Below, one piece after another: positions 1 through 64,000 of a stretch of 64,000 nucleotides of DNA. Location of the stretch: assembly GCA_024277815.1 (NCBI GenBank), contig JAJRUM010000040.1:1-64000 (forward strand), given 5' to 3'. The position numbers were made by a program, and so were the translations under genes. This DNA is from Gammaproteobacteria bacterium. Its GTDB lineage: Bacteria > Pseudomonadota > Gammaproteobacteria > Xanthomonadales > SZUA-36. Numbering within the stretch: the stretch's first letter is position 1; every line of letters begins with the position of its first letter. Below the pieces are notes generated by a model. It was given only the letters and a program-made list of their open reading frames with translations. It ran no database searches and had not been told where the DNA came from.

Positions 1-1
1 C

Positions 2-1513
2 TATCGCTGGTTGACCGTGGCCTCCGTGGCTGGTCTGCTGGTAGTCTCCTTCTGGGGGTTCAGTTCCGTGGATCGTACATTCTTTCCTCCATCGACGCGA
101 CCTCAATTCATGGTGGACCTGTGGCTGCCACAAGGTACCCATATTGATGAGACCACTCTGAAAGTAAAGCAGATTGAGCAACACATCCTGGGGCTTGAGG
201 GCGTAACTCACGTAACGTCTTTGGTAGGCAAGGGTGGTTTGCGTTTCCTGCTTCCCTACTCACCAGAAAAATTGAACAGCGCCTATGCACAGCTTCTGGT
301 CGATGTCGAAACCGGAAACGCACAGGAGGTGATGAATGCAGTCATGCCACAGGTCGATGAGTATCTGCAAATGGTACACGCCGATCTGCTGGGATACAGC
401 TCCGCATTCGAAATAGGCCCCGGCAGCACGGGTAAAATACAGGCCCGTTTCCAAGGGTCAAATGCCGACATTTTACGCAGCCTTACGAGCCAGGCTTCGG
501 CAATCATGCACAGCGATCCGGGTGCGAAGGGAATTCGGACCGATTGGCGACAGCGGGTCAAAGTTTTGCAGCCAATTATATCCGATGAACAAGCTAACCT
601 GGCCGGTGTACAGCGCTCGGATGTAGCGCAGGTGCTCTTACAGGGGTTCCAGGGAGAGACAATCGGTGTATTCCGGGAAGATGACCTGCTACTGCCTATC
701 TTCATACGGGCAACAAAGGAGCAGCGTAACGATGTGGCGTCCATCGATCATCTGCAAATCTGGAGTTGGCCTGCGAAGCGGATGATTCCTCTTCGCCAGG
801 TGGTATCGGGATTCGAAAATACGGTGGAAGACGAAATCATATTCCGACGTGACCGCAAGCGCACGCTGACAGTGTTTGCCGACCCGGTAGCGGGCAGCGC
901 CAACGCGCTCCTGAATCGATTGCGGCCACGCATCGAGGCGATCGAGTTACCCCGTGGTTACGAACTTGAGTGGGGCGGTGAGTACGAGGATTCAAACAAT
1001 GCGCAAGAATCTCTTGCAGAGCCGCTGCCTTTGTTCATAGCCTTTATGATTCTGATAACGGTCGGACTGTTCAATTCTATTCGTCAGCCACTGGTGATCT
1101 GGCTGTGTGTCCCGCTTGCCCTGATCGGAGTGACCTGGGGATTACTTGCCGCCGGTCAACCGTTCGGATTCATGGCTCTGCTCGGTTTCCTGAGCCTGAT
1201 GGGCATGCTCATCAAAAACGCAATTGTGCTGATCGATGAGATCAACCTGCAACTCAGCCTCAAAGGGGATCCACTAACCGCGATCATCAACTCCGGCGCC
1301 AGCCGACTCAGGCCGGTGGCGATGGCAGCGGGAACCACCGCTCTTGGGATGATTCCGCTTATCTTCGACGCGTTTTTCGTGTCTATGGCGGTCACGATCA
1401 TCGCCGGTTTGTCATTTGCAACCCTACTCACAATGGTCGTGCTGCCGGTCTTTTATACCATTATCTATCGGATTCCGAACGATGCGATCACCTCGGCGGA
1501 GACTTTGCCGTGA
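2..1513 (+). CDS. RND efflux transporter permease, C-terminal half (5' end outside window)
   Basis: C-terminal half of an inner-membrane, proton-driven RND (AcrB/HAE-like) efflux pump. The frame is open from the left edge (first residues Tyr-Arg-Trp), so the start lies outside; about 500 of the usual 1,000-1,050 residues are visible. Seen: a first hydrophobic helix at about residues 5-20, a large periplasmic region to about residue 330, then a block of membrane helices containing GMLIKNAIVLIDEIN, a segment typical of the second RND membrane half. Its stop overlaps the next start in a GTGA, so the outer-membrane partner is translationally coupled. The substrate cannot be told. Confidence 0.93.
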   Translation, partial: YRWLTVASVAGLLVVSFWGFSSVDRTFFPPSTRPQFMVDLWLPQGTHIDETTLKVKQIEQHILGLEGVTHVTSLVGKGGLRFLLPYSPEKLNSAYAQLLVDVETGNAQEVMNAVMPQVDEYLQMVHADLLGYSSAFEIGPGSTGKIQARFQGSNADILRSLTSQASAIMHSDPGAKGIRTDWRQRVKVLQPIISDEQANLAGVQRSDVAQVLLQGFQGETIGVFREDDLLLPIFIRATKEQRNDVASIDHLQIWSWPAKRMIPLRQVVSGFENTVEDEIIFRRDRKRTLTVFADPVAGSANALLNRLRPRIEAIELPRGYELEWGGEYEDSNNAQESLAEPLPLFIAFMILITVGLFNSIRQPLVIWLCVPLALIGVTWGLLAAGQPFGFMALLGFLSLMGMLIKNAIVLIDEINLQLSLKGDPLTAIINSGASRLRPVAMAAGTTALGMIPLIFDAFFVSMAVTIIAGLSFATLLTMVVLPVFYTIIYRIPNDAITSAETLP

Positions 1514-2946
1514 GCCGATGGATACCACAGGGACTGACCCTTTTTCTGGCAGTGCTCACGCTGGCTGGTTGTGCTGCGGTCGGTCCTGACTACGAACCGC
1601 CGGAAGTTCCGGTACCGGACGCCTGGCAAAACGCTGCGCTCGAAGGATTCTCCGAAGGCGACGCGACGCTCCAGACCTGGTGGCACACGCTGGGTGACCC
1701 GACACTGGATAGTCTCGTGCAACGCGCCGAAGGATCAAACCTGACGCTGCGCGAAGCCGCAAACCGCGTGCAGGAGGCACGGGGACTGCTCGGCTTCGCC
1801 CGGGGACAACAGATGCCCGAAGTCGGCCTTGGCGGCGCCGCCCAGCGTTTCAAAGGCAGCGATAACAGCCAGCTTGGTCAAATCGCACCAAATGGTTTTC
1901 AAACGACCAATTCGTTCGACCTTGGACTTGGTGCGAGTTGGGAAATCGATGTCTTCGGCCGGGTTCGCCGGACGGTCGAGTCGGCTGGCGCTACTTATGA
2001 GGCCTCTATTGAAGATTATCGGGACGTGCTGGTCTCCCTGCTCGCCGAAGTTGCCCGAAGTTATATAGATCTCCGTACGAATCAGGCACGCCTGCACTAT
2101 GCGGAAAAGAATGTCAGGTCGCAACAAGCCTCTCTTGTGCTGGCACAGGATATGTTCAGCGACGGCGCAACTTCAGCGCTTGATGTGGCACAGGCCAAGT
2201 CGAACCTCAACACCTCCGAGGCGTCTATCCCACGGCTTCAGATCGCCATTAACCTGGCGCTCAATCGCCTGGCCGTGTTGCTGGGCCAAACGCCAGGCAG
2301 CCTGCATTCGGAGCTGGTGAACCCGCAACCGATCCCGACTCCACCACGGAATGTGGCGGCCGGGATTCCCGCTGAGATACTCCGTCAGCGCCCCGATGTA
2401 CGCCAGGCAGAGAGGTTGCTGGCAGCCCAGACAGCACGCATTGGGATTGCAACGGCAGAACTGTACCCGCAGTTCTCGCTGTCTGGTTTTTTCGGTTTTC
2501 AGGCAACCGGTATTGGCAGCCTTTTCGACTCGTCGAGTCAGGCCTGGGGAATCTCGCTACCGGTTCGCTGGCGGCTTTTCGAAGGCGGGCGCATACGCAG
2601 CGCTATTGATGTTGAAGATGCTCGTACGGCGCAACAGCTGGCCCGCTATGAGCTCTCCGTGCTGGTGGCCTACGAAGAAGTGGAGAATGCCCTGGTTGCC
2701 TATGCGCTTGAGCAATACAGCGCACGAAGCCTCCGGCAGGCAGCGCAAGCGTCCGGGACCGCAGTTGATCTGGTTGAATTACAGTACAGATCGGGATTGA
2801 CCGACTTCCAGAACTTACTGGACATGCAACGTTTCCTGTTCCGCCAGGAGGACGAGTTAGCCGCGAGCGAGGGGCAGGTAATTCAAAACCTGATATCTCT
2901 GTATTCGGCTCTCGGTGGCGGCTGGGAGGTTGATGCGAGTCCGTGA
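1510..2946 (+). CDS. RND outer-membrane efflux lipoprotein, NodT/OprM family
   Basis: Outer-membrane channel of a tripartite RND pump (TolC-like, OprM/NodT family). The GTG start overlaps the stop of the permease. The signal peptide ends in the lipobox LTLAGC at about residue 21, followed by the family hallmark VGPDYEPPEVPVP. The rest is long alpha-helical hairpin repeats, including EILRQRPDVRQAERLLAAQT, typical of outer-membrane efflux domains. The 478-residue length is normal. With the upstream pump it should span the envelope; the membrane-fusion adaptor is presumably upstream, outside the window. Confidence 0.95.
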   Translation: MSRWIPQGLTLFLAVLTLAGCAAVGPDYEPPEVPVPDAWQNAALEGFSEGDATLQTWWHTLGDPTLDSLVQRAEGSNLTLREAANRVQEARGLLGFARGQQMPEVGLGGAAQRFKGSDNSQLGQIAPNGFQTTNSFDLGLGASWEIDVFGRVRRTVESAGATYEASIEDYRDVLVSLLAEVARSYIDLRTNQARLHYAEKNVRSQQASLVLAQDMFSDGATSALDVAQAKSNLNTSEASIPRLQIAINLALNRLAVLLGQTPGSLHSELVNPQPIPTPPRNVAAGIPAEILRQRPDVRQAERLLAAQTARIGIATAELYPQFSLSGFFGFQATGIGSLFDSSSQAWGISLPVRWRLFEGGRIRSAIDVEDARTAQQLARYELSVLVAYEEVENALVAYALEQYSARSLRQAAQASGTAVDLVELQYRSGLTDFQNLLDMQRFLFRQEDELAASEGQVIQNLISLYSALGGGWEVDASP

Positions 2947-3055
2947 AGGGCTTTGACATCTCATAGCTCTCTGTTCAACATCCGGCCACCGGTAAAGTCA
3001 ATCTATACTCAACGCCCTTTGCCGCGTATCCCTCTCAATTGTGTAGAGACAATTT

Positions 3056-5827
3056 ATGATTTATAAGAAAAAGCAGTTGGTGGTCGCAATAAGCACAGCG
3101 ATTACGCTTAACATGGCTGCCGGTCCTGTAATTGCATCCGTTCTGGAAGAGGTCATCGTCACCGCTACCAAACGCACCGAGAGCATGCAGGATATCCCGG
3201 TATCTGTGCAGGCATTGGGTGGCGACTCCCTGAGAGAACTGGGTATAGAAACGTTTGACAGGTATGTGGACTATTTGCCCAATGTTGTCAGCGCGGGGAA
3301 TGGCCCGGGCAAGAAAGAGATTTATATTCGCGGTTCGGCGACTGAACAATCATCGGTAAACCTGGGCTCCGCACAAGGTACTGCCGCAGGCGTTGCCCTT
3401 TATCTGGACGAACAACCGGTATCATTTGGTTCGCGCAACCTCGATATCTATGCCGCCGACCTGGAACGAATAGAAGTTCTGGCAGGCCCTCAGGGCACGC
3501 TGTTTGGTGCCAGTTCACAGTCAGGTACTGTGCGGCTGATTAGCAGAAGGCCTCTCCAGGGTGAGTTTGAAGCGGGTTTTAACACGAAGCTTGCTGCCAC
3601 CAAAGGTGGTGACAACAGCGCGGCAGTCGATGGCTATATCAATATACCCTTGACGAATTCCCTGGCATTTCGTGCAGTGATCTACACCGATCACCAGGGC
3701 GGCTGGATCGATAACACTGCGGCTACCTATACACCCAACGGATTGACTGTCGACCGGGTCGCGATATGTTGTGGCCCGACGCTCACCGGTGCAGAGATTG
3801 TCGATAGTGCCAACAATGTCGCCATTGTTGAAGATAACTGGAATGCCGCCACCTACACCGGAGGCCGATTCGGGCTGGCCTTTGATATCAACGACAATTG
3901 GGATGTATTGCTGCAGCATACCGAACAGACGCTCGAGGTCGATGGCACTTTTCTGACAGATCCCAGTCTTGGTGATGAAATAACTGAGAGCTTCTCGCCT
4001 GAAACCAATAAAGACGACTTTGGATTGACAAGCTGGACACTTAACGGCCGCCTGGAAAATCTGGATTTGATCTATACCGGCGGTTACTTAAGCCGTGATG
4101 TGGACAGCGTCATTGACTATACACACTACAACGCCGGTGGCGGATACATTACCTACTACATGTGCGCCGGTCCTTACCGGCAACCCGCTACGCATTGCTA
4201 TGACCCCGGCAAACAATTCATAGAGACAGCCTCCAATAAAAGAACAACACATGAGTTCCGCATAGCGACAGATCCGGCCAAGCGCTGGAGAGCACTTGGC
4301 GGCATTTACTACAATGATTTCGAAACAAAAACCCTGGGGGAATTTCAATACGCCGGCACCAACCCGGCGTTTGCGGACATGCAAGGTGATCCGACCTTCC
4401 TCATGGGCCAAACGTCAATTGACACACCCGGTTCTACCACGCTTACGCCTCTCGACCCCGCCACTACTTTCTCAAACGACTTTACCCGCAAAGAGGATGA
4501 AATCGCATTCTTTGGTGAATTTGCATTCGATATCACGGATAACCTGACATTCAGCCTTAGTGCCCGAAACTATTCCTTAACCACCCAGTTACAAGGCTCT
4601 TCCAACTCTGCGTTTGGTTGTCGATTTGGAATCGGCGCAGATTCAGAGCTAACCGTGGACGGACGTTGCAATGGGATTGGCTTCAGTAATGATGTCTCCG
4701 AGAGGTTGCGATTACTAGGCGATGCCAACGCGACCGGAAACTTTGACGATATTCTGGCTGCTACAACGGGAAACCCGGATAGGGATTTCTTCTTTGGGGG
4801 CGGTGGTTCCAATCAGGCGCTGGTTGATGCGATCCTGGCCGGCGAATTTGACATCAGCAACCTTCAAAAGGATGGTTCGACAAAAGAGTCAGATACAATC
4901 TTCAAAGCCACCATTGACTGGTACGCCACCGACGAGGTGCTTTTGTTTGCAACTTTCTCCGAAGGATACCGCCCGGCCACTCAAAACCGAAATGCCGGCA
5001 GGCTGGCTGCAAACCCTAACGGCAGCCCGGTATTTAATGGCTATCGTGTTCCCGCGGTTGCACTGACAGACACACTCACGAACTATGAAATCGGAATTAA
5101 GAGCTCCTGGCTCGAAGGTTCGCTACGTGTCAATGCGACCTTGTACCGGTCCGAACTTGAGAATCTCCAGGTATCGCGCTTCGACCCCACCAACGTGGCG
5201 TTCCTGGTGTTTGTTGAGAATGTGGGTGACGCGGACATTACCGGCCTCGATATTGACTTCCAATGGGCTGCAACGGGCAACTGGCTGATATCAGGCGCTG
5301 TGGGGTTTCTGGATACCGAGTTGACCCGAATAACACCGCAGTTACAGGGCATTGCTGTTCCTGTGGGTAGCGACTTGCCGCTGAGCTCAGATTTTTCAGG
5401 AAACCTTCGCGCCCGCTATGACTTCCCGCTGGATAGTTTTAGTGCAAATGCCTATGTACAGGCTGGCATAGTGTATCGTGGCAAGAACGTGTCCGGGATT
5501 ACCGGCAGCGCCGCATTTATTGAAGACACACTGTACCAGGATACCGGCAGGAGTTCCGGCCTTGAACTTCAGCTGGAGGGCGGAGACTATGGAACCATCT
5601 TGCTGCCGGATGGAACACTTCCGCCCAACGCCCGCTTCATTAACCCTTCGGCCCTGACTCTGAATCTGTCAACAGGTGTATTCAGGGATAACTGGAATTT
5701 CGAGTTATTCCTCGATAACGTGACTGACGAGGCGGCTTCTATCGTGCAAGTAGCGGGCAGGTACCTTCCGGAAGTAACCAACCAGCGTCCACGCACGGGA
5801 GGTATTCGGTTTTCTTACTACTACTAA
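3056..5827 (+). CDS. TonB-dependent receptor
   Basis: Outer-membrane, TonB-energised uptake receptor of 923 residues. A signal peptide (cleavage near residue 27, after PVIA) is followed by a TonB-box/plug start LEEVIVTATKRTESMQDIPV and plug motifs such as GPQGTLFGASSQSGTVRLIS (about residues 142-161). The remainder is a beta-barrel ending in aromatic residues (RFSYYY), as expected for outer-membrane insertion. It resembles the large TonB receptors of marine Gammaproteobacteria and Sphingomonads, whose ligands are mostly unknown. It ends 1 base before the sulfotransferase gene, so the two are very probably co-transcribed. The ligand is not predictable here. Confidence 0.95.
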   Translation: MIYKKKQLVVAISTAITLNMAAGPVIASVLEEVIVTATKRTESMQDIPVSVQALGGDSLRELGIETFDRYVDYLPNVVSAGNGPGKKEIYIRGSATEQSSVNLGSAQGTAAGVALYLDEQPVSFGSRNLDIYAADLERIEVLAGPQGTLFGASSQSGTVRLISRRPLQGEFEAGFNTKLAATKGGDNSAAVDGYINIPLTNSLAFRAVIYTDHQGGWIDNTAATYTPNGLTVDRVAICCGPTLTGAEIVDSANNVAIVEDNWNAATYTGGRFGLAFDINDNWDVLLQHTEQTLEVDGTFLTDPSLGDEITESFSPETNKDDFGLTSWTLNGRLENLDLIYTGGYLSRDVDSVIDYTHYNAGGGYITYYMCAGPYRQPATHCYDPGKQFIETASNKRTTHEFRIATDPAKRWRALGGIYYNDFETKTLGEFQYAGTNPAFADMQGDPTFLMGQTSIDTPGSTTLTPLDPATTFSNDFTRKEDEIAFFGEFAFDITDNLTFSLSARNYSLTTQLQGSSNSAFGCRFGIGADSELTVDGRCNGIGFSNDVSERLRLLGDANATGNFDDILAATTGNPDRDFFFGGGGSNQALVDAILAGEFDISNLQKDGSTKESDTIFKATIDWYATDEVLLFATFSEGYRPATQNRNAGRLAANPNGSPVFNGYRVPAVALTDTLTNYEIGIKSSWLEGSLRVNATLYRSELENLQVSRFDPTNVAFLVFVENVGDADITGLDIDFQWAATGNWLISGAVGFLDTELTRITPQLQGIAVPVGSDLPLSSDFSGNLRARYDFPLDSFSANAYVQAGIVYRGKNVSGITGSAAFIEDTLYQDTGRSSGLELQLEGGDYGTILLPDGTLPPNARFINPSALTLNLSTGVFRDNWNFELFLDNVTDEAASIVQVAGRYLPEVTNQRPRTGGIRFSYYY

Positions 5828-5828
5828 T

Positions 5829-7853
5829 ATGCCAGACACTGATTTGACCATTCCACAAAATGACACGACAGAGCAAATGCAGCTCGCCAGGAAATTCCTG
5901 GGTAACAATCAGTTCGCACACGCAGACGCGATATCCAGAGCCGTTCTCAAACAGGACCCCGAAAACCAGGACTTTCTGTATATCCTCGCTGTATCAATGC
6001 GACTGCAGGAATCCCATTCCCAAAGCCTGCAGATTCTGGATGACATGTTGGTTGCCAGGCCGGGCTATGGGCGAGCACACCAGGAACGTGGCTATAACCT
6101 GCTGGCTTTAAATAAATCTGCCAAGGCGAGGGTCGCCTTTGAGTTGGCTGTTGATCTGGATCCGTCACTGGTTGGCAGTTGGAAAAGCCTTGCAACATTA
6201 TACAAACGCTCAGGCGATCACAAACAGTACTCCGCTTCACAAGATCAGCTTGCATTCCTTGCCAAAATGCCAGCTGAATTGCTTTCTGTCATCAGCTATA
6301 TGTCAGATGGAAAACTGCAGGATGCAGAAAGATTGTGCCGCTATTTCCTACGCTCCAACAAGACACATATCGAAGGAATGCGCATACTCGCGGAGATCGC
6401 TACACGCAACAAGGTGCTCGACGACGCGGAATTTCTGCTGGAGAGTTGTGTCGAGTTTGAGCCGGATCACCTCGACGCACGAATTCAATACGGCAATGTG
6501 CTGCTTCGAATTCAGAAATTTGAAAAAGCCAGGCAGCAATCGGAGTTTCTGATTGCAAAATATCCGGAAGATATGGGCGCGATTCGTTTGCTGCATGCGA
6601 ACGCTTGCGCAGGTGTGGGAGACAATGTGCCGGCAATTGCAAGTTACCGCCAACTCATCAGGCATCACCCGCGAGACCCGCAGTACTGTATGGAACTGGC
6701 CCATGTGCTTAAGGCCGAAGGCAGGTTCCAGGAAGCGGTGGCGTACTATCAGAAAGCCTATGAGCTAAGGCCAGGTTATGGCGATGCTTACTTTAGTCTC
6801 GCCAATACCAAACGATACGAGTTTAGCGCAGACGAACTTGATCAGATGCTCGGGTATGTGTCAGCGCATGAGGGGGGCGAAGTCGACCGTATTCAAATGC
6901 ATTTTGCACTGGGTAAGGCTTTTGAAGACGCAAAGGAATATGAAACATCTTTTGAACATTACGGGAAAGGCAATCACCTGAAACAAAAGAGCTCACAGCA
7001 TCACGCGGATCGTCTGCAACAAAGAATTGATGCGCAAATCGCAAGCTGCACGCAGGAATTGTTTAAAGCAAAAAAGGATGTTGGTTTTAAAGATCCCGCA
7101 CCGATATTTATCGTCGGATTGCCCCGCTCCGGGTCGACTTTAGTGGAGCAAATATTGTCTTCACATTCCCAGGTCGACGGTACGATGGAGTTGCACAATA
7201 TATTGAACCTGGCCAAACGACTGCGAGGTAAGTCAGGCAATCCGGACGAGGCGCCCCGGTATCCCGGAATTTTGCAGGAAATAGACGCAAGCTACTTCAG
7301 GCGATTTGGCGAGCAGTTTATTAATAATACGCAGGCATATCGTAGCGATGCAGCATTTTTTACTGACAAAATGCCCAACAACTTTTTTCATATCGGACTC
7401 ATCAAGTTGGTCTTACCTGACGCGAAAATCATCGACGCACGCCGCCACCCCATGGCATGTTGTTTTAGCGGTTTTAAGCAGTTGTTTGGAGAAGGACAGG
7501 ATTTTTCATATGGATTGACTGAGATAGGAAACTATTATCGCCAGTACATCAAGCTTATGGATCACTGGGATAAGGTGTTACCCGGGTTTGTACTGCGGGT
7601 TTACTATGAGGATGTCGTTGGTAATCTGGTACAGCAGGTCGGGCGACTGCTGGATTTTTGTGACCTGCCGTTCGAACAAGCCTGTATCGATTTTCACAAG
7701 ACTGAGCGGAATGTTCGCACACCAAGCTCGGAGCAGGTGCGTCAGCCAATCTACACCAGTGGCCTGGAATTGTGGCGAAACTATGAAAAATACCTGGATC
7801 CACTGAAGCAGGCGCTGGGCCAGGACGTCATGGCGCGCTACCCCATTGAGTAA
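5829..7853 (+). CDS. TPR-repeat sulfotransferase family protein
   Basis: The first ~400 residues are tandem TPR-like helical pairs (for example AVAYYQKAYELRPGYGDAYF near residue 303). The last ~250 residues are a sulfotransferase domain: the 5'-phosphosulfate-binding loop IFIVGLPRSGSTLVEQ lies near residue 426, with DAKIIDARRHPMACCFSGF downstream as the 3'-phosphate-binding region. The family moves sulfate from PAPS to hydroxyl groups. No signal peptide is visible, so it is probably cytoplasmic. It is coupled to the TonB receptor gene (1-bp gap), an arrangement also met in other marine bacteria. The acceptor substrate is unknown. Confidence 0.9.
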   Translation: MPDTDLTIPQNDTTEQMQLARKFLGNNQFAHADAISRAVLKQDPENQDFLYILAVSMRLQESHSQSLQILDDMLVARPGYGRAHQERGYNLLALNKSAKARVAFELAVDLDPSLVGSWKSLATLYKRSGDHKQYSASQDQLAFLAKMPAELLSVISYMSDGKLQDAERLCRYFLRSNKTHIEGMRILAEIATRNKVLDDAEFLLESCVEFEPDHLDARIQYGNVLLRIQKFEKARQQSEFLIAKYPEDMGAIRLLHANACAGVGDNVPAIASYRQLIRHHPRDPQYCMELAHVLKAEGRFQEAVAYYQKAYELRPGYGDAYFSLANTKRYEFSADELDQMLGYVSAHEGGEVDRIQMHFALGKAFEDAKEYETSFEHYGKGNHLKQKSSQHHADRLQQRIDAQIASCTQELFKAKKDVGFKDPAPIFIVGLPRSGSTLVEQILSSHSQVDGTMELHNILNLAKRLRGKSGNPDEAPRYPGILQEIDASYFRRFGEQFINNTQAYRSDAAFFTDKMPNNFFHIGLIKLVLPDAKIIDARRHPMACCFSGFKQLFGEGQDFSYGLTEIGNYYRQYIKLMDHWDKVLPGFVLRVYYEDVVGNLVQQVGRLLDFCDLPFEQACIDFHKTERNVRTPSSEQVRQPIYTSGLELWRNYEKYLDPLKQALGQDVMARYPIE

Positions 7854-7862
7854 CGTGAGGGT

Positions 7863-8240
7863 TTACTTGAATTTGTAGCGCAGCACCGAGGTCGGATTGG
7901 TGTCGTTGTACTGATAGAGATTTTCTGACTGGCGCTTGTACTGAGAATTCCGCTGAGCGTCGTAGGCTGGGTCATAACCCGTCGACCAGCGACTATTTTT
8001 CTCTTCCACTTTGGGTTCAGCTCTCCAGGCGTTCGCAGACTGTGCTTCTTTGCTATGCCAATCGCTACCTTTTTGCTCGAATACCAGGTTCCGATACAGG
8101 TCACTGTACTTGACGTCCAGATCCTGTTCGGCGGGTTGCGCGTGCGCAACCATGAGTGTGGTGGCGAGTAACAGGCAGCCTAGCAGCAAGCGGTCAGTCC
8201 ATTCCCCTGTTGTTGGCACGATGTAACCGGTCAGGGTCAT
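7863..8240 (-). CDS. Small exported protein of unknown function
   Basis: Not recognised. The 125-residue product has a hydrophobic segment (LLLGCLLLATTLMVAHA) consistent with a signal peptide cleaved near residue 34. A short polar, tyrosine- and glutamine-rich mature part follows (KYSDLYRNLVFEQKGSDW; final LRYKFK). The start overlaps the stop of the upstream solute-binding protein gene in an ATGA, so the two are translationally coupled and it may be its envelope partner. The cysteine in the hydrophobic stretch is not in a good lipobox context. No enzymatic motif was seen. Confidence 0.65.
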   Translation of the reverse strand: MTLTGYIVPTTGEWTDRLLLGCLLLATTLMVAHAQPAEQDLDVKYSDLYRNLVFEQKGSDWHSKEAQSANAWRAEPKVEEKNSRWSTGYDPAYDAQRNSQYKRQSENLYQYNDTNPTSVLRYKFK

Positions 8241-9058
8241 TTTGCGGTCTCTTTGTTGCGCCAGGCGATGGTGCGGAACCAGTAGTGATGGGCTGTTTTA
8301 ATCCAGCCATCGGCCTCGCGTGCATTTACCCAGGCGTTGAGGAAATTAAGCCATTCCTGCTCGCCTCTGGGCACTGCAAATGCTGCTCTTGAGCTGGCCA
8401 GGGGTTCTGCCAGCGGCATGTCCACCACGTCCGGGTTTTCCAGCGTAAAGAAATAGGCCTCGGGGCCGCTGACCAGGTATGCGTGCACTGTGCCATCGAG
8501 CACGGCCTTTTCAGCTTCTGCGACAGTCTTGAATACGCGCAGGTCAACCTTGTCGAACAGGTGGCCTGACACTTCGTGAGCGAAGGTCTCGCTGACCGTG
8601 GCCATAATCGTGGATGATTGGTTCAGGGCAGACAAGCTCTCGACATTCCTGGTCTTGGCGCTATTGGTGACCAGAGTTGCACCCCATTCATCATAAGGTA
8701 CTGAGAAACTGATCCGCATGGCGCGCTTGGGCGTAATGGCCATGCCAGCTGCAATCACGTCGATTTCTCCGCGCTCCAACCCTGAAATTATCTCATCCCA
8801 TTCGTAGACTTTAAATTCTGCCGTCACACCCATGTCGGCCGCGAGCTTCCGGGCCACGTCGATTTCGAAACCCTGAAGTTCGCTGTTTTCACCCTTGATA
8901 GTCCAGGGTGCGAACATCGACACGCCCACGTGAAGAGTACCACGCGCGGCAGCCTCAGCCAGAATATCGGCTGAAGCGACCAGGGGCACCTGCGCAAAGA
9001 CAAATACGCAAAGGACAATAATATGTTTTATCTTGTTGATCATGCTTGGAATTCTCAC
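8237..9058 (-). CDS. Extracellular solute-binding protein family 3 (orphan)
   Basis: Periplasmic binding protein of the SBP_bac_3 type, usually serving polar amino acid ABC importers. Signal peptide over residues 1-29, then family motifs GTLHVGVSMFAPWTIKG, LQGFEIDVARKLAADMG and GEIDVIAAGMAITPKRAMRI, and a second lobe with SGPEAYFF. The 273-residue length is normal. No permease or ATPase gene is adjacent; the only coupled gene is the small exported protein downstream. It may therefore work with a distant transporter or as a periplasmic sensor component. Confidence 0.88.
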   Translation of the reverse strand: MRIPSMINKIKHIIVLCVFVFAQVPLVASADILAEAAARGTLHVGVSMFAPWTIKGENSELQGFEIDVARKLAADMGVTAEFKVYEWDEIISGLERGEIDVIAAGMAITPKRAMRISFSVPYDEWGATLVTNSAKTRNVESLSALNQSSTIMATVSETFAHEVSGHLFDKVDLRVFKTVAEAEKAVLDGTVHAYLVSGPEAYFFTLENPDVVDMPLAEPLASSRAAFAVPRGEQEWLNFLNAWVNAREADGWIKTAHHYWFRTIAWRNKETAK

Positions 9059-9300
9059 TGAATAATTGTACGGAGCCGCGAAATCTCCCCAGGTTAGATT
9101 TTATCCCAATTACAGCCTTGATGCGCGTGGTAAATTCACTTTAAATCACGAGACCGACAGCATCCACGCGTACCGGCTTGCGCCTGCTGTTCCAGTTCAA
9201 ACCCTTGGGTTCCGGACCCGGACGTTGCCCGAGACTTCGGATCCATCCAGGCTTTGAATTCGGCCATTGATTCTCGCTTCCCGGGTGTTAATATCAAAGT

Positions 9301-10194
9301 ATGAAATCATCAACCACAAGCATTCTTCGCACCTTTTTGGTTATTAGCTGTTTGCTATTTGCAGTTCCCGCCCCGGCGGCACTCCAGTTACCAGCTATCA
9401 ATGAACCAGCCTCAGAGATCAGGTTGCCGGGCAAGTTCACCTGGTTTGATCTCGCGACACCTGCAATGAATGATCAGAAGGCATTTTACGGCTCGGTATT
9501 CGGTTGGAAATTTGTTTCCCTCGGTCGTACGGATGATGAATATACGCTCATCCTGAACGACGGTAAGTTGATTGGAGGCATGTTCAGTTACAAACCCTCC
9601 GAGGATATTATGGATGGCGCAGTCTGGGTAGCTCTGATGTCTGTTGAAAACCCTGACAAAACGGCGCAAATTGTCAAAGCCAATGGCGGCAGTGTCGAGG
9701 TTGAGCCCGCACAACTATCCCAACGCGGTCGCCATGCCCTTTTCCGCGATCCGGCGGGTGCATTGTTTGGTGTGTTGCTATCCGAAAGCGGCGATCCGCC
9801 CGATTTCGAGGTCGCCATTGGTGGGTTTTTCTGGGTTGACCTGTTCGCACGTGATGTTGAAAAGATGACGGCATTTTACAGGCTGCTGGCTCCGTACGAA
9901 GTCAAATCGCAGGCGATTAGCGATGATGTTTCACGCACCATTCTACGCGCTCATGACCTGGCGCGTGCCGGCATTGTACCGGTGGATGAAGAGGCTAACC
10001 GGTCGGCCTGGGTACCCTATGTGAGAGTCGAAGATGTAGCAGCCACCCTCGAAAAGGTGGTCGAGGGTGGTGGCTTTACAATCGTTCCTCCGGATGAACG
10101 GTTACACGATGGCAATGTGGCAATTTTTGTTGACCCCAACGGGGGTGTCACAGGCATCGTGAAGTGGGATTATGACGCGGAGGCCGGGCAATGA
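9301..10194 (+). CDS. Exported protein with two VOC (glyoxalase-like) domains
   Basis: 297 residues with an N-terminal signal peptide (hydrophobic to about residue 27, PAPA|ALQ). Two VOC-fold repeats follow: residues ~42-160 start GKFTWFDLATPAMNDQKAFY and residues ~168-290 start GGFFWVDLFARDVEKMTAFY. The pattern of WFDL, then FY about ten residues later, then a C-terminal DPAG or DPNG element is typical of the VOC superfamily (glyoxalases, dioxygenases, resistance proteins). An exported double-VOC protein is less common than cytosolic ones. Substrate and metal dependence are unknown. It overlaps the next gene by 4 bp (ATGA). Confidence 0.82.
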   Translation: MKSSTTSILRTFLVISCLLFAVPAPAALQLPAINEPASEIRLPGKFTWFDLATPAMNDQKAFYGSVFGWKFVSLGRTDDEYTLILNDGKLIGGMFSYKPSEDIMDGAVWVALMSVENPDKTAQIVKANGGSVEVEPAQLSQRGRHALFRDPAGALFGVLLSESGDPPDFEVAIGGFFWVDLFARDVEKMTAFYRLLAPYEVKSQAISDDVSRTILRAHDLARAGIVPVDEEANRSAWVPYVRVEDVAATLEKVVEGGGFTIVPPDERLHDGNVAIFVDPNGGVTGIVKWDYDAEAGQ

Positions 10195-10631
10195 AGATGG
10201 CGAGAGTGATTCTGCTAAGCCTGGTATTGGCCGCTGTGACCGGATTATTGAGCAGTTGCAGTTCCTCTGGTGGAAGCATGACAGTTTATGGCTCGGTTTA
10301 CGCCGGTTTCGGGTACTACAATCCATGGTACTGGCGGCATTACTATTATCGGCCAGGGTACTGGCATCCTCCTGGCTATCGTCCACCCATCTATCGTCCA
10401 CCTAATCCGGTGAATCCGATCGCTCCGCCACCACCCAATTTGCCGGCCACCCGGCCTGCGACACGGCCAGCTAACCAGCCAGCCAATCAACCGGCTGGCA
10501 GACCCGCGACACGCCCGACAACTCGCCCGGCAACTCGCCCGACGACTCGTCCGGTTCCTGCAGGTCCGCCCCGGGGAATGAACCGGCCTGCACCCAGGCC
10601 CATGCCACGATCGGCTCCAAGGCGATTTTAG
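10191..10631 (+). CDS. Small proline/arginine/threonine-rich lipoprotein
   Basis: 146 residues. The signal peptide ends in a lipobox-like LLSSC at about residue 24, predicting a lipoprotein. A Tyr/Trp/Pro-rich stretch follows (YYNPWYWRHYYYRPGYWHPP), then degenerate repeats of the ATRPA / TTRPA type to a basic C-terminus (RSAPRRF). Translationally coupled to the VOC gene. Such Pro-Arg-rich envelope proteins may interact with cell wall or outer membrane, but no function can be assigned. The repeat DNA (gacaactcgcccg-like units) could be prone to length change. Confidence 0.7.
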   Translation: MKMARVILLSLVLAAVTGLLSSCSSSGGSMTVYGSVYAGFGYYNPWYWRHYYYRPGYWHPPGYRPPIYRPPNPVNPIAPPPPNLPATRPATRPANQPANQPAGRPATRPTTRPATRPTTRPVPAGPPRGMNRPAPRPMPRSAPRRF

Positions 10632-10821
10632 AACATCAAAAAAGTGATGGAACGGAGTGGTGCAGTTGCTTGAGACCTGGTGGCAAAGTCTCTGCCACCC
10701 ATCAGAGTTGGCTTGCCAAACAGCGCCGCCATATGGTAACCGGATCAGCCCACAAAGTACTGCAGGTAGGGCTTCTCCATTTTTAAAGGTTTACTGAAAC
10801 TCAACCGAAAATGGTCTTGTA

Positions 10822-12066
10822 CTATAGCTGAATATCCTCTTCGAAAAAGGACCTCGCCTTAGCAGCTTCGCCCACGCGCCGGATTGCCAGAACAAAGGCC
10901 GCGGTTCTCATGTCAATGGAATATTGCCTGGCGACCTTGTTTACCGCAGCGTAGGCTCTACGCATTACACTGGTAAGTTCCTGCTGCACACGGTCGTATT
11001 GCCAGCTGAATTGCTGAATATTCTGCACCCACTCGAAATAGCTGACCGTTACGCCACCAGCGTTTGCAAGGATATCGGGGACTACCAGTACGCCACGCTC
11101 AACCAGTATTTCATGTGCTTCCGGCGAAGTTGGTGCGTTGGCGCCTTCAACGATAATGTCAGCCTTTACTTCATTAACATTGCCCATATTAATCGCACCT
11201 TCCAGTGCTGCCGGAATTAAAACATCAACATCCCATGTGATTACGACCGGGCTATGGAAGGGGCTGCCACCTGCAAATCCTTTAACAGTCCGGTGTTCCT
11301 TCACCCATTCATTAAGAGCGGCAATATCCAGGCCGTCATCATTACTGACACCACCCATATGATCGCCGATTGCGACGACCTTTGCTCCCTGATCTGCAAT
11401 CAGACGTGCTGCATTTGAACCGACGTTGCCAAAGCCCTGCACGGCCACCCGAATGTCCTTCCATGATTTCCCAAGCCCCTTCAGGGCCTCATCCAAAACC
11501 ACCATAACGCCACGGCCGGTTGCTTCATCCCGCCCTTCCGAGCCGAACAGGTGCAGAGGCTTTCCGGTCACCACGCCTGGAGAGAAGCCGGCATATTTGG
11601 AATATTCATCCATAATCCAGCCCATTACCTTGGCATTGGTATTAACATCCGGGGCCGGTATATCGGTTGTTGGCCCGATAATTTCCTTGGTCTGTTCCAC
11701 GAACTTGCGTGTTACGACATTAAGTTCACGCTCACTCATTTTCGAGGGGTCACAATTGATACCACCTTTTGCTCCGCCAAACGGGACATCGACAACGGCA
11801 GTTTTCCAGGTCATCAGGTTCGCCAGTGCTGTGGCATGATCCTCATCCATGTCAGGATGAAAACGCAGGCCACCCTTCATGGGTCCACGCGCCTTGTTGT
11901 GTTGTACCCGAAATCCAAGGTAGTGCTGAAGTTTGCCGTTATCGTCATCAAATACCAGGTCCACTTTTACGACCCGTATTGGGGTGATCAGTATCTCCCT
12001 GAGTCTCTCAGGTAATTCCATGACATCTGCCGCTTTCTGGAAATAGTATTTGGCATCTTCAAGCAT
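10822..12066 (-). CDS. gdhA: Glu/Leu/Phe/Val-type glutamate dehydrogenase
   Basis: Reversible oxidative deamination of glutamate to 2-oxoglutarate and ammonia, linking amino-acid nitrogen with the TCA cycle. The 414-residue length is that of hexameric bacterial GDH of the GdhA/RocG class. The substrate-binding block ARGPMKGGLRFHPDMDEDHA precedes the catalytic-lysine block TAVVDVPFGGAKGGI (about residues 89-103). The Rossmann domain starts near VAVQGFGNVGSNAARLI. NAD versus NADP preference is not certain. The gene stands alone; its promoter must lie in 12067-12288, where no other gene was seen. Confidence 0.95.
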   Translation of the reverse strand: MLEDAKYYFQKAADVMELPERLREILITPIRVVKVDLVFDDDNGKLQHYLGFRVQHNKARGPMKGGLRFHPDMDEDHATALANLMTWKTAVVDVPFGGAKGGINCDPSKMSERELNVVTRKFVEQTKEIIGPTTDIPAPDVNTNAKVMGWIMDEYSKYAGFSPGVVTGKPLHLFGSEGRDEATGRGVMVVLDEALKGLGKSWKDIRVAVQGFGNVGSNAARLIADQGAKVVAIGDHMGGVSNDDGLDIAALNEWVKEHRTVKGFAGGSPFHSPVVITWDVDVLIPAALEGAINMGNVNEVKADIIVEGANAPTSPEAHEILVERGVLVVPDILANAGGVTVSYFEWVQNIQQFSWQYDRVQQELTSVMRRAYAAVNKVARQYSIDMRTAAFVLAIRRVGEAAKARSFFEEDIQL

Positions 12067-12288
12067 GAATTACTCCTGATTATCTGTTTTGCTGACTGAT
12101 GAAAGTACTGTCATTCCGCGTTCTGACGGGAACTGATATCCGAACGGTTCAATGTATATGTTCAGGATAATTGTCGTCCAATGATTTATTTGCATGGATC
12201 TAATACGCTTGACGTATGATAGAAACACGACTGATACGTAATGCGGTGTTACATATATAGATTTATGGCAATACACCTTTAATGCACC

Positions 12289-12729
12289 CTATACTCCGCC
12301 AATATCCTCGTTCCAAAGTCGGGGATGATCCGCGATAAACGACGTCATCATCGCCACACAGGCAGGGTCCTGAAGCACTTCAACAGCCACCCCCCGTGAA
12401 CGAAGCAAATCTTCCTCACCCAGGAAGGTGGTATTTTCGCCGATCACAATTTGTTTGATGCCGTAGAGCAAAATCGCACCACTGCACATCGAGCAGGGTG
12501 ACAAAGTCGTATACAGCGTGCATTGCCCGTAGACACGGGCAGCCTGACGCCCCGCATTTTCCAGGGCATCCATCTCAGCATGTAAAATGGCGCTGCCAGA
12601 CTGAACACGGCGATTGTGCCCCCGGCCAATGATCTCCCCACCGCGAACAATCACCGAACCAATCGGTATGCCACCTTCTTGCAAGCCAGTCTGAGCCTGA
12701 TCAAATGCTGCTCTCAAAAATCGATCCAT
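12289..12729 (-). CDS. Yeast-type cytosine deaminase (Fcy1-like)
   Basis: Zinc hydrolase of the CMP/dCMP-deaminase fold converting cytosine to uracil. Zinc and catalytic residues are visible: H50-A-E52 in ILHAEMDALENAG and C79/C82 in TTLSPCSMCSGAI. The whole 146-residue chain follows the fungal Fcy1 pattern, including RGHN (residues 37-39), YGI...GEN...F and the C-terminal tail W-N-E-D-I-G, which in the yeast enzyme closes over the pyrimidine. It is not CodA-like. Divergent from the dihydropyrimidinase gene, so it probably feeds uracil into the PreTA pathway here. A related guanine or tRNA deaminase is less likely because of the C-terminal match. Confidence 0.87.
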   Translation of the reverse strand: MDRFLRAAFDQAQTGLQEGGIPIGSVIVRGGEIIGRGHNRRVQSGSAILHAEMDALENAGRQAARVYGQCTLYTTLSPCSMCSGAILLYGIKQIVIGENTTFLGEEDLLRSRGVAVEVLQDPACVAMMTSFIADHPRLWNEDIGGV

Positions 12730-12834
12730 AGACTGTTCCTCGTGCTTATCATGATGCCATTGAGCATGTAGATATTACCCCGAATTAGCAATAAGATGAT
12801 CTACCCGAACTTCAACGCATTGCGAGGCAAGCAC

Positions 12835-14223
12835 ATGAGCTCATTGTTGATCAGGAATGGTACGGTTGTCACCGCCACGGATAAATACCAGGCTGATGTA
12901 TACATCGAAGGTGAAACCATCGCCATGATCGGTACCCGGCTTGAAACCGGTGCTGACCGAGAAATTGACGCCAACGGATGCTACCTGTTTCCTGGCGGTA
13001 TCGATGCTCACACCCATATGGAACTGCCATTCATGGGCACCCACGCCAGCGACACGTTTGAGACCGGCACGCTGGCCGGCCTGCACGGCGGCACCACCAC
13101 CATCATTGATTTCGCTATCCAGACCCAGGGAGAATCTCTTCAGTCTGCAATTGACGAATGGCACAACAAGGCCGATGGGCACGCGGTTGGTGACTATGCC
13201 TTCCATTGTGCCGTCACCGATTTCAATGATGATACACGCAAGGAGCTACCCCAAATCATCAATGAGCAGGGGATTAGTTCTTTTAAAGTCTTCATGGCCT
13301 ACAAAGGCGCCCTGATGGTGGATGACCGCCAGATGTACGAACTGATGCAGGAACTGGTCCAGCTCGGGGGCATCGTCACCGCCCATACAGAAAACGGCGA
13401 CATGATCGACAGCAATATCCAGAGGAATCTTGAGGCCGGTAACACAGCACCCGAATATCATGTGCTTTCCCGACCGGCAATTTGCGAGGCAGAGGCCGCG
13501 GGGCGGGCTATTGATATTGCCTACCAAACCGGCTGCGCGTTCTATATTGTTCACGCCACCTGCGAAGAGACACTTGCAAAGGTCAAGACCGCGATGGCAC
13601 GCAATCAGAAAGTCCATGTTGAAACCTGTATCCAGTACCTGCTGCTGGATGACTCCTACTACTTCCGTGAAGGTTTTGAGGGTGCCAAGGTCGTTATGAG
13701 CCCGCCCTTGCGCAAAAAAAAGGACCAGGAAGCCCTGTGGGCCGGCATAAACCAGAACATCATCCAGCATGTAGCCACTGACCACTGCCCGTTCTGCATG
13801 AATCAGAAAGCCATGGGCAAGGACAACTTTTCAAAAATCCCCAATGGCGCACCCGGCATCGAAAACCGCTTCGAATTACTGTACAGCGAGGGTGTGGCCA
13901 AGTGCCGCATCGGGCTGAATAAATTCGTCGAAATGTCTTCTACTGGCGCAGCAAAAATTTTCGGCCTGTTCCCGCGCAAAGGAACAATCGCAGTCGGCTC
14001 TGATGCTGACATCATCATTTTTGATCCCGAGGTCCAACACACTATCTCGGCCGAAACCCACCACATGAATGTGGATTACAACGCCTATGAGGGCTGGCTG
14101 GTGCAGGGCAAGACCCGCACCACGATCCTGCGGGGCACCGTAGCAATTGATAACGGCGAAGCATTAGTGGGTGAAGGCTTTGGCAAATACCTGCAGCGCC
14201 CGCCGTTTGATGGGCGCTGTTAG
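12835..14223 (+). CDS. hydA: Dihydropyrimidinase (D-hydantoinase family)
   Basis: Ring opening of 5,6-dihydrouracil/dihydrothymine to N-carbamoyl-beta-amino acids, step 2 of reductive pyrimidine catabolism. Amidohydrolase metal motif GGIDAHTHMELPF, carbamylated-lysine region SSFKVFMAYKGALM, and further metal histidines in TAHTENGD and YIVHATCEETL. The active-site region VATDHCPF is also present. The start at 12835 (MSSLLIRNGT) is chosen over an upstream ATG at 12796 because GCGAGG sits 7 bases before it and family proteins begin there. Length of about 462 residues is normal. Same strand orientation as the NCS1 permease, opposite to preTA. Confidence 0.94.
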   Translation: MSSLLIRNGTVVTATDKYQADVYIEGETIAMIGTRLETGADREIDANGCYLFPGGIDAHTHMELPFMGTHASDTFETGTLAGLHGGTTTIIDFAIQTQGESLQSAIDEWHNKADGHAVGDYAFHCAVTDFNDDTRKELPQIINEQGISSFKVFMAYKGALMVDDRQMYELMQELVQLGGIVTAHTENGDMIDSNIQRNLEAGNTAPEYHVLSRPAICEAEAAGRAIDIAYQTGCAFYIVHATCEETLAKVKTAMARNQKVHVETCIQYLLLDDSYYFREGFEGAKVVMSPPLRKKKDQEALWAGINQNIIQHVATDHCPFCMNQKAMGKDNFSKIPNGAPGIENRFELLYSEGVAKCRIGLNKFVEMSSTGAAKIFGLFPRKGTIAVGSDADIIIFDPEVQHTISAETHHMNVDYNAYEGWLVQGKTRTTILRGTVAIDNGEALVGEGFGKYLQRPPFDGRC

Positions 14224-14332
14224 GGGGCAAAAAGAGTGTTGGCCGATTGCTGCTCCCAGGGCGACAGCGACCGTGCTGCGTCCTGTAGGATATTTCACTC
14301 GATATGGCTGTCCTGGTTTGCTTGATAGTCAG

Positions 14333-15607
14333 TCAGTATGGAGTCCCGTCGGGTAGTGGATAGCTCGTGGCCCGCAACGGGACACCAAGGCCGCTGCGGT
14401 ATTGGACATGGCTATTGAGCCGACTGAAGTCATATCCTTCTTGCTGGACGCAAGCTCCTATGGGGGCGAAGTCGATAAACCCGTAAGACAGGTCCATCCC
14501 CGAGCCCGGCGCTTGACCCACCACCACGCCACATAACCCGCTGTTCGTGATCGCGAGCCGGCGCAGATTGATCGCGCCGGCGCGGTGCGCGACGGCACCG
14601 AATCCTCCGCATACAACGCCGTCAACGCCGCCGCCCCGAATCGGCTCCGTCTCGTCGATCAGCACGTGCCGGAGCTGCGCAGACCCATAATCATGCGCAT
14701 AGAGCCCGGCGAGTTGGCTGCGCCGGATTTCCCACCAGGAGCCAGTAAGTTCGGCCCCCGAATCTACTTCGACCGCTCCAATGTATTGATAGCCGAGAGC
14801 GTCGCAGGAGCCAGCCGCGGTGATGTTTGCTATGCGCGTGGCATGGATCGTCGTGTCCTCCACGGTGATGAAGTCCGCGCGGACGCGCGTGCCCTCATCA
14901 CTTACATACAAGCCGCGGACGTTCCCCGATAAACGCATGGCGGCGAGCACGGCATCGACACCACCGGTGAGGTGCACTGCCGACCCGCTCGAGGGATCGT
15001 CAGGGAACGTCTGCGTACCGGAGATATCGACTCCAAAAACGCGCAGCGTCCCACCGTGCTGGCGGATGGCGTGACCACCCGCCGTGAGGAATTCCACCCC
15101 CAGAAAAACAAGAGTGGGGGCGTTCTTGGCGAACACTAAAGGCCGAGGTAATTGCTGATCGCCGATCAGGGTGAGGGTGGACAGAACGAGAGCGGTGGAA
15201 ACAACCTCGAACGAGCCCTGAATATTGACGTCGCGGCGTCCGGTCACGATAAGCGGGAGATTGACGACCAGCGGTCCCTCCGAATATTTTCCCGCGGCGA
15301 CTTTCGCGTACAGCGCACAGGCCTGGCTTTCCTCGGCGTTTGCCAGAGCCTCTTGCAACGATGAGAATGGCGCTTTCTTGCTGCCGTTGCCGCCCTTCTG
15401 CGCTGCGGCATTGATGTAGGTCGGCGGCGGCTTGCAGTCTGGAGGCAACAGCTTCAATCCTTTTATTACATCACGGGCAGATGATAGCGGCCCTTTAGCA
15501 TAGGCGTCCGTGCCGAATAAACTGAGAGCAAGCATCACAGTCATCAGCAGCAACATTTCATGCATAAAGATCTTTTTCACAGCTTCGCTTAAGGTTATTT
15601 TATTCAT
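14333..15607 (-). CDS. Exported right-handed beta-helix-like protein, function unknown
   Basis: 424 residues with an N-terminal hydrophobic segment (LLLMTVMLALSLFGTDAYA) serving as signal peptide, preceded by a long polar N-region. GAGGAG sits 5 bases before the ATG. The mature part has a DUF1565-like entry (GGNGSKKAPFSSLQEALANA) and then repeated short beta stretches (LIVTGRRDVNIQG; LRVFGVDISGTQT; LRHVLIDETEPIRGGG), the pattern of pectate-lyase-like parallel beta-helices. No catalytic residues can be assigned. It lies in the accessory stretch that splits the pyrimidine genes and is probably a recent acquisition. Confidence 0.7.
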   Translation of the reverse strand: MNKITLSEAVKKIFMHEMLLLMTVMLALSLFGTDAYAKGPLSSARDVIKGLKLLPPDCKPPPTYINAAAQKGGNGSKKAPFSSLQEALANAEESQACALYAKVAAGKYSEGPLVVNLPLIVTGRRDVNIQGSFEVVSTALVLSTLTLIGDQQLPRPLVFAKNAPTLVFLGVEFLTAGGHAIRQHGGTLRVFGVDISGTQTFPDDPSSGSAVHLTGGVDAVLAAMRLSGNVRGLYVSDEGTRVRADFITVEDTTIHATRIANITAAGSCDALGYQYIGAVEVDSGAELTGSWWEIRRSQLAGLYAHDYGSAQLRHVLIDETEPIRGGGVDGVVCGGFGAVAHRAGAINLRRLAITNSGLCGVVVGQAPGSGMDLSYGFIDFAPIGACVQQEGYDFSRLNSHVQYRSGLGVPLRATSYPLPDGTPY

Positions 15608-15875
15608 ACCAACTCCTCACAGCTTTGAAATGCTGATCAGCAATTTTAGATTGCTTCGGCTCTTCGGCGATAACCGGGCATACAGAAGGAAACGAGAAGA
15701 CTGTTGAAGTGACAGCAATAGACCCGATTACATCTGTACTCAATGCATCCGCGCCGATTGTTATTATTAGCCCTGATTTTATTACCTATATGCGAGTATG
15801 GCAAGCAGGTGACTGGGTGGGTTTGTCATTTCAGTCAAATATCCCCGTTGCTGGCGGGGCCCGGCATTGGGGTAG

Positions 15876-15995
15876 TCGGGGGTGTCCAAACGTCTGCTGG
15901 CAGGCTTCAAAGGTTATCTGCAAGCCGATGGATACGATGCTTACAACGCGGTGGTTACGGCCAATGGTTTGACCACGTCAAAGCGCATCTGACAC
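15876..15995 (+). mobile_element. IS66-family transposase remnant
   Basis: Translated from about 15876, the + strand gives RLLAGFKGYLQADGYDAYNA and then VVTANGLTT before a stop at 15993-15995. The sequence G(F/Y)KGYLQ-DGY-YNA is a hallmark of the DDE core of IS66 (ISxxB/TnpC) transposases. Only about 35 residues remain, with no upstream or downstream transposase sequence and no visible terminal repeats, so this is a scar rather than an active element. It abuts the truncated aldehyde dehydrogenase fragment. Confidence 0.75.
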
Positions 15996-16019
15996 TTTAC
16001 AGGCGTACGACAACCGACT

Positions 16020-16502
16020 TTAACTCTGTGTACTGGAGCAAGGACCCATATCCATTGCACTGTTGGTGGCGGGTCCCACTTTCATATTCCTGGCAATTTT
16101 TGCCACGCCCTCCACAACCTGTTCATAGACAGTGTCCTGCACATACAGTCGTGAACCGGCTACGCAGACCTGGCCAGCAGATGAAAAAATGGCCTGCGCC
16201 GCGCCATTGATCGCCTCACCTATGTCTGCATCATCAAATATGATGACTGGAGATTTGCCACCCAACTCCAGCATAACTTTCTTTAAATTGCCTTTTGCCG
16301 AGTTAATGATCTGTTTACCCACTTCGGTGGATCCGGTAAACGACACTTTATCGACATCAGGGTGCTCCGCCAGCAGACGGCCAATAGTTGAACCGCTACC
16401 AGAGATAATGTTGATAACACCATCGGGCACACCAGCTTCCATCATCAGCTCGCCCAGGCGGGTGACAGTCAGCGGCGTTTGAGAAGCGAACAGTTTCAGT
16501 TT
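16020..16502 (-). pseudogene. Aldehyde dehydrogenase fragment
   Basis: About 160 codons from the middle of an NAD(P)-dependent aldehyde dehydrogenase. It begins at SQTPLTVTRLGELMMEAGVP (normally preceded by KPSE), includes the nucleotide loop VSFTGSTEVGKQI, the catalytic Glu in MLELGGKSPVIIF and the catalytic Cys in GQVCVAGSRLYVQ, and stops abruptly after DMGPCSSTQS. The N-terminal ~170 and C-terminal ~150 residues are missing. The 3' break is next to the IS66 remnant and the 5' break is next to an unrelated membrane fragment on the other strand, so it is a rearrangement relic. Original substrate unknown. Confidence 0.85.
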
Positions 16503-16506
16503 CTTT

Positions 16507-16734
16507 GTGCCCCGGCATATCTGGCCGTTGATTATGGTGATGATCATCACGCCCCTGGTCGAGACCTACCCGCAACTGCCGGTACCAACGCCTGTAGGCT
16601 TCCTCACCAACACGTTCTACCCTGTGATTATCTGGGCTGTGATGTTACTTTCGATCATGACGGGTTTTGGTCGAAAGTTTGAAGGTGAAGGCGGTGCTCC
16701 TATCAACTGGAATCCAACAAAAGAATCTCAGTGA
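16507..16734 (+). pseudogene. Membrane-protein C-terminal fragment
   Basis: 75 codons with two hydrophobic segments (HIWPLIMVMIITPLVETYPQ and FYPVIIWAVMLLSIMTGFG) and a polar end (FEGEGGAPINWNPTKESQ). There is no plausible start or ribosome binding site: the frame is closed 25 bases upstream by a stop. It starts just where the aldehyde dehydrogenase fragment on the other strand begins. It reads like the last two helices of a transporter; the family could not be named with confidence. Probably relic DNA from the same rearrangement. Confidence 0.45.
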
Positions 16735-16854
16735 AGAGTATTTCGGTTGGCGTACAAAGAGCATGTCCCTCCGCGGAACCCCCGTAATTCCGCGTGATGC
16801 TTTTCCAACAGGTCAGTACCACAGTCGATGGAGGGACAAGGGCAAATTGAAAGC

Positions 16855-16880
16855 GCACCCCGGTCCAATTGCCGGGGTGC
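16855..16880. terminator. Hairpin, possible terminator
   Basis: Perfect 9-bp inverted repeat GCACCCCGG / CCGGGGTGC with an 8-base loop, followed on the + strand by a T-rich but interrupted stretch (tcagagtttgttt). It lies between the membrane fragment and the end of the YVTN gene and could end transcripts from either side. The rest of 16735-16939 shows nothing recognisable. Confidence 0.5.
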
Positions 16881-16939
16881 TCAGAGTTTGTTTACATTAT
16901 TTGATCGTCGAGCTGTTTGACAAACTTGCTCAAACTGTA

Positions 16940-18043
16940 TCAAGTGATAAAACGCCGCCTGTAAAGTAGCCCGGCCAACATAATAATGAGCACAAGCGCG
17001 ATCAGGCTTACACTCGAAAGCATAGGAACCGCCGAAGTGGGCACTACATTGATAGCCACGATCGCCCTGGGGGTTCTCCCCGTCGGAGAAACAGCTATCG
17101 GCAGACCTGGTCCGGTTATCTCGGTTTCAGTTGTTACATCAAATACGTGGACCGTATCGCGGTCTTCATCGGTCACATAACCCTTGTTGGTGCCAGGCAT
17201 GATCGCAACGCCGTAGGTTGAAAACGCCCCACTGAAGCTGATGGTATTCACGGCATCAGTCGCGGTGTCAATTACAGCAATACTGCTACTTTGCAACGCT
17301 GCATAAACCTTGTCACCAGAATCCGAGACATCCATATTGCGTGGTGTACCAGAAACAGCAATAGAAGTCGTTGCATTGGTTGCAATGTTGATTTTAGAAA
17401 TATCACCGCTGGCGTTTCGGGAGACATAAAGGTAGGCACCTGATGGTGTCACCACTGCATAGCGGGGCTGTCCACCCACCGAAACGGAACCTATCACAGA
17501 ATTGGTATCGGTATTGATGATACACACTGTTCCATTTCCCCGGTTAACGACATAAGCGCGGGGAAGTACAGGGTTGGTCGCAATTGCCTCAGGAGAAGAA
17601 AAACAGGCATCGGTAATTACACCGCTGACGGTATTGCTCGCGGTATCAATAATAGTGACAGAACCGGTTGAGCTACCACCACCCCTTTTGTTGGCAGCCA
17701 GTGCTTTCTTGCCATCGTATGTCACAGCAACCGCATAGGGTTCATCAAAACTGGCATCCGTGACCGTTGCTACAACCGTGTTACCTACAGCAGAGATCAC
17801 GCTGACTGAATCAGAAAAACGATTTGGTACATATATATTGCTTCTGCCTGGCTTATTGGCGATATTCCGCGGTTCACTACCAACGTTTATGTTGGTAATA
17901 ACGGTGTCAGTTTCCGGATCAATGACCGTAACATTAGCCGAGTCCACATTCGAAACGTACACCGCCGCCTGCGCGACAGAAATTACTGATAAGAGGATAA
18001 TTAACGAAACACCACTGAAGTATCTTCTCTTAGGTTTTCTCAT
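16940..18043 (-). CDS. YVTN-family beta-propeller protein with C-terminal membrane anchor
   Basis: 367 residues from the chosen ATG (MRKPKRRYFSG), which is preceded by GGAAGGGCAGAGC; a longer reading from 18202 lacks a signal peptide at its start and is less likely. Signal peptide to about residue 27 (VAQA|AVYVSN). The body consists of ~42-residue YVTN repeats, each with a YV-N element and V-NTIPVG-like turn (for example DTVITNINVGSEPRNIA; NSVIGSVSVGGQPRYAV). The C-terminus is a short motif, hydrophobic helix and RRR cluster (AVPMLSSVSLIALV...LLYRRRFIT), resembling an IPTL/PEP-CTERM-type sorting tail. Surface or envelope binding protein of unknown partner. Confidence 0.8.
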   Translation of the reverse strand: MRKPKRRYFSGVSLIILLSVISVAQAAVYVSNVDSANVTVIDPETDTVITNINVGSEPRNIANKPGRSNIYVPNRFSDSVSVISAVGNTVVATVTDASFDEPYAVAVTYDGKKALAANKRGGGSSTGSVTIIDTASNTVSGVITDACFSSPEAIATNPVLPRAYVVNRGNGTVCIINTDTNSVIGSVSVGGQPRYAVVTPSGAYLYVSRNASGDISKINIATNATTSIAVSGTPRNMDVSDSGDKVYAALQSSSIAVIDTATDAVNTISFSGAFSTYGVAIMPGTNKGYVTDEDRDTVHVFDVTTETEITGPGLPIAVSPTGRTPRAIVAINVVPTSAVPMLSSVSLIALVLIIMLAGLLYRRRFIT

Positions 18044-18310
18044 TGCTCTGCCCTTCCATATTCCAGTTTGTTGCTGTTGAAATCGCTCTACCCCTCCGCG
18101 CGCGACACCACGGATAACTATAATACTAAAGAGTTGTATACCAAAATGAAAATTGTATAAATACGATCCCGCTTTACACCACTGCAGGCTTACACTTTCC
18201 AAATGCTCTTGCGAATGATCTCTATTGCCAACCCACCACCAACCCGTAAGAAAACAAGACCATAGCTACCAAAAGTGTGAAATAAAGAAAAACATTGGAC
18301 TCCTGCGGCA

Positions 18311-18946
18311 TTATCTAACCTGCGAAGTCAAACCCACGCTGCCAAGAACCAGATCTACAACCTGCCGGGTTCTCTGCCGGTAACGGCTCTCACTCAGTTC
18401 GTTACCACTATTCAGGATGATAATCTGGCGCTCAAAATCCGCATAGTGCTGGGTAGTGGCCCAGATCATGTACAGCAGGGCCTGGGGATCAACTGCCTTT
18501 ATCTTCCCTGCACGAATCCAGCACCGGATAATGCCCGTACGCTCTTTCACCCATGCTTTCAACGTGGTGCCGAGGAATTCTTCCAGCACCGGTGCACCAC
18601 TCATGATCTCACGCGCCCAGACCCGGGAACCATAGGGGCGCTTGCGCGAAAACGCCATCTTGGCGGTAACATAAGTGCGCAGTGCCTCGGCCGGATCATC
18701 ATGCGCCTCAAAGGTAGATGCCGCTGACATCCAGTCACTCAGAATATACCTCAATACTTCACGGTAAAGATCCAGCTTGGTCTTGAAGTAGTAATGCACA
18801 TTGGCTTTGGGCAGGCCTGCTTCGCGGGCGATCGCACCGGTTGTGGCACCCTTGAAACCATTCATGGCAAATATTTTCTCTGCCGCCTCAAGAATCAACG
18901 CCTGGTTGGCCTCACGAATTTCTATCTTGCGCGGCAATGAGCCCAT
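18311..18946 (-). CDS. TetR-family regulator, RutR-like
   Basis: 211-residue repressor: N-terminal helix-turn-helix around residues 14-60 (AAEKIFAMNGFKGATTGAIA ... KANVHYYFKTKLDLYREVL) and a C-terminal ligand domain containing SRVWAREIMSGAP and YMIWATTQHYADFE, which match the RutR/YcdC C-terminal family. RutR responds to uracil/thymine in E. coli. It lies 6 bases upstream of preA in the same direction, so it is probably first in the preA-preT-amidohydrolase operon and regulates it and the divergent permease. No operator was pinned down. Confidence 0.85.
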   Translation of the reverse strand: MGSLPRKIEIREANQALILEAAEKIFAMNGFKGATTGAIAREAGLPKANVHYYFKTKLDLYREVLRYILSDWMSAASTFEAHDDPAEALRTYVTAKMAFSRKRPYGSRVWAREIMSGAPVLEEFLGTTLKAWVKERTGIIRCWIRAGKIKAVDPQALLYMIWATTQHYADFERQIIILNSGNELSESRYRQRTRQVVDLVLGSVGLTSQVR

Positions 18947-18952
18947 GCGCAG

Positions 18953-20251
18953 CTATCTCTCTCGCAGAGGATTGGCAGGATGCATTGTCCAGTCTGCTTT
19001 TTCATTGCTAACCGGTTTGCCGGTACGCGGGTCAACTCCGCCGGTCAGGGGTTGCATGGTGATGCAGCCTTCTACCGGACAAATACTGACGCACAGGTTG
19101 CAACCAACGCACGCCTCATCAAGTACTTCAAAGTGGCGCTTACCCGCGACTGAGTGCGTAATGGCCTGGTGAGAAACATCTTCGCAGACCACATGGCAGC
19201 GGCCGCAGGAAATGCACAGGTGCTGGTTGATGCTGGCCTTCTCGATATGATTGAGGTTCAGGTATTGCCAGTCAGTTACGCTGGGAACAGCCTTGCCGAC
19301 CAGATCGCTGACGCGGGTCATACCTTTCTCATCGAGAAAATTACTCAGCCCATCCAGCAGGTCATCAATAATCTTGAAGCCATAAACCATCACGGCGGTG
19401 CAAACCTGCACATTGTGTGCACCCAGCGCCAGGTGATCGACGGCATCACGCCAGTCGGTAATCCCGCCAATGCCGGAAATCGGAATATCTGCCGTGTCTG
19501 GCGTGCGGGCAATCTCAGCGATCATGTGCAGGGCAATCGGCTTGGCACCGGGCCCGCAATACCCGCCGTGGGAGCCCATGCCATCAGTACTCGGGTACAT
19601 GGTCAGGGAATCGTAATCCACACGCATGATGGAGTTGATCGTGTTGATCAGCGACACCGCGTCAGCACCCGCCGCCTTGGCAGCACGGGCCGGCGGCAGA
19701 ATATTGGTTACATTGGGTGTCAGCTTGACGATCACCGGGACGCTGGCGTACTTTCTGGCCCACTCAGTGGCCATCTGGATGTATTCAGGCACCTGGCCAA
19801 CCGCTGCGCCCATGCCCCGCTCGGACATGCCATGCGGGCAGCCGAAGTTGAGCTCAAAGGCATCGATTCCGGTATCTTCGATCATCGGTATCAGCCTTGC
19901 CCATACCTTTTCTTCCATTGCCAGCATCACCGAGGCGACCAATGCCCGGTCCGGCCAGTCGCGCTTGATCTGGCGCATCTCTTTCAGGTTCACGTCCAGG
20001 GGCCGGTCGGTAATCAACTCGATATTGTTAAACCCGATTACCCGCCGGTCATTGCCATAATTGGCGGCATAACGGGGGCCGTTAACATTCACCACATGCG
20101 GGTCTTCACCCAGTGTCTTCCATACCGCACCGCCCCAGCCGGCCTCAAAAGCCCGGTTGACGTTGTAAGCCTTGTCAGTGGGTGGTGCCGATGCCAGCCA
20201 GAAAGGGTTCGGCGACTTGATACCCAGGAATTCACTGCTTAAATCTGCCAT
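18953..20251 (-). CDS. preA: NAD-dependent dihydropyrimidine dehydrogenase, PreA subunit
   Basis: Flavin subunit reducing uracil/thymine to dihydropyrimidines, step 1 of the reductive pathway. DHOdehase-like FMN barrel from SSEFLGIKSPNPFWLASAPP, with the family's substrate region ELNFGCPHGMSERGMGAAVG. Two C-terminal 4Fe-4S clusters start at Cys346 (CISCGRCHVVC) and Cys381 (CVGCNLCVSIC). Length 432, normal for PreA/PydA. preT ends 3 bases before its start, so the two subunits are co-translated. Cytoplasmic heteromer with PreT. Confidence 0.95.
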   Translation of the reverse strand: MADLSSEFLGIKSPNPFWLASAPPTDKAYNVNRAFEAGWGGAVWKTLGEDPHVVNVNGPRYAANYGNDRRVIGFNNIELITDRPLDVNLKEMRQIKRDWPDRALVASVMLAMEEKVWARLIPMIEDTGIDAFELNFGCPHGMSERGMGAAVGQVPEYIQMATEWARKYASVPVIVKLTPNVTNILPPARAAKAAGADAVSLINTINSIMRVDYDSLTMYPSTDGMGSHGGYCGPGAKPIALHMIAEIARTPDTADIPISGIGGITDWRDAVDHLALGAHNVQVCTAVMVYGFKIIDDLLDGLSNFLDEKGMTRVSDLVGKAVPSVTDWQYLNLNHIEKASINQHLCISCGRCHVVCEDVSHQAITHSVAGKRHFEVLDEACVGCNLCVSICPVEGCITMQPLTGGVDPRTGKPVSNEKADWTMHPANPLRER

Positions 20252-20254
20252 CTG

Positions 20255-21628
20255 CTACGCCCCAAGGCTGTTTTGTGAGCCACGCAGGAATCGATCGATA
20301 TCCAGCGCGGCGAGTTTGCCATCCTGCACTGCTGCAACGGTCAGGTCTTGCCCGCCCGCCACGCAATCACCACCCGCCCATACATCTTCCAGTGATGTTT
20401 TTCTTTGCTCATTGACCGCAATGCGGCCGGCTTCAAGCGCCAGTGACTCTTCCGTATCACCGAGCGTGCCCCACAGCACGTTCTGACCAATAGCCTTGAA
20501 GACGATATCGGCTGCCAATTCACGATACTCGCCGGTAGCCTGCAGTTTTTGGTTCTCATCGAGGCGGGTATATTCAAACCGCACACCATTTACCCGTTGC
20601 CCATCGGACAGCAAGCGCTCCGGCGCCAGCCAGTGGCGTGTAACAACACCCGAAGTACGGGCAAAGTCCTGCTCCAACTGGCTGGCCCCCATCTGTTCAG
20701 GCCCTCTGCGATAGGCAATGGTGACTTCTTCAGAACCCAGGCGCTTGTTTTGCACCGCGATATCAATGGCAGTCATGCCACCGCCAATGACCAGCACCCT
20801 CCTGCCTACGGGCAGATCCGCCTTGTTTTCGGCCTGGCGCAGTTTGGCGATGTATTCAACGGCGTCCACCACACCTTCGATCTCCTCATCCTGCATACCC
20901 AGTGCGTTAACGCCCCCCATACCGAAACCCAGAAATACCGCATCGTACTCTTCACGCAGGCTGGCGAGAGAAAAGTCTCTGCCCAATGCCTGCTTACTGC
21001 GCAGCTCAATACCGCCAATTGACAGGATGTAGCCCACCTCTGTCTGGGCAAAATCATGGGTGGTTTTGTATGCCGCGATGCCATATTCATTCAACCCGCC
21101 GGGTTTTCCCGCAGCATCAAAAACTGTCACCTGATGGCCCAACATCGACAGACGGTGTGCGCAGGACAGTGACGCTGGCCCGCCGCCGACGACGGCAACG
21201 GACTTGCCTGATGCCGTACCCCGCTGAAACAACTGCAGCCGTTCGTTGATTATGGCGTCCGTCGCATAGCGTTGTAGAAGGCCAATCTGAACCGGCTGGC
21301 CTTCCAGTGTTGTGCGCACGCAGACTTCCTCACACAACTCTTCGGTGGGGCAAACACGTGCGCACATGCCACCCATGATGTTTTCACTCAAAATGGTTTG
21401 TGCAGATCCCTTGGTATTGTTGCTGCGGATCTTTTGGATAAAGCCGGGAATATCAATGCCAGTCGGGCAGGCACGGGTACATGGAGCGTCGAAACAGAAG
21501 TAACAGCGATCCGCCTCCACCAGCGCTTCGGGCCGCTCCAGTGGCGGGTGCATATCAAGAAAATTGGTCTCGATCTCAGCGGCATTGAGTCTGCCAGACT
21601 CGATATCAGCGTGCATTGGTTTGCTCAC
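20255..21628 (-). CDS. preT: Dihydropyrimidine dehydrogenase, PreT subunit
   Basis: NAD(P)H-oxidising FAD subunit of dihydropyrimidine dehydrogenase, similar to the small subunit of glutamate synthase. N-terminal cysteine-rich Fe-S segments CYFCFDAPCTRACPTGIDIP and GMCARVCPTEELCEEVC, then a Rossmann FAD motif VAVVGGGPASLSCAHRL (about residue 145), a second dinucleotide site VLVIGGGMTAIDIAVQ, and the C-terminal VWAGGDCVAGGQDLTVAAVQ typical of the family. 457 residues. The start overlaps the end of the amidohydrolase gene by 4 bp. Confidence 0.95.
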   Translation of the reverse strand: MSKPMHADIESGRLNAAEIETNFLDMHPPLERPEALVEADRCYFCFDAPCTRACPTGIDIPGFIQKIRSNNTKGSAQTILSENIMGGMCARVCPTEELCEEVCVRTTLEGQPVQIGLLQRYATDAIINERLQLFQRGTASGKSVAVVGGGPASLSCAHRLSMLGHQVTVFDAAGKPGGLNEYGIAAYKTTHDFAQTEVGYILSIGGIELRSKQALGRDFSLASLREEYDAVFLGFGMGGVNALGMQDEEIEGVVDAVEYIAKLRQAENKADLPVGRRVLVIGGGMTAIDIAVQNKRLGSEEVTIAYRRGPEQMGASQLEQDFARTSGVVTRHWLAPERLLSDGQRVNGVRFEYTRLDENQKLQATGEYRELAADIVFKAIGQNVLWGTLGDTEESLALEAGRIAVNEQRKTSLEDVWAGGDCVAGGQDLTVAAVQDGKLAALDIDRFLRGSQNSLGA

Positions 21629-22497
21629 TTGTCAGTCAGCTGCCCGTATAACTCCGGGCGGCGATCCCGGAAAAACTGCCAGGTATCGCGGACCTGACGG
21701 ATCATATCCAGGTCAATCTCATGCACCAGCAATTCATCATCGCCATAGCTGGCCTGGGCTTCAATTTCACCACGCGGATTAACAATATAGGTTGAGCCAT
21801 AAAATTCACCCATTTGTTCCGCCCACGGCTCCTCTTTGCCGACACGGTTGATGGCACCGATAAACACACCATTTGCCACCGCGGATGCAGGTTGCTCAAG
21901 CTCCCACAAATACTTGCTCAACCCGGCCACGGTTGCGGACGGATTGACAATATACTCAGCCCCGTTGAGGGCCAGCGCACGCCAGCCTTCCGGGAAGTGC
22001 CTGTCGTAGCAAATATAGACACCCAGTTTGCAATAAGCTGTTTCAAATACCGGGTAGCCTAAATTGCCGGGTTTGAAGAAAAACTTCTCATAAAACCCGG
22101 GGTCGACCTGGGGAATATGGGTTTTGCGGTATTTGCCAAGAAAAGTTCCATCCGCATCAATCACTGCCGCGGTGTTGTAATAAACGCCGGACATGGCCTC
22201 TTCGTAGATCGGCACAACAATCACCATGCTGTGCTTTCTTGCATATTCCTGCATCAGCCTGACGGTCGGGCCATCAGGGATAGCCTCGGCGGCGGCATAC
22301 CATTTACGGTCCTGGCCCGGACAGAAGTACGGCTGCGTAAATACTTCCTGAAAACACAGCACCTGTACGCCCTGGGCCGCTGCATCCTCGATCATGGGAT
22401 GGTGGGCCTCAAGCATCAACTCCCGGATCTGTCCCGGCTCCATGGTGGTATCACCCTTGAGTGCCATCTGTATCAAACCGCATTTTAATTTTGCCAT
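21625..22497 (-). CDS. Beta-ureidopropionase (N-carbamoyl-beta-alanine amidohydrolase)
   Basis: Nitrilase-superfamily amidase releasing beta-alanine, CO2 and ammonia from N-carbamoyl-beta-alanine, step 3 of reductive pyrimidine breakdown. Catalytic triad visible: Glu in CFQEVFTQPYF, Lys in KYRKTHIPQ, Cys in VYICYDRHFPEG. The start MAKLKCGLIQ at 22497 has AGAGG seven bases upstream; a longer frame to 22566 has no such support. 290 residues, typical. First gene of the amidohydrolase-preT-preA run, with 4-bp overlaps. Closely similar enzymes acting on other carbamoyl amines cannot be excluded. Confidence 0.92.
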   Translation of the reverse strand: MAKLKCGLIQMALKGDTTMEPGQIRELMLEAHHPMIEDAAAQGVQVLCFQEVFTQPYFCPGQDRKWYAAAEAIPDGPTVRLMQEYARKHSMVIVVPIYEEAMSGVYYNTAAVIDADGTFLGKYRKTHIPQVDPGFYEKFFFKPGNLGYPVFETAYCKLGVYICYDRHFPEGWRALALNGAEYIVNPSATVAGLSKYLWELEQPASAVANGVFIGAINRVGKEEPWAEQMGEFYGSTYIVNPRGEIEAQASYGDDELLVHEIDLDMIRQVRDTWQFFRDRRPELYGQLTDK

Positions 22498-22584
22498 GAC
22501 TAACCTCTTAATCAATAAAATACTCAATTCACACAGGTTATGGTATCTTGACCCAACGGTCAACATACGCTAGCTTCGGTGCTC

Positions 22585-24066
22585 ATGAGCAGCAACAACC
22601 CTTCCAACGCAACAAATTCCAACAGCAATGAGCTTGACAACTCCCAGCTATGGAATCCGGATCTAGCCCCCACTGAGGAATCACAAAGAACCTGGACCTG
22701 GGTCAATATCAGTGCCCTGTGGATCGGCATGGCGGTATGTGTACCTGCGTATCTGCTGGCCTCCGGACTAATTGCCCAGGGCATGTCCGGCTGGCAGGCG
22801 ATGGCCACTGTTTTGTTGGGCAACCTGATCGTACTGATACCCATGATGTTGATCGGCCATGCCGGAACCCGTTATGGCGTACCCTTTCCGGTGCTGCTAA
22901 GAGCTTCATTCGGCACCATCGGCGCACGCTTGCCCGGCCTGTTGCGCGGGTTGGTGGCTTGCGGCTGGTTCGGTATCCAGACGTGGGTGGGTGGCTTTGC
23001 CATCTACCAGATTCTCAACGCCATCTCCGGCCAGGCATTTATTGGAACCGCGCTGCCTTTCATTGATATTGACCTGGCACAGTTGTTTAGCTTCCTGGCC
23101 TTTTGGGCTGCCCAGGTCTACTTTATTGCCAAGGGCATTGAATCCATCCGCTGGCTGGAAACCTTTGCTGCCCCATTCCTGATACTGGCCGCCCTTGGCC
23201 TGCTGGTATGGGCTTATGTGAATGGCGACGGCTTCGGATCAATGTTGAACAAGCCATCCCAGTTCGTTGCAGGCGGACTGCGCGAAGGCCAGTTCTGGCA
23301 GGTTTTCTGGCCCAGCCTGACAGCCATGATTGGGTTCTGGTCTACGTTGTCACTGAATATTCCGGATTTTACCCGCTTCGCCAAGAGCCAGAAGGACCAG
23401 ATGGTTGGCCAGGCCATCGGCCTGCCGATTCCGATGGCATTACTGGCTTTTGTCAGCGTTGCAGTGACTTCGGCCACGGTGGTCGTATATGGTGAGATGA
23501 TCTGGGATCCGGTGGTGCTCGCTGGACGCATGGGTGGCGCAGCGGCCATCCTTGGACTGGTCTTCCTGTTGCTGGCAACCCTGACCACCAATCTGGCGGC
23601 CAATGTTGTTGCACCTGCCAATGGCTTCAGCAACATCGCACCCCGGCATATATCGTTCAAAATGGGTGGCTTTATCACGGCGGGACTGGGTATCGCCATC
23701 ATGCCCTGGAAACTTCTGGAGTCAGCGGGCTCCTACTTGTTTGTCTGGCTGGTTGGCTATTCTTCCCTGTTGGGTCCGATTGCCGGCATCCTGATCGCAG
23801 ACTATTTTTTCATCCGTGGCACCCGCCTCAACGTGGCGGCGTTCTATCAACGTGGTGGCGACTACGAGTACCGCAAAGGCTGGAATATGTATGCTCTGCT
23901 GGCACTGGCGCTGGGTATTGCGCCAAGTCTGGCTGGCTTCCTGACTGCCATAGGCGCGGTCAGCAACGCACCGGCATTTCTGGTTGAAATCTATAACTAT
24001 GCCTGGTTTGTTGGCGCTTTCACCTCCGGCATTCTTTACTTTCTGTTCATGCGCGGAAAAACGTGA
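22585..24066 (+). CDS. NCS1-family nucleobase/hydantoin:cation symporter
   Basis: Inner-membrane permease with about 12 hydrophobic helices. The N-terminal signature LWNPDLAPTEESQRTWTWVN and the helix-1 region ISALWIGMAV are typical of NCS1 carriers such as Mhp1, PucI and CodB, as is PFPVLLRASFGTIGARLPGL. It should import pyrimidines, cytosine or hydantoin-like compounds, fitting the flanking catabolic genes. Starts at ATG 22585 or GTG 22579; neither has a clear ribosome binding site. Divergent from the amidohydrolase gene, with an 87-bp shared regulatory gap. Exact substrate not decidable by eye. Confidence 0.92.
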   Translation: MSSNNPSNATNSNSNELDNSQLWNPDLAPTEESQRTWTWVNISALWIGMAVCVPAYLLASGLIAQGMSGWQAMATVLLGNLIVLIPMMLIGHAGTRYGVPFPVLLRASFGTIGARLPGLLRGLVACGWFGIQTWVGGFAIYQILNAISGQAFIGTALPFIDIDLAQLFSFLAFWAAQVYFIAKGIESIRWLETFAAPFLILAALGLLVWAYVNGDGFGSMLNKPSQFVAGGLREGQFWQVFWPSLTAMIGFWSTLSLNIPDFTRFAKSQKDQMVGQAIGLPIPMALLAFVSVAVTSATVVVYGEMIWDPVVLAGRMGGAAAILGLVFLLLATLTTNLAANVVAPANGFSNIAPRHISFKMGGFITAGLGIAIMPWKLLESAGSYLFVWLVGYSSLLGPIAGILIADYFFIRGTRLNVAAFYQRGGDYEYRKGWNMYALLALALGIAPSLAGFLTAIGAVSNAPAFLVEIYNYAWFVGAFTSGILYFLFMRGKT

Positions 24067-24119
24067 CGCCCCTCAGTTTTCACGCACAGGATCAAGCAAC
24101 TAATGATAAAGAAGAAACT

Positions 24120-24635
24120 ATGAATCACCCTGTCAAAGCCGAAGGTATTCACAGCCCCCGACGGGTAAAACACAGCTACACACAATCAATCAACGGCACA
24201 CCTGAACAGGTATTTCCACTGCTTTGCCCGGTTCGCGAAGCGGACTGGATTCCTGACTGGAAGACTGACTGGGTGATTTCCAGTTCTGGAGTCGCCGAGC
24301 CTGACTGTATATTTCAGACGCCGCCCGGTCCGGGGGCAGACGGTATGGCCTCGATATGGATAGTCACACACCACGATGTGAACGCTTTCAACATAGAGAT
24401 GTACAAGGTGACCCCGGGGTGTACCGTAGGCAAACTGCAGATTTCGCTAGCTGCACAGGGCAAATCCCAAACCGCCGCCGCCATCGCTTACGAATTCACC
24501 TCGCTGGGCCCATCCGGCGATACTTTTCTGGACGGATTCACGGCAGACTGGTATGTGGCATTCATGCAGGAGTGGGAAACGCTGATGAATAATTATCTCG
24601 AAGTGGGCACTACTCCCGGGTCGCAAACAGCCTGA
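24120..24635 (+). CDS. SRPBCC-fold protein
   Basis: About 171 residues from ATG 24120 (MNHPVKAEGI), preceded by AAGAAGAAA. An alternative GTG at 24063 overlaps the permease stop in a GTGA and would add 19 residues. The chain reads as a START/Bet v1-like hydrophobic-pocket protein: a first strand RRVKHSYTQSINGTPEQVFP, then WIPDWKTDWVISSSGVAEPD, and a long C-terminal helix ADWYVAFMQEWETLMNNYLE. Coupled to the pyrimidine permease, so it may bind or process a related small molecule. No known specific function. Confidence 0.72.
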   Translation: MNHPVKAEGIHSPRRVKHSYTQSINGTPEQVFPLLCPVREADWIPDWKTDWVISSSGVAEPDCIFQTPPGPGADGMASIWIVTHHDVNAFNIEMYKVTPGCTVGKLQISLAAQGKSQTAAAIAYEFTSLGPSGDTFLDGFTADWYVAFMQEWETLMNNYLEVGTTPGSQTA

Positions 24636-24647
24636 CTGGCAGTGACT

Positions 24648-25409
24648 CTAAAAACGCAGGGACAGACAGCTGAGGCCACCGTCGAGTTTCTGGAACTCAG
24701 ACACATCAACTTCCAGTACTTTATATCCAGCCAACTCTATCTGAGTGCGGGTCTTCGGAAAGCCCATTGGCGTAAGCACGGTACCATTGATCCACACGCT
24801 GTTGGCGGCATAAGCTTCGTGGGGATCAACCGGCAGCAGTTTGTACTGTTGAAATTCAGGCTCAGCTAAAAACTCCCCGGTGGCGAGCAGCTTGTTGTTT
24901 TCCAGGTAACCCAGACCGGTTTTTAGATGCAGCACGTCGGCCAGTTCCACAACTGAGCCCTGCATGCCATAGCGGTTCAGAATACCGATTAACTGGTCGG
25001 CACCGGCCCGGTTAGTACGCTCTGACAGGCCGATATAAAAATATTGCCCAACCATCATGATGTCACCACCTTCCAGCGTTCCGGGTGCTTCAATGGCATG
25101 TATCCGGGTATAAAACTGATCAATCACCGGCGCTATCAACTCCGCCTCGGGTTTCCTGCTGGCCGCACCGGGCCGGGCTATGATCGCGCAGGCCGGCGTC
25201 AACACTGCCGCATCTTCTACAAAGGTTGAATCCGGAAAATCTTCATCGGCTGGTAGAACCGTTACCTGCAGCCCACAGGCCTGCAAGGCCTCAATATAAG
25301 TGGCGTGCTGGAGCAACGCTCGCTGGTAATCAGGAAGGCCAAGACCTGCTGTGCTGATGCCACTGACCATGGCCTTGCATGGGGTTCTGACAATGGCCCT
25401 TGTGAACAC
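24648..25409 (-). CDS. ddaH: Dimethylarginine dimethylaminohydrolase (DDAH)-like amidinohydrolase
   Basis: Amidinotransferase-fold hydrolase converting N-omega-methylated arginines to citrulline and methylamines. Family motifs: FPDSTFVEDAAVLT (substrate Asp/Glu), GTLEGGDIMMVG, the catalytic His region DVLHLKTGLGYL, and the catalytic Cys near the C-terminus in LDGGLSCLSLRF. 253 residues, normal. It follows the phytanoyl-type dioxygenase gene by 12 bases on the same strand and may be the last gene of the extended his operon. Arginine deiminase is less likely because of the short length. Confidence 0.88.
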   Translation of the reverse strand: MFTRAIVRTPCKAMVSGISTAGLGLPDYQRALLQHATYIEALQACGLQVTVLPADEDFPDSTFVEDAAVLTPACAIIARPGAASRKPEAELIAPVIDQFYTRIHAIEAPGTLEGGDIMMVGQYFYIGLSERTNRAGADQLIGILNRYGMQGSVVELADVLHLKTGLGYLENNKLLATGEFLAEPEFQQYKLLPVDPHEAYAANSVWINGTVLTPMGFPKTRTQIELAGYKVLEVDVSEFQKLDGGLSCLSLRF

Positions 25410-25421
25410 GGGATTGGCCAG

Positions 25422-26282
25422 CTATGGGTTTCTTTGCCAGACCACTGGAAACAACTCGCCACTTATGGGGTCACCATCCCTGAGTTTGATTTCCGGCAGC
25501 GTTTTCGCCAGGCTGGGGTTCTTGACGAAGGTTCCGGGACGATCATCCCAGGTGACATCTTCACCGATATAGCGCAGTGCCAATCCTCTCCGCCGGCCTG
25601 ATTCTGTCAGGTTACCCGGTGCATAGTGGAGGGTTAACGGATGGTGTACCACCACGTCACCGGGTACCAGGTCCCAGTGCAGCATTTCACCCTCGCTTAT
25701 CAGTTGTTCAGGATCCGGCATTTCTTCGAGGCCGGCTTTGCGGTAAATATCGGCAAAGTGAGAGTTCTTACCGAAGGTTGCGGGGGCGTAGAACTTGCCC
25801 CATTTATGCGAGCCCTTGATGTACTGCACCGCTCCCGCTTCCTCGGTCACAGGATCGAAGCCCGCCCATATGGAAATAATCTGCTGCCCACGCAAGGGCC
25901 AATACGGCAAATCCTGGTGCAGCGGTGTGTGCTCAGCCGTTTGTGGCTCTTTGACCAGCAACTGGTCATAAAAAAAGCGGATCTCTTCCGCCTGCATGAA
26001 TTCTGCTGCCAGTTGCACCAACGGTCCGGAACGCATGAATTCATTAAAGTCCGGATCGCGCCTCCAGATGAAAAAATCACCGTAATAGCGGCCGGTTTTA
26101 CCATCCGCTGTGTACTCCATGCTGCCAGGGCCCGGGTTCGCCAATATGCGGTCGGTGGCGGCCGCCATGCGCTCTATCCACTCTGGAGATAGCAGGTCCC
26201 GCACAACGCAAGCACCGTTCTGCCGGTATTCTGTAATGGTTTCGGGGTTTATCAGTTTCAAATCAACCTGCGTCATTTCCAT
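25422..26282 (-). CDS. Phytanoyl-CoA dioxygenase-family Fe(II)/2-oxoglutarate oxygenase
   Basis: About 286 residues. Iron ligands by pattern are H-x-D in TPLHQDLPYWPLRGQ and the distal His in VVVHHPLTLHYAPGN, with the 2-oxoglutarate Arg in SGRRRGLALRYIGED. The start MEMTQVDL at 26282 overlaps the end of hisIE by 20 bp; a longer frame to 26315 is unlikely. The family hydroxylates varied small molecules, including ectoine, amino-acid derivatives and natural products. The substrate is unknown. Its place between hisIE and ddaH hints at a histidine/arginine-like or methylated amine substrate (inference). Confidence 0.83.
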   Translation of the reverse strand: MEMTQVDLKLINPETITEYRQNGACVVRDLLSPEWIERMAAATDRILANPGPGSMEYTADGKTGRYYGDFFIWRRDPDFNEFMRSGPLVQLAAEFMQAEEIRFFYDQLLVKEPQTAEHTPLHQDLPYWPLRGQQIISIWAGFDPVTEEAGAVQYIKGSHKWGKFYAPATFGKNSHFADIYRKAGLEEMPDPEQLISEGEMLHWDLVPGDVVVHHPLTLHYAPGNLTESGRRRGLALRYIGEDVTWDDRPGTFVKNPSLAKTLPEIKLRDGDPISGELFPVVWQRNP

Positions 26283-26883
26283 GCCTGTTATTGAGTACTT
26301 CCACCAGTGTACCAAGTTTGAGCTTGCGACTGCGCAGCAACACCAGCAGGTGGTATATGAGGTCGGCCGACTCGTTCAACAGCTCTTCATCATCGCCGGC
26401 AACAGCCGCCAACGCGGTTTCAACGCCCTCTTCTCCCACTTTCTGAGCAATGCGCTTAACCCCTGACTCCAGCAGATGGGTGGTATAGCTGCCTGCCGGG
26501 CGTTCATCATCACGCTGCGCGATGACACGCTCCAATTCAGCCAGAAAAGCCAGCCGGGGTTCTGAACTACCTTCCCCATCGAAACAACTGTCCGTTCCGA
26601 GATGGCAGGCCGGGCCCAGCGGACGGGCTCGTATCAGCAGGCAATCGCCATCACAGTCAGGCTCAATTGCCACCAACTCCAGATAGTTGCCCGAGGTTTC
26701 GCCCTTGGTCCACAACTGCTCGCGGCTGCGACTCCAGAACGTTACCCGTCCGGTGTCCAGCGTTACATCCAGCGCCTGCCGGTTCATATACGCCTGCATC
26801 AGAACCCGCCCGTCAAATGCATCCTGTACGATGGCAGGTATCATCAAGCCCATCTTCTCCCAGGCCAAAGAATCCAGTTTCAT
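26263..26883 (-). CDS. hisI: Bifunctional phosphoribosyl-AMP cyclohydrolase / phosphoribosyl-ATP diphosphatase
   Basis: HisIE fusion carrying out histidine-biosynthesis steps 2 and 3. The cyclohydrolase half (residues ~1-115) has [29 protein letters not shown] and the zinc cysteines in [10 protein letters not shown]. The pyrophosphohydrolase half (~120-206) has [20 protein letters not shown] and [13 protein letters not shown]. Length 206 matches enterobacterial HisIE. The start overlaps hisF by 4 bp. Confidence 0.96.
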
Positions 26884-27656
26884 AATCTCACTCCAATACC
26901 AGCCGCAGACAGCATTTGCTTCAATGCGGGTATGGGTACCTTGTTATTGTGGAAAACGGTAGCAGCAAGCGCACCGTCAACATCCGCCTGCTCAAAAACC
27001 TCTATAAAGTGCCCGGCGCTGCCGGCACCGCCCGAGGCAATGAGTGGTACTGAGGTCAAGTTGCGGGCCGCCTGTAATTGCACGATATCAAATCCTGCGC
27101 GTGTGCCATCACTGCCCATACAATTTAGCACGATCTCTCCGGCGCCGCGGCGCGTCACTTCCGTCACCCAGTCGAGGGTCTTGTGACCGGTCTGTTGCAT
27201 CTGGTCCGGGATACCGGTCATCTGACGTGTCACCCACTGCCCATCATGGTGCACTGAATCGATACCGACAACCACGCACTGGCTGCCAAAGGCCATCACC
27301 AGTTCATCGATCAACTCCGGTCGCTGCACGGCCGGGGTATTGATGGAAATCTTATCTGCACCACGCTGCAAAACCTTGCGGGCGTCTTCTACCGAGCGGA
27401 TACCGCCGGCAACACAAAATGGAATATCGATCACCTCCGCCACCCGTGACACCCAGTCACTGTCAACGGAGCGGCCTTCCGGGCTGGCCGTGATGTCGTA
27501 AAACACCAGTTCATCAGCACCTTCGGCGCTGTAACGCGTGGCCAGCTCAATAATATCGCCCATCACCCTGTGGTTACGAAACTGCACACCTTTAACCACC
27601 TGCCCGTCACGAACATCAAGGCAGGGTATGATGCGGCGGGCCAAGTTGGTGGTCAT
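26880..27656 (-). CDS. hisF: Imidazole glycerol phosphate synthase, cyclase subunit
   Basis: TIM-barrel cyclase subunit of the HisHF complex making IGP and AICAR from PRFAR. Starts [20 protein letters not shown] with the first catalytic Asp; the second phosphate and Asp region is [14 protein letters not shown]. 258 residues. Overlaps hisA by 4 bp and hisI by 4 bp; hisH lies upstream of hisA, the usual H-A-F order. Confidence 0.97.
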
Positions 27657-28387
27657 CGTAAAGCTTCCAGCGCCTCGGCAATGCTGAAACGCCTGTCCAG
27701 CAGCGCCTTGCCGGTAATTACCCCGGCAGCCCGCACGGGCTTGAGCGCATGCAGGTCATCCAGGCTGCTGACGCCACCGGAGGCCTGTAACTGTAACTGT
27801 GGATAGCGCCGGGTTATTTCACTGTACAAGTCCAGGTTGGGGCCACTCAAAGCACCATCCCGGCTGATGTCCGTGCACAGCAAGTGCACCAGTCCGCCCG
27901 CCGACAGTTCATCCAGCAACTGCCACATGTCGCGGTCACCCTGGTCAGTCCAGCCATGAATCCTCGGCCACGGCACACCTTTTTCGTCAAGACGGATATC
28001 CACGGCCGCAACCAGCTTGTCAGCACCAAAGTGTTCCAGCCAGATAATAAAGCTGCGGGTATCAGCCACACACAAGCTGCCAATCACCACCCGGGCGGCG
28101 CCAGCATTCAGCCGGTTGGTAATGTCTTTGCCATTGCGGACCCCTCCGCCAGTCTGAACCGACTGTGGTGCCTGGCCAAGCAGTTTAATCAAGGCCGAAG
28201 TATCGGCATCCGCACCATCCCTTGAAGCAGCCAGGTCAACCACGTGCAACCATTCCGCACCCGCCTCAGCATAGCTGCGCGCCAGTTCTGCCGGCGCTGC
28301 CGGGTAGTGGGTGACCTTTTCAAAATCACCATGTAACAGGCGTACACAACGCCCGTCGAGCAGATCAATCGCCGGAATCAATTGCAT
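27653..28387 (-). CDS. hisA: ProFAR isomerase
   Basis: 1-(5-phosphoribosyl)-5-[(5-phosphoribosylamino)methylideneamino]imidazole-4-carboxamide isomerase, a TIM barrel. N-terminal catalytic Asp8 in [20 protein letters not shown], second Asp in [18 protein letters not shown], and the phosphate loop [13 protein letters not shown]. 244 residues, normal. Overlaps hisH by 10 bp at its start. Confidence 0.97.
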
Positions 28388-29007
28388 GACAACTCCAGAA
28401 AGTTGGCCAGTAACTTTGCGCCGTGGCGTGCTGAGCGCTCCGGATGAAACTGGGCGCCATAAAAATTCTCCTTGTGCACAATGGCGGCAAACGGTTCACC
28501 GTGCGTGCAGCTTGCGAGGGTGCCGTCTCCAATCGGTGCTGCAAAGCTGTGTACAAAATAGAACCATGGATGTTCAGGCAAGCCATTGAGCAAAGGATCC
28601 TGACACGCAGCAGTGGTTGTATTCCAGCCCATGTGGGGCACACGCACATCTGCGGCAGGCTCGAGCTTCCGCAAAGTACCTGGAATGATCCCCAGGCACC
28701 CAACGCCACTTCCAGACTGGCCGGACTGACTATCAGGTTCTTCTTCTGAGCGTTCAAATAACAACTGCATACCCAGGCAGATACCCAGCACAGGTTGCCT
28801 GAGTTCCCGGATACACGCCACCAACTCCAATTCACGTAACCGCGCCATTGCGGTACCGGCAGCGCCCACACCCGGCAATATCACCCGGTCAGCGTTGCGG
28901 ATAATCGCGGCATCAGCCGTGAACACCGGTTCGGTACCCAGGCGCCTGAGCGCGTGCATGACGGAACTGATATTGGCGCCACCACTGTCAATGATAGCCA
29001 GTGTCAT
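28378..29007 (-). CDS. hisH: Imidazole glycerol phosphate synthase, glutaminase subunit
   Basis: Class I glutamine amidotransferase supplying ammonia to HisF. Nucleophile Cys in [13 protein letters not shown], His and Glu of the triad in [11 protein letters not shown]-terminus [20 protein letters not shown]. 209 residues. Overlaps hisB by 4 bp. Confidence 0.96.
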
Positions 29008-29564
29008 GCCAGTACACCCTTGGTGCTGGGCAGTTCAGTTCCCTGCCTGGCCAGGGCCGGATGCAAGGCACGGCCCGCGCCTTTGAACAGGGCTTCAACC
29101 ATGTGGTGGGTATTTTCACCCCGTACTTTCAAGTGCAGGGCGCAACGCAATGACTGGCTCAAAGAAGCAAAAAAGTGCTGCACCATTTCCGTTGACATAC
29201 CACCGACCCTATCGCGTGGGAAGTCGGCGTCAAAAGCGAAGGCAGGCCGCCCGGACAGGTCAATGGCCACCTCTGCCAGTGACTCATCCATTGGCAAGAC
29301 AAAGCCGTATCGGCCAATGCCGCGACGTTCACCCAACGCCTTGTCCAGCGCCTGGCCCAGCGCCAGTGCGCAATCCTCTACCGTATGGTGTTCATCTATT
29401 TCCAGGTCACCTTCACAACTCAGCAGCAAGCGAAAACCACCGTGCGCTGCAATCTGGTCCAGCATGTGGTCAAAGAAACCAATACCGGTACTGATCTGGC
29501 TGCCACTGCCGGCGTCCAGGTCCACTTCGACTTCAATGCGGGTCTCATTGGTATGCCGTTGCAC
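29004..29564 (-). CDS. hisB: Imidazoleglycerol-phosphate dehydratase
   Basis: Monofunctional dehydratase (step 6), 186 residues, GTG start immediately after the stop of the separate histidinol-phosphatase gene. Metal-binding repeats: [36 protein letters not shown] and [15 protein letters not shown]. In E. coli this domain is fused behind the phosphatase domain; here the two are adjacent separate genes with zero spacing. Confidence 0.96.
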
Positions 29565-30080
29565 CTAAGCGCGCCTGGGCCGCGTGCGCAACTGCCGCGC
29601 AATCTCTGCCCAGGCAAGGCCCCTGGGCCCACAAAGGAGGCCGCCGATACCCATGTTTTCCGCCAGTTGCAGATCGGTGTCCCGGTCGCCGATGACCCAA
29701 CTGTCAGTAAGATCCAGCTCGCCGGATTTCAGATAGTCCAGCAACATGCCGATTCCCGGCTTGCGGTTGGGGGAGTTGTCGCTTTCAAAGTGAGGGTCAA
29801 TGTGCTCAGCTGAAAACTTGATTCCCTGCGAAGCGAACAATGACAGCATTTTGTCGTGTGCCAACTGAAATTCCTCTGTTGGGTTCGAATCGGTACCCAG
29901 ACCATCCTGGTTACTGACAATCACAAATTCGTAACCGGCTGACTTGAGCTCCAGCAAGGCGGGGATGACACCCTCAACCAGTTCCAGCTTTTCAAGGCTG
30001 TCGATCTGGAAGTCTTCCGGCTCAACAATTAACGTTCCATCGCGATCAAGGAACAAGATCCGGCGTTTACCACCTGTCAT
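29565..30080 (-). CDS. Histidinol-phosphate phosphatase, HAD-IIIA (HisB-N type), lacking zinc cysteines
   Basis: 171 residues similar to the N-terminal domain of E. coli HisB: FLDRDGTLIVEPEDFQIDSL (catalytic Asp pair DxD), IVSNQDGLGTDSNPTEEF, and DSWVIGDRDTDLQLAENMGI. In E. coli HisB-N a zinc loop of the form CPHLPADECDCRKP is present; here the same position reads DPHFESDNSPNRKP, so all three Cys ligands are replaced and only His remains. The fold should be kept but the structural zinc is probably absent. The context makes the histidinol-phosphatase role (step 8) very likely. It overlaps hisC by 4 bp. Confidence 0.92.
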   Translation of the reverse strand: MTGGKRRILFLDRDGTLIVEPEDFQIDSLEKLELVEGVIPALLELKSAGYEFVIVSNQDGLGTDSNPTEEFQLAHDKMLSLFASQGIKFSAEHIDPHFESDNSPNRKPGIGMLLDYLKSGELDLTDSWVIGDRDTDLQLAENMGIGGLLCGPRGLAWAEIARQLRTRPRRA

Positions 30081-31165
30081 GCCCGTTCTCCATAAGCTTG
30101 CAGGGCTGATTTTAACTCAGCCATTTCATTCGGACTGCCAATCGTCAAGCGGATACAGCCTTCAAGTTGTGCCTGCGATGCAAAATTACGAATTCGAATC
30201 CCCCGCCCGGCACACCACTCCACCAATTCATCTGCAGCAGGTACACGCAGCAGGATGAAATTGGCCTCACCTTCCCATATATCCAAAACCCAGTCACATT
30301 GGCACAGAAATTTCTGTAAATCCGCTTTGCCCAGCCTCGTCATCTCGAGAAAAGCCCGCTGGCGCGCAACCGCCTCGCTGGAGGTTGCCCGTAAAGCAGC
30401 ATCAATTGTCGTGGCCGCAAATGGGTAAGGTGCCATAACCCTTTGCAGCAATTGAATAACCTCCTCATCTGCGATGACCGCACCACAACGTATGCCTGCC
30501 GCTGCCCAGGCCTTTGACAGGGTTCGCAACACCACCAGGTGCGGGTAGTCTCCCAGCAGTCCGGCAGCGGACTCTGCGTCGCAGAACTCAATGTAAGCTT
30601 CATCAAGGACAACCAGTGCCCGGCCTTCACAAGCATCAAGCACCCGTCGCAAGTCTGCCTGCGCTATCAAGTCTCCGGTCGGGTTGTTCGGTGAGGTCAG
30701 AAACACCAGGCGAACATCAGCATGCGTTTCGATGGCCTTGAGCAAACCGTTAAAGTCAATCTGCAAACCATTGGCTGCGACCCGGGGCACATCAACCACC
30801 TGCGCACCCTGAATGGTTGCGGCAATGCGGTACATTCCAAAACAGGGGGAACATTCTATGATCGCATCGCGGCCAGACCGGCAGAAAACCCGCGTCAACA
30901 AGTCAATGCCCTCATCACTGCCACGGGTCATCAGCAGCTTGTCCTGACCAACACCATACAGTCCCGCCAGGCGCTCCCGCAGTTGTTCCGGCTGGGGCGG
31001 TGGATAACGATTCAGCGCCAGGCGCTGCCACTGTGAATCATCGACCAGTGGCTGTGGTGCCTCGTTGGCATTCAGCAAAATGCCATCGGCCGCAGCGCTA
31101 TTGCGTGCCGAGGCATAGGGCCGCATGGCGACGACTTCGGGGCGGGCAATACTTTTGATATCCAT
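30077..31165 (-). CDS. hisC: Histidinol-phosphate aminotransferase
   Basis: PLP-dependent class I/II aminotransferase (step 7), 362 residues. ILLNANEAPQPL near the N-terminus, LLMTRGSDEGIDLLTRVFC for cofactor phosphate binding, FLTSPNNPTGDLI, and the PLP lysine in LRTLSKAWAAAGIRCG. C-terminal Arg for substrate in CIRLTIGSPNEM. Five bases separate it from hisD. Confidence 0.96.
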   Translation of the reverse strand: MDIKSIARPEVVAMRPYASARNSAAADGILLNANEAPQPLVDDSQWQRLALNRYPPPQPEQLRERLAGLYGVGQDKLLMTRGSDEGIDLLTRVFCRSGRDAIIECSPCFGMYRIAATIQGAQVVDVPRVAANGLQIDFNGLLKAIETHADVRLVFLTSPNNPTGDLIAQADLRRVLDACEGRALVVLDEAYIEFCDAESAAGLLGDYPHLVVLRTLSKAWAAAGIRCGAVIADEEVIQLLQRVMAPYPFAATTIDAALRATSSEAVARQRAFLEMTRLGKADLQKFLCQCDWVLDIWEGEANFILLRVPAADELVEWCAGRGIRIRNFASQAQLEGCIRLTIGSPNEMAELKSALQAYGERA

Positions 31166-31170
31166 CAGTA

Positions 31171-32484
31171 CTATTCCTCGCCTCTCTCAAGCCGGTATTC
31201 CACTGCCATGCGGTGCGCATCAAGGCCCTCTGCCCGTGCCAGCACGGCAGCAGCCGGACCTGCATTGCGCAGGCCGGTGAGGCTGGCACGTTGAAACGTC
31301 ATGCGCCGCAGGAAATCGTTAACCGACAATCCACTGTAAGCACGTGCATATCCATAGGTCGGCAGGACATGATTGGTACCGGAACAGTAATCACCCAGCG
31401 ACTCCGGTGTCCACGGGCCAATAAATACAGAGCCGGCTGCAGTCACCTGGCCGGCCAGTTGCTCAGCATCCTGACAGTTAAGAATCAAGTGTTCGGGCGC
31501 ATAGCGATTACTGATTGCCAATGCTTCAGCAGCGCTATTCACCCGTATCCGCCCGAGATATCGCAGGGACTCTGCCAGTATCTGCGCACGTGGAAGTGTC
31601 TCCACCAGCTGCGGAATAATTCGCTCCACCGCTTCCAGCAAAGCCATGTCATCACTGATCAGGATAGCCTGCGAATCCGGCCCGTGCTCGGCCTGTGACA
31701 ACAGATCCCAGCTGACTGCGGTAGCATCCGCCGTTTTGTCTGCAATGACCAGCACCTCCGAAGGGCCGGCCGGCATATCGCGGGCGGCACCACCCGGCAA
31801 GGCTGCAATTTGCTCCTTGGCCTCCGTCACCCAGGCGTTGCCCGGACCATACAGTTTGGCACAGGCCGGAATGCTTTCCGTTCCAAGCCCCATGGCAGCG
31901 ATGGCCTGCGCACCGCCCACTTTGAATACCCGTTTTACGCCGCACCGGGCGGCAGCAACCAGGATGGCGGACGGTACCTGACCTGAGGGGTCAGGTGGTG
32001 TGCATAAGACAACCTGCTCACAGCCGGCAATACGTGCCGGTATCGCCAGCATGATAACCGTTGAAATCAATGGGGCCGAGCCGCCAGGAACATACAGACC
32101 GACCGGTGATATGGGTATATAGCGGGCCTCGCAAAGCAAACCCGGCGCGGTCTCCATGCTCACATCAACTGCCTTGCCTGCCTGGTGGAAAGCATCGATA
32201 CGCAATATCGCTTCGTCCATGGCTGCTATAATTTCCGCAGACACCCGGGACTCCGCCGCTTGCCATTCAGCGACACTGACTTCCAGCTGTTCAAGCCGGA
32301 CACCATCATATTTTGCGCCCAGTTCGCGCACTACATCATCGCCACCCTGACGAACCTGGCCAATGATTTCACTGACGGACGCCTGCATATTGCCGGCTGG
32401 TTGAGGGGGACGCAGCAGCACAGCAGAGCGCTGCTGCTCAGGTATTGCGGACCAGTCGGTCAATTCCGGAATACGTATAGCCAT
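31171..32484 (-). CDS. hisD: Histidinol dehydrogenase
   Basis: NAD-dependent zinc enzyme for the last two oxidations to histidine, 437 residues. Motifs: YVPGGSAPLISTVIMLAIPA, YGPGNAWVTEAKE, DMPAGPSEVLVIADKTADA, and LLSQAEHGPDSQAILIS with the conserved His. The C-terminal GLSVNDFLRRMTFQ region is typical. It starts 3 bases after hisG ends. Confidence 0.97.
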   Translation of the reverse strand: MAIRIPELTDWSAIPEQQRSAVLLRPPQPAGNMQASVSEIIGQVRQGGDDVVRELGAKYDGVRLEQLEVSVAEWQAAESRVSAEIIAAMDEAILRIDAFHQAGKAVDVSMETAPGLLCEARYIPISPVGLYVPGGSAPLISTVIMLAIPARIAGCEQVVLCTPPDPSGQVPSAILVAAARCGVKRVFKVGGAQAIAAMGLGTESIPACAKLYGPGNAWVTEAKEQIAALPGGAARDMPAGPSEVLVIADKTADATAVSWDLLSQAEHGPDSQAILISDDMALLEAVERIIPQLVETLPRAQILAESLRYLGRIRVNSAAEALAISNRYAPEHLILNCQDAEQLAGQVTAAGSVFIGPWTPESLGDYCSGTNHVLPTYGYARAYSGLSVNDFLRRMTFQRASLTGLRNAGPAAAVLARAEGLDAHRMAVEYRLERGEE

Positions 32485-32487
32485 GGT

Positions 32488-33369
32488 TTACCCCAGCATT
32501 TTCTCGACCGGCAACACCAGGATGGCAGTTGCGCCTGCACCTCTGAGGGCTTCAAGGTGCTCCCAGAATACCGCTTCGCGGCAAACCGCATGCAGCGCCA
32601 CACGATCCGGAGCACCTTCAAGATTCATCAGGCTGGGGTTCTCTGCACCCGGCAGCAAGCGGGTTATTTCCTCGATGGCGTCCCGTGGCGCGTTCAGCAT
32701 TACATACTTGCTCTCAGCAGCCAGCAGCACACCATCCAGACGGGCCAGCAGGCGATCCAGCATAGTGCGCTTTTCAGGCGATAGTTTGTCTAACTGTCCA
32801 TACAGCGCTGCGGTGCTCTCAAACAACACTTCCATTTCTATCAGGTGATTGGCACGTAAAGTTGTGCCCGTGGACACCAGGTCTGAAATGGCATCTGCGA
32901 TACCCAATCCCGGTGCTATCTCGACCGAACCGGAGAATTTGACAGTCTCGGCAGTGATTCCACGCCTGGCGAGCAGGGCATTGGTCAAGGCGGGGTAGGA
33001 AGTTGCAATGCGGCAGCCATCCAGGTCCTGCGCCGATGTGATCGATGAATCCTCCGGCACGGCCAGTGACAGGCGGCAACCTCCAAATGAGAGCTTGCGT
33101 AACTGGGTCATACCTCCACCCTCACCGCTCTCCAGCATCACTTCTTCGGCGATGTTTTCACCGACGATACCAAGTTCACAGACGCCATCCAGCAACATCC
33201 TGGGAATGTCATCATCACGTACCAGCAACAGGTCCACCGGAAAATCTTTTCCATACCAGTACAACTTGTCTTTACTGCGCGCAAACCGCAACCCGCAGCT
33301 TTGCAACAAGTCCAGAGATTTTTCCGAAAGTCTTCCTGACTTCTGTATAGCAACTCTTATTCTGTTCAT
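32488..33369 (-). CDS. hisG: ATP phosphoribosyltransferase, long form
   Basis: First and feedback-controlled step of histidine synthesis. 293 residues, the HisG-long form with a C-terminal regulatory ACT-like domain (about residues 225-290, YVMLNAPRDAIEEITRLLPG). Catalytic domain: MNRIRVAIQKSGRLSEKSL, VCELGIVGENIAEEV, and the PRPP loop DAISDLVSTGTTLRANHL. No hisZ is needed with the long form, and none is present. Overlaps the regulator gene by 4 bp. Confidence 0.97.
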   Translation of the reverse strand: MNRIRVAIQKSGRLSEKSLDLLQSCGLRFARSKDKLYWYGKDFPVDLLLVRDDDIPRMLLDGVCELGIVGENIAEEVMLESGEGGGMTQLRKLSFGGCRLSLAVPEDSSITSAQDLDGCRIATSYPALTNALLARRGITAETVKFSGSVEIAPGLGIADAISDLVSTGTTLRANHLIEMEVLFESTAALYGQLDKLSPEKRTMLDRLLARLDGVLLAAESKYVMLNAPRDAIEEITRLLPGAENPSLMNLEGAPDRVALHAVCREAVFWEHLEALRGAGATAILVLPVEKMLG

Positions 33370-33680
33370 GATTTTCCTGCCTTCTCGCGGCGCAAAGCAA
33401 GCCGATAGCCACCCTCTCCCATGGTCAGGAATCTTGCTACCCGCCCAATCGTGGTTACGCTTACGCCAGTAATTTCGCTAATTTCCCGATAGCTGCGACC
33501 CTCTTTCAACAGGGATGCAGTCCACCAACGATCAACGATTGCCTCAAGCTCAGAAGGTGTACACAAATCAAGCAGAAACTGACGCACCTCTTCCGGCTTG
33601 TCCATGGTCAGGAAAGCCTTGTATAGGGATTCCGCTGATGCTTTCAGCGCCTTCTTCTGTTGGTTATTATGTTGCTTCAT
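33366..33680 (-). CDS. TrpR-family regulator, YerC/YecD type (HisR-like)
   Basis: About 104 residues from ATG 33680 (MKQHNNQQKK). TrpR-like all-helical DNA-binding protein: helix-turn-helix in SYREISEITGVSVTTIGRVA (about residues 68-87), preceded by CTPSELEAIVDRWW. It is the first gene of the his operon and overlaps hisG by 4 bp. Comparative genomics has proposed TrpR-family HisR proteins as histidine-operon regulators in several phyla, so autoregulation and his control is the likely role (inference). An 18-bp perfect palindrome lies just upstream. Confidence 0.88.
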   Translation of the reverse strand: MKQHNNQQKKALKASAESLYKAFLTMDKPEEVRQFLLDLCTPSELEAIVDRWWTASLLKEGRSYREISEITGVSVTTIGRVARFLTMGEGGYRLALRREKAGKS

Positions 33681-33697
33681 CGCACGTACCAATGTAT

Positions 33698-33715
33698 TAG
33701 TGTATTAATACACTA
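33698..33715. promoter_or_regulatory. 18-bp perfect palindrome, candidate operator of the his operon
   Basis: TAGTGTATTAATACACTA reads the same on both strands. It sits 17 bp upstream of the ATG of the TrpR-family regulator, the only gene-free position in front of the operon, and probably overlaps or lies just downstream of the promoter. TrpR-class repressors bind palindromes of this size and AT-rich centre. Confidence 0.6.
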
Positions 33716-33975
33716 GCACATAGAATAAATTGATTCTACACATAAAGCAACAGCCATTATCCAGGCGGGTGTAAACAAGCGGCGGTCAGTGACGTGCGAG
33801 ATACATTATGTTCTACATTATGAATATCGCTTAAGTGCTTGTACTTTAAATTAATATGGGTTATTGTGCATTCAGCCTTGGCGCAGTTGACCCAGCTTCT
33901 TATCCGTCTAGCTGCGAGACATGGAATGTCACCTTTCAACAAGGGCGCCCAGGCCGCTTTTGACACCCACACCCT
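33716..33975. other. Intergenic stretch without recognised gene
   Basis: AT-rich next to the his operon (likely holding its promoter), GC-richer towards the GIY-YIG gene. A 9-base direct repeat TACATTATG occurs at 33802 and 33814. An open frame on the - strand (71 codons) has no start signal or recognisable content. No RNA gene was seen. Confidence 0.4.
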
Positions 33976-34230
33976 TCAACCCCCCTTTGCAACCAACTCC
34001 AGTCTCTCTTGCTTTGTAAGCTTCTTGATCGCTGCTTCGCGCTGCTGCGCGCTACCACGGTCAGGATGGCCCTCGCTAAAAACCACCGCAACCGGCTGTC
34101 GGCCACGAAAATATTTTGCTCCTTTCCGGGAGTCAAAGTGCTCCCTGAAGCGGCGCTCAACATCGGTGGTCACACCGGTATACAACGAACCATCACTTGA
34201 TTCGATGATATAGACGTGCCAACTGTACAT
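33976..34230 (-). CDS. GIY-YIG domain protein, UPF0213/YhbQ-like
   Basis: 84 residues from ATG 34230. Single GIY-YIG endonuclease-like domain: SWHVYIIESSDGSLYTGVTT carries the YII...YTG form of the signature, then DVERRFREHF with the conserved Arg, and a C-terminal KKLTKQERLELVAKGG. The start is chosen because the family begins there and GGGGTGATTC precedes it; the longer frame to 34272 adds a non-conserved leader. Stand-alone gene with unknown cellular role. Confidence 0.85.
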   Translation of the reverse strand: MYSWHVYIIESSDGSLYTGVTTDVERRFREHFDSRKGAKYFRGRQPVAVVFSEGHPDRGSAQQREAAIKKLTKQERLELVAKGG

Positions 34231-34457
34231 GCTTGAATCACCCCCTTTGATGCGGCCGCCAGCTTTCAACAAAATGACTATTTGGCGCAGCGTATTCTAG
34301 TCGAAACTATTCTTGCCTACCCGGTTTACTTCCGGCCTGGCAGACAACGATAGTCAGCTGCATTCGTATCCACAGGCTGCCCATCCAGGATCGGATGAAC
34401 CAGAAGACAGGCTGAGTTGAGGTCGAATTCGACCACGCATATTGGTAAGCTGCACGC

Positions 34458-35543
34458 ATGCATCTGGGACTATCGACACTATTGGAGTTTTACCGCGCAC
34501 ATCGCAGTGATGACGCACTGGTATTGGGGACCGTAGTCACCACCGAAGGTTCTACCTACCGTAAGCCCGGAGCCATGATGCTGATCGCCGCCGACGGCAG
34601 CCACTGCGGTCTGATCTCAGGTGGTTGCCTGGAGTCAGACCTCGCCCAGCATGCGAAACGTGTATTTGAAGAAGCAGAACCCCGTGAAATAACCTACGAC
34701 CTGTCAGCGGACGAGGATCTGGTCTGGGGCCTCGGCATTGGCTGTGACGGAGTGATTAAACTGTTGCTGCAAAAACTCAGTGGTGACGACGGTTTCGGAT
34801 TCCTGGAAGCGCTCGAAAGCGCATGGCAAGAACGTCAGGATGGTGTTCTGGGACTGGTCACTGCCAGCAGCGACCCATCCTGCCCGATCGGAAGCTTTGC
34901 TTTTGCATGCGGCACCAGGTTTAAAGCAGGCAACAGCAGGCTTCTGGAGAATATTCAGCAGCCGGCAACAATTCACGATCTGTCCCGGCGGTTCTGGCGG
35001 GAAAACATTAGCAACGCTCAGGGCAGTGTGGATCTGTTGCTGGTACCGGTCATACCGCCACCAGCGCTGCTGATTTGCGGTGCTGGCGTAGACACCGTGC
35101 CCGTGGCCCGCCTGGCCACCGAGATGGGCTGGGACTGTACCGTTGTTGACCACCGTTCCGGATTCGCCCGCGCAGAACGGTTCCCGCCTGTGTGCAAGAT
35201 TCGCTTACTACAGCCAGCAGAACTGGCATCTGAAATCACGCTGGACAAGGTAGACGCAGCGATCATGATGAGCCACAACCTCAGCCATGACCGGCAGTAC
35301 CTTGCACAAGTAGTTGCCGCACAGGTCGCCTACATCGGGATGCTGGGTCCACGTACCCGGCGCGACCGTTTACTGGACGAAATCAACGTCACCAACGGTC
35401 AGGACGGTATACATGTGCATGGCCCGGCCGGGCTCGATATCGGTGCTGAAATGCCTGAGTCCATCGCCTTATCCATCATCAGTGAGATTCATGCGTGCCT
35501 GAACCTGCGCACAGGCAGCGAACTGACACCTGCCGGCACGTGA
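34458..35543 (+). CDS. xdhC: XdhC/CoxI-family molybdenum cofactor maturation protein
   Basis: 361 residues with an N-terminal XdhC domain (VLGTVVTTEGSTYRKPGAMM; GLISGGCLESDLAQHA) and a C-terminal Rossmann domain (ALLICGAGVDTVPVARLATE; YIGMLGPRTRRDRLLDE). XdhC proteins sulfurylate and deliver the molybdenum cofactor to xanthine-dehydrogenase-type enzymes. The stop overlaps the GTG of the nucleotidyltransferase gene. No xanthine or CO dehydrogenase is present in the window, so the client enzyme is elsewhere. Confidence 0.92.
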   Translation: MHLGLSTLLEFYRAHRSDDALVLGTVVTTEGSTYRKPGAMMLIAADGSHCGLISGGCLESDLAQHAKRVFEEAEPREITYDLSADEDLVWGLGIGCDGVIKLLLQKLSGDDGFGFLEALESAWQERQDGVLGLVTASSDPSCPIGSFAFACGTRFKAGNSRLLENIQQPATIHDLSRRFWRENISNAQGSVDLLLVPVIPPPALLICGAGVDTVPVARLATEMGWDCTVVDHRSGFARAERFPPVCKIRLLQPAELASEITLDKVDAAIMMSHNLSHDRQYLAQVVAAQVAYIGMLGPRTRRDRLLDEINVTNGQDGIHVHGPAGLDIGAEMPESIALSIISEIHACLNLRTGSELTPAGT

Positions 35544-36127
35544 ATGACAGCCCTCTCAGTGTCATCATCCAGGCTGCCGGTGCCAGCCAGCGCCTGGGCC
35601 AGGCGAAACAGCTTGTCCTCAAACAGGGCAAACCACTGATTTGCTGGAGTGTGGAAAAAGCCGCATCGCTGGAGCCACTCGAAATTATTGTTGTTACCGG
35701 CGCCGACTCGGAGCGGGTCGAGCAGGCAATTGAGAACACCGGTGCCCGCTGTGTGCATAATCCGCACTGGCAAAACGGCATGGGAACTTCCATCGCCAGG
35801 GGGTCCAGTGCGATTAAGCCTGAATCAACCGGCGTGATGATCCTGTTGTGTGATCAATGGCGCATTACACCAAAAAACCTGCAGGCGCTGACCACATTGT
35901 GGCATACCGACCGCCAGCAAATTGTTTGTGCCGAAACTGCGGGGCGCCATGGCCCCCCGGCCATTTTCCCATTATCCTGCTACGAACAGCTCCGCGCCTT
36001 GCAAGGGGAATGTGGTGCGCGCAGTGTCCTGGCCGCCAACCCCGGTTTAATCAGGATATTGCCTATGAAAAGCGCCGGGACTGACCTGGACACGCCTTCT
36101 CAGCTCGAGGATTTTAACGCCGGGTAG
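35540..36127 (+). CDS. MobA/MocA-like molybdenum cofactor nucleotidyltransferase
   Basis: About 195 residues from GTG 35540, which overlaps the xdhC stop (GTGA); an earlier frame start at 35495 is inside xdhC and less likely. GT-A nucleotidyltransferase signature SVIIQAAGASQRLGQAKQLV, then LLCDQWRITPKNLQALT (metal Asp of LLCDQ) and the HGPPAIFPLSCYEQL block typical of MocA/MobA-like proteins. Predicted to make the cytosine dinucleotide form of the cofactor for the XdhC client. Its stop is 1 bp from the convergent rquA stop. Confidence 0.88.
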   Translation: MNDSPLSVIIQAAGASQRLGQAKQLVLKQGKPLICWSVEKAASLEPLEIIVVTGADSERVEQAIENTGARCVHNPHWQNGMGTSIARGSSAIKPESTGVMILLCDQWRITPKNLQALTTLWHTDRQQIVCAETAGRHGPPAIFPLSCYEQLRALQGECGARSVLAANPGLIRILPMKSAGTDLDTPSQLEDFNAG

Positions 36128-36128
36128 T

Positions 36129-36908
36129 TCAGAGATTCAGAACAACTTTCTGATAAAGGCCGCCAAAATAGAAACTTGAAGTTACCTGCTCCGGCTGAAT
36201 GTCAGCCGGCATGAACGCTGGTAGTTCATTACGCCAAAGATCCATCGCAAACGGTTCCAGCATCGCCAGGATTGGCTTCATTACATAACGCATGGGATTC
36301 GATTTACGCGGACCATGGTAGTCCACAAAGATGACCCGTCCACCAGGCCGCGTTACCCGCACAGCCTCTGCCACCGTCTCGCGACGTGCGTGCTCTGGTT
36401 GCTCGTGCAGCAAAAAGAACACCACCGTTTCATCAAAACTGTCAGCAGGAAAACTGAGTGCGGCGGAATCCTGATGGTGGACTGAAACATTGCTCTGCCC
36501 TGCCAGTTTCTTCTTGATATTCTGCAGTTGGATCGGTGCAACATCCACCACACTGAGCGTCGAACTGCTATTGCTCAAATGCGCAGCCAGGCGGTTCGAA
36601 AAATCACCATATACGCAAGCCACTTGCAACACGCGGCTTTGTGACTGGAGATCGAGTTCTTCCAGCACAGCATTGGTGAGCTTTTTCATATTGCCCCACA
36701 GGATCAGGTTCACAACCCACTCGCGCTCGAAAAACCAGAAAGATTTCGGATGGAGGTAAGCCCACCAATAGGTGTCCTGCAGGTAATCAGGGATTGCGGG
36801 CGCAGCAACCGGCGCCAACTGGACAACCTCCTGCACCACATCAGGCCCGGCAGGTTCAGTCGTTTCGCAGTCGTAATCTTCCGCTATTGCTCTCGATTCA
36901 TCATTCAT
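36129..36908 (-). CDS. rquA: Rhodoquinone biosynthesis protein RquA
   Basis: 259-residue class I SAM-fold protein. The RquA pattern is clear: DTYWWAYLHPKSFWFFEREW, VVNLILWGNMKKL, the altered SAM motif VLQVACVYGDFSNRL in place of the usual GxGxG, VVFFLLHEQPEHARR, RVIFVDYHGPRKSNPMRYVM and the C-terminal FYFGGLYQKVV. RquA converts ubiquinone to rhodoquinone by a SAM-dependent amino transfer (family knowledge). It is the last gene after frdABCD, 44 bp downstream of frdD and on the same strand, which ties rhodoquinone to fumarate reduction. A ubiquinone methyltransferase is unlikely given these motifs. Confidence 0.92.
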   Translation of the reverse strand: MNDESRAIAEDYDCETTEPAGPDVVQEVVQLAPVAAPAIPDYLQDTYWWAYLHPKSFWFFEREWVVNLILWGNMKKLTNAVLEELDLQSQSRVLQVACVYGDFSNRLAAHLSNSSSTLSVVDVAPIQLQNIKKKLAGQSNVSVHHQDSAALSFPADSFDETVVFFLLHEQPEHARRETVAEAVRVTRPGGRVIFVDYHGPRKSNPMRYVMKPILAMLEPFAMDLWRNELPAFMPADIQPEQVTSSFYFGGLYQKVVLNL

Positions 36909-36952
36909 ATTGTTTTCAGCTATAGTCCCGACGCATTGCCGCCGGTTTCCCT

Positions 36953-37297
36953 TTAGCTAATCGAGATCAAATAAAAAGCCGTCATCAGGGTACCCAAGGT
37001 GGCAACCAGGTAGACGGCGTTGGCAATCAGCTTGTCTTTACGTATTCCGAAATCATGTGCTACGACCCGTAAACGGTGTGCTGCATGCCACAATGACAGA
37101 AAGAGTACGATGAATAGGACTGCTTTGCCAACCCAACTCGCTGCAAAAGTGTGAATTTGTTCATACTGGAGGCCCGCCGGGACGTTGCCGGTGGCTATCA
37201 AAAGGAACAGGGCTATCAAGGCCGGGTATATAAATGCAGTCAGTGTGCCACCGCCGGCAAACAAACCCCAAACCACTGCTTTCTTTGCAATTGCCAT
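36953..37297 (-). CDS. frdD: Fumarate reductase membrane anchor FrdD
   Basis: 114 residues with three hydrophobic helices. Aligns by eye with E. coli FrdD: VVWGLFAGGGTLTAFIYPAL, the IHTFAASWVGKAVLFIVLFL helix, and LWHAAHRLRVVAHDFGI in place of the E. coli LHRMHHAMHDLKI. The start at 37297 (MAIAKKAV) is 2 bases after frdC; a much longer frame running back over frdC is spurious. With FrdC it forms the quinol site of a heme-free (type D) quinol:fumarate reductase. Confidence 0.92.
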   Translation of the reverse strand: MAIAKKAVVWGLFAGGGTLTAFIYPALIALFLLIATGNVPAGLQYEQIHTFAASWVGKAVLFIVLFLSLWHAAHRLRVVAHDFGIRKDKLIANAVYLVATLGTLMTAFYLISIS

Positions 37298-37299
37298 GA

Positions 37300-37698
37300 C
37301 TATAGTGCTCCCGCAAGCCAGAAAATAACGGCACTGATAAACACCCAGGCCACGTAGTGACCAATGACGATATAACTTCCAGGTAACTTCTTCTCCCCTA
37401 TTTGTACCGGCATGGCCTTGGGTGCCAATTTGAACCAGGGGAAAGTCTGAAAGAAAAGAAAGTACAGCAGGGCCAGTGCATGGAAAACCACCATACCCGG
37501 ACCCTGCTGTGAGGAGATAAAGTTTTGCCACGCTGCCGGTGAATCTGCAGCCAGTGTTGACAGGGCAACAATGGTCAGAAAAGTATAGAAAACCACCAGG
37601 AAGCTGGTCATCTCACGCAACATATAGATTTTGTAGCGGCCGTTGCGCATATACCAGGTCGTTTTAGATATGGGTCTTACATAGGGTTGGCGACTCAT
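37300..37698 (-). CDS. frdC: Fumarate reductase membrane anchor FrdC
   Basis: 132 residues, three membrane helices. Strong E. coli FrdC pattern: RQPYVRPISKTTWYMRNGRY, KIYMLREMTS (with the conserved Glu implicated in quinone binding) and FPWFKLAPKAMPVQIGEKKL. The start overlaps the frdB stop (ATGA). The presence of FrdC/FrdD rather than SdhC/SdhD marks this as a dedicated fumarate reductase, not a succinate dehydrogenase. Confidence 0.94.
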   Translation of the reverse strand: MSRQPYVRPISKTTWYMRNGRYKIYMLREMTSFLVVFYTFLTIVALSTLAADSPAAWQNFISSQQGPGMVVFHALALLYFLFFQTFPWFKLAPKAMPVQIGEKKLPGSYIVIGHYVAWVFISAVIFWLAGAL

Positions 37699-38441
37699 GA
37701 TTCACCTCCGGGGAAGCCCAGTTTCTGTTTCCAGAACTCCAATGCGCCATCAATTTTCATCTGCTGAATAGCCGCCGCAGGGTCTACATGTTTTGGACAT
37801 ACTTCGGAACAGGCGCCCACGAAAGAGCAATCCCAGACACCATCATGATCGGCCAGGATGTCCAGTCGCTGTGATTTGCCCTGATCACGCGAATCGAGGT
37901 TGTAGCGATGCGCCAGGGCCAATGCTGCCGGACCGATAAAATTATTGTCCAATCCATACTGCGGACAGGCGGAGTAACAACACATACAGTTAATGCACAT
38001 GGTGAGTTGTTTGAATTTTGCCAGCGCACCCCGGGACTGGGTGTATTCCACCCCTTCAGGAGGTGGATCATCTTTACGAATGATATACGGCTGAACCTTA
38101 TGCAGTTTCTGCATCACATCATCCAGCACCACTACCAGGTCTCGCTCAATCGGGAAATTCTCCAATGGCTCAACCCTGACTTTGCCCGGCAAGTCTCGAA
38201 CAAAAGTTTTACAGGTCAGGCTGGGTTCACCATTAACCATCATGCCGCAGCTACCACACACCATCATATGACAGGACCAGCGATAAGCCAGGGTCGTGTC
38301 CAGGTTGTCCTTGACGTAGTTAAGTGCATCGAGGATGGCCCAGTCTTCCTGGCAGGGAACGGTGTACTGCTGGAACCAGGGTTGTTTATCCTTTTCAGGA
38401 TCATAGCGCATGACTTCGAGTTCGATTTGTCGGATTTCCAT
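37695..38441 (-). CDS. frdB: Fumarate reductase iron-sulfur subunit
   Basis: 248 residues with three Fe-S clusters: 2Fe-2S in CHMMVCGSCGMMVNGEP, 4Fe-4S in CINCMCCYSACPQYGLD, 3Fe-4S in CSFVGACSEVCPKHVDPAAA. The stretches FPIERDLVV and FIGPAALALAHRYNLDSRD closely follow E. coli FrdB. Electron wire between the FrdCD quinol site and the FrdA flavin. Overlaps frdA by 1 bp and frdC by 4 bp. Confidence 0.96.
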   Translation of the reverse strand: MEIRQIELEVMRYDPEKDKQPWFQQYTVPCQEDWAILDALNYVKDNLDTTLAYRWSCHMMVCGSCGMMVNGEPSLTCKTFVRDLPGKVRVEPLENFPIERDLVVVLDDVMQKLHKVQPYIIRKDDPPPEGVEYTQSRGALAKFKQLTMCINCMCCYSACPQYGLDNNFIGPAALALAHRYNLDSRDQGKSQRLDILADHDGVWDCSFVGACSEVCPKHVDPAAAIQQMKIDGALEFWKQKLGFPGGES

Positions 38442-40198
38442 TATTTCTTACCCCCCGAATAGTCACGCACACCCGGTTGCGAGCGTGTAATGGTGACATC
38501 CAGCCAGCCGATCCTGGGGCGCTCCCCTGGTTGGCGGAACGATTGCGAATGTTTGAGGTAATTCTCATCATCACGCTCGACGTAATCCATGCGTTGATGC
38601 GCACCCCGGGATTCCTTGCGCGCATTGGAGGCCTCGGCGACGCACTCGGCGACATCCAGCATGTTCTGCAGCTCAAGCAACCCCTGCAAGTCAGTATTGA
38701 ACACATTGCTCTTGTCGTTGACTTCAATCGATGCCGAACGAACCTGTAACTCCGCGATCTTTTTGCAGGCTGCTTCAGTACCCTCTTCGTCGCGGTAGAT
38801 GCCGGCACCCTCTTCCAGCGAATTCATCATTTCCCTGCGGATGCCTGATATCGTCTCGTCACCATTGCACTGCAGAAGTTCACGTATCCTGCTGACGATG
38901 GCTTCAGCTTGCTCATCAAGATCTGCCTGGTTTGCCGGACCGTCAGTGTCCGCTGCGTACTGAGCTGCGGTAGCCGCTGCCCGTTTGCCAAATACCAGCA
39001 GTTCGGTCAGCGAGTTTGAGCCCAGCCGATTGGCGCCGTTGAGGCTGCCACAGGCTGTTTCCCCGATAGCAAACAAGCCCGGCATGGGTGTCTCACCGTT
39101 GATGTTGGTATCAATACCACCCATCATGTAATGCACGACGGGGCGCACCGGTACCGGGTCAGTGATCATATCGACACCAACATAGGATTTGGCCAGTTCA
39201 TGAACCAGTGGCAGACGCTCAAGAATTCTCTGCGCACCCAGGTGGCGCATATCCAGTAAAACGCAATCGCCCCAGGCCGTTTCCACCGTATTGCCCTTTT
39301 TCTGCTCGTGCCAGAAAGCCTGGCTCAGGCGGTCCCGTGGACCAAGTTCCATCGACTTGAATACCGGCTTACCAAGCGGGGTTTCAGGACCCATGTCGTA
39401 GTCTTGCAAGAATCGGTAGCCGTCCTTGTTGACCAGCACTCCGCCCTCACCACGACAACCCTCGGTGAGCAAAATACCGGTGCCCGGCAAGCCGGTCGGA
39501 TGGTACTGGACAAACTCCATATCCTTCAGCGGTACACCGGCACGGTAGGCCATGGCCATGCCATCACCCGTTTTAATCGCACCGTTGGTGGTAAACGGAA
39601 ATATCTTGCCGGCACCGCCGGTCGCAAGAATTACCGCCTTGCCACTGAAGTGGAAATAGCGACCACTGCGCATTTCCAGCGCAACCACACCGCGGCACTT
39701 GCCATCTTCCTGTATCAGGTCAAGTGCAAAAAATTCATCATATCGTTTAATGGAAGGATGCTGCAGGGAGGTCTGAAACAGTGTGTGCAGAATATGGAAA
39801 CCGCTCTTGTCTGCCGCGTACCAGGTGCGTTCTTTCTTCATGCCGCCAAATGGGCGTACTGCCACCGAGCCATCTTCGTCACGACTCCAGGGGCAGCCCC
39901 AGTGCTCCAGCTGGACCAGCTCACGCGGTGCCTGCTCGACAAAGTATTCAACCACATCCTGATCACACAACCAGTCACCGCCACTGACGGTATCGTTGAA
40001 GTGCATCTCCAGTGAGTCGTCAGAGCGTTTGACACCCGCCGCCCCACCCTCTGCCGCACAGGTATGACTGCGCATCGGGTAGACCTTAGAAATCAACGCA
40101 ACCTCAAGGTCAGGGTTTGCTTCAGCAATCGCAATTGAAGCCCTGAGGCCTGCGCCTCCGGCACCTACGATTACAACGTCTGCTTGAATATGTTTCAT
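38441..40198 (-). CDS. frdA: Fumarate reductase flavoprotein subunit
   Basis: 585 residues from ATG 40198 ([20 protein letters not shown]), preceded by GGAAAGAATAAT; the longer frame to 40270 is not supported. Covalent-FAD His in [16 protein letters not shown], substrate motifs [33 protein letters not shown] and [14 protein letters not shown]. Similarity by eye to E. coli FrdA runs through the whole chain. Catalyses fumarate to succinate at the cytoplasmic face. First gene of frdABCD-rquA; the cytochrome lipoprotein gene upstream (129 bp) may be in the same transcript. Confidence 0.96.
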
Positions 40199-40327
40199 AT
40201 TATTCTTTCCAAATCGAAACGTTTTTATTGGAGTGACCCAATATATTTCACACAAAAAAGACCGGCCCATTTTGACTCAACGGGCTGCCGCTCAGGATAC
40301 ACGATCATTTGCCAGGAAGAGTCCTTC

Positions 40328-40723
40328 CTAGTTATTTTTCGCGCCCTGCTCTATCCAACGCCTGATGGTCTGGATATCCTGTTTGGCAATCGATCTCTTT
40401 TTGCCATGATTGTGCGGCATCTTGAGGGAAGGATCTGCCCGACCCTCCATCAACACCACCATGTTGCTGCCCTCAACGTCCCCGGCAATGACCATCGGGC
40501 CATTCCGGGTACCCTTCATCAGGCCCGCGTAGGATTCCATGCTGAACCCACTGGCTACCAGTCCCTCGCCACCTTCCTTGTGGCACTCGAGACAATGTTG
40601 CTCAAGAATCGGCTTCACATCCTGTGCATAACTGACCGTATTCTCACTTCCGCAACCGGCGAGTGCAAAAGGCAGCGAACCCAGCATGATTAAGCTGCCA
40701 GCAATTCTGTTAAAAACCTTCAC
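40328..40723 (-). CDS. Monoheme cytochrome c lipoprotein (Planctomycete-type c domain)
   Basis: 131 residues. Lipobox FALAGC at about residues 18-23, then VSYAQDVKPILEQHCLECHK, a heme site CLECH in the context typical of the PSCyt1/cytochrome-c-like domain, with Met and His candidates for the distal ligand in SLKMPHNHGKKR. C-terminal helix IAKQDIQTIRRWIEQGAKNN. Probably an outer- or inner-membrane-anchored periplasmic electron carrier. It is the nearest upstream gene of frdA and is divergent from hemY across a shared 200-bp region with an FNR-like palindrome. Confidence 0.85.
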   Translation of the reverse strand: MKVFNRIAGSLIMLGSLPFALAGCGSENTVSYAQDVKPILEQHCLECHKEGGEGLVASGFSMESYAGLMKGTRNGPMVIAGDVEGSNMVVLMEGRADPSLKMPHNHGKKRSIAKQDIQTIRRWIEQGAKNN

Positions 40724-40814
40724 AATTGCTCTCCATTTTCTAACAAAACAGGACCGGCATAATTGTATAACCGAGTCCAGGCTACAAAACTACGCCTACT
40801 GTGGCGAGGCGCGT

Positions 40815-40828
40815 ATGACATATGTCAA
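40815..40828. promoter_or_regulatory. FNR/CRP-like palindrome ATGAC-ATAT-GTCAA
   Basis: 14-bp palindrome of the class WTGAY-N4-RTCAW, midway between the divergent cytochrome lipoprotein (start 40723) and hemY (start 40924) genes. Same architecture as four other sites in this window next to electron-transfer genes. It differs from the strict FNR consensus (TTGAT-N4-ATCAA) at the fifth and tenth bases and the first base. Confidence 0.5.
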
Positions 40829-40923
40829 TAAATCGGAAGTATTGAGGTTCAGCGTATAGAAAATAGGTTAAATTCTACGTTGGTTTTATACTCAGCCACA
40901 GAAAGTCGCAACGGGATGAAAAT

Positions 40924-42315
40924 GTGAGAATTTGCATTGTAGGTGCAGGGATTTCAGGGCTGGCTACCGCGCAGGCAATCCTTACCAGGAAGCCTGATGC
41001 TGAAATCGTAGTTTTCGAAGCCGGCCAGCGGGTCGGCGGAAAAGTCTGGACAGAAGCCAGCCCGGAAGGCTACCTGTGCGAAGGCGGCGTCAACGGTTTC
41101 TTGAACAAAATACCGCGGACCCTCAAGTTGTGCGAAGAAGCGGGCGTGTCACCTGTTCCGGCAGACACCTCAGCGCAAAAACGTTATGTCTATAGTCGCA
41201 GCGAACTGCACAAGCTACCGGAGAAACCACCGGAATTCCTGGCTTCACGCCTGTTAAGTGTGCCCGGAAGACTTCGGGTTCTGTACGAACTGGTTGCCGG
41301 GGGAACCGACAACCCTGACGAGACACTGGCCGAATTCGGCACCCGACGCCTCGGCCGGGAGGCTTTTGAACGCCTGATAGACCCGATGGCATCGGGTGTA
41401 TTTGCCGGCGACGCTACACAACTAAGCCTGAAAAGCTGCTTTCCCCGGATTCACGAGGTGGAGGCCGAATACCACAGCCTGATTCGCGGCCTGATCAAGC
41501 TGCAGAGGAAAGCCCGCCGCAGCGGCAAGAAAGACACCCCGGGACCGGGACCGGGACCGGGCGGCACCCTGACATCCTTTGCCAATGGCATGGGTACATT
41601 AACCGATGCGCTGGCACTGCAACTGGGCGACAGGGTACGCATCGCGTCACCTGTACAGGAAATCTCTCGTAACGGCGGGCACTACACGCTGCTACTCGGC
41701 AACGGCACAGTGGAAGAATGTGAAACACTGATACTGGCAGCGCCAGCCCATGCTCAAGCCGGTATGTTGCGGTCATTTGACCTCGCGCTGGCTGCCCTGC
41801 TGGAAGCTATACCCTACCCGTCACTGGCTGTTTGCTGCTTCGGTTACCACAAAAAGAATGTTGGCCAGGTACTTGATGGCTTTGGTTTCCTGGTGCCGTC
41901 AAAAGAGCAGCGGGCAGTACTGGGCGCAATTATAGATTCCAACGTGTTCCCGGGGCGTGCCCCGGAGGACTCAATTCTGCTGCGCTCCATGGTAGGTGGG
42001 GCCAGGTCACCTCAACTGGCCAGGCTACCGGAAGAACAACTGATCGACCGCGTCAGAAATGATTTGCGGGATATCCTTGGCATTGATGCCGAACCTGACT
42101 TCATCCGTATTTTCCGGCACAAAAAGGCCATACCCCAATATGTTGTCGGGCACGCCGTAAGACTGGATGCAATCAACACGATCATGCAGCGACATCCGGG
42201 GCTGATTTTGACTGGCAATGCCTTTAAAGGCGTCAGTCTGAACGACTGCGTGGTCAACGCTGAGAAAACCGCCCGGGCATTATTTCCACAACCAGGAACA
42301 GGTGTACCGATGTGA
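40924..42315 (+). CDS. hemY: Protoporphyrinogen oxidase (HemY/PPOX family)
   Basis: FAD-dependent oxidase for the penultimate step of heme synthesis, 463 residues, GTG start. N-terminal FAD motif RICIVGAGISGLATAQAI, EAGQRVGGKVWTEASPEG, EGGVNGFLNK, and the C-terminal FAD site LILTGNAFKGVSLNDCVVNA. An in-frame tandem hexanucleotide (ccggga)n encodes GPGPGPG near residue 204, in a loop. It is first in an operon with the heme-type sensor kinase and NtrC-like regulator (4-bp overlaps), so heme supply and cytochrome control are co-expressed. A related FAD amine oxidase is possible but less likely. Confidence 0.87.
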   Translation: MRICIVGAGISGLATAQAILTRKPDAEIVVFEAGQRVGGKVWTEASPEGYLCEGGVNGFLNKIPRTLKLCEEAGVSPVPADTSAQKRYVYSRSELHKLPEKPPEFLASRLLSVPGRLRVLYELVAGGTDNPDETLAEFGTRRLGREAFERLIDPMASGVFAGDATQLSLKSCFPRIHEVEAEYHSLIRGLIKLQRKARRSGKKDTPGPGPGPGGTLTSFANGMGTLTDALALQLGDRVRIASPVQEISRNGGHYTLLLGNGTVEECETLILAAPAHAQAGMLRSFDLALAALLEAIPYPSLAVCCFGYHKKNVGQVLDGFGFLVPSKEQRAVLGAIIDSNVFPGRAPEDSILLRSMVGGARSPQLARLPEEQLIDRVRNDLRDILGIDAEPDFIRIFRHKKAIPQYVVGHAVRLDAINTIMQRHPGLILTGNAFKGVSLNDCVVNAEKTARALFPQPGTGVPM

Positions 42316-43940
42316 CCATCATGCACAACAGCTTGAAGTTCAAGGTCGGGTTCTACCTTGTGATTGCACTGACTGTTGCAGTTTTTGTATTTACGCTGAT
42401 GCTGGTTCGCAATAACCGGGAGGAACTGCTGCAGCAAGCCGTTGCACACAGCGCGCAGCTATCCGATGTGGTCATCAAGAGTACGCGCTTTGCGATGATG
42501 CAAAACAAACCCTCTCATGTCAGCGAAATCATCCAGGGGGTGGCTGACCACCAGGGTATCGAGAAAGTAAGAATATTAAGCAAAAACGGCACCATCATTC
42601 ATTCGTCGCAGAAAGATGAAATCGGCACCCAGGTTGACCAGGAAGCTGAATCCTGCCTGGCTTGTCATCTCAATAAAAAATCCCGCCAGGAAAGCCCCAT
42701 GATTGGACGGCCACGGTTTTTTACCGACCAGGATGGCCGGCGCATGCTCGGCAGCACGGCCGTCATTCGCAACGACGCTACGTGTTCCAGCAGCAGTTGC
42801 CACAAGCATTCCAGTGACCAGGTGGTACTCGGCGTACTGGATATCGTATCTCCATTGAGCAAGATCGACCAGACCATGCGCTCGAATACTTATACCATCA
42901 TTGGCCTGTCGCTGGGATTCATCCTGCTGGCAGGCTTCCTGATGAGTTATCTCGTGCACCGTATGGTGTACCTGCCATTGCGGGACCTGGAGATCGGTGC
43001 CGCCCGGTTGGCCAACGGCAATCTGGACCAGACCATTCCGATTCGCAGTGCGGACGAATTCGGGCAACTGGCAGAGTCTTTTAACAGCATGACCAGGACG
43101 CTGCGCAAGTCTCACGCCGACCTCGAGGACTGGGCGCGCACACTGGAACAGAAGGTAGAGGAAGCCCGGAAGGAACTGCATATTGCCCAGGCTGAAACCG
43201 CCCGTAGCGAAAAGCTGGCTTCAGTGGGACTGCTCGCGGCGGGGATTGCACACGAACTCAACAACCCCCTGACCGGTGTCCTGACTTTCTCTTACCTGGT
43301 ACGCAAAAATATGGCAGACGGCAGCCCCGAAGCTGAGGACCTGGATCTGGTGATACAGGAAACCAAACGTTGTGCAGCCATTATTCGCAGGTTGCTGGAC
43401 TTTGCCAGAGAAAAAGCACCGGAAAAAAGCTATGCCAATCTGAACAAGCTGATTAAGGAAACCACCTACCTGATCGAGCAGCCGGCACAAGCGGATAACA
43501 TTGAAATCAAGCTTGATCTGGACGGACAGATTCCCGATGTGTGGCTGGACGATGACCTGATCAAGCAGGTCATCATGAACATGATGGTCAATGCCCAGCA
43601 TGCCATCGAAGGCGAGGGCAAGATAACCGTCAAGACCCGTTTTTTACGCAACTATCCCGGCACAGACCCGGGCGTTAAAACGGGCAGTGTTGCTGAGATC
43701 ACCATTACTGATACCGGTTGCGGCATTCCTGAGGAGAACCTTCAGCGCATATTTGATCCATTTTTCACCACCAAGGGCGTCGGCAGGGGTACCGGTCTGG
43801 GCTTATCAGTAAGCCATGGGACGATTGAAGCCCACGGCGGCGCGATAGATGTAGAAAGTACCGAAGGTAAAGGCACATCATTCCGTATATACCTTCCGAT
43901 AGGCGGGCCGTATGACAATGATCAGGGGCGTGACATATGA
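42312..43940 (+). CDS. Membrane sensor histidine kinase with c-heme motifs in the periplasmic domain
   Basis: 542 residues: TM1 ~12-32, periplasmic sensor ~33-194, TM2 ~195-217, HAMP ~218-270, coiled coil, dimerisation H-box GIAHELNNPL (His314), and ATPase with NMMVNAQHAI and GRGTGLGLSVS. The sensor has a heme site C115-L-A-C-H119 and a second CX4CH site C158-SSSS-C-H164, followed by VVLGVLDIVSPLSKID, a pattern seen in cytochrome-type sensor domains of Desulfobacterota/Geobacter kinases. Predicted redox or ligand sensor with covalent heme. GTG start overlaps the hemY stop (ATG 42321 is an alternative); the regulator start overlaps its stop. Confidence 0.93.
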   Translation: MTIMHNSLKFKVGFYLVIALTVAVFVFTLMLVRNNREELLQQAVAHSAQLSDVVIKSTRFAMMQNKPSHVSEIIQGVADHQGIEKVRILSKNGTIIHSSQKDEIGTQVDQEAESCLACHLNKKSRQESPMIGRPRFFTDQDGRRMLGSTAVIRNDATCSSSSCHKHSSDQVVLGVLDIVSPLSKIDQTMRSNTYTIIGLSLGFILLAGFLMSYLVHRMVYLPLRDLEIGAARLANGNLDQTIPIRSADEFGQLAESFNSMTRTLRKSHADLEDWARTLEQKVEEARKELHIAQAETARSEKLASVGLLAAGIAHELNNPLTGVLTFSYLVRKNMADGSPEAEDLDLVIQETKRCAAIIRRLLDFAREKAPEKSYANLNKLIKETTYLIEQPAQADNIEIKLDLDGQIPDVWLDDDLIKQVIMNMMVNAQHAIEGEGKITVKTRFLRNYPGTDPGVKTGSVAEITITDTGCGIPEENLQRIFDPFFTTKGVGRGTGLGLSVSHGTIEAHGGAIDVESTEGKGTSFRIYLPIGGPYDNDQGRDI

Positions 43941-45331
43941 AGCGGCAAATTCTGATTGCTGACGATGAAGAAATTGTAATTCACAGTTGCAGGCGAATTC
44001 TGTCTGCCAAAGAGTTTACCGTCGACTCAGCACACAATGGCCTGGAAGCACTGGAAAAAGTTGCCAAGGGTAACTATGACATGTTGATACTGGATATCAA
44101 GATGCCAAAGATGAACGGCATCGAAGTCCTGCAGCGGGTCAAGGAAACGCACCCCGATATCGATGTCATCATGATCACCGGGCTGAACGAGATTGAAACC
44201 GCTGTGCAGGCTATGAAACTGGGTGCTTTCGATTACCTGCCCAAGCCATTTGACCCGGAGGAGTTTGAGCTGGTGGTGGCACGTGCCTTTGAGCGCCGCG
44301 AATTGCTGCAGGAAAACCTCCATCTGAAAAGTGAAGTCAGCGCAAAATACAGCTTTGAAAACATCATAGGCTCCAGTTCGTCGATGCAACAGGTCTATCG
44401 CCTGGTCGCTCGCTGTGCACCCACCAACAGCACAGTGCTGATCCGTGGTGAAAGCGGTACTGGAAAAGAATTGATCGCCCGGGCCATACACTACAACAGC
44501 CTGCGTAAAGATAGGCCCTTTGTGACTGTTGACTGCGCGTCACTAAGCGAAAACCTGCTCGAAAGTGAACTGTTCGGCCACGTAAAAGGGGCATTCACGG
44601 GGGCTGTGTCAAACAAGGCCGGCCTGCTGGACTCAGCCAACGGTGGCACACTCTTTCTCGATGAAATAGGTAACATTTCACTGTCAACGCAAGCTAAATT
44701 ATTGCGTTTTATTGAAGAAAGAGAGTTCAAGGCAGTTGGCGATACCCAAAGCCACTCGGTAAATATCAGGCTGATCACTGCGACCAACAAGGATCTTGAA
44801 GCGATGGTGGCTGCAGGTGATTTCCGCAATGATTTGTATTACCGCATCAACATTTTCCCGCTTGAGATACCGCCACTAAGAGACCGGCAGGAGGACATTC
44901 CCGCGCTCGCCTTCCATTTCCTTAAACTGTTCAGCAAAGAAATGGATCGTAAAGTAACCGAGTTCTCAACCGGCGCAATGAATTTATTGATGAACCACGA
45001 CTGGCCGGGCAATGTGCGCGAGCTTGAAAATGCTGTACACCGCGCAGTTATCCTCACCAGCGATGAAACGATTCGCCAGGGACACCTTGTGAATATGGTT
45101 GATATGCTGCCACAGATGGGCCTGGACATCCCGCAGACCGGTGAGGAGCTAAAACTCATCAAGAAGATTGCACGGCAGAAATCGGTGGAGAACATCGAAA
45201 AATTATTTGTGCTGGGTGCTTTGAAGCGAAATGGCTGGAGCGTAACAAAAAGTGCGCAGGAGACCGGTATGCAACGCAGTAATTTTCAGGCATTGATGAA
45301 AAAGTACGCTATCCGGATTCGTGGAGAATGA
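43937..45331 (+). CDS. NtrC-family sigma-54-dependent response regulator
   Basis: 464 residues. Receiver with phosphoacceptor Asp53 ([13 protein letters not shown]) and Lys in [14 protein letters not shown]+ domain with Walker A GESGTGKE (171-178), sigma-54 contact loop GAFTGA (218-223) and Walker [10 protein letters not shown]-terminal Fis-type helix-turn-helix [20 protein letters not shown] (about 433-452). Cognate of the upstream kinase (ATGA overlap). A near-perfect sigma-54 promoter at 52317-52332, in front of a cytochrome operon, is its most likely local target (inference). Confidence 0.96.
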
Positions 45332-45394
45332 TGCTTTGACACTGAAATCGGCCCCAAAGATGACCAATATCAACTAAAACCCGGGTTTAGGCTT

Positions 45395-45424
45395 GATTAC
45401 ATCCTTGAAAGGTGTAACCTTTTC
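45395..45424 (+). terminator. Possible rho-independent terminator after the two-component operon
   Basis: Imperfect hairpin GATTACATCC / GGTGTAACC (one mismatch, one G-T pair) with a short loop, followed by TTTT. It lies 64 bp after the regulator gene. The rest of 45332-45570 shows a long-range complementarity (GTGGCTA at 45427, TAGCCAC at 45497) but no recognised RNA family. Confidence 0.4.
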
Positions 45425-45570
45425 CCGTGGCTAGTACATTTTCACTTCTCAGGGCAGTCGGGCCCAGGATGCCTTCCGATTCCCGCACTACCTGAATAGC
45501 CACAAGGGGATAGTAAGCCAGAGTAAATAGCCGGCGTTTTCCGGTTAGTTGCTGTGAAAGGGAGATTAGC

Positions 45571-46995
45571 GTGTTCATACCCGGGATAGAATCAAACCCA
45601 GTACGGTTGAAGCTGCCTTACCGTGGCCTTGCCTTAATTATTCTGGCGCTTGCGCTGGTACCAGCGCAAGCCATGGCGCAGCGCTGTGGATGGGGTGGCA
45701 CCTCAACAGTACCCGCGCCTGAATTTACATTTCTGCGTGCCGTCAATGAAGATCTGAGGGCTCCAACCCGCCTGGCAACGGACAGTAATGGCAATATTTA
45801 TATTGCCGATCCTGGCAGCGGCAAGATGGTGCAGAAAAACCGCTTTGGTCTCACCGACCTGGTGATTCCAGGCTTGGGAACACCATCCGCAATAGCGGTG
45901 GATGCCAGCGGGTTTGTTTTCATAGCAGATGCCGATAGCGGCAGTGTCAATGTCTATGATTCCAGCTGGGCCCTGCTGTTCCAGCTCGGACGGGGTAACG
46001 GCGAGTTCACCAACCCCAATGACATTGCCATCGATCCGGATACTGCAACCAATACAATATACGTATCAGATGGCGCCGAAAACCTGGTAAAAGTCTATGA
46101 CCTGAATGGCGCGTGGAAATTTAATTTTGATGGCTCATCCGGGCCGGACACACTCAGCTTCAACTTTCCATCCGCAGTACACGTCAGCGGTGCTGGCCAG
46201 GTGATTGTAGGCGACCAGAACAATGACCGCGTACAGGTATTCGATCGCCAGGGAGTTTTTCAATATTGTTTCGGGTCGAAATACGGCCCCGGGTCATTTA
46301 AACTGCGTTTTGGCAGAATACTTGGCATTACCACTGACAGCCTGGATCGTATCTATGTAGCCGATGGCTTCCAGGGTGAAGTCCAGGTGTTCGATGCCAA
46401 CGGCATCCCGTTGGCAACCATTGGGGGGTTTGGGTCAGAACCTGGCCAGTTACGCACACCAATGGGCCTGTCACTGGACCGGTTTAACCGCCTGTGGATT
46501 GCCTCCGTCAACAATAGTCGGGCGGAGGTATTCGGCATAGATACCTACCAGGACCCTGTGTATATACCACCACAGGACGATGATTCTGACGATGATTCCG
46601 ACGGAAGTTCTGATGACAATGACAGTTCTGATCACAATTCCGGTCACGGTTCCGATGACAACTCTGAAGACAGTTCAAATGATCAGTCAAATGACGACTC
46701 TGATGATGACTCTGATGATGACTCCGGCTCCCCCCAGGACACCGGATCAGGTAACAGGCCGCCCTCAGATTCAGGCTCAGATTCTGGCTCAGGTTCAGGT
46801 TCAGGTTCAGGTTCAGATTCCGAAGATGATTTGGACCCGGATTCAAGCACCGGCCACGATTCGGATCACGGGTCTGGTTCTGGATCAGACACTGGCCCGG
46901 ACCGCGGCTCAGATTCAGGCACTGATGCTGGCTCCGGTTATGGTTCAGATTCAGACGATGACTCCGAAGATGATTCAGACGACGACTCCAACTAG
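45571..46995 (+). CDS. Exported NHL-repeat beta-propeller with Asp/Ser-rich tail
   Basis: 474 residues, GTG start with AAGGGAG upstream. Signal peptide to about residue 36 (VPAQAMA|QRCGW). Residues ~50-335 are NHL-type propeller blades with a YIADPGSGKMVQ-like core and repeated VQVFD phrases (NDRVQVFDRQGVFQYCFGSK; GEVQVFDANGIPLATIGGFG). Residues ~336-474 are almost wholly Asp, Ser and Gly, ending SEDDSDDDSN, encoded partly by a (ggttca)n hexanucleotide repeat. The next gene, 8 bp on, is a 14-heme cytochrome. The tail may bind cations or mineral surfaces, but this is conjecture. Confidence 0.85.
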   Translation: MFIPGIESNPVRLKLPYRGLALIILALALVPAQAMAQRCGWGGTSTVPAPEFTFLRAVNEDLRAPTRLATDSNGNIYIADPGSGKMVQKNRFGLTDLVIPGLGTPSAIAVDASGFVFIADADSGSVNVYDSSWALLFQLGRGNGEFTNPNDIAIDPDTATNTIYVSDGAENLVKVYDLNGAWKFNFDGSSGPDTLSFNFPSAVHVSGAGQVIVGDQNNDRVQVFDRQGVFQYCFGSKYGPGSFKLRFGRILGITTDSLDRIYVADGFQGEVQVFDANGIPLATIGGFGSEPGQLRTPMGLSLDRFNRLWIASVNNSRAEVFGIDTYQDPVYIPPQDDDSDDDSDGSSDDNDSSDHNSGHGSDDNSEDSSNDQSNDDSDDDSDDDSGSPQDTGSGNRPPSDSGSDSGSGSGSGSGSDSEDDLDPDSSTGHDSDHGSGSGSDTGPDRGSDSGTDAGSGYGSDSDDDSEDDSDDDSN

Positions 46996-47003
46996 AGGCT
47001 GTC

Positions 47004-49151
47004 ATGTTTAAGAAAACAAATATCCTGTTGATGATACTTACGGCGCTGGCCCTGACCAACCAGGCACTGGCACTCGACCCACCACATAACTCGAGCAACT
47101 CAATTGAGTGCGTAACCTGCCACACACTGCACAGTGCGCCTGGTGGCACACTCACTGCAGTAGCAGGGAACGCCAACCTCTGCCAAAGCTGCCATGTTGT
47201 CGGCGGCACAGCAACTGGCAAGCCCTTTGTTGAAGCAGACCAGGCCCGGCCCGGACTGGCGTTACCAGCCGGAATGAGCGCAAGCGGCACGTCCCATCGT
47301 TGGGACGCAGGGCCACAAGGCCGTATCGAAGCAGATGGAGCTAACACATCCGCCGGAACCATCGTCTCCAGCGGCGCCTTCACAGGACCCAACATCCAGA
47401 CGTACACCATTCTGATTACGCTGCCTGGAGACACAGGGGTCGCGGAGTTTGAGTGGTACCTTGAGCTGAAAGGCAGTGGTGCCCCGACAGGACCTGATGG
47501 CACGGGCATCACGGGTACGAGTGTGCCACTCGGGGATGGCCTGGCGCTGAACTTTAGTGATGGCATCACATCGCCGTCATTTGTAGCCGGCGACACCTGG
47601 TACCTGTACGTTATTCCAGACATCGTACTGCCAACAGACCCTGAAATGGCCGTGCGCATGGAGGGTGATGTACTCATGTGTTCAACCTGTCACGACCAGC
47701 ACAGTCAGAAGATGACTCCCTTTGACCCCACTGCCCCTGCATATGCGGGCGCAGGAACCGGCCAGGGACGTCATAACCAGCGCATTGACAATGACCTCGG
47801 GCAGAAGTGCAAAGACTGCCACAGCGCACGTGATGTCAATAGTTCTTCACTGGGTTCACACCCTGTCGGCATTGCCATTCCAGTCAGTGGCGATTTCCAG
47901 AGCCCCACCGGACTGCCACTGGATGCGTCCGGCAATATATCCTGTCTGACTTGCCATGACCCCCATTACAACGGCGCAGACAATGGCCTGCTGCTGCGCA
48001 TCAACGACATTCAAACCCTCTGTACCGAATGTCATACACTGGCCAGTGGTGTAGCCTCCCACTTCAACACCAGCGCTGCTGAAATGTGGCCCGGCGGGCA
48101 ATATGGAAGCAGCTACCCGGCTATCACCGACACGGGCAAAACAGCTTCCTGTGCCAACTGCCATTATCCGCATGGCTGGCCGGACAGTGCCAATCCAACC
48201 ACCGACTCCCCCTTGCTGGCAGTCGATTTTGAAGAGAGCCAATGCTATACCTGTCACGATGGAAATCCTGCTGCCACTGATATCCGTGCGGAGTTCCAGA
48301 AAACTTCGGTACACCCGGTGGCCGCAACCGCAGCCATACACAGCCCGGGCGAAGGCGCCATCGTCAATAGTGGAACACGACACATTGAGTGTGCTGATTG
48401 CCACAACCCTCACGAAGCTGAAGTAAGCGTGGGTGCACCGGGGCCATCCACCTCACCCCGCCCGGCTAACGGCCCGCTGACAGGCACAGCGGGCATCAAC
48501 GCTGCCGGCAGCCCCGTCGCCACGGCCGCCTTTGAATACGAGGTTTGCTTCCGCTGTCATGCTGACAGTACCGGCAAACCCGCAGCACTGACCCAGCGAC
48601 TGTACCCCGAAACCAATGTACGGGTTGAATTCACCAATAAAACCTCATACCACCCCGTCACCAAGACAGGTGCGAACACCGGCAACGGTGACGTGCCAAG
48701 CCTGATAAACGGTTGGGCAGAAAACAGCATTGTGTCCTGTACCAACTGTCACAACAGCGATAATGGCCCGGCCGCTGGCGGCGGCGGACCCAACGGAGCA
48801 CATGGGTCCTCCTGGCCCAACCTGCTTGAACGGCGTTACGTTACCAGTGACCCATCGACGTACAGTGCAGCCAAGTACGCTTCCTGTTTCAGTTGCCACG
48901 ATGCCGCCAACATCCTCAGTGACGATAACAATAGTTTTGGCGAGCACGACAAGCACATCCGGGGTGAGGACGCCGCATGTAATGTCTGCCATGACCCGCA
49001 CGCCTCGGATAACGACAGGCTGATCAATTTTGATACTTCAGTAGTCAGCTCTTCAGGGGGTATGGGCATTAGTTTCAACTGGAACAGCCCCGGCAGTGGT
49101 TCATGTACACTTAGCTGCCACGGCAAGCGCCATAAAAACAAGAGCTATTAG
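47004..49151 (+). CDS. 14-heme cytochrome c (doubled CXXCH class)
   Basis: 715 residues with signal peptide (LALTNQALA|LDPP). Thirteen CXXCH sites (CVTCH, CQSCH, CSTCH, CKDCH, CLTCH, CTECH, CANCH, CYTCH, CADCH, CFRCH, CTNCH, CFSCH, CNVCH) and a final CX3CH in CTLSCHGKRHKNKSY. Most have a second His three residues on (CHDPH-type). Residues ~67-225, between hemes 2 and 3, carry no heme and read as a beta-sandwich (FTGPNIQTYTILITLPGDTG ... AGDTWYLYV). The C-terminal ~250 residues are homologous to the 12-heme cytochrome at 61778-63466. Likely periplasmic or surface electron carrier. Confidence 0.93.
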   Translation: MFKKTNILLMILTALALTNQALALDPPHNSSNSIECVTCHTLHSAPGGTLTAVAGNANLCQSCHVVGGTATGKPFVEADQARPGLALPAGMSASGTSHRWDAGPQGRIEADGANTSAGTIVSSGAFTGPNIQTYTILITLPGDTGVAEFEWYLELKGSGAPTGPDGTGITGTSVPLGDGLALNFSDGITSPSFVAGDTWYLYVIPDIVLPTDPEMAVRMEGDVLMCSTCHDQHSQKMTPFDPTAPAYAGAGTGQGRHNQRIDNDLGQKCKDCHSARDVNSSSLGSHPVGIAIPVSGDFQSPTGLPLDASGNISCLTCHDPHYNGADNGLLLRINDIQTLCTECHTLASGVASHFNTSAAEMWPGGQYGSSYPAITDTGKTASCANCHYPHGWPDSANPTTDSPLLAVDFEESQCYTCHDGNPAATDIRAEFQKTSVHPVAATAAIHSPGEGAIVNSGTRHIECADCHNPHEAEVSVGAPGPSTSPRPANGPLTGTAGINAAGSPVATAAFEYEVCFRCHADSTGKPAALTQRLYPETNVRVEFTNKTSYHPVTKTGANTGNGDVPSLINGWAENSIVSCTNCHNSDNGPAAGGGGPNGAHGSSWPNLLERRYVTSDPSTYSAAKYASCFSCHDAANILSDDNNSFGEHDKHIRGEDAACNVCHDPHASDNDRLINFDTSVVSSSGGMGISFNWNSPGSGSCTLSCHGKRHKNKSY

Positions 49152-49209
49152 GCCTATACGGGAAAGGGACCGGGACTCAGCTGGCTTCTTTCCGGCCGCT
49201 CGCAAAACA

Positions 49210-49239
49210 GAAGGCTCCGCCGAGGGGTGCGGAGCCTTC
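49210..49239. terminator. Terminator hairpin between convergent genes
   Basis: Perfect 11-bp stem GAAGGCTCCGC / GCGGAGCCTTC with an 8-base loop, between the + strand 14-heme cytochrome and the - strand cytochrome b gene. The + side is followed by a C-run and TTTT; the - side by TGTTTTG. Probably serves both directions. Confidence 0.75.
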
Positions 49240-49251
49240 AGCCCCCCCCTT

Positions 49252-49923
49252 TTACCCCCTCTGTCTATCCTGTTTCCTTCCTGCTTCCTCGTAACCCGTG
49301 AACATCTCTTTGAAATGTGCAGAGGGCGTATGGCCGAGGGCTCCCATGTAGGCGTGAACCAGGATAAATGAGACAAAGAATATGAATATCAGCACATGGA
49401 TGGTGTCAACGACCCTGATCCCACCCAACAGCGCAATCCAATCTTCAAAGCGCTTGATATCCCACATCATGATGCCGGTCGCAAACTGTGCAGGAATGAC
49501 CAGTAACATCACAATCTGATAGGTAATGCTTTGCATCGGATTGAATTTGTCGTACGGGCGAACCAAGTGCGGGCTGGGCTCGCCTTTAAAAATGCCATAA
49601 CCGTAATAACGTATCTGGCGGAATGCCCGGATGAAGAACCTGCGCGCGTTGAGCTCCGGATGATAGACCTTGATTCTGTCGGAAAACAGGTAAAAACCCA
49701 ACCATATAAAATAGTTGGCAATAACTGAAAACCCAACCCAATTGTGCATTTTGACGGTCATTTCGAATGGGATAACATTCAACAGATCGGCATATCTGAG
49801 TTGCAATCCCGTCAGGATCAAGAGTACAAAGCCCAGCGCGTTGGCCCAGTGCCATATACGTACTGGCAGCGGGTTAATATACAAATCATTTTGCTCTCGC
49901 TGAGCAGCGTAAATTGCTGACAT
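49252..49923 (-). CDS. Cytochrome b561/HydC-type membrane cytochrome b
   Basis: 223 residues with four to five membrane helices. Heme b His candidates in PLPVRIWHWANALGFVLL, MHNWVGFSVIANYF and VVDTIHVLIFIFFVSFILVH, and a C-terminal AYMGALGHTPSAHFKEMFTG, as in cytochrome b subunits of Ni-hydrogenases and formate dehydrogenases. Its start overlaps the stop of the 9-heme cytochrome (TAATG). Together they look like a two-protein version of the CbcL-like fusion encoded divergently. Predicted quinol oxidation and transfer to periplasmic hemes. Confidence 0.9.
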   Translation of the reverse strand: MSAIYAAQREQNDLYINPLPVRIWHWANALGFVLLILTGLQLRYADLLNVIPFEMTVKMHNWVGFSVIANYFIWLGFYLFSDRIKVYHPELNARRFFIRAFRQIRYYGYGIFKGEPSPHLVRPYDKFNPMQSITYQIVMLLVIPAQFATGIMMWDIKRFEDWIALLGGIRVVDTIHVLIFIFFVSFILVHAYMGALGHTPSAHFKEMFTGYEEAGRKQDRQRG

Positions 49924-51269
49924 TACTGGCCTCCCTTACTTTCTTTTTTGCGGATAATTCTACCCATGGTGAAATGCCCGGCAGGTATGGCAAAACCGGC
50001 AAATATGGCTAACAGTAAAAGGATGTCCAGCAGCTTGACGCGTGTTCCACCCAACACATAGAAGTCACTGACAGAACCTACCGAGGCCATTGAACCCAGA
50101 ATTTCCTTGTCCGCCTGATAGTGCAGTGTTCTGCCGTCCGGACGGATGATTGAAATGACTACATCCTCGAATGGCTCAGAGCCGGATTGGTGGCAACTGT
50201 CGCAATTTCTTACAGCCAAACCGCTGCGGGCCAGACGATGAGCCTCTGCACCGGAACTGACCTCCATACGACCGCGCAAGGTAATATTAAGCGCTTTATC
50301 CTGCTGCCCACATTGCCTTACCAGGTTCCAGAGCCGGAGAGGATCTATATTGCCGTCGGCCTGGTCGATAATCTCCAGTTGCTTCTGAAGCACTTCATGG
50401 CCCTGTTTCCCACCCACTGGTAAGCGGGTAATGTTGTCAACCAACTGAAGATCAATTCTGCGTTCGGCAACCGGTGCGTGACAGGCAGCGCAGGAAACCA
50501 CATCAAGATGCAAGCCTGCATTCGGCAGCCAGCGATCATGGGCCAGCTTGACATCCTCATGGCAACCCAGGCACTCAGCCTTCAGATTATCGCCAAATGC
50601 CACCGCTGTAACGTCATGCGCACGATGGCAATTGGCACATACAGGTGCCTGAATATGACCAGCACGGATGACATTGCCATTTTTCCTCGCCTTGCCGTGC
50701 ACACTCGCCGCATAGGCATCGAAAATATCAGCGTGGCAGTTCTTACAGGGCAAGCCGGTCACCGGCTTGTACACAGCCATGCTCTCGACCGCATGCGCGC
50801 TGTGGCAATCCGTACACAGCGGCGCAATCGTGTTGCCCTTGCTGACCAGCGAGGCATGTATGCTGCCCTCATAGCGGGTATATTTCCCTGTGTGGCAATT
50901 TCGGCAACTCTGGTTCAACTGTAATGAATATTCCCGTTGACTGCTGACGGCGATATTGGTTTTTCTTGAGGGGTGTTTTCTGTTGCCAATCGCCTCGTGA
51001 CAGCCAATGCAGGTCACCTCACCGTGGGCGGATGACAAGTAAGCTTGCGGCAGGACTTGAAGTGACATTTGTTCACCGTCATCAAGTGACTTGAATTTCT
51101 CCCGGGAGTGGCACTTCAGACACCGGGTGTTTTTTTTCAACACTGCCCTGAGAACCACCTCACTACTTTCCATGACGTGATTCTCAGCGACGTTTACGGC
51201 TGTGTTGCCATCCAGTGGTACACACGCCAGTAGCATTGCAATCACCAGCTTGTGACGATAGCCTTTCAC
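49923..51269 (-). CDS. 9-heme cytochrome c with C-terminal membrane anchor
   Basis: 448 residues. N-terminal signal peptide (HKLVIAMLLACVPLDGNTA). Nine CXXCH sites: CLKCH, CIGCH, CRNCH, CTDCH, CKNCH, CANCH, CLGCH, CAACH, CDSCH; the last follows a gap of about 100 residues. Then a propeptide-like beta region and a C-terminal helix KLLDILLLLAIFAGFAIPAG with RRK-type positive end (GRIIRKKESK), so the protein is anchored on the periplasmic face. Start overlaps the upstream regulator stop by 4 bp, stop overlaps the cytochrome b start. A NapC/NrfB-like nitrite function is not supported by motifs. Confidence 0.92.
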   Translation of the reverse strand: MKGYRHKLVIAMLLACVPLDGNTAVNVAENHVMESSEVVLRAVLKKNTRCLKCHSREKFKSLDDGEQMSLQVLPQAYLSSAHGEVTCIGCHEAIGNRKHPSRKTNIAVSSQREYSLQLNQSCRNCHTGKYTRYEGSIHASLVSKGNTIAPLCTDCHSAHAVESMAVYKPVTGLPCKNCHADIFDAYAASVHGKARKNGNVIRAGHIQAPVCANCHRAHDVTAVAFGDNLKAECLGCHEDVKLAHDRWLPNAGLHLDVVSCAACHAPVAERRIDLQLVDNITRLPVGGKQGHEVLQKQLEIIDQADGNIDPLRLWNLVRQCGQQDKALNITLRGRMEVSSGAEAHRLARSGLAVRNCDSCHQSGSEPFEDVVISIIRPDGRTLHYQADKEILGSMASVGSVSDFYVLGGTRVKLLDILLLLAIFAGFAIPAGHFTMGRIIRKKESKGGQ

Positions 51270-51859
51270 TCGGGCGTGCTCCTTTGGGTATACGCCTGGT
51301 AACCCAGCCTGGCAAACATGTAGAAGCCAACCAGGGGCAGGGCTATCACATAACCCAGGGCAACAATGGGAGCCGCAAAGAACAGGCCCACATTTTTGGC
51401 AGCAAAGCCGATACCGCCGTCATTGTCAGGCTGTTCTTCAGCTTCGCTATCGGCCTTCTGCATGGCCTCTGCAGCATGTACGATGACGTCGGCTTCATGC
51501 ATGGCCTTGAGCGTGACACTTTCTATGATCTCTGGCGTCAATGGCTTGCGCACAAACCCGCTGACACCCAACACGGATGCTCTGGCCTCATTGTCTGCAG
51601 TGCCGTAACCGGTAATGACAACCACCGGCGTCCATGGGCACCTGGCCTTGATCCGCTCAGCGACCTCAAGGCCGTCCATGCCCGGCATCTTGATATCAGT
51701 GAAAACGACATCAAAATCATTCTCCCTGAGCGTATCCATAGCCTCCTCACCGCTGAGTGCCGTGCTGACTTCATAGCCTTTGCCGGACAGAACCCGGTCA
51801 AAACTACGTCCTACGATTACATCATCATCAATGACCAGTACTTGTGGTTTGGTGTTCAT
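51266..51859 (-). CDS. Response regulator receiver with C-terminal hydrophobic (membrane) tail
   Basis: 197 residues. Receiver domain 1-125: acidic pocket D11-D13, phosphoacceptor Asp55 (VVFTDIKMPGMDG), Thr83 and Lys105 (GFVRKPLTP). After an acidic linker (QKADSEAEEQPDNDG) comes a hydrophobic stretch of about 30 residues (VGLFFAAPIVALGYVIALPL then VGFYMFARLGYQ) and a short polar end. No DNA-binding domain. It overlaps the 9-heme cytochrome gene by 4 bp, suggesting that phosphorylation acts directly on the membrane cytochrome complex (inference). A frame error joining two genes is unlikely since the frame is continuous. Confidence 0.9.
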   Translation of the reverse strand: MNTKPQVLVIDDDVIVGRSFDRVLSGKGYEVSTALSGEEAMDTLRENDFDVVFTDIKMPGMDGLEVAERIKARCPWTPVVVITGYGTADNEARASVLGVSGFVRKPLTPEIIESVTLKAMHEADVIVHAAEAMQKADSEAEEQPDNDGGIGFAAKNVGLFFAAPIVALGYVIALPLVGFYMFARLGYQAYTQRSTPE

Positions 51860-51879
51860 GATTTTCCTCCTGGTTCGGG

Positions 51880-52281
51880 TTAATGGGTAAGGTCGCTGCG
51901 CAATGCCCAGCGCTTCTGGTTAATGGCATCGTTAGCCGCCTTGACTACGTCATCGGGGCCAAGTGGTTTTGTCAGATAAGCAAATGCCCCAAGTCTGACG
52001 GCCTGTTTGGCGGAATCAATACTTGGATAACCTGTAATGACGACAACCTCGCTGGCTGGCCAGCGAATCTTGATGGTTCTGAGAACATCCATGCCATCAA
52101 GTCCCGGCATGCAGAGATCAAGCAAAACGACATCAAACGGATTCTGTTCCATGGCGTCCAGTGCCTGCTTCCCGTCCCGTGCTTCGCTGGCATCACATTG
52201 CGTGCCTGCAAGGCTCCTGAGGTGGCTGTGGCGAACCACTTCTTCATCATCAACGATGAGAATGTTAGCCCTGTCAATCAT
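51880..52281 (-). CDS. Single-domain response regulator
   Basis: 133-residue CheY-like receiver: D11/D12 pocket, Asp55 in VVLLDLCMPGLDG, Thr83 in VVITGYPS, Lys105 in YLTKPLGPDD. No output domain. First gene of the operon behind the sigma-54 promoter; GAGGTGG lies about 4 bases before the ATG. Probably a phosphorelay partner or sink for the membrane-tailed regulator 20 bp downstream and for the heme sensor kinase. Confidence 0.92.
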   Translation of the reverse strand: MIDRANILIVDDEEVVRHSHLRSLAGTQCDASEARDGKQALDAMEQNPFDVVLLDLCMPGLDGMDVLRTIKIRWPASEVVVITGYPSIDSAKQAVRLGAFAYLTKPLGPDDVVKAANDAINQKRWALRSDLTH

Positions 52282-52316
52282 CTGACCACCTCGTATTTTT
52301 GCTTCACTGTATAAGA

Positions 52317-52332
52317 TGCAACTTACATGCCA
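52317..52332 (-). promoter_or_regulatory. Sigma-54 (-24/-12) promoter
   Basis: On the - strand TGGCATG-TAAG-TTGCA, matching the consensus TGGCAYR-N4-TTGCW at every position. The expected transcript start is about 12 bases past the GC, near 52306, giving a leader of about 25 bases to the ATG at 52281. It drives the regulator-regulator-cytochrome-cytochrome b operon. An NtrC-class activator gene is 7 kb away in the same island. Confidence 0.8.
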
Positions 52333-52722
52333 GACCCATCCAAAGATGTACCCGCCAGGTTTAGGTTTTTAAATTCAGGGACTTGCATTTTCGGCATGCT
52401 GAAACAGCCTGGTCTTACGCTTTGATATTTTCTCTGAGAAGTACATTTATTCTGTACAGAAACAACACTTAATAATAAGTTATTGTGTATTATCAAGATG
52501 TTATATGGATTTATAGATTGTATAGTTTTTTTATACAGTCCGGTACTTTTACCCCCTGTCAGAATATGCATTAATCATGACCTAGGTCATTGGTACAGTG
52601 GTTCTGGCAGTCTTATATTGCGGGTTGATGTTGATGTTGCACGGGCCCTGATTGTTAGCTCCGTAGCAAGGTGCTGCGGGCCAGGCTTTGACTCATTTAC
52701 GAACCTTAAAAAAGGACCAGGC
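52333..52722. other. Divergent regulatory region of the two quinone-cytochrome operons
   Basis: About 390 bases without a supportable gene; AT-rich in its first half. It contains the FNR-like palindrome at 52577-52590 and must hold the CbcL-like gene's promoter and any upstream sites of the sigma-54 promoter. A frame open from 52483 into the cytochrome gene is not translated as such: the signal peptide and ribosome site place the start at 52723. Confidence 0.5.
52577..52590. promoter_or_regulatory. FNR-like perfect palindrome ATGAC-CTAG-GTCAT
   Basis: Perfect 14-bp palindrome centred about 139 bp before the CbcL-like gene and about 300 bp before the divergent regulator operon. Same WTGAY-N4-RTCAW form as the other four sites. 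Too far from the start codon to place the promoter exactly. Confidence 0.5.
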
Positions 52723-54708
52723 ATGATTCTGGCAAACCGGCTACCAAAAGCACCCCACCCTTTGACCTTGCGTACCCATTTGCTCTTCTTTGCAAAGATT
52801 CTTTCCGTTCTGCTGTTGATAACTGCCAGCCAGGTTCCACTCAGCAGTTCAGCATTTGCCGAGCCGGAAAATCCCAAGCTGCGTAATGAAAAGTGCCTCA
52901 AATGCCATGGTAAGGAGAACTACTCCAGAGAAGGTGCCAACGGTGAGCGACGGCAACTGCATGTCACTGCAGAAGCGTTCAAGGAAAGCGTACACGGTGG
53001 CCGCGATTGCGTTAACTGCCACACAGATATCGTCAAAATACCGCATAAGAAAGGTGTTGACCGCAAGGTTGGTTGTGTCAAGTGCCACCAGGATCTGTGG
53101 AAAGAGGCCCAACTTGAGAGTGGCAATGGCAAGAATGCCCGCCTGGGTGTCGTCGTAAAGCAGATTGAGAGCTACATGCACTCAATACATTCCAGGCCCA
53201 ATATCGATGATCAATCACGCACCAACGCAACCTGCTACAACTGTCACGATGCGCACTACATCACCCCGATAGACAGCATCGCCAACCCTGAAAATCGTTT
53301 AAAGATTCCGTTTGTCTGCGGTGAGTGCCATACAGAAGTACTGGATACCTATTTGACCTCGGTGCACGGCCAGGAAATTGGTAACGGCAATACTGACGCC
53401 GCTGTCTGCAGCGATTGCCACTCAACCCACGGTGTTTCCGACCCGCATGATGCAACCGGCCGGGTGGCAATTACAGAAAATTGTGGTAACTGCCATACAG
53501 ACAACCTTGAAACCTACACCGAAACCTATCATGGCAAAGTCACCAAACTTGGTTATGGAGAAACCGCCAAGTGCTACGACTGCCACGGCTTCCACGGTAT
53601 CAAGCGAGTTGATCAGGAGGACTCCAAGGTACACAACGGCAACCGGCTAGAAACTTGCCGATCCTGCCATGAGAATGCGACTGCAGGCTACGTTACCTTC
53701 CAGCCACACGGCAACACACATGACATCGAGAAGTACCCGGTAATGTGGTTTGCATCCAAGGGTATGATCGCCCTTCTGCTGGGTACTTTTGCCTTCTTCT
53801 GGTTACACTCTGCACTGTGGTTCTACCGTGAATACCAGGACCGCAAGCACGGCAAGGACCGGCCGCATATCATGACTGAAGACCTGCCACAGGGTAAAAC
53901 ACATTTCCGGCGATTCTCTCGCTGGTGGCGGCTCGCACACCTGATTGGCGCACTCTCCATCATGACACTGGCACTGACCGGCCTGACCGTGCTGTTTGCC
54001 CAAAGCTCGTGGGCGCCATTGGTAATGGAACTTCTGGGTGGTCCAAGATCGGCTGCGATTATCCATCGTGTCGGAGCCATCGGGTTTATGGGTGTGTTCT
54101 TTATCCACCTGATCTACTTTGCGATCCACATTGGCAGGAACTGGAGCACATTCCAGTGGTTCGGACCCAACTCGCTGGTCCCCAACTGGGATGACCTTAA
54201 AGACGCCATTGCAATGTTCAAATGGTTCTTCGGCATGGCGCCACGACCGGTACTTGACCACTTCAGCTACTGGGAAAAATTTGATTACTGGGCCCCGTTC
54301 TGGGGTATGACAATCATTGGTGTCAGTGGTGTGATGATGTGGTTCCCGGCTGTGACAGCTTCGTTCCTGCCTGGTTGGGTATTCAATGTCGCTGCCATTG
54401 TGCATGGTGAGGAAGCGATTCTGGCTGTGGTATTCCTGTTCACAGTACATTTCTTTAACAACCACTTCCGACCGGACAAGTTCCCGCTGGACGTCACCAT
54501 GTTCACAGGTAGCGTGCCACTGGAACTCTATATGCATGAGCACCGGCGTGAATATGACCGCCTGCTTGCCAGCGGCGAACTGGACAAGTACCTGGTAGAT
54601 GCACCCTCGCAACCAATGACGCGTGGGTCCAAGATACTGGGCACGACCTTGATTGTCATCGGCCTGACGCTGTTGATGCTGGTCTTGTTAGGGTTCCTGG
54701 GAGTGTAG
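52723..54708 (+). CDS. CbcL-like fusion: 9-heme cytochrome c plus membrane cytochrome b
   Basis: 661 residues from ATG 52723 (MILANRLPKA), with AAAAAGGA 6 bases upstream. Signal region to about residue 46 (SSSAFA|EPENP). Nine CXXCH sites: CLKCH, CVNCH, CVKCH, CYNCH, CGECH, CSDCH, CGNCH, CYDCH, CRSCH. From about residue 340, hydrophobic helices of a HydB/Nqo4-like cytochrome b with His in WWRLAHLIGALSIMTLALTG, AAIIHRVGAIGFMGVFFIHL, AAIVHGEEAILAVVFLFTVH, and a last helix at the end. This 9-heme/b-type layout and length match Geobacter CbcL, an inner-membrane quinol oxidase for low-potential Fe(III) respiration (family knowledge). Confidence 0.9.
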   Translation: MILANRLPKAPHPLTLRTHLLFFAKILSVLLLITASQVPLSSSAFAEPENPKLRNEKCLKCHGKENYSREGANGERRQLHVTAEAFKESVHGGRDCVNCHTDIVKIPHKKGVDRKVGCVKCHQDLWKEAQLESGNGKNARLGVVVKQIESYMHSIHSRPNIDDQSRTNATCYNCHDAHYITPIDSIANPENRLKIPFVCGECHTEVLDTYLTSVHGQEIGNGNTDAAVCSDCHSTHGVSDPHDATGRVAITENCGNCHTDNLETYTETYHGKVTKLGYGETAKCYDCHGFHGIKRVDQEDSKVHNGNRLETCRSCHENATAGYVTFQPHGNTHDIEKYPVMWFASKGMIALLLGTFAFFWLHSALWFYREYQDRKHGKDRPHIMTEDLPQGKTHFRRFSRWWRLAHLIGALSIMTLALTGLTVLFAQSSWAPLVMELLGGPRSAAIIHRVGAIGFMGVFFIHLIYFAIHIGRNWSTFQWFGPNSLVPNWDDLKDAIAMFKWFFGMAPRPVLDHFSYWEKFDYWAPFWGMTIIGVSGVMMWFPAVTASFLPGWVFNVAAIVHGEEAILAVVFLFTVHFFNNHFRPDKFPLDVTMFTGSVPLELYMHEHRREYDRLLASGELDKYLVDAPSQPMTRGSKILGTTLIVIGLTLLMLVLLGFLGV

Positions 54709-54738
54709 TTATTGCGTCACTGAATATCTGTATAATCT

Positions 54739-54782
54739 TTACCGGCAATACAGACGCGATTCCTGGTCTGTATTGCCGGTAA
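54739..54782. repeat. Perfect 17-bp inverted repeat, 10-base loop
   Basis: TTACCGGCAATACAGAC and its exact complement GTCTGTATTGCCGGTAA around the loop gcgattcctg, 30 bp after the CbcL-like gene and 33 bp before the tetraheme cytochrome. No T-run follows on either strand, so it is not a textbook terminator. It may be an mRNA-stabilising or processing hairpin, a protein site or a repeat-family unit. Confidence 0.75.
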
Positions 54783-54815
54783 TAACCAGCGGACTTTGCC
54801 GCTATTGAGGTGTGT

Positions 54816-55922
54816 ATGAAAAATATCCTGTTTGGTATTACGGCCATTGCTTTGTTAGTGGCTTGTTCTGATGAGCCCGGATCGACAGAGTTAGTCGTTG
54901 ATCTCGCCGCTGGCAAAGCGATTGCCGCAGCAGATTGTTCCGACTGCCATGGTATGGACGGCCGGGGAGAGACTTCTGAAATCCCCAATTTGACGGGGCA
55001 ACCTGCTGAGTATCTGATTGACGCCATGCATGCCTACCGCGACGGTGGCAGGCAACATGCGGCGCTGCAGGATATGACTTCCGATATGAGCGAAGCGGAT
55101 ATTGCCAATATTGCCGGCTACTACTCCAGCCTGCCGCCACTGACGCCCCTCAGTGACTCAGTGGCTAACGAAGCGTCCTACAATGAAGGTGCAGCCGTTG
55201 CCGCCATTTGTGAAGAATGCCACGGTGAAAAAGGCATCAGCATGGAAGAAGGGATGCCAAGCCTGGCCGGGCAGCAGCCTATTTACCTGATGATCGCGAC
55301 CCAGGAATATAAAACCGGCGCCCGCGGCCATGAGGGCAGTGAAGACATGCTGGAAGGCCTGGAGCAGGTCGATATAGAGAAGATGGCCATGTACTTCGCC
55401 TCACAGACACCTCCGGTACGCCAGCCACCACCTTTTGGTGACCCTGTTGCCGGTAAGGCAATATCAGCAAGCTGTGGCAAATGTCATGGCGCACATGGCA
55501 TCAGTCACGATCCGATGGTTCCCAGCCTGGCTGGCCAGGAACCCGTATACCTTGTTAATGCAATCAAGGCCTATCGCGAGCATGAGCGTGTGGATGAAGC
55601 TGATATGCCGGCCAAAACCGATGCACAGATTGAGGATCTCGCCGCGTATTACTCAATTCAGAAAATGGAAGCATCGGTTGAAGGTGAGCTGACCGGACAG
55701 GAAATGGCTGCCAAGTGTGATCGCTGCCATAGCCCGGCATCTGGCAGAAGAAAGATGAATGTTCCTTCATTGAAGGGCCAAAGCTTCGAATACCTGGTTA
55801 AATCCATGAAAGAGTACCGGCGTGAAGACCGTGACAATTCGATGATGCATAAAATGAGTTCGCGCTACAGTGATGAAATGATTGAAACCCTGGCCGCTTA
55901 TTACGCCAGCCAGTCAAACTAG
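54816..55922 (+). CDS. Tetraheme class I cytochrome c lipoprotein (four fused c4/c553-like domains)
   Basis: 368 residues from ATG 54816 with TTGAGG upstream (GTG 54810 is less likely). Lipobox ALLVAC near residue 16. Four tandem domains of ~85 residues, each with one heme: CSDCHGMDGRGE, CEECHGEKGIS, CGKCHGAHGIS, CDRCHSPASG. Each has a P-LxGQ element (IPNLTGQPAEYL, MPSLAGQQPIYL, VPSLAGQEPVYL, VPSLKGQSFEYL) and a Met-bearing MT/ML/MP segment for the distal ligand, then a LAxYYAS-type helix. A periplasmic electron wire anchored in the membrane, probably linking the inner-membrane quinol oxidase to the conduit or an oxidase. Confidence 0.9.
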   Translation: MKNILFGITAIALLVACSDEPGSTELVVDLAAGKAIAAADCSDCHGMDGRGETSEIPNLTGQPAEYLIDAMHAYRDGGRQHAALQDMTSDMSEADIANIAGYYSSLPPLTPLSDSVANEASYNEGAAVAAICEECHGEKGISMEEGMPSLAGQQPIYLMIATQEYKTGARGHEGSEDMLEGLEQVDIEKMAMYFASQTPPVRQPPPFGDPVAGKAISASCGKCHGAHGISHDPMVPSLAGQEPVYLVNAIKAYREHERVDEADMPAKTDAQIEDLAAYYSIQKMEASVEGELTGQEMAAKCDRCHSPASGRRKMNVPSLKGQSFEYLVKSMKEYRREDRDNSMMHKMSSRYSDEMIETLAAYYASQSN

Positions 55923-55952
55923 CACCGCCAGCAGGCCCATACTCCAGCAGCT

Positions 55953-55978
55953 AAAAGCCGCCCCACCGGGCGGCTTTT
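55953..55978 (+). terminator. Rho-independent terminator
   Basis: AAAAGCCGCCC / GGGCGGCTTTT stem of 11 bp with a 4-base loop, 31 bp after the tetraheme cytochrome stop. The flanking A- and T-runs make it usable from both sides. Confidence 0.88.
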
Positions 55979-56063
55979 CTATGGCGGCTTTCTATACCAG
56001 GTTTTGCTATATGGGCCGGATTTGCAAAGAATGAAGCTGGCCCATGCGTACGCAGGCCAGAAA

Positions 56064-56088
56064 AAACCCCGGCCTGTAACCGGGGTTT
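56064..56088 (-). terminator. Rho-independent terminator of the small cytochrome gene
   Basis: AAACCCCGG / CCGGGGTTT stem, 7-base loop. Read on the - strand it is followed by TTTTTT-type bases, as expected for the end of the convergent 104-codon cytochrome gene. Confidence 0.8.
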
Positions 56089-56121
56089 CTCTGTCTTGCT
56101 TGGAAAGACTGCGTAACAGTC

Positions 56122-56436
56122 TTATTCCAGGGTAGCGTAATAGGCAGCCAGATCAGCCATGTCCTGATCACTGAGGTCTGCAACATAGTCCAGCATCATT
56201 TCGTCTTCATCCTCTATCTCGCCAGACTGGTAGCCTTTCAGCAATTCAACGTGTTTGGCTGCGTCAAGCCCGGCGATCGCCGGCGTGTCCTCATCACCTT
56301 TACCGTTATCACCATGGCAATCAACACAGTCTTCTGACAGTTCCAGTCCCCTGGCTGCATCGCCACCGGCATAGACGGCCCCGGCTGCCAGCGTCAGAAC
56401 AAACATCACTGCAAAGATCAACTTTCTGGTTAACAT
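56122..56436 (-). CDS. Small class I monoheme cytochrome c
   Basis: 104 residues with a signal peptide (FVLTLAAGAVYA|GGDAARG) and one heme site CVDCHGDNGKG, followed by TPAIAGLDAAKHVELLKGYQ, EMMLDYVADLSDQDMADLAA (Met candidate for the distal ligand) and YYATLE. A c553/c5-like soluble periplasmic carrier with an acidic surface. An FNR-like site lies about 80 bp upstream. Confidence 0.92.
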   Translation of the reverse strand: MLTRKLIFAVMFVLTLAAGAVYAGGDAARGLELSEDCVDCHGDNGKGDEDTPAIAGLDAAKHVELLKGYQSGEIEDEDEMMLDYVADLSDQDMADLAAYYATLE

Positions 56437-56508
56437 AACTTATGACTCCTGTCGTCACTGTGAAAAGCTCATCCATGCCTACCATACACCTGTCAGACCG
56501 TTGAAATA

Positions 56509-56522
56509 TTGACCCGGATCAA
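56509..56522. promoter_or_regulatory. FNR-like site TTGAC-CCGG-ATCAA
   Basis: One base from the FNR/ANR consensus TTGAT-N4-ATCAA. Centred about 80 bp upstream of the start of the monoheme cytochrome gene (56436), compatible with an FNR-activated promoter on the - strand. Confidence 0.6.
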
Positions 56523-56695
56523 CAATTGATCCGAAAAATTAAACCGTCGAATTCAGTGGAAAACTGACGTATATCATCTTAAAGTTCACACATGCGCGAA
56601 CCAACTGAACCTGGTCATTTCAAACTGTCACTACAGTAATTTCACTACTTTATTCCAATGAATTATTAAGTATCTATAATGTATCAAAGGAGTAC

Positions 56696-56709
56696 TTGAC
56701 ATAGGTCAA
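56696..56709. promoter_or_regulatory. FNR-like palindrome TTGAC-ATAG-GTCAA
   Basis: Symmetric TTGAC/GTCAA half-sites, 23 bp centre-to-centre from the perfect FNR box downstream, i.e. about two helix turns, as in tandem FNR/CRP-family promoters. Confidence 0.55.
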
Positions 56710-56718
56710 CTGGCTGAC

Positions 56719-56732
56719 TTGATCCAGATCAA
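56719..56732 (+). promoter_or_regulatory. Perfect FNR/ANR box TTGAT-CCAG-ATCAA
   Basis: Exact match to TTGAT-N4-ATCAA. If it acts at -41.5 (class II), transcription starts near 56767 and the -10 hexamer should end near 56760; TTATAT at 56757-56762 fits. The leader to the OmcE-like ATG would be about 70 bases. Confidence 0.78.
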
Positions 56733-56836
56733 TTCACCACTGCTTCAACCATTGTTTTATATCGCCCCGGGACTGATAATACGTGTTGACAAAAGGTTAT
56801 TTCCAAGACAAACCCTCTGAGGAGATGGAGTAAAAG

Positions 56837-57454
56837 ATGAAGACCACGAACTTTTTGAAAGTCACCGTAGCAGCCTCGTTCCTGGTTGCCTCAATCGCGT
56901 CTGCCGGCGTTATTACCGCGTCTAAACATGATTTCAGCGGCAAAGGCTGGAACGGCACCGGAGAAATCTGCGTGGTCTGCCACGCGCCGCATAACAACCT
57001 CAACGCCGCGGGCGAACTGCTCTGGAACCACACTGAGAGTACTGCGACCTACACGGTTTACAGCAGCCCGACCTTCGGCCAGACTGCGGCCAACCCACCT
57101 TCAGGTGCTTCCAAGCTGTGCCTGTCCTGCCATGACGGCACCGTGGCACTGGACTCTTTCGGTGGAGCAACGGGTGGTACGTTTATTGGCGGCGGCGCCC
57201 TGCTTGGCACTGACCTGTCAAATGACCACCCGATTTCGTTCCCTTACACAACAGCGGGCGAAGAACTCAACCCAACAACCGCCACGGTTAATTATGCCGA
57301 TGGCACAACAGGCACGATCGCGGACCTGCTCTTTGGCGCAGACGTGGAATGCTCTTCCTGCCACGATGTGCACAATACCAAGTCCAACGGCGGAAAATTA
57401 CTGCTGGTAGACAACGCAGCCAGTGCGCTCTGCCTGACCTGCCACGCCAAGTAA
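56837..57454 (+). CDS. Tetraheme cytochrome c, OmcE-like
   Basis: 205 residues with signal peptide (VASIASA|GVITAS). Four hemes: CVVCHAPHN, KLCLSCHDGTVALDSF, CSSCHDVH, LCLTCHAK at the very C-terminus, plus isolated His in SKHDFSGKG, LWNHTESTATYTVY and DLSNDHPISFPY that could be distal ligands. Heme number, length, extra His positions and Gly/Thr-rich sequence resemble the extracellular tetraheme filament cytochrome OmcE of Geobacter (comparison from memory). First gene of the conduit cluster, behind the FNR box and ahead of a strong terminator. Could equally be a soluble c3-type carrier. Confidence 0.88.
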   Translation: MKTTNFLKVTVAASFLVASIASAGVITASKHDFSGKGWNGTGEICVVCHAPHNNLNAAGELLWNHTESTATYTVYSSPTFGQTAANPPSGASKLCLSCHDGTVALDSFGGATGGTFIGGGALLGTDLSNDHPISFPYTTAGEELNPTTATVNYADGTTGTIADLLFGADVECSSCHDVHNTKSNGGKLLLVDNAASALCLTCHAK

Positions 57455-57471
57455 ACGGCAACCCTGACGAC

Positions 57472-57510
57472 ACCCCCGCCATCGGCCAGGCCGGTAGCGG
57501 GGGTTTTTTT
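57472..57510 (+). terminator. Strong rho-independent terminator inside the cluster
   Basis: Outer stem ACCCCCGC / GCGGGGGT continues inward (TCGGCC / GGCCGG) to a hairpin of about 15 bp with one mismatch, followed by seven T. It lies directly after the OmcE-like gene and 72 bp before the NHL lipoprotein. No separate promoter is obvious in 57511-57581, so the downstream genes may depend on read-through. Confidence 0.88.
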
Positions 57511-57581
57511 GCACCAGGACGGCTTTTCAGATTGCTATTTGCTATGCTTGAATCCGGACAATTACCTCGGTGACAACCCGT

Positions 57582-58694
57582 ATGAAAACAGACTGCACAC
57601 AGCCCATTCCACGCCTTCCATACCTGGGCAACATTGCCGCCTTGCTCACTGCGCTGGCTATACTCGCCGGCTGCGCAAGCCCCGCAACCAGCGAACCGAC
57701 GGATGCAGTGGCCCAGTTTGTGTTTTACCCGCCCCCACCGGATGAGCCCCGCCTGCAGTACCTGGCGAAATTCTCCACTGCGCTGGATGTCTCTTCCAGT
57801 AGCAAAGGGATGCGCAACCTGGTCTTTGGTGGCGAACAGTTCGAACAACAGGTGATCACCAAGCCCTACGGCCTGGCAATCTTTGAAGGTGCCATTTACG
57901 TCGTTGATGCCCGCGGGGGTGGTTACGCCGTATTTGACCTGGCCAAAGGGCGCACACGGTTCTTTAAGGGCAGCGGTGCGGGTGTCATGACCAAGCCAAT
58001 CAATATCACCATTGATACCGACGGTACCCGCTATGTTACCGACACCCAGCGTGAAGTCATCCTGGTGTTCGACCGGAATGACCGCTACCTGCGCGCACTG
58101 GGCGAGCCGGGTGAATTCCGTCCGGTGGACGTGGCCATCGCCGGCGAACGACTGTACGTGACCGATATCATGCACCAGCAAGTACAGGTGCTCGACAAGG
58201 TAAGCGGCGATATCCTGTTCACATTTGGTGAAGCGGGTGGTAAGGGTGGACAATTGTTCCACCCCACCAACCTCGCCCTCGGGCCGGACGGAACGCTGTA
58301 CGTGACTGACACCAGTAACTTCCGGGTTCAGCACTTTACCGCAGACGGTGAATTTATTCGCGAGATCGGCATGATCGGCCTGAACGCCGGGCAGTTTGCG
58401 CGGCCCAAGGGTATTGCAGTTGACCGGGAAGAGCGGATCTATGTGGTGGACTCGGCTTTTGAGAACGTACAGATCCTTGATTTTGAAGGCAGGCCACTGA
58501 CCTATTTCGGTGCGCCTGGTGAAGAATTGGGAAATATTAACCTGCCGACCGTGGTAAAGATCGACTACGACAACGTGGAGTACTTCCAGAAATATGCCGC
58601 GCCCGGCTTCGAGATCGAATACATCGTGCTGGTCGCCAGTCAATATGGCCCCAACAAGGTGACGGTTTTCGGTTTCGGCACAATGGCAGACTGA
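57582..58694 (+). CDS. NHL-repeat lipoprotein (beta-propeller), conduit cluster
   Basis: 370 residues from ATG 57582 with GGTGA 8 bases upstream (GTG 57570 possible). Lipobox LAILAGC near residue 30. Entry motif FYPPPPDEPRLQYLAKFS, then six or so NHL blades such as KPYGLAIFEGAIYVVDARGG, FHPTNLALGPDGTLYVTDTS and RPKGIAVDREERIYVVDSAF. Paralogous to the lipoprotein at 60747-61781, which has the same PPPPD entry. Predicted periplasmic or surface scaffold around the cytochromes. 13 bp upstream of the beta-barrel gene. Confidence 0.9.
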   Translation: MKTDCTQPIPRLPYLGNIAALLTALAILAGCASPATSEPTDAVAQFVFYPPPPDEPRLQYLAKFSTALDVSSSSKGMRNLVFGGEQFEQQVITKPYGLAIFEGAIYVVDARGGGYAVFDLAKGRTRFFKGSGAGVMTKPINITIDTDGTRYVTDTQREVILVFDRNDRYLRALGEPGEFRPVDVAIAGERLYVTDIMHQQVQVLDKVSGDILFTFGEAGGKGGQLFHPTNLALGPDGTLYVTDTSNFRVQHFTADGEFIREIGMIGLNAGQFARPKGIAVDREERIYVVDSAFENVQILDFEGRPLTYFGAPGEELGNINLPTVVKIDYDNVEYFQKYAAPGFEIEYIVLVASQYGPNKVTVFGFGTMAD

Positions 58695-58707
58695 AAGGCA
58701 AACGGAC

Positions 58708-60744
58708 ATGGGCAGGCAAGACAGGCCGGCGGTCAACTCACGGTGCGACCGCTGCCGCAGAAGCTATGCTGCCCTCCTGCTCCTGCTCGTGCCACTGCTC
58801 ACTATCGCTACCCCGGCAGCCTCACAGGACGACATCAAGGCCTTCGGCATCACTGACATCGGCGGTGAGTTCTCGATACGTTACCGCCTTGACGACTGGA
58901 GTAACTACAACACCGACGGTGATGGTTTTTTCGTCAATAACCCAACCTGGTATGAAGAACTGTCGCTACGCGCTCGCGGTTATGTTTACCACCCCGCTTT
59001 TCTGGACTGGACGATCAGCGGTGGCCCATTGCTGATGCAGTGGGCCTACAAATCAGACGCGGGTGAAGACAGTGGCTCGGATACACTGATGAACTTCGAC
59101 GCCGAACTGAGTTTCCTGAACATGCGGGCCTACCCTTTCACCCTTTACCTGCGCCGTGACCACCCCGAGATCATCAGTAGCATATCCGGCCGTTTCCTGG
59201 TTCAAACCAACGAATACGGCATCAAAGGCATCCTCAGAGAGCCACTTTCCCCCCTGTATATCACCTGGGATGTGAGCCACTGGGATTCCTACGGCTCAGG
59301 TGCGGGGACAACGGTTGATCAGATCCTGAATCGGGCTACCTTGCGAGCCTCACTGCCCTACCGTGAACGGGACAACGTACATTTAATCCTGAACTGGAAT
59401 GAACGGGATTCTAAAAGCGGTGCCATCGGCCTGCCCATACAGCAGTCCCTGATCGAAACTGCCTCAGCGGAACTCACGGGCGACAATACCTTCGGCGACA
59501 GCAGCCAGATGACTTTGCGACATAACCTGATATGGTTGAACCAGAAGACCACGCTGGCGGCGGTTACGGAACTGAAATCGCTGGGATACGTTGGCACTTT
59601 CAACTGGAAGCATACTGAGGCCACCCGCTCATTCGCCAACCTGAACTATAAAGACACCAACCGAACCGAAAGCTGGACCCGGACCGGGGGCTTTCGGGCC
59701 GGAGCCATCCACGACTTCGCCAAAAACCTCACGGTTTCCGGTGAAGGGGACTACACACAGGATGAAGCACCCGGTTTCAGTCAGAACGTAACCGGGGTGC
59801 GGGGCACGGGGAACTACACGCGCTCACTCACGTTCGGTAACCTGGCTGTCGGCGCTTCGGTTGATATGCGACGCACTGACCAGGTGTCAGATACGGACCG
59901 GGTAACCATATTTGACGAGGCCGTTGTACTTGTTGGAACGACACCCGTGACACTGTCCCAGGACTTTGTGATAGTCACAAGCATCGTGGTCACCAACGAG
60001 GCCAAGACCCAGACCTTCATCGAAGACCTGGACTACCGGGTCGTGACGATTGGCAACCGCACCTCTGTCGAGCGGTTGATCACCGGCAATATTGGGCATG
60101 GCCAGAGCGTGCTGGTCACCTATGATGCACTGACTGGCGGCACCGTAAAATACGATACCTTCTCCCAGGGCCTTTCGTTCAACCTGGGCCTGTGGCGATA
60201 TACCAACCTGTTCCTGAATTACAACAACAGCAATAACAAAGTGGTTGAAGGGACCACAACGACTCCACTGAACAGTGTAAATCGTATTGAACTCGGCGCA
60301 CGCCTGGATTACCCGTTCACCAGCGGGTGGATCATGGGTGGTGAGTACCGATTCATCAGGCACGACGAGGATATTTCGCCCAATGTGAACAACAGGTTTG
60401 AAATTTATGCCCAAACGGCACGCTACTGGCGAACAAGCATCCGTCTGCTGGTACACCATGAGACAGTGGAATACGAGCGTTCGCTCGAAGATGTCAACCT
60501 GTACCGTTATTTGCTGACCATCAACAGTATCCTGCCGGGTGGAGTCATACTCGCTTACAACGCAGAATACACAGAGGACACAGGTGGTACTCTGATCCGC
60601 GAGGAAGAACGACACTCACTGTCACTTAACTGGGCATACCGCCAGGTACTTTTCTCATTGCGGGCGAGCAGCTCAGACGTATTGCGGGGAGAAAACAACC
60701 GCCAGAACAAACGGGTTACGGCAATGTTGAGGCGGGTTTTTTAG
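58708..60744 (+). CDS. Outer-membrane beta-barrel protein, candidate conduit porin
   Basis: 678 residues: signal peptide to about residue 39 (ATPAAS|QDD), then alternating amphipathic strands throughout (GGEFSIRYRLDDWSNY; LSLRARGYVYHPAFLDWTIS; NWKHTEATRSFANLNY; YPFTSGWIMGGEYRFIRHDE) and a terminal Phe (MLRRVF), the usual barrel-insertion signal. No CXXCH and no plug or TonB box. Encoded between two NHL lipoproteins and next to multiheme cytochromes, the position a porin has in porin-cytochrome conduits. No sequence similarity to MtrB/PioB was recognised by eye, so the role is inferred from context. Confidence 0.83.
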   Translation: MGRQDRPAVNSRCDRCRRSYAALLLLLVPLLTIATPAASQDDIKAFGITDIGGEFSIRYRLDDWSNYNTDGDGFFVNNPTWYEELSLRARGYVYHPAFLDWTISGGPLLMQWAYKSDAGEDSGSDTLMNFDAELSFLNMRAYPFTLYLRRDHPEIISSISGRFLVQTNEYGIKGILREPLSPLYITWDVSHWDSYGSGAGTTVDQILNRATLRASLPYRERDNVHLILNWNERDSKSGAIGLPIQQSLIETASAELTGDNTFGDSSQMTLRHNLIWLNQKTTLAAVTELKSLGYVGTFNWKHTEATRSFANLNYKDTNRTESWTRTGGFRAGAIHDFAKNLTVSGEGDYTQDEAPGFSQNVTGVRGTGNYTRSLTFGNLAVGASVDMRRTDQVSDTDRVTIFDEAVVLVGTTPVTLSQDFVIVTSIVVTNEAKTQTFIEDLDYRVVTIGNRTSVERLITGNIGHGQSVLVTYDALTGGTVKYDTFSQGLSFNLGLWRYTNLFLNYNNSNNKVVEGTTTTPLNSVNRIELGARLDYPFTSGWIMGGEYRFIRHDEDISPNVNNRFEIYAQTARYWRTSIRLLVHHETVEYERSLEDVNLYRYLLTINSILPGGVILAYNAEYTEDTGGTLIREEERHSLSLNWAYRQVLFSLRASSSDVLRGENNRQNKRVTAMLRRVF

Positions 60745-60746
60745 AC

Positions 60747-61781
60747 ATGCAGGCCCGGCTACTCCGCTACGTGGGACTTACGGCACTGAGCCTGATGGCT
60801 TACAGTTGCACCACGCCACCGACCGAAAAGCCGTTGACGGGTACAGCACCGGCCTGGCCGCCACCACCGGATGCTGCCCGCATCCAGTTTGTCAGGGAAT
60901 TCAGCGGCCCGGCGGATCTTGGTATCCGGCCATCGCTATGGAACCGTATCAAAGCCATAGCGACTGGTCAGGACCAACACGACATGGAACGACCAATGGC
61001 CGTGGCCGCCACAGATGATGGTCAATTGATTTACGTGGCTGATCCCGGCGCACAGTGTATTCACCGCTTCGACCTCCAGCGGGGACGCTACCGCTGCCTG
61101 ATTACAGAACAGGGAGATGTACTGCTATCACCGGTGGGGGTGGCGATCAGTACTGAAGGCAAGCTGTATGTAACCGATTCAGGTCTGAACATGGTGTTTA
61201 CAGCCACACCAGATGACAACGCATTGCAACCACTGACGCTGACACCACCACCCGACCAGCCAACGGGCCTGGCCGTCGGACCGACGGGGGACCTGTTCGT
61301 TACCAGCACGGGCAGCCACAGTGTGCGACATTATTCGGCTGACGGCCGCCTGATCCAGGAGTTCGGCGGGCGCGGCAGTGCACTTGGCCAGATGAACTAC
61401 CCCACCTACCTGTGGCTCAGCTCTGCGACAGAACTGCTGGTCACGGACACCATGAATTTCCGTATTCAGCGCATTGATCCCAACGGCGGCGTGCTGAGTG
61501 TATTTGGTACGGCGGGCGATGGTACCGGCAGTTTTGCGCGGCCCAAGGGCGTGTCTATGGACCAGGCCGGAAACATATATATCGTTGACGGTATGCACCA
61601 CGCCATACAAATCTTCAACCGGGCCGGCCGCCTGTTACTGGCGATTGGTAGCCAGGGGAGTGCGCCAGGTGAATTCTGGCTACCCAGTGGTATTTTTGTG
61701 ACTCAAGACAACCTTATCTTCGTCGCCGATGCCTATAATAGCCGTGTGCAAGTATTTCGGTATACAGGAGAAAGTTCTTGA
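60747..61781 (+). CDS. NHL-repeat lipoprotein (second paralogue), conduit cluster
   Basis: 344 residues, starting 2 bp after the barrel gene. Lipobox-like LMAYSC near residue 21. PPPPDAARIQFVREFSGPAD repeats the entry of the first NHL lipoprotein; blades such as RPMAVAATDDGQLIYVADPG, SPVGVAISTEGKLYVTDSGL and RPKGVSMDQAGNIYIVDGMH follow, to VFVADAYNSRVQVFRY at the end. The two propellers flank the barrel gene and may form its periplasmic and outer caps. The stop overlaps the TTG of the 12-heme cytochrome. Confidence 0.9.
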   Translation: MQARLLRYVGLTALSLMAYSCTTPPTEKPLTGTAPAWPPPPDAARIQFVREFSGPADLGIRPSLWNRIKAIATGQDQHDMERPMAVAATDDGQLIYVADPGAQCIHRFDLQRGRYRCLITEQGDVLLSPVGVAISTEGKLYVTDSGLNMVFTATPDDNALQPLTLTPPPDQPTGLAVGPTGDLFVTSTGSHSVRHYSADGRLIQEFGGRGSALGQMNYPTYLWLSSATELLVTDTMNFRIQRIDPNGGVLSVFGTAGDGTGSFARPKGVSMDQAGNIYIVDGMHHAIQIFNRAGRLLLAIGSQGSAPGEFWLPSGIFVTQDNLIFVADAYNSRVQVFRYTGESS

Positions 61782-63466
61782 AGCTGTCAGGCATATTGGT
61801 CGTCGTTACCACTTGGTTCCTGTTCGCCACACCAGCAAGCGCAGCGAGTGTCGTTAACTCGGTTCACAATCTTTCTCCCACCGGACCAGGCACTGTGCGT
61901 GCTGCAGAGGACAGTGGCGTGTGTGAATTTTGCCATACATCACACATGTCCTCACCCGTTGCGGCCCTGTGGAACCGCCGCAGCGCAGGCAGCACCTACA
62001 TGCCCTACTCCAGCAGCACCGCCAAAGCCAGCCCCGGTCAACCCACTGGCTCATCGCTGTTATGCCTGAGTTGCCATGACGGCACCGTCGCCCTGGGTGA
62101 CGTACTCAGCCGGGCCGCACCCATTTCCATGGCCGGTGGTGTCACCACCATGCCGCCGGGCCGCTCAAACACGACGACAGACCTGCGCCATCACCACCCG
62201 ATATCGTTTATCTATGACTCCGGCCTTGCCGGTCTTCAGGGTGAACTCGCCCTGCCCGCAAACCTTCCACCCGAGATCCGCATGGACTCTACCGGGCAGA
62301 TGCAGTGTACAAGCTGTCACGACCCCCATGATGACAGTTTCGGGGACTTTCTCGTGATGCCCAACCAGAGCTCCAGCTTATGCCTGGAATGCCATCTCAA
62401 AGATGGCTGGCCCACTACTCCGCACAGCCAGTCCGGCGCTACCTGGAATGGCCAGCTACCCGACCCCTGGCCTGTGGCCCAGGATCAAACCGTGGCCACT
62501 AACGCCTGCCGGAACTGCCATGAAAATCATCAGACCGGTGGCGGCCCGAATCTCCTGCGTAACGCTTCAAGGATTGATAACTGTGCAGCCTGTCACAACG
62601 GCAATGTAGCCAGTCAGGACGTGATGGCGAGCTTTGGGAAAATCTCCACACATCCAGTCGCGAGTACTGCGGATATCCACGACCCGGTCGAGAGTGCTGT
62701 AGTTATCGATCGTCACGTGGCCTGCTCGGATTGCCACAACCCGCACAAACCAACACCTGACCAACCCGGTGGTGGCGTACGACCGGCACCACAAGTACGC
62801 GGCGTTGACCTGAACAACACTGAGCAAAGCCCCGCAACGCGGGTCTACCAGGTATGCTTGCGATGCCATGGCGACAGCCCCGGGAAGAAAACGCCACTGG
62901 TACGCCGACAGCTGGACCAGGATAATGTCAGGGCAGAGATTCAGCCCGGTAACCCCTCCTTTCACCCTGTCGCCGGACCCGGCCAGAACACCGACGTACC
63001 GAGCCTGATCCCACCCTGGAATGAACAGTCAATAATGGATTGTGTGGATTGCCATAATTCGGACTCTGCGGTGACTCAGGGTGGAGTCAAGGGTCCTCAC
63101 GGCTCCTCTTTCGAACCAATCCTGGTAAGGAACTACGAAACAACTGACTTTACGCGGGAAAGCCCGAACAGTTACGCGCTGTGTTACAACTGCCACAACC
63201 GCAACAGCATTCTCAATGACGACAGTTTTGGTGAGCATGATAAACATATCAGCGGTGAAGATTCACCGTGTAGCGCTTGCCATGACCCACACGGGATCAG
63301 TGCGACTCAGGGTAATACCACGAACAACACACACCTGATTAATTTCGATACAACCATTGTGAAGCCAAACAGTATGGGCAATCTTCGCTTTGTTGACCAG
63401 GGCCGCTTCAAAGGCTCCTGTGACCTGCTATGCCACGGCAAAAACCACAGAAACAAGAGCTACTGA
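61778..63466 (+). CDS. 12-heme cytochrome c with OmcE-like N-terminal part
   Basis: 562 residues; TTG start (GGAG 8 bases upstream) overlapping the preceding stop. Signal peptide (FATPASA|ASVVNS). Hemes: CEFCH, CLSCH, CTSCH, CLECH, CRNCH, CAACH, CSDCH, CLRCH, CVDCH, CYNCH, CSACH, and a last CX3CH in CDLLCHGKNHRNKSY. Residues ~25-205 (VHNLSPTGPG ... ALWNRRSAGSTYMPYSSST ... LLCLSCHDGTVALGDV ... HHHPISFIY ... CLECH) repeat the OmcE-like four-heme layout of the gene at 56837. The C-terminal part is homologous to the 14-heme cytochrome at 47004. Likely the main electron carrier of the conduit. Confidence 0.93.
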   Translation: MKLSGILVVVTTWFLFATPASAASVVNSVHNLSPTGPGTVRAAEDSGVCEFCHTSHMSSPVAALWNRRSAGSTYMPYSSSTAKASPGQPTGSSLLCLSCHDGTVALGDVLSRAAPISMAGGVTTMPPGRSNTTTDLRHHHPISFIYDSGLAGLQGELALPANLPPEIRMDSTGQMQCTSCHDPHDDSFGDFLVMPNQSSSLCLECHLKDGWPTTPHSQSGATWNGQLPDPWPVAQDQTVATNACRNCHENHQTGGGPNLLRNASRIDNCAACHNGNVASQDVMASFGKISTHPVASTADIHDPVESAVVIDRHVACSDCHNPHKPTPDQPGGGVRPAPQVRGVDLNNTEQSPATRVYQVCLRCHGDSPGKKTPLVRRQLDQDNVRAEIQPGNPSFHPVAGPGQNTDVPSLIPPWNEQSIMDCVDCHNSDSAVTQGGVKGPHGSSFEPILVRNYETTDFTRESPNSYALCYNCHNRNSILNDDSFGEHDKHISGEDSPCSACHDPHGISATQGNTTNNTHLINFDTTIVKPNSMGNLRFVDQGRFKGSCDLLCHGKNHRNKSY

Positions 63467-64000
63467 TGAACCTGAAACATATTTTCTTTATTCCACAGGG
63501 AGCGGCGTCTTTTGCCGCAGTCACCATTCTCATCTCGGTCATGGTGATAGCGCCTGCCGTATCTGAAGCAGCCAGAGCATCCAGCCCTCACTGGCGTAAA
63601 GGCAGTTGTGATACCTGCCACCAGGCTGCTCAACCAGTAACCGGGCAGGCTGCACTCAAAGCCTCCCCGGCCCAGGCTGTTTGTAACGATTGTCATGGCA
63701 AAAAAGGCTTTTCTGTCTGTCGGCACCGGTCAGATATCACACTGCAGACCGGGGGTGCGGTGGAAGTTGGTGAGTCACTACAGCCAGGGCTGGATGACGG
63801 TAAAGTAGTCTGCACCACCTGCCATGACATGGCGCCACACTGCGCACTTGACATAAAGCAACGATATAGTAACAAGAGCTTCCTGCGTGAAGGGCCATTC
63901 GACAGCCGCAGCCAACAGTGTTTCGGCTGCCACAGCAAATCGGGTTACAAGCAACGTTCACCGCACCGCCAGGTCAGCAAAGGAAAAATCAAGGAAGGCA
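63466..64000 (+). CDS. Multiheme cytochrome c, 5' part (cut by window end)
   Basis: ATG 63466 overlaps the previous stop (TGATG). 178 codons are visible. Signal peptide (LISVMVIAPAVSEAA|RASS), then hemes CDTCH, CNDCH, CTTCH, CFGCH so far. The block YSNKSFLREGPFDSRSQQ followed by CFGCHSKSGYKQRSPH resembles multiheme proteins with one CXXCH per repeat and a distal His in the next. The frame is still open at base 64000. Final gene visible of the conduit operon. Confidence 0.88.
   Translation, partial: MNLKHIFFIPQGAASFAAVTILISVMVIAPAVSEAARASSPHWRKGSCDTCHQAAQPVTGQAALKASPAQAVCNDCHGKKGFSVCRHRSDITLQTGGAVEVGESLQPGLDDGKVVCTTCHDMAPHCALDIKQRYSNKSFLREGPFDSRSQQCFGCHSKSGYKQRSPHRQVSKGKIKEG

Follow-up and report, generated by a model that had tools for sequence, protein, structure and literature searches.

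The window analyzed here, bases 1–64000 of a contig totaling 69991 bases, ends inside a cluster of multiheme cytochrome genes. The neighborhood from 45 to 70 kb holds many genes for multiheme cytochromes and for cytochrome b. The genes that matter for this work are listed below, the last three lying beyond the window end.

52483..54708, + strand: nonaheme cytochrome fused to a cytochrome b561-type membrane domain (9 CXXCH; Ni_hydr_CYTB 2.2e-4; Cytochrome_C7)
54810..55922, + strand: four-domain monoheme-type cytochrome c (Pfam Cytochrom_C 4.9e-25; 4 CXXCH)
56837..57454, + strand: tetraheme c-type cytochrome in the UetA position (4 CXXCH; OmcE homolog)
57570..58694, + strand: NHL1, a beta-propeller lipoprotein (Pfam NHL 2.3e-16; lipobox LAGC at 32-35)
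58708..60744, + strand: outer-membrane beta-barrel, 678 aa with signal sequence (AlphaFold2 model)
60747..61781, + strand: NHL2, a beta-propeller lipoprotein in the UetI position, directly 5' of the 12-heme gene (Pfam NHL 3.6e-31)
61778..63466, + strand: 12-heme cytochrome, UetJ homolog, 562 aa (11 CXXCH and 1 CXXXCH)
63466..64000 in the window, ending at 64380 on the contig, + strand: octaheme cytochrome C6 with signal peptide (8 CXXCH, counted on the contig)
about 64370-65320 on the contig: NHL3, a third NHL protein
65317-66336 on the contig: second octaheme cytochrome
66464-67216 on the contig: conserved exported protein, 250 aa

A preliminary description had started the locus at 56719, ahead of the first gene, and had claimed six genes from the tetraheme onward. 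All six are present in the claimed order and strand, as judged by ORF calls and heme-motif counts. The 12 hemes attributed to the fifth gene are accounted for by 11 CXXCH motifs plus one CDLLCH, and the sixth, described as a further multiheme, is an octaheme once completed on the contig. The tetraheme and NHL1 genes are separated by 115 bp. From NHL1 onward the spacing is +13, +2, −4, about −1, about −11, and −4 bp, computed with the best-fitting starts (C6 at 63466, NHL3 at 64370). The first four of these values bear out the 2-13 bp gaps or overlaps noted earlier. Because the spacing is this tight from NHL1 onward, the genes are read as a single operon, which is longer than six genes and extends past the window end.

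The tetraheme is a full-length homolog of OmcE. Its profile matches PDB 7tfs (OmcE) with an E-value of 3.6e-49, profile positions 1-206 aligning with chain positions 1-232, and the heme motifs align. PDB 9yuq is matched at 2.2e-43, and the single sequence by itself gives 7e-20. OmcE likeness extends to the 12-heme protein, in its N-terminal third (match to 7tfs, E 2.1e-43). Of the two propellers flanking the barrel, NHL1 has a clear lipobox, and this protein is kept in both of the related locus types described below (B and C). The NHL2 lipobox is poorer (AYSC); those of its relatives are good, and NHL2 is found at the same place in nearly all of them.

The island holds further modules of this kind. 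A 13-heme cytochrome (47004-49151) is a paralog of the 12-heme protein, matching across model positions 141-606 (E 5.7e-86), and its gene lies directly 3' of an NHL-propeller gene (45571-46995), a second NHL/multiheme pair that has no barrel. At 49252-51269, on the minus strand, a cytochrome b561-type gene adjoins a 9-heme cytochrome gene. Two response regulators (51266-52281) adjoin this pair, and together they are likely a regulated, quinone-linked electron module.

Neither Pfam nor NCBIfam has a match for the barrel, and the barrels of two relatives also lack a Pfam match. The earlier remark that it was not recognized as MtrB/PioB stands: membership of that family by sequence was rejected, with no gene of the genome passing the MtrB_PioB cut-off and the best PF11854 match, 14.8 bits, falling at a different locus. 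An AlphaFold2 model built from 15 homologs reached pLDDT 84.8 and pTM 0.71, while a model from 7 sequences only was poor (pLDDT 69.8). The better model has about 28 long strands and a small inserted domain at about residues 414-475. Its top PDB match is MtrB (6r2q_B, Foldseek E 1.5e-9). VIA-align gives Z 17.6 against 6r2q_B (459 aligned, rmsd 8.5) and Z 16.9 against HasR, a tie that sets MtrB apart from TonB-dependent receptors by less than one Z unit. Structure prediction, proposed at the outset as a check on the conduit idea, was carried out for the barrel; it returned a large barrel with MtrB as its best match, in this tie, and not the ordinary transporter without room for a cytochrome that would have spoken against the idea. 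The size and fold of the model suit the holding of a cytochrome, short of proving it. Against UetC-type barrels, hhalign finds a weak relation (96%, E 4.5e-9, 15% identity over about half).

UetC belongs to a published system that shares most of this layout. Uet comprises a tetraheme (UetA), a PPIase (UetB), a barrel (UetC), trihemes (UetD/E/G), NHL proteins (UetH/I), and an undecaheme (UetJ), and is found in Tenderiales and Gallionella (PMC10734462). The cluster has been named uetABCDEFGHIJ (PMC12575090), and Leptothrix, too, is reported to have UetJ (PMC13386937). Among the Tenderia triheme genes is a TPR gene, Tel_16525 (PMC5371394), which by position corresponds to UetF. We found the canonical order A-B-C-D-E-F-G-H-I-J in four loci (L072, L074, L077, and L078), recognized by the published gene order. 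In L072 the PPIase is confirmed by Pfam and the TPR Pfam hit is weak.

The window cluster resembles Uet in its OmcE-like tetraheme, large barrel, two NHL proteins, and 11/12-heme cytochrome directly 3' of an NHL gene. The 12-heme protein aligns with the UetJ-type proteins of the canonical-order loci over 525 columns (hhalign 100%, E 1.8e-76, 33% identity). The tetraheme matches UetA-position proteins (L072, 2e-21), and NHL2, one of three NHL proteins present alongside NHL1 and NHL3, matches the NHL gene 5' of J (L072, 5e-54). Unlike Uet, the window cluster lacks genes for a PPIase, a TPR protein, and trihemes. An 11-row triheme profile found no triheme gene anywhere in its own genome, which is 93.8% complete; the genome's PPIase matches are distant (20-29% identity) and at other loci; and no TPR (UetF) ORF occurs between 56837 and 67216. 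The cluster also adds octaheme C6, NHL3, and the second octaheme, its UetJ homolog is 562 aa whereas canonical UetJ is about 800-910 aa, and its barrel is related only marginally, with a J protein in a separate clade. Since the PPIase, TPR, and trihemes are missing, the cluster falls outside Uet in the strict sense and is a sister variant. It is a variant of the Uet kind, not a new category. Related to Uet, it most likely functions in a similar way.

This changes what can be said of novelty. The preliminary description had raised the prospect of an undescribed extracellular electron transfer system, and in that strong sense the idea fails, as the signature of tetraheme, barrel, two NHL proteins, and 11/12-heme cytochrome is that of published Uet (PMC10734462, PMC12575090). 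The claim of a new composition holds for one part. The core matches Uet, but a form with octahemes and a third NHL protein in place of trihemes, PPIase, and TPR was not found described. For the triheme-less form with C6, no description turned up in a literature search that did not extend to Eddie et al. 2022, the defining Uet paper, or to the Ca. Dechloromonas occultata paper.

We then looked at how widely the arrangement occurs. Among 200 genomes of the order, relatives of the barrel were found in five others, all of the same family and 23-31% identical over parts. A draw with the barrel profile across the phylum, taking in 398 genomes, gave hits in the window genome only. At class level, the 12-heme profile picked up full-length relatives in other families. 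The resulting loci fall mainly into two types besides canonical Uet.

Type B, the type of the window's own family, has the order NHL1, tetraheme, triheme, triheme, barrel, NHL2, 11-CXXCH cytochrome, in some cases followed by a conserved exported protein. It was found in L008-L012, from that family, and in L059 and L064. Type B shares with the window NHL1, the tetraheme, the barrel, NHL2, and a UetJ homolog (about 600 aa with 11 CXXCH in type B), and usually the same exported protein (230-250 aa) 3' of the cluster. Unlike the window, it has two triheme genes between tetraheme and barrel and no C6, and its barrels are about 16-18% identical to the window's. In a Rubrivivax MAG (L013), a pentaheme lipoprotein occupies the triheme place. 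The exported protein, 230-270 aa and without any Pfam match, is linked to clusters in the window contig (66464-67216; L002 3465-4217), L008, L009, L011, L013, and L059. After three type-B clusters come a 460-485 aa NHL protein and secreted repeat proteins of very large size (L009 1-2473, L011 3-4141, and L012 6338-11862). Two of the latter carry 4-13 heme motifs, reach up to 1379 aa, and are possible giant surface cytochromes.

Type C has the order tetraheme, NHL1, barrel, NHL2, 12-heme, octaheme C6, and was found in L060, L061, L062, and L067. The window is type C: its 12-heme protein is 56% identical to that of L061, and its barrel is up to 37% identical to those of the type. Type-C loci have 6-7-heme and cytochrome b genes within, after, or near the cluster, and three (L060, L061, and L067) also have NHL3 and a C8 relative, with 18-24 hemes where complete. 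L063 is type-C-like, with an NHL2 not separable from the 12-heme frame; in L065 the cluster has no adjacent C6, and undetermined bases break up L066. C6 adjoins the 12-heme gene in L060, L061, L062, L063, L066, and L067. The full six-gene order is kept in families f133, f105, f137, and f75, and type-C loci in f78, f56, and f46 are incomplete or slightly different, so that the variant occurs in no fewer than seven families besides the window's own. The search for this gene order in other genomes, which the preliminary description had proposed as a check, therefore came out in its favor. An arrangement recurring across unrelated families is far beyond chance. Two further loci, L068 (G409) and L069 (G509), have an NHL / tetraheme / 613-aa ORF / NHL / 11-12-heme cluster, sit on a deep J-tree branch of their own, and may represent a fourth type.

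In the J-protein tree, canonical Uet loci form one clade (100/99), with type B and type C as separate sets at 97/92 each. The C8-type proteins with 18-24 hemes, which had entered the tree through their heme motifs, form a far branch and were rejected as UetJ. The window falls in type C and its congeners in type B. Grouping the window barrel with the barrels of its own family was rejected (AU p 5.6e-5), and the type-C barrel occurs in 1 of the 200 genomes of the order sample, the window genome. Because the congeners carry the triheme-containing type B, the window copy was probably acquired horizontally; horizontal gain, or a replacement, is the simplest reading of the type-C copy.

Taken together, the cluster is likely a Uet-related porin-cytochrome conduit across the outer membrane. 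The logic of such a conduit, which had been recognized from the start, fits the make-up of the operon. From gene content, homology, conserved order, and the barrel fold of the model, we infer a complex with a cytochrome seated in the barrel, and with it the localization of the parts, a filament, and a direction of flow. The inner-membrane quinone end of the chain would be the nonaheme/cytochrome b protein (52483-54708), which is the probable candidate and has a CbcL-like architecture, or the 9-heme and cytochrome b pair (49252-51269). Genes related to the nonaheme fusion, coding for a 6-7-heme cytochrome and a cytochrome b, are found inside or next to the cluster in type-C relatives and could serve this end. 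A periplasmic carrier would come next, for which the four-domain cytochrome c (54810..55922) is a possible candidate. Octaheme C6 may then enter or dock on the barrel, taking the role of the Uet trihemes. Outside, electrons would be carried by the UetJ homolog with its 12 hemes and by the OmcE-like tetraheme, which may form a filament. The pair of lipoprotein propellers may anchor or orient the cytochromes, holding the surface partners.

C6 is the likeliest protein for the barrel because trihemes (type B and Uet), a pentaheme (L013), and C6 (type C) interchange beside a constant barrel/NHL/12-heme core. Its gene lies 3' of the 12-heme gene, not 5' of the barrel. Descent of C6 from the Uet trihemes was considered and rejected, as hhalign matches just 37 columns around two heme motifs (71%). 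With similarity limited to heme motifs, any replacement would be one of role, not by descent. As to direction, the genome encodes RuBisCO, COX1, and heme-copper oxidases, and electron uptake coupled to carbon fixation is plausible. Uptake is slightly favored, since Uet hosts oxidize cathodes or iron and the window host has RuBisCO and oxidases.

Other functions for the same genes were also considered. The barrel and propellers could be a secretion or assembly station that exports and nucleates an OmcE-type filament, built of the tetraheme and the OmcE-like 12-heme protein, with no conduction through the barrel. Both cytochromes have the OmcE homology this would call for, the barrel also matches usher and transporter barrels, and canonical Uet includes a folding-type factor, the PPIase. 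However, the window variant lacks that PPIase, MtrB matches the barrel better than any usher does, and non-OmcE cytochromes (octahemes, trihemes, pentaheme) are co-encoded nearly always. We consider such a station unlikely.

It is very improbable that the genes form a respiratory reductase cluster, whether periplasmic or extracellular, that serves a soluble acceptor, with the barrel as an ordinary transporter for a substrate or of the siderophore type. In Pfam the barrel matches neither a plug-domain family nor a TonB-dependent receptor, and the operon lacks a catalytic subunit; the genes linked to the barrel encode a nanowire-type cytochrome, propeller lipoproteins, and a homolog of UetJ. These points weigh against the structural match of the barrel, less than one Z unit from TonB-dependent receptors, and the fact that octaheme cytochromes include reductases. 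A bolder version of the conduit reading makes type C a distinct conduit class. Here the octaheme in the barrel would replace the Uet triheme pair and the propellers would couple the conduit to an OmcE-type filament from the same operon, a self-contained filament-plus-base unit spread by horizontal transfer. We hold this version to be possible but doubtful.

Read as a Uet-related conduit, the cluster and its relatives bear on the way in which OmcE/OmcS-type cytochrome filaments connect to the outer membrane. The large barrel and two surface-type propellers stay together with homologs of OmcE and UetJ, and the periplasmic cytochromes are swapped (trihemes, pentaheme, or octaheme). This swap points to the part that may plug the barrel, and leaves a small gene set on which the coupling of filament to conduit might be studied. 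The whole would amount to a conserved outer-membrane electron conduit, and screening for electron uptake can be widened to genomes beyond the Mtr, Cyc2, and canonical Uet markers.

Other known systems share parts of this design. In Desulfovibrio ferrophilus, multiheme cytochromes are encoded with NHL propeller proteins (DFE_0448-0451 and DFE_0461-0465), in a genome with no apparent porin-cytochrome conduit (PMC9769857). As described, these clusters resemble the window in the pairing of NHL propellers with multihemes. The Geobacter OmcE filament is matched by the window tetraheme, a full-length homolog with four heme sites; OmcE is defined as a filament, a form that the window protein may share. 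Compared with MtrCAB, MtoAB, and PioAB, the window lacks an MtrB_PioB sequence match and a decaheme MtrA-family protein, the best of the scanned cluster proteins, the 12-heme protein, scoring 53.7 bits against the decaheme MtrA/DmsE family (TIGR03508, cut-off 192.2 bits), and it has NHL lipoproteins. What it shares with them is a big outer-membrane barrel encoded with multiheme cytochromes, a barrel whose best structural match is MtrB, tied with HasR.
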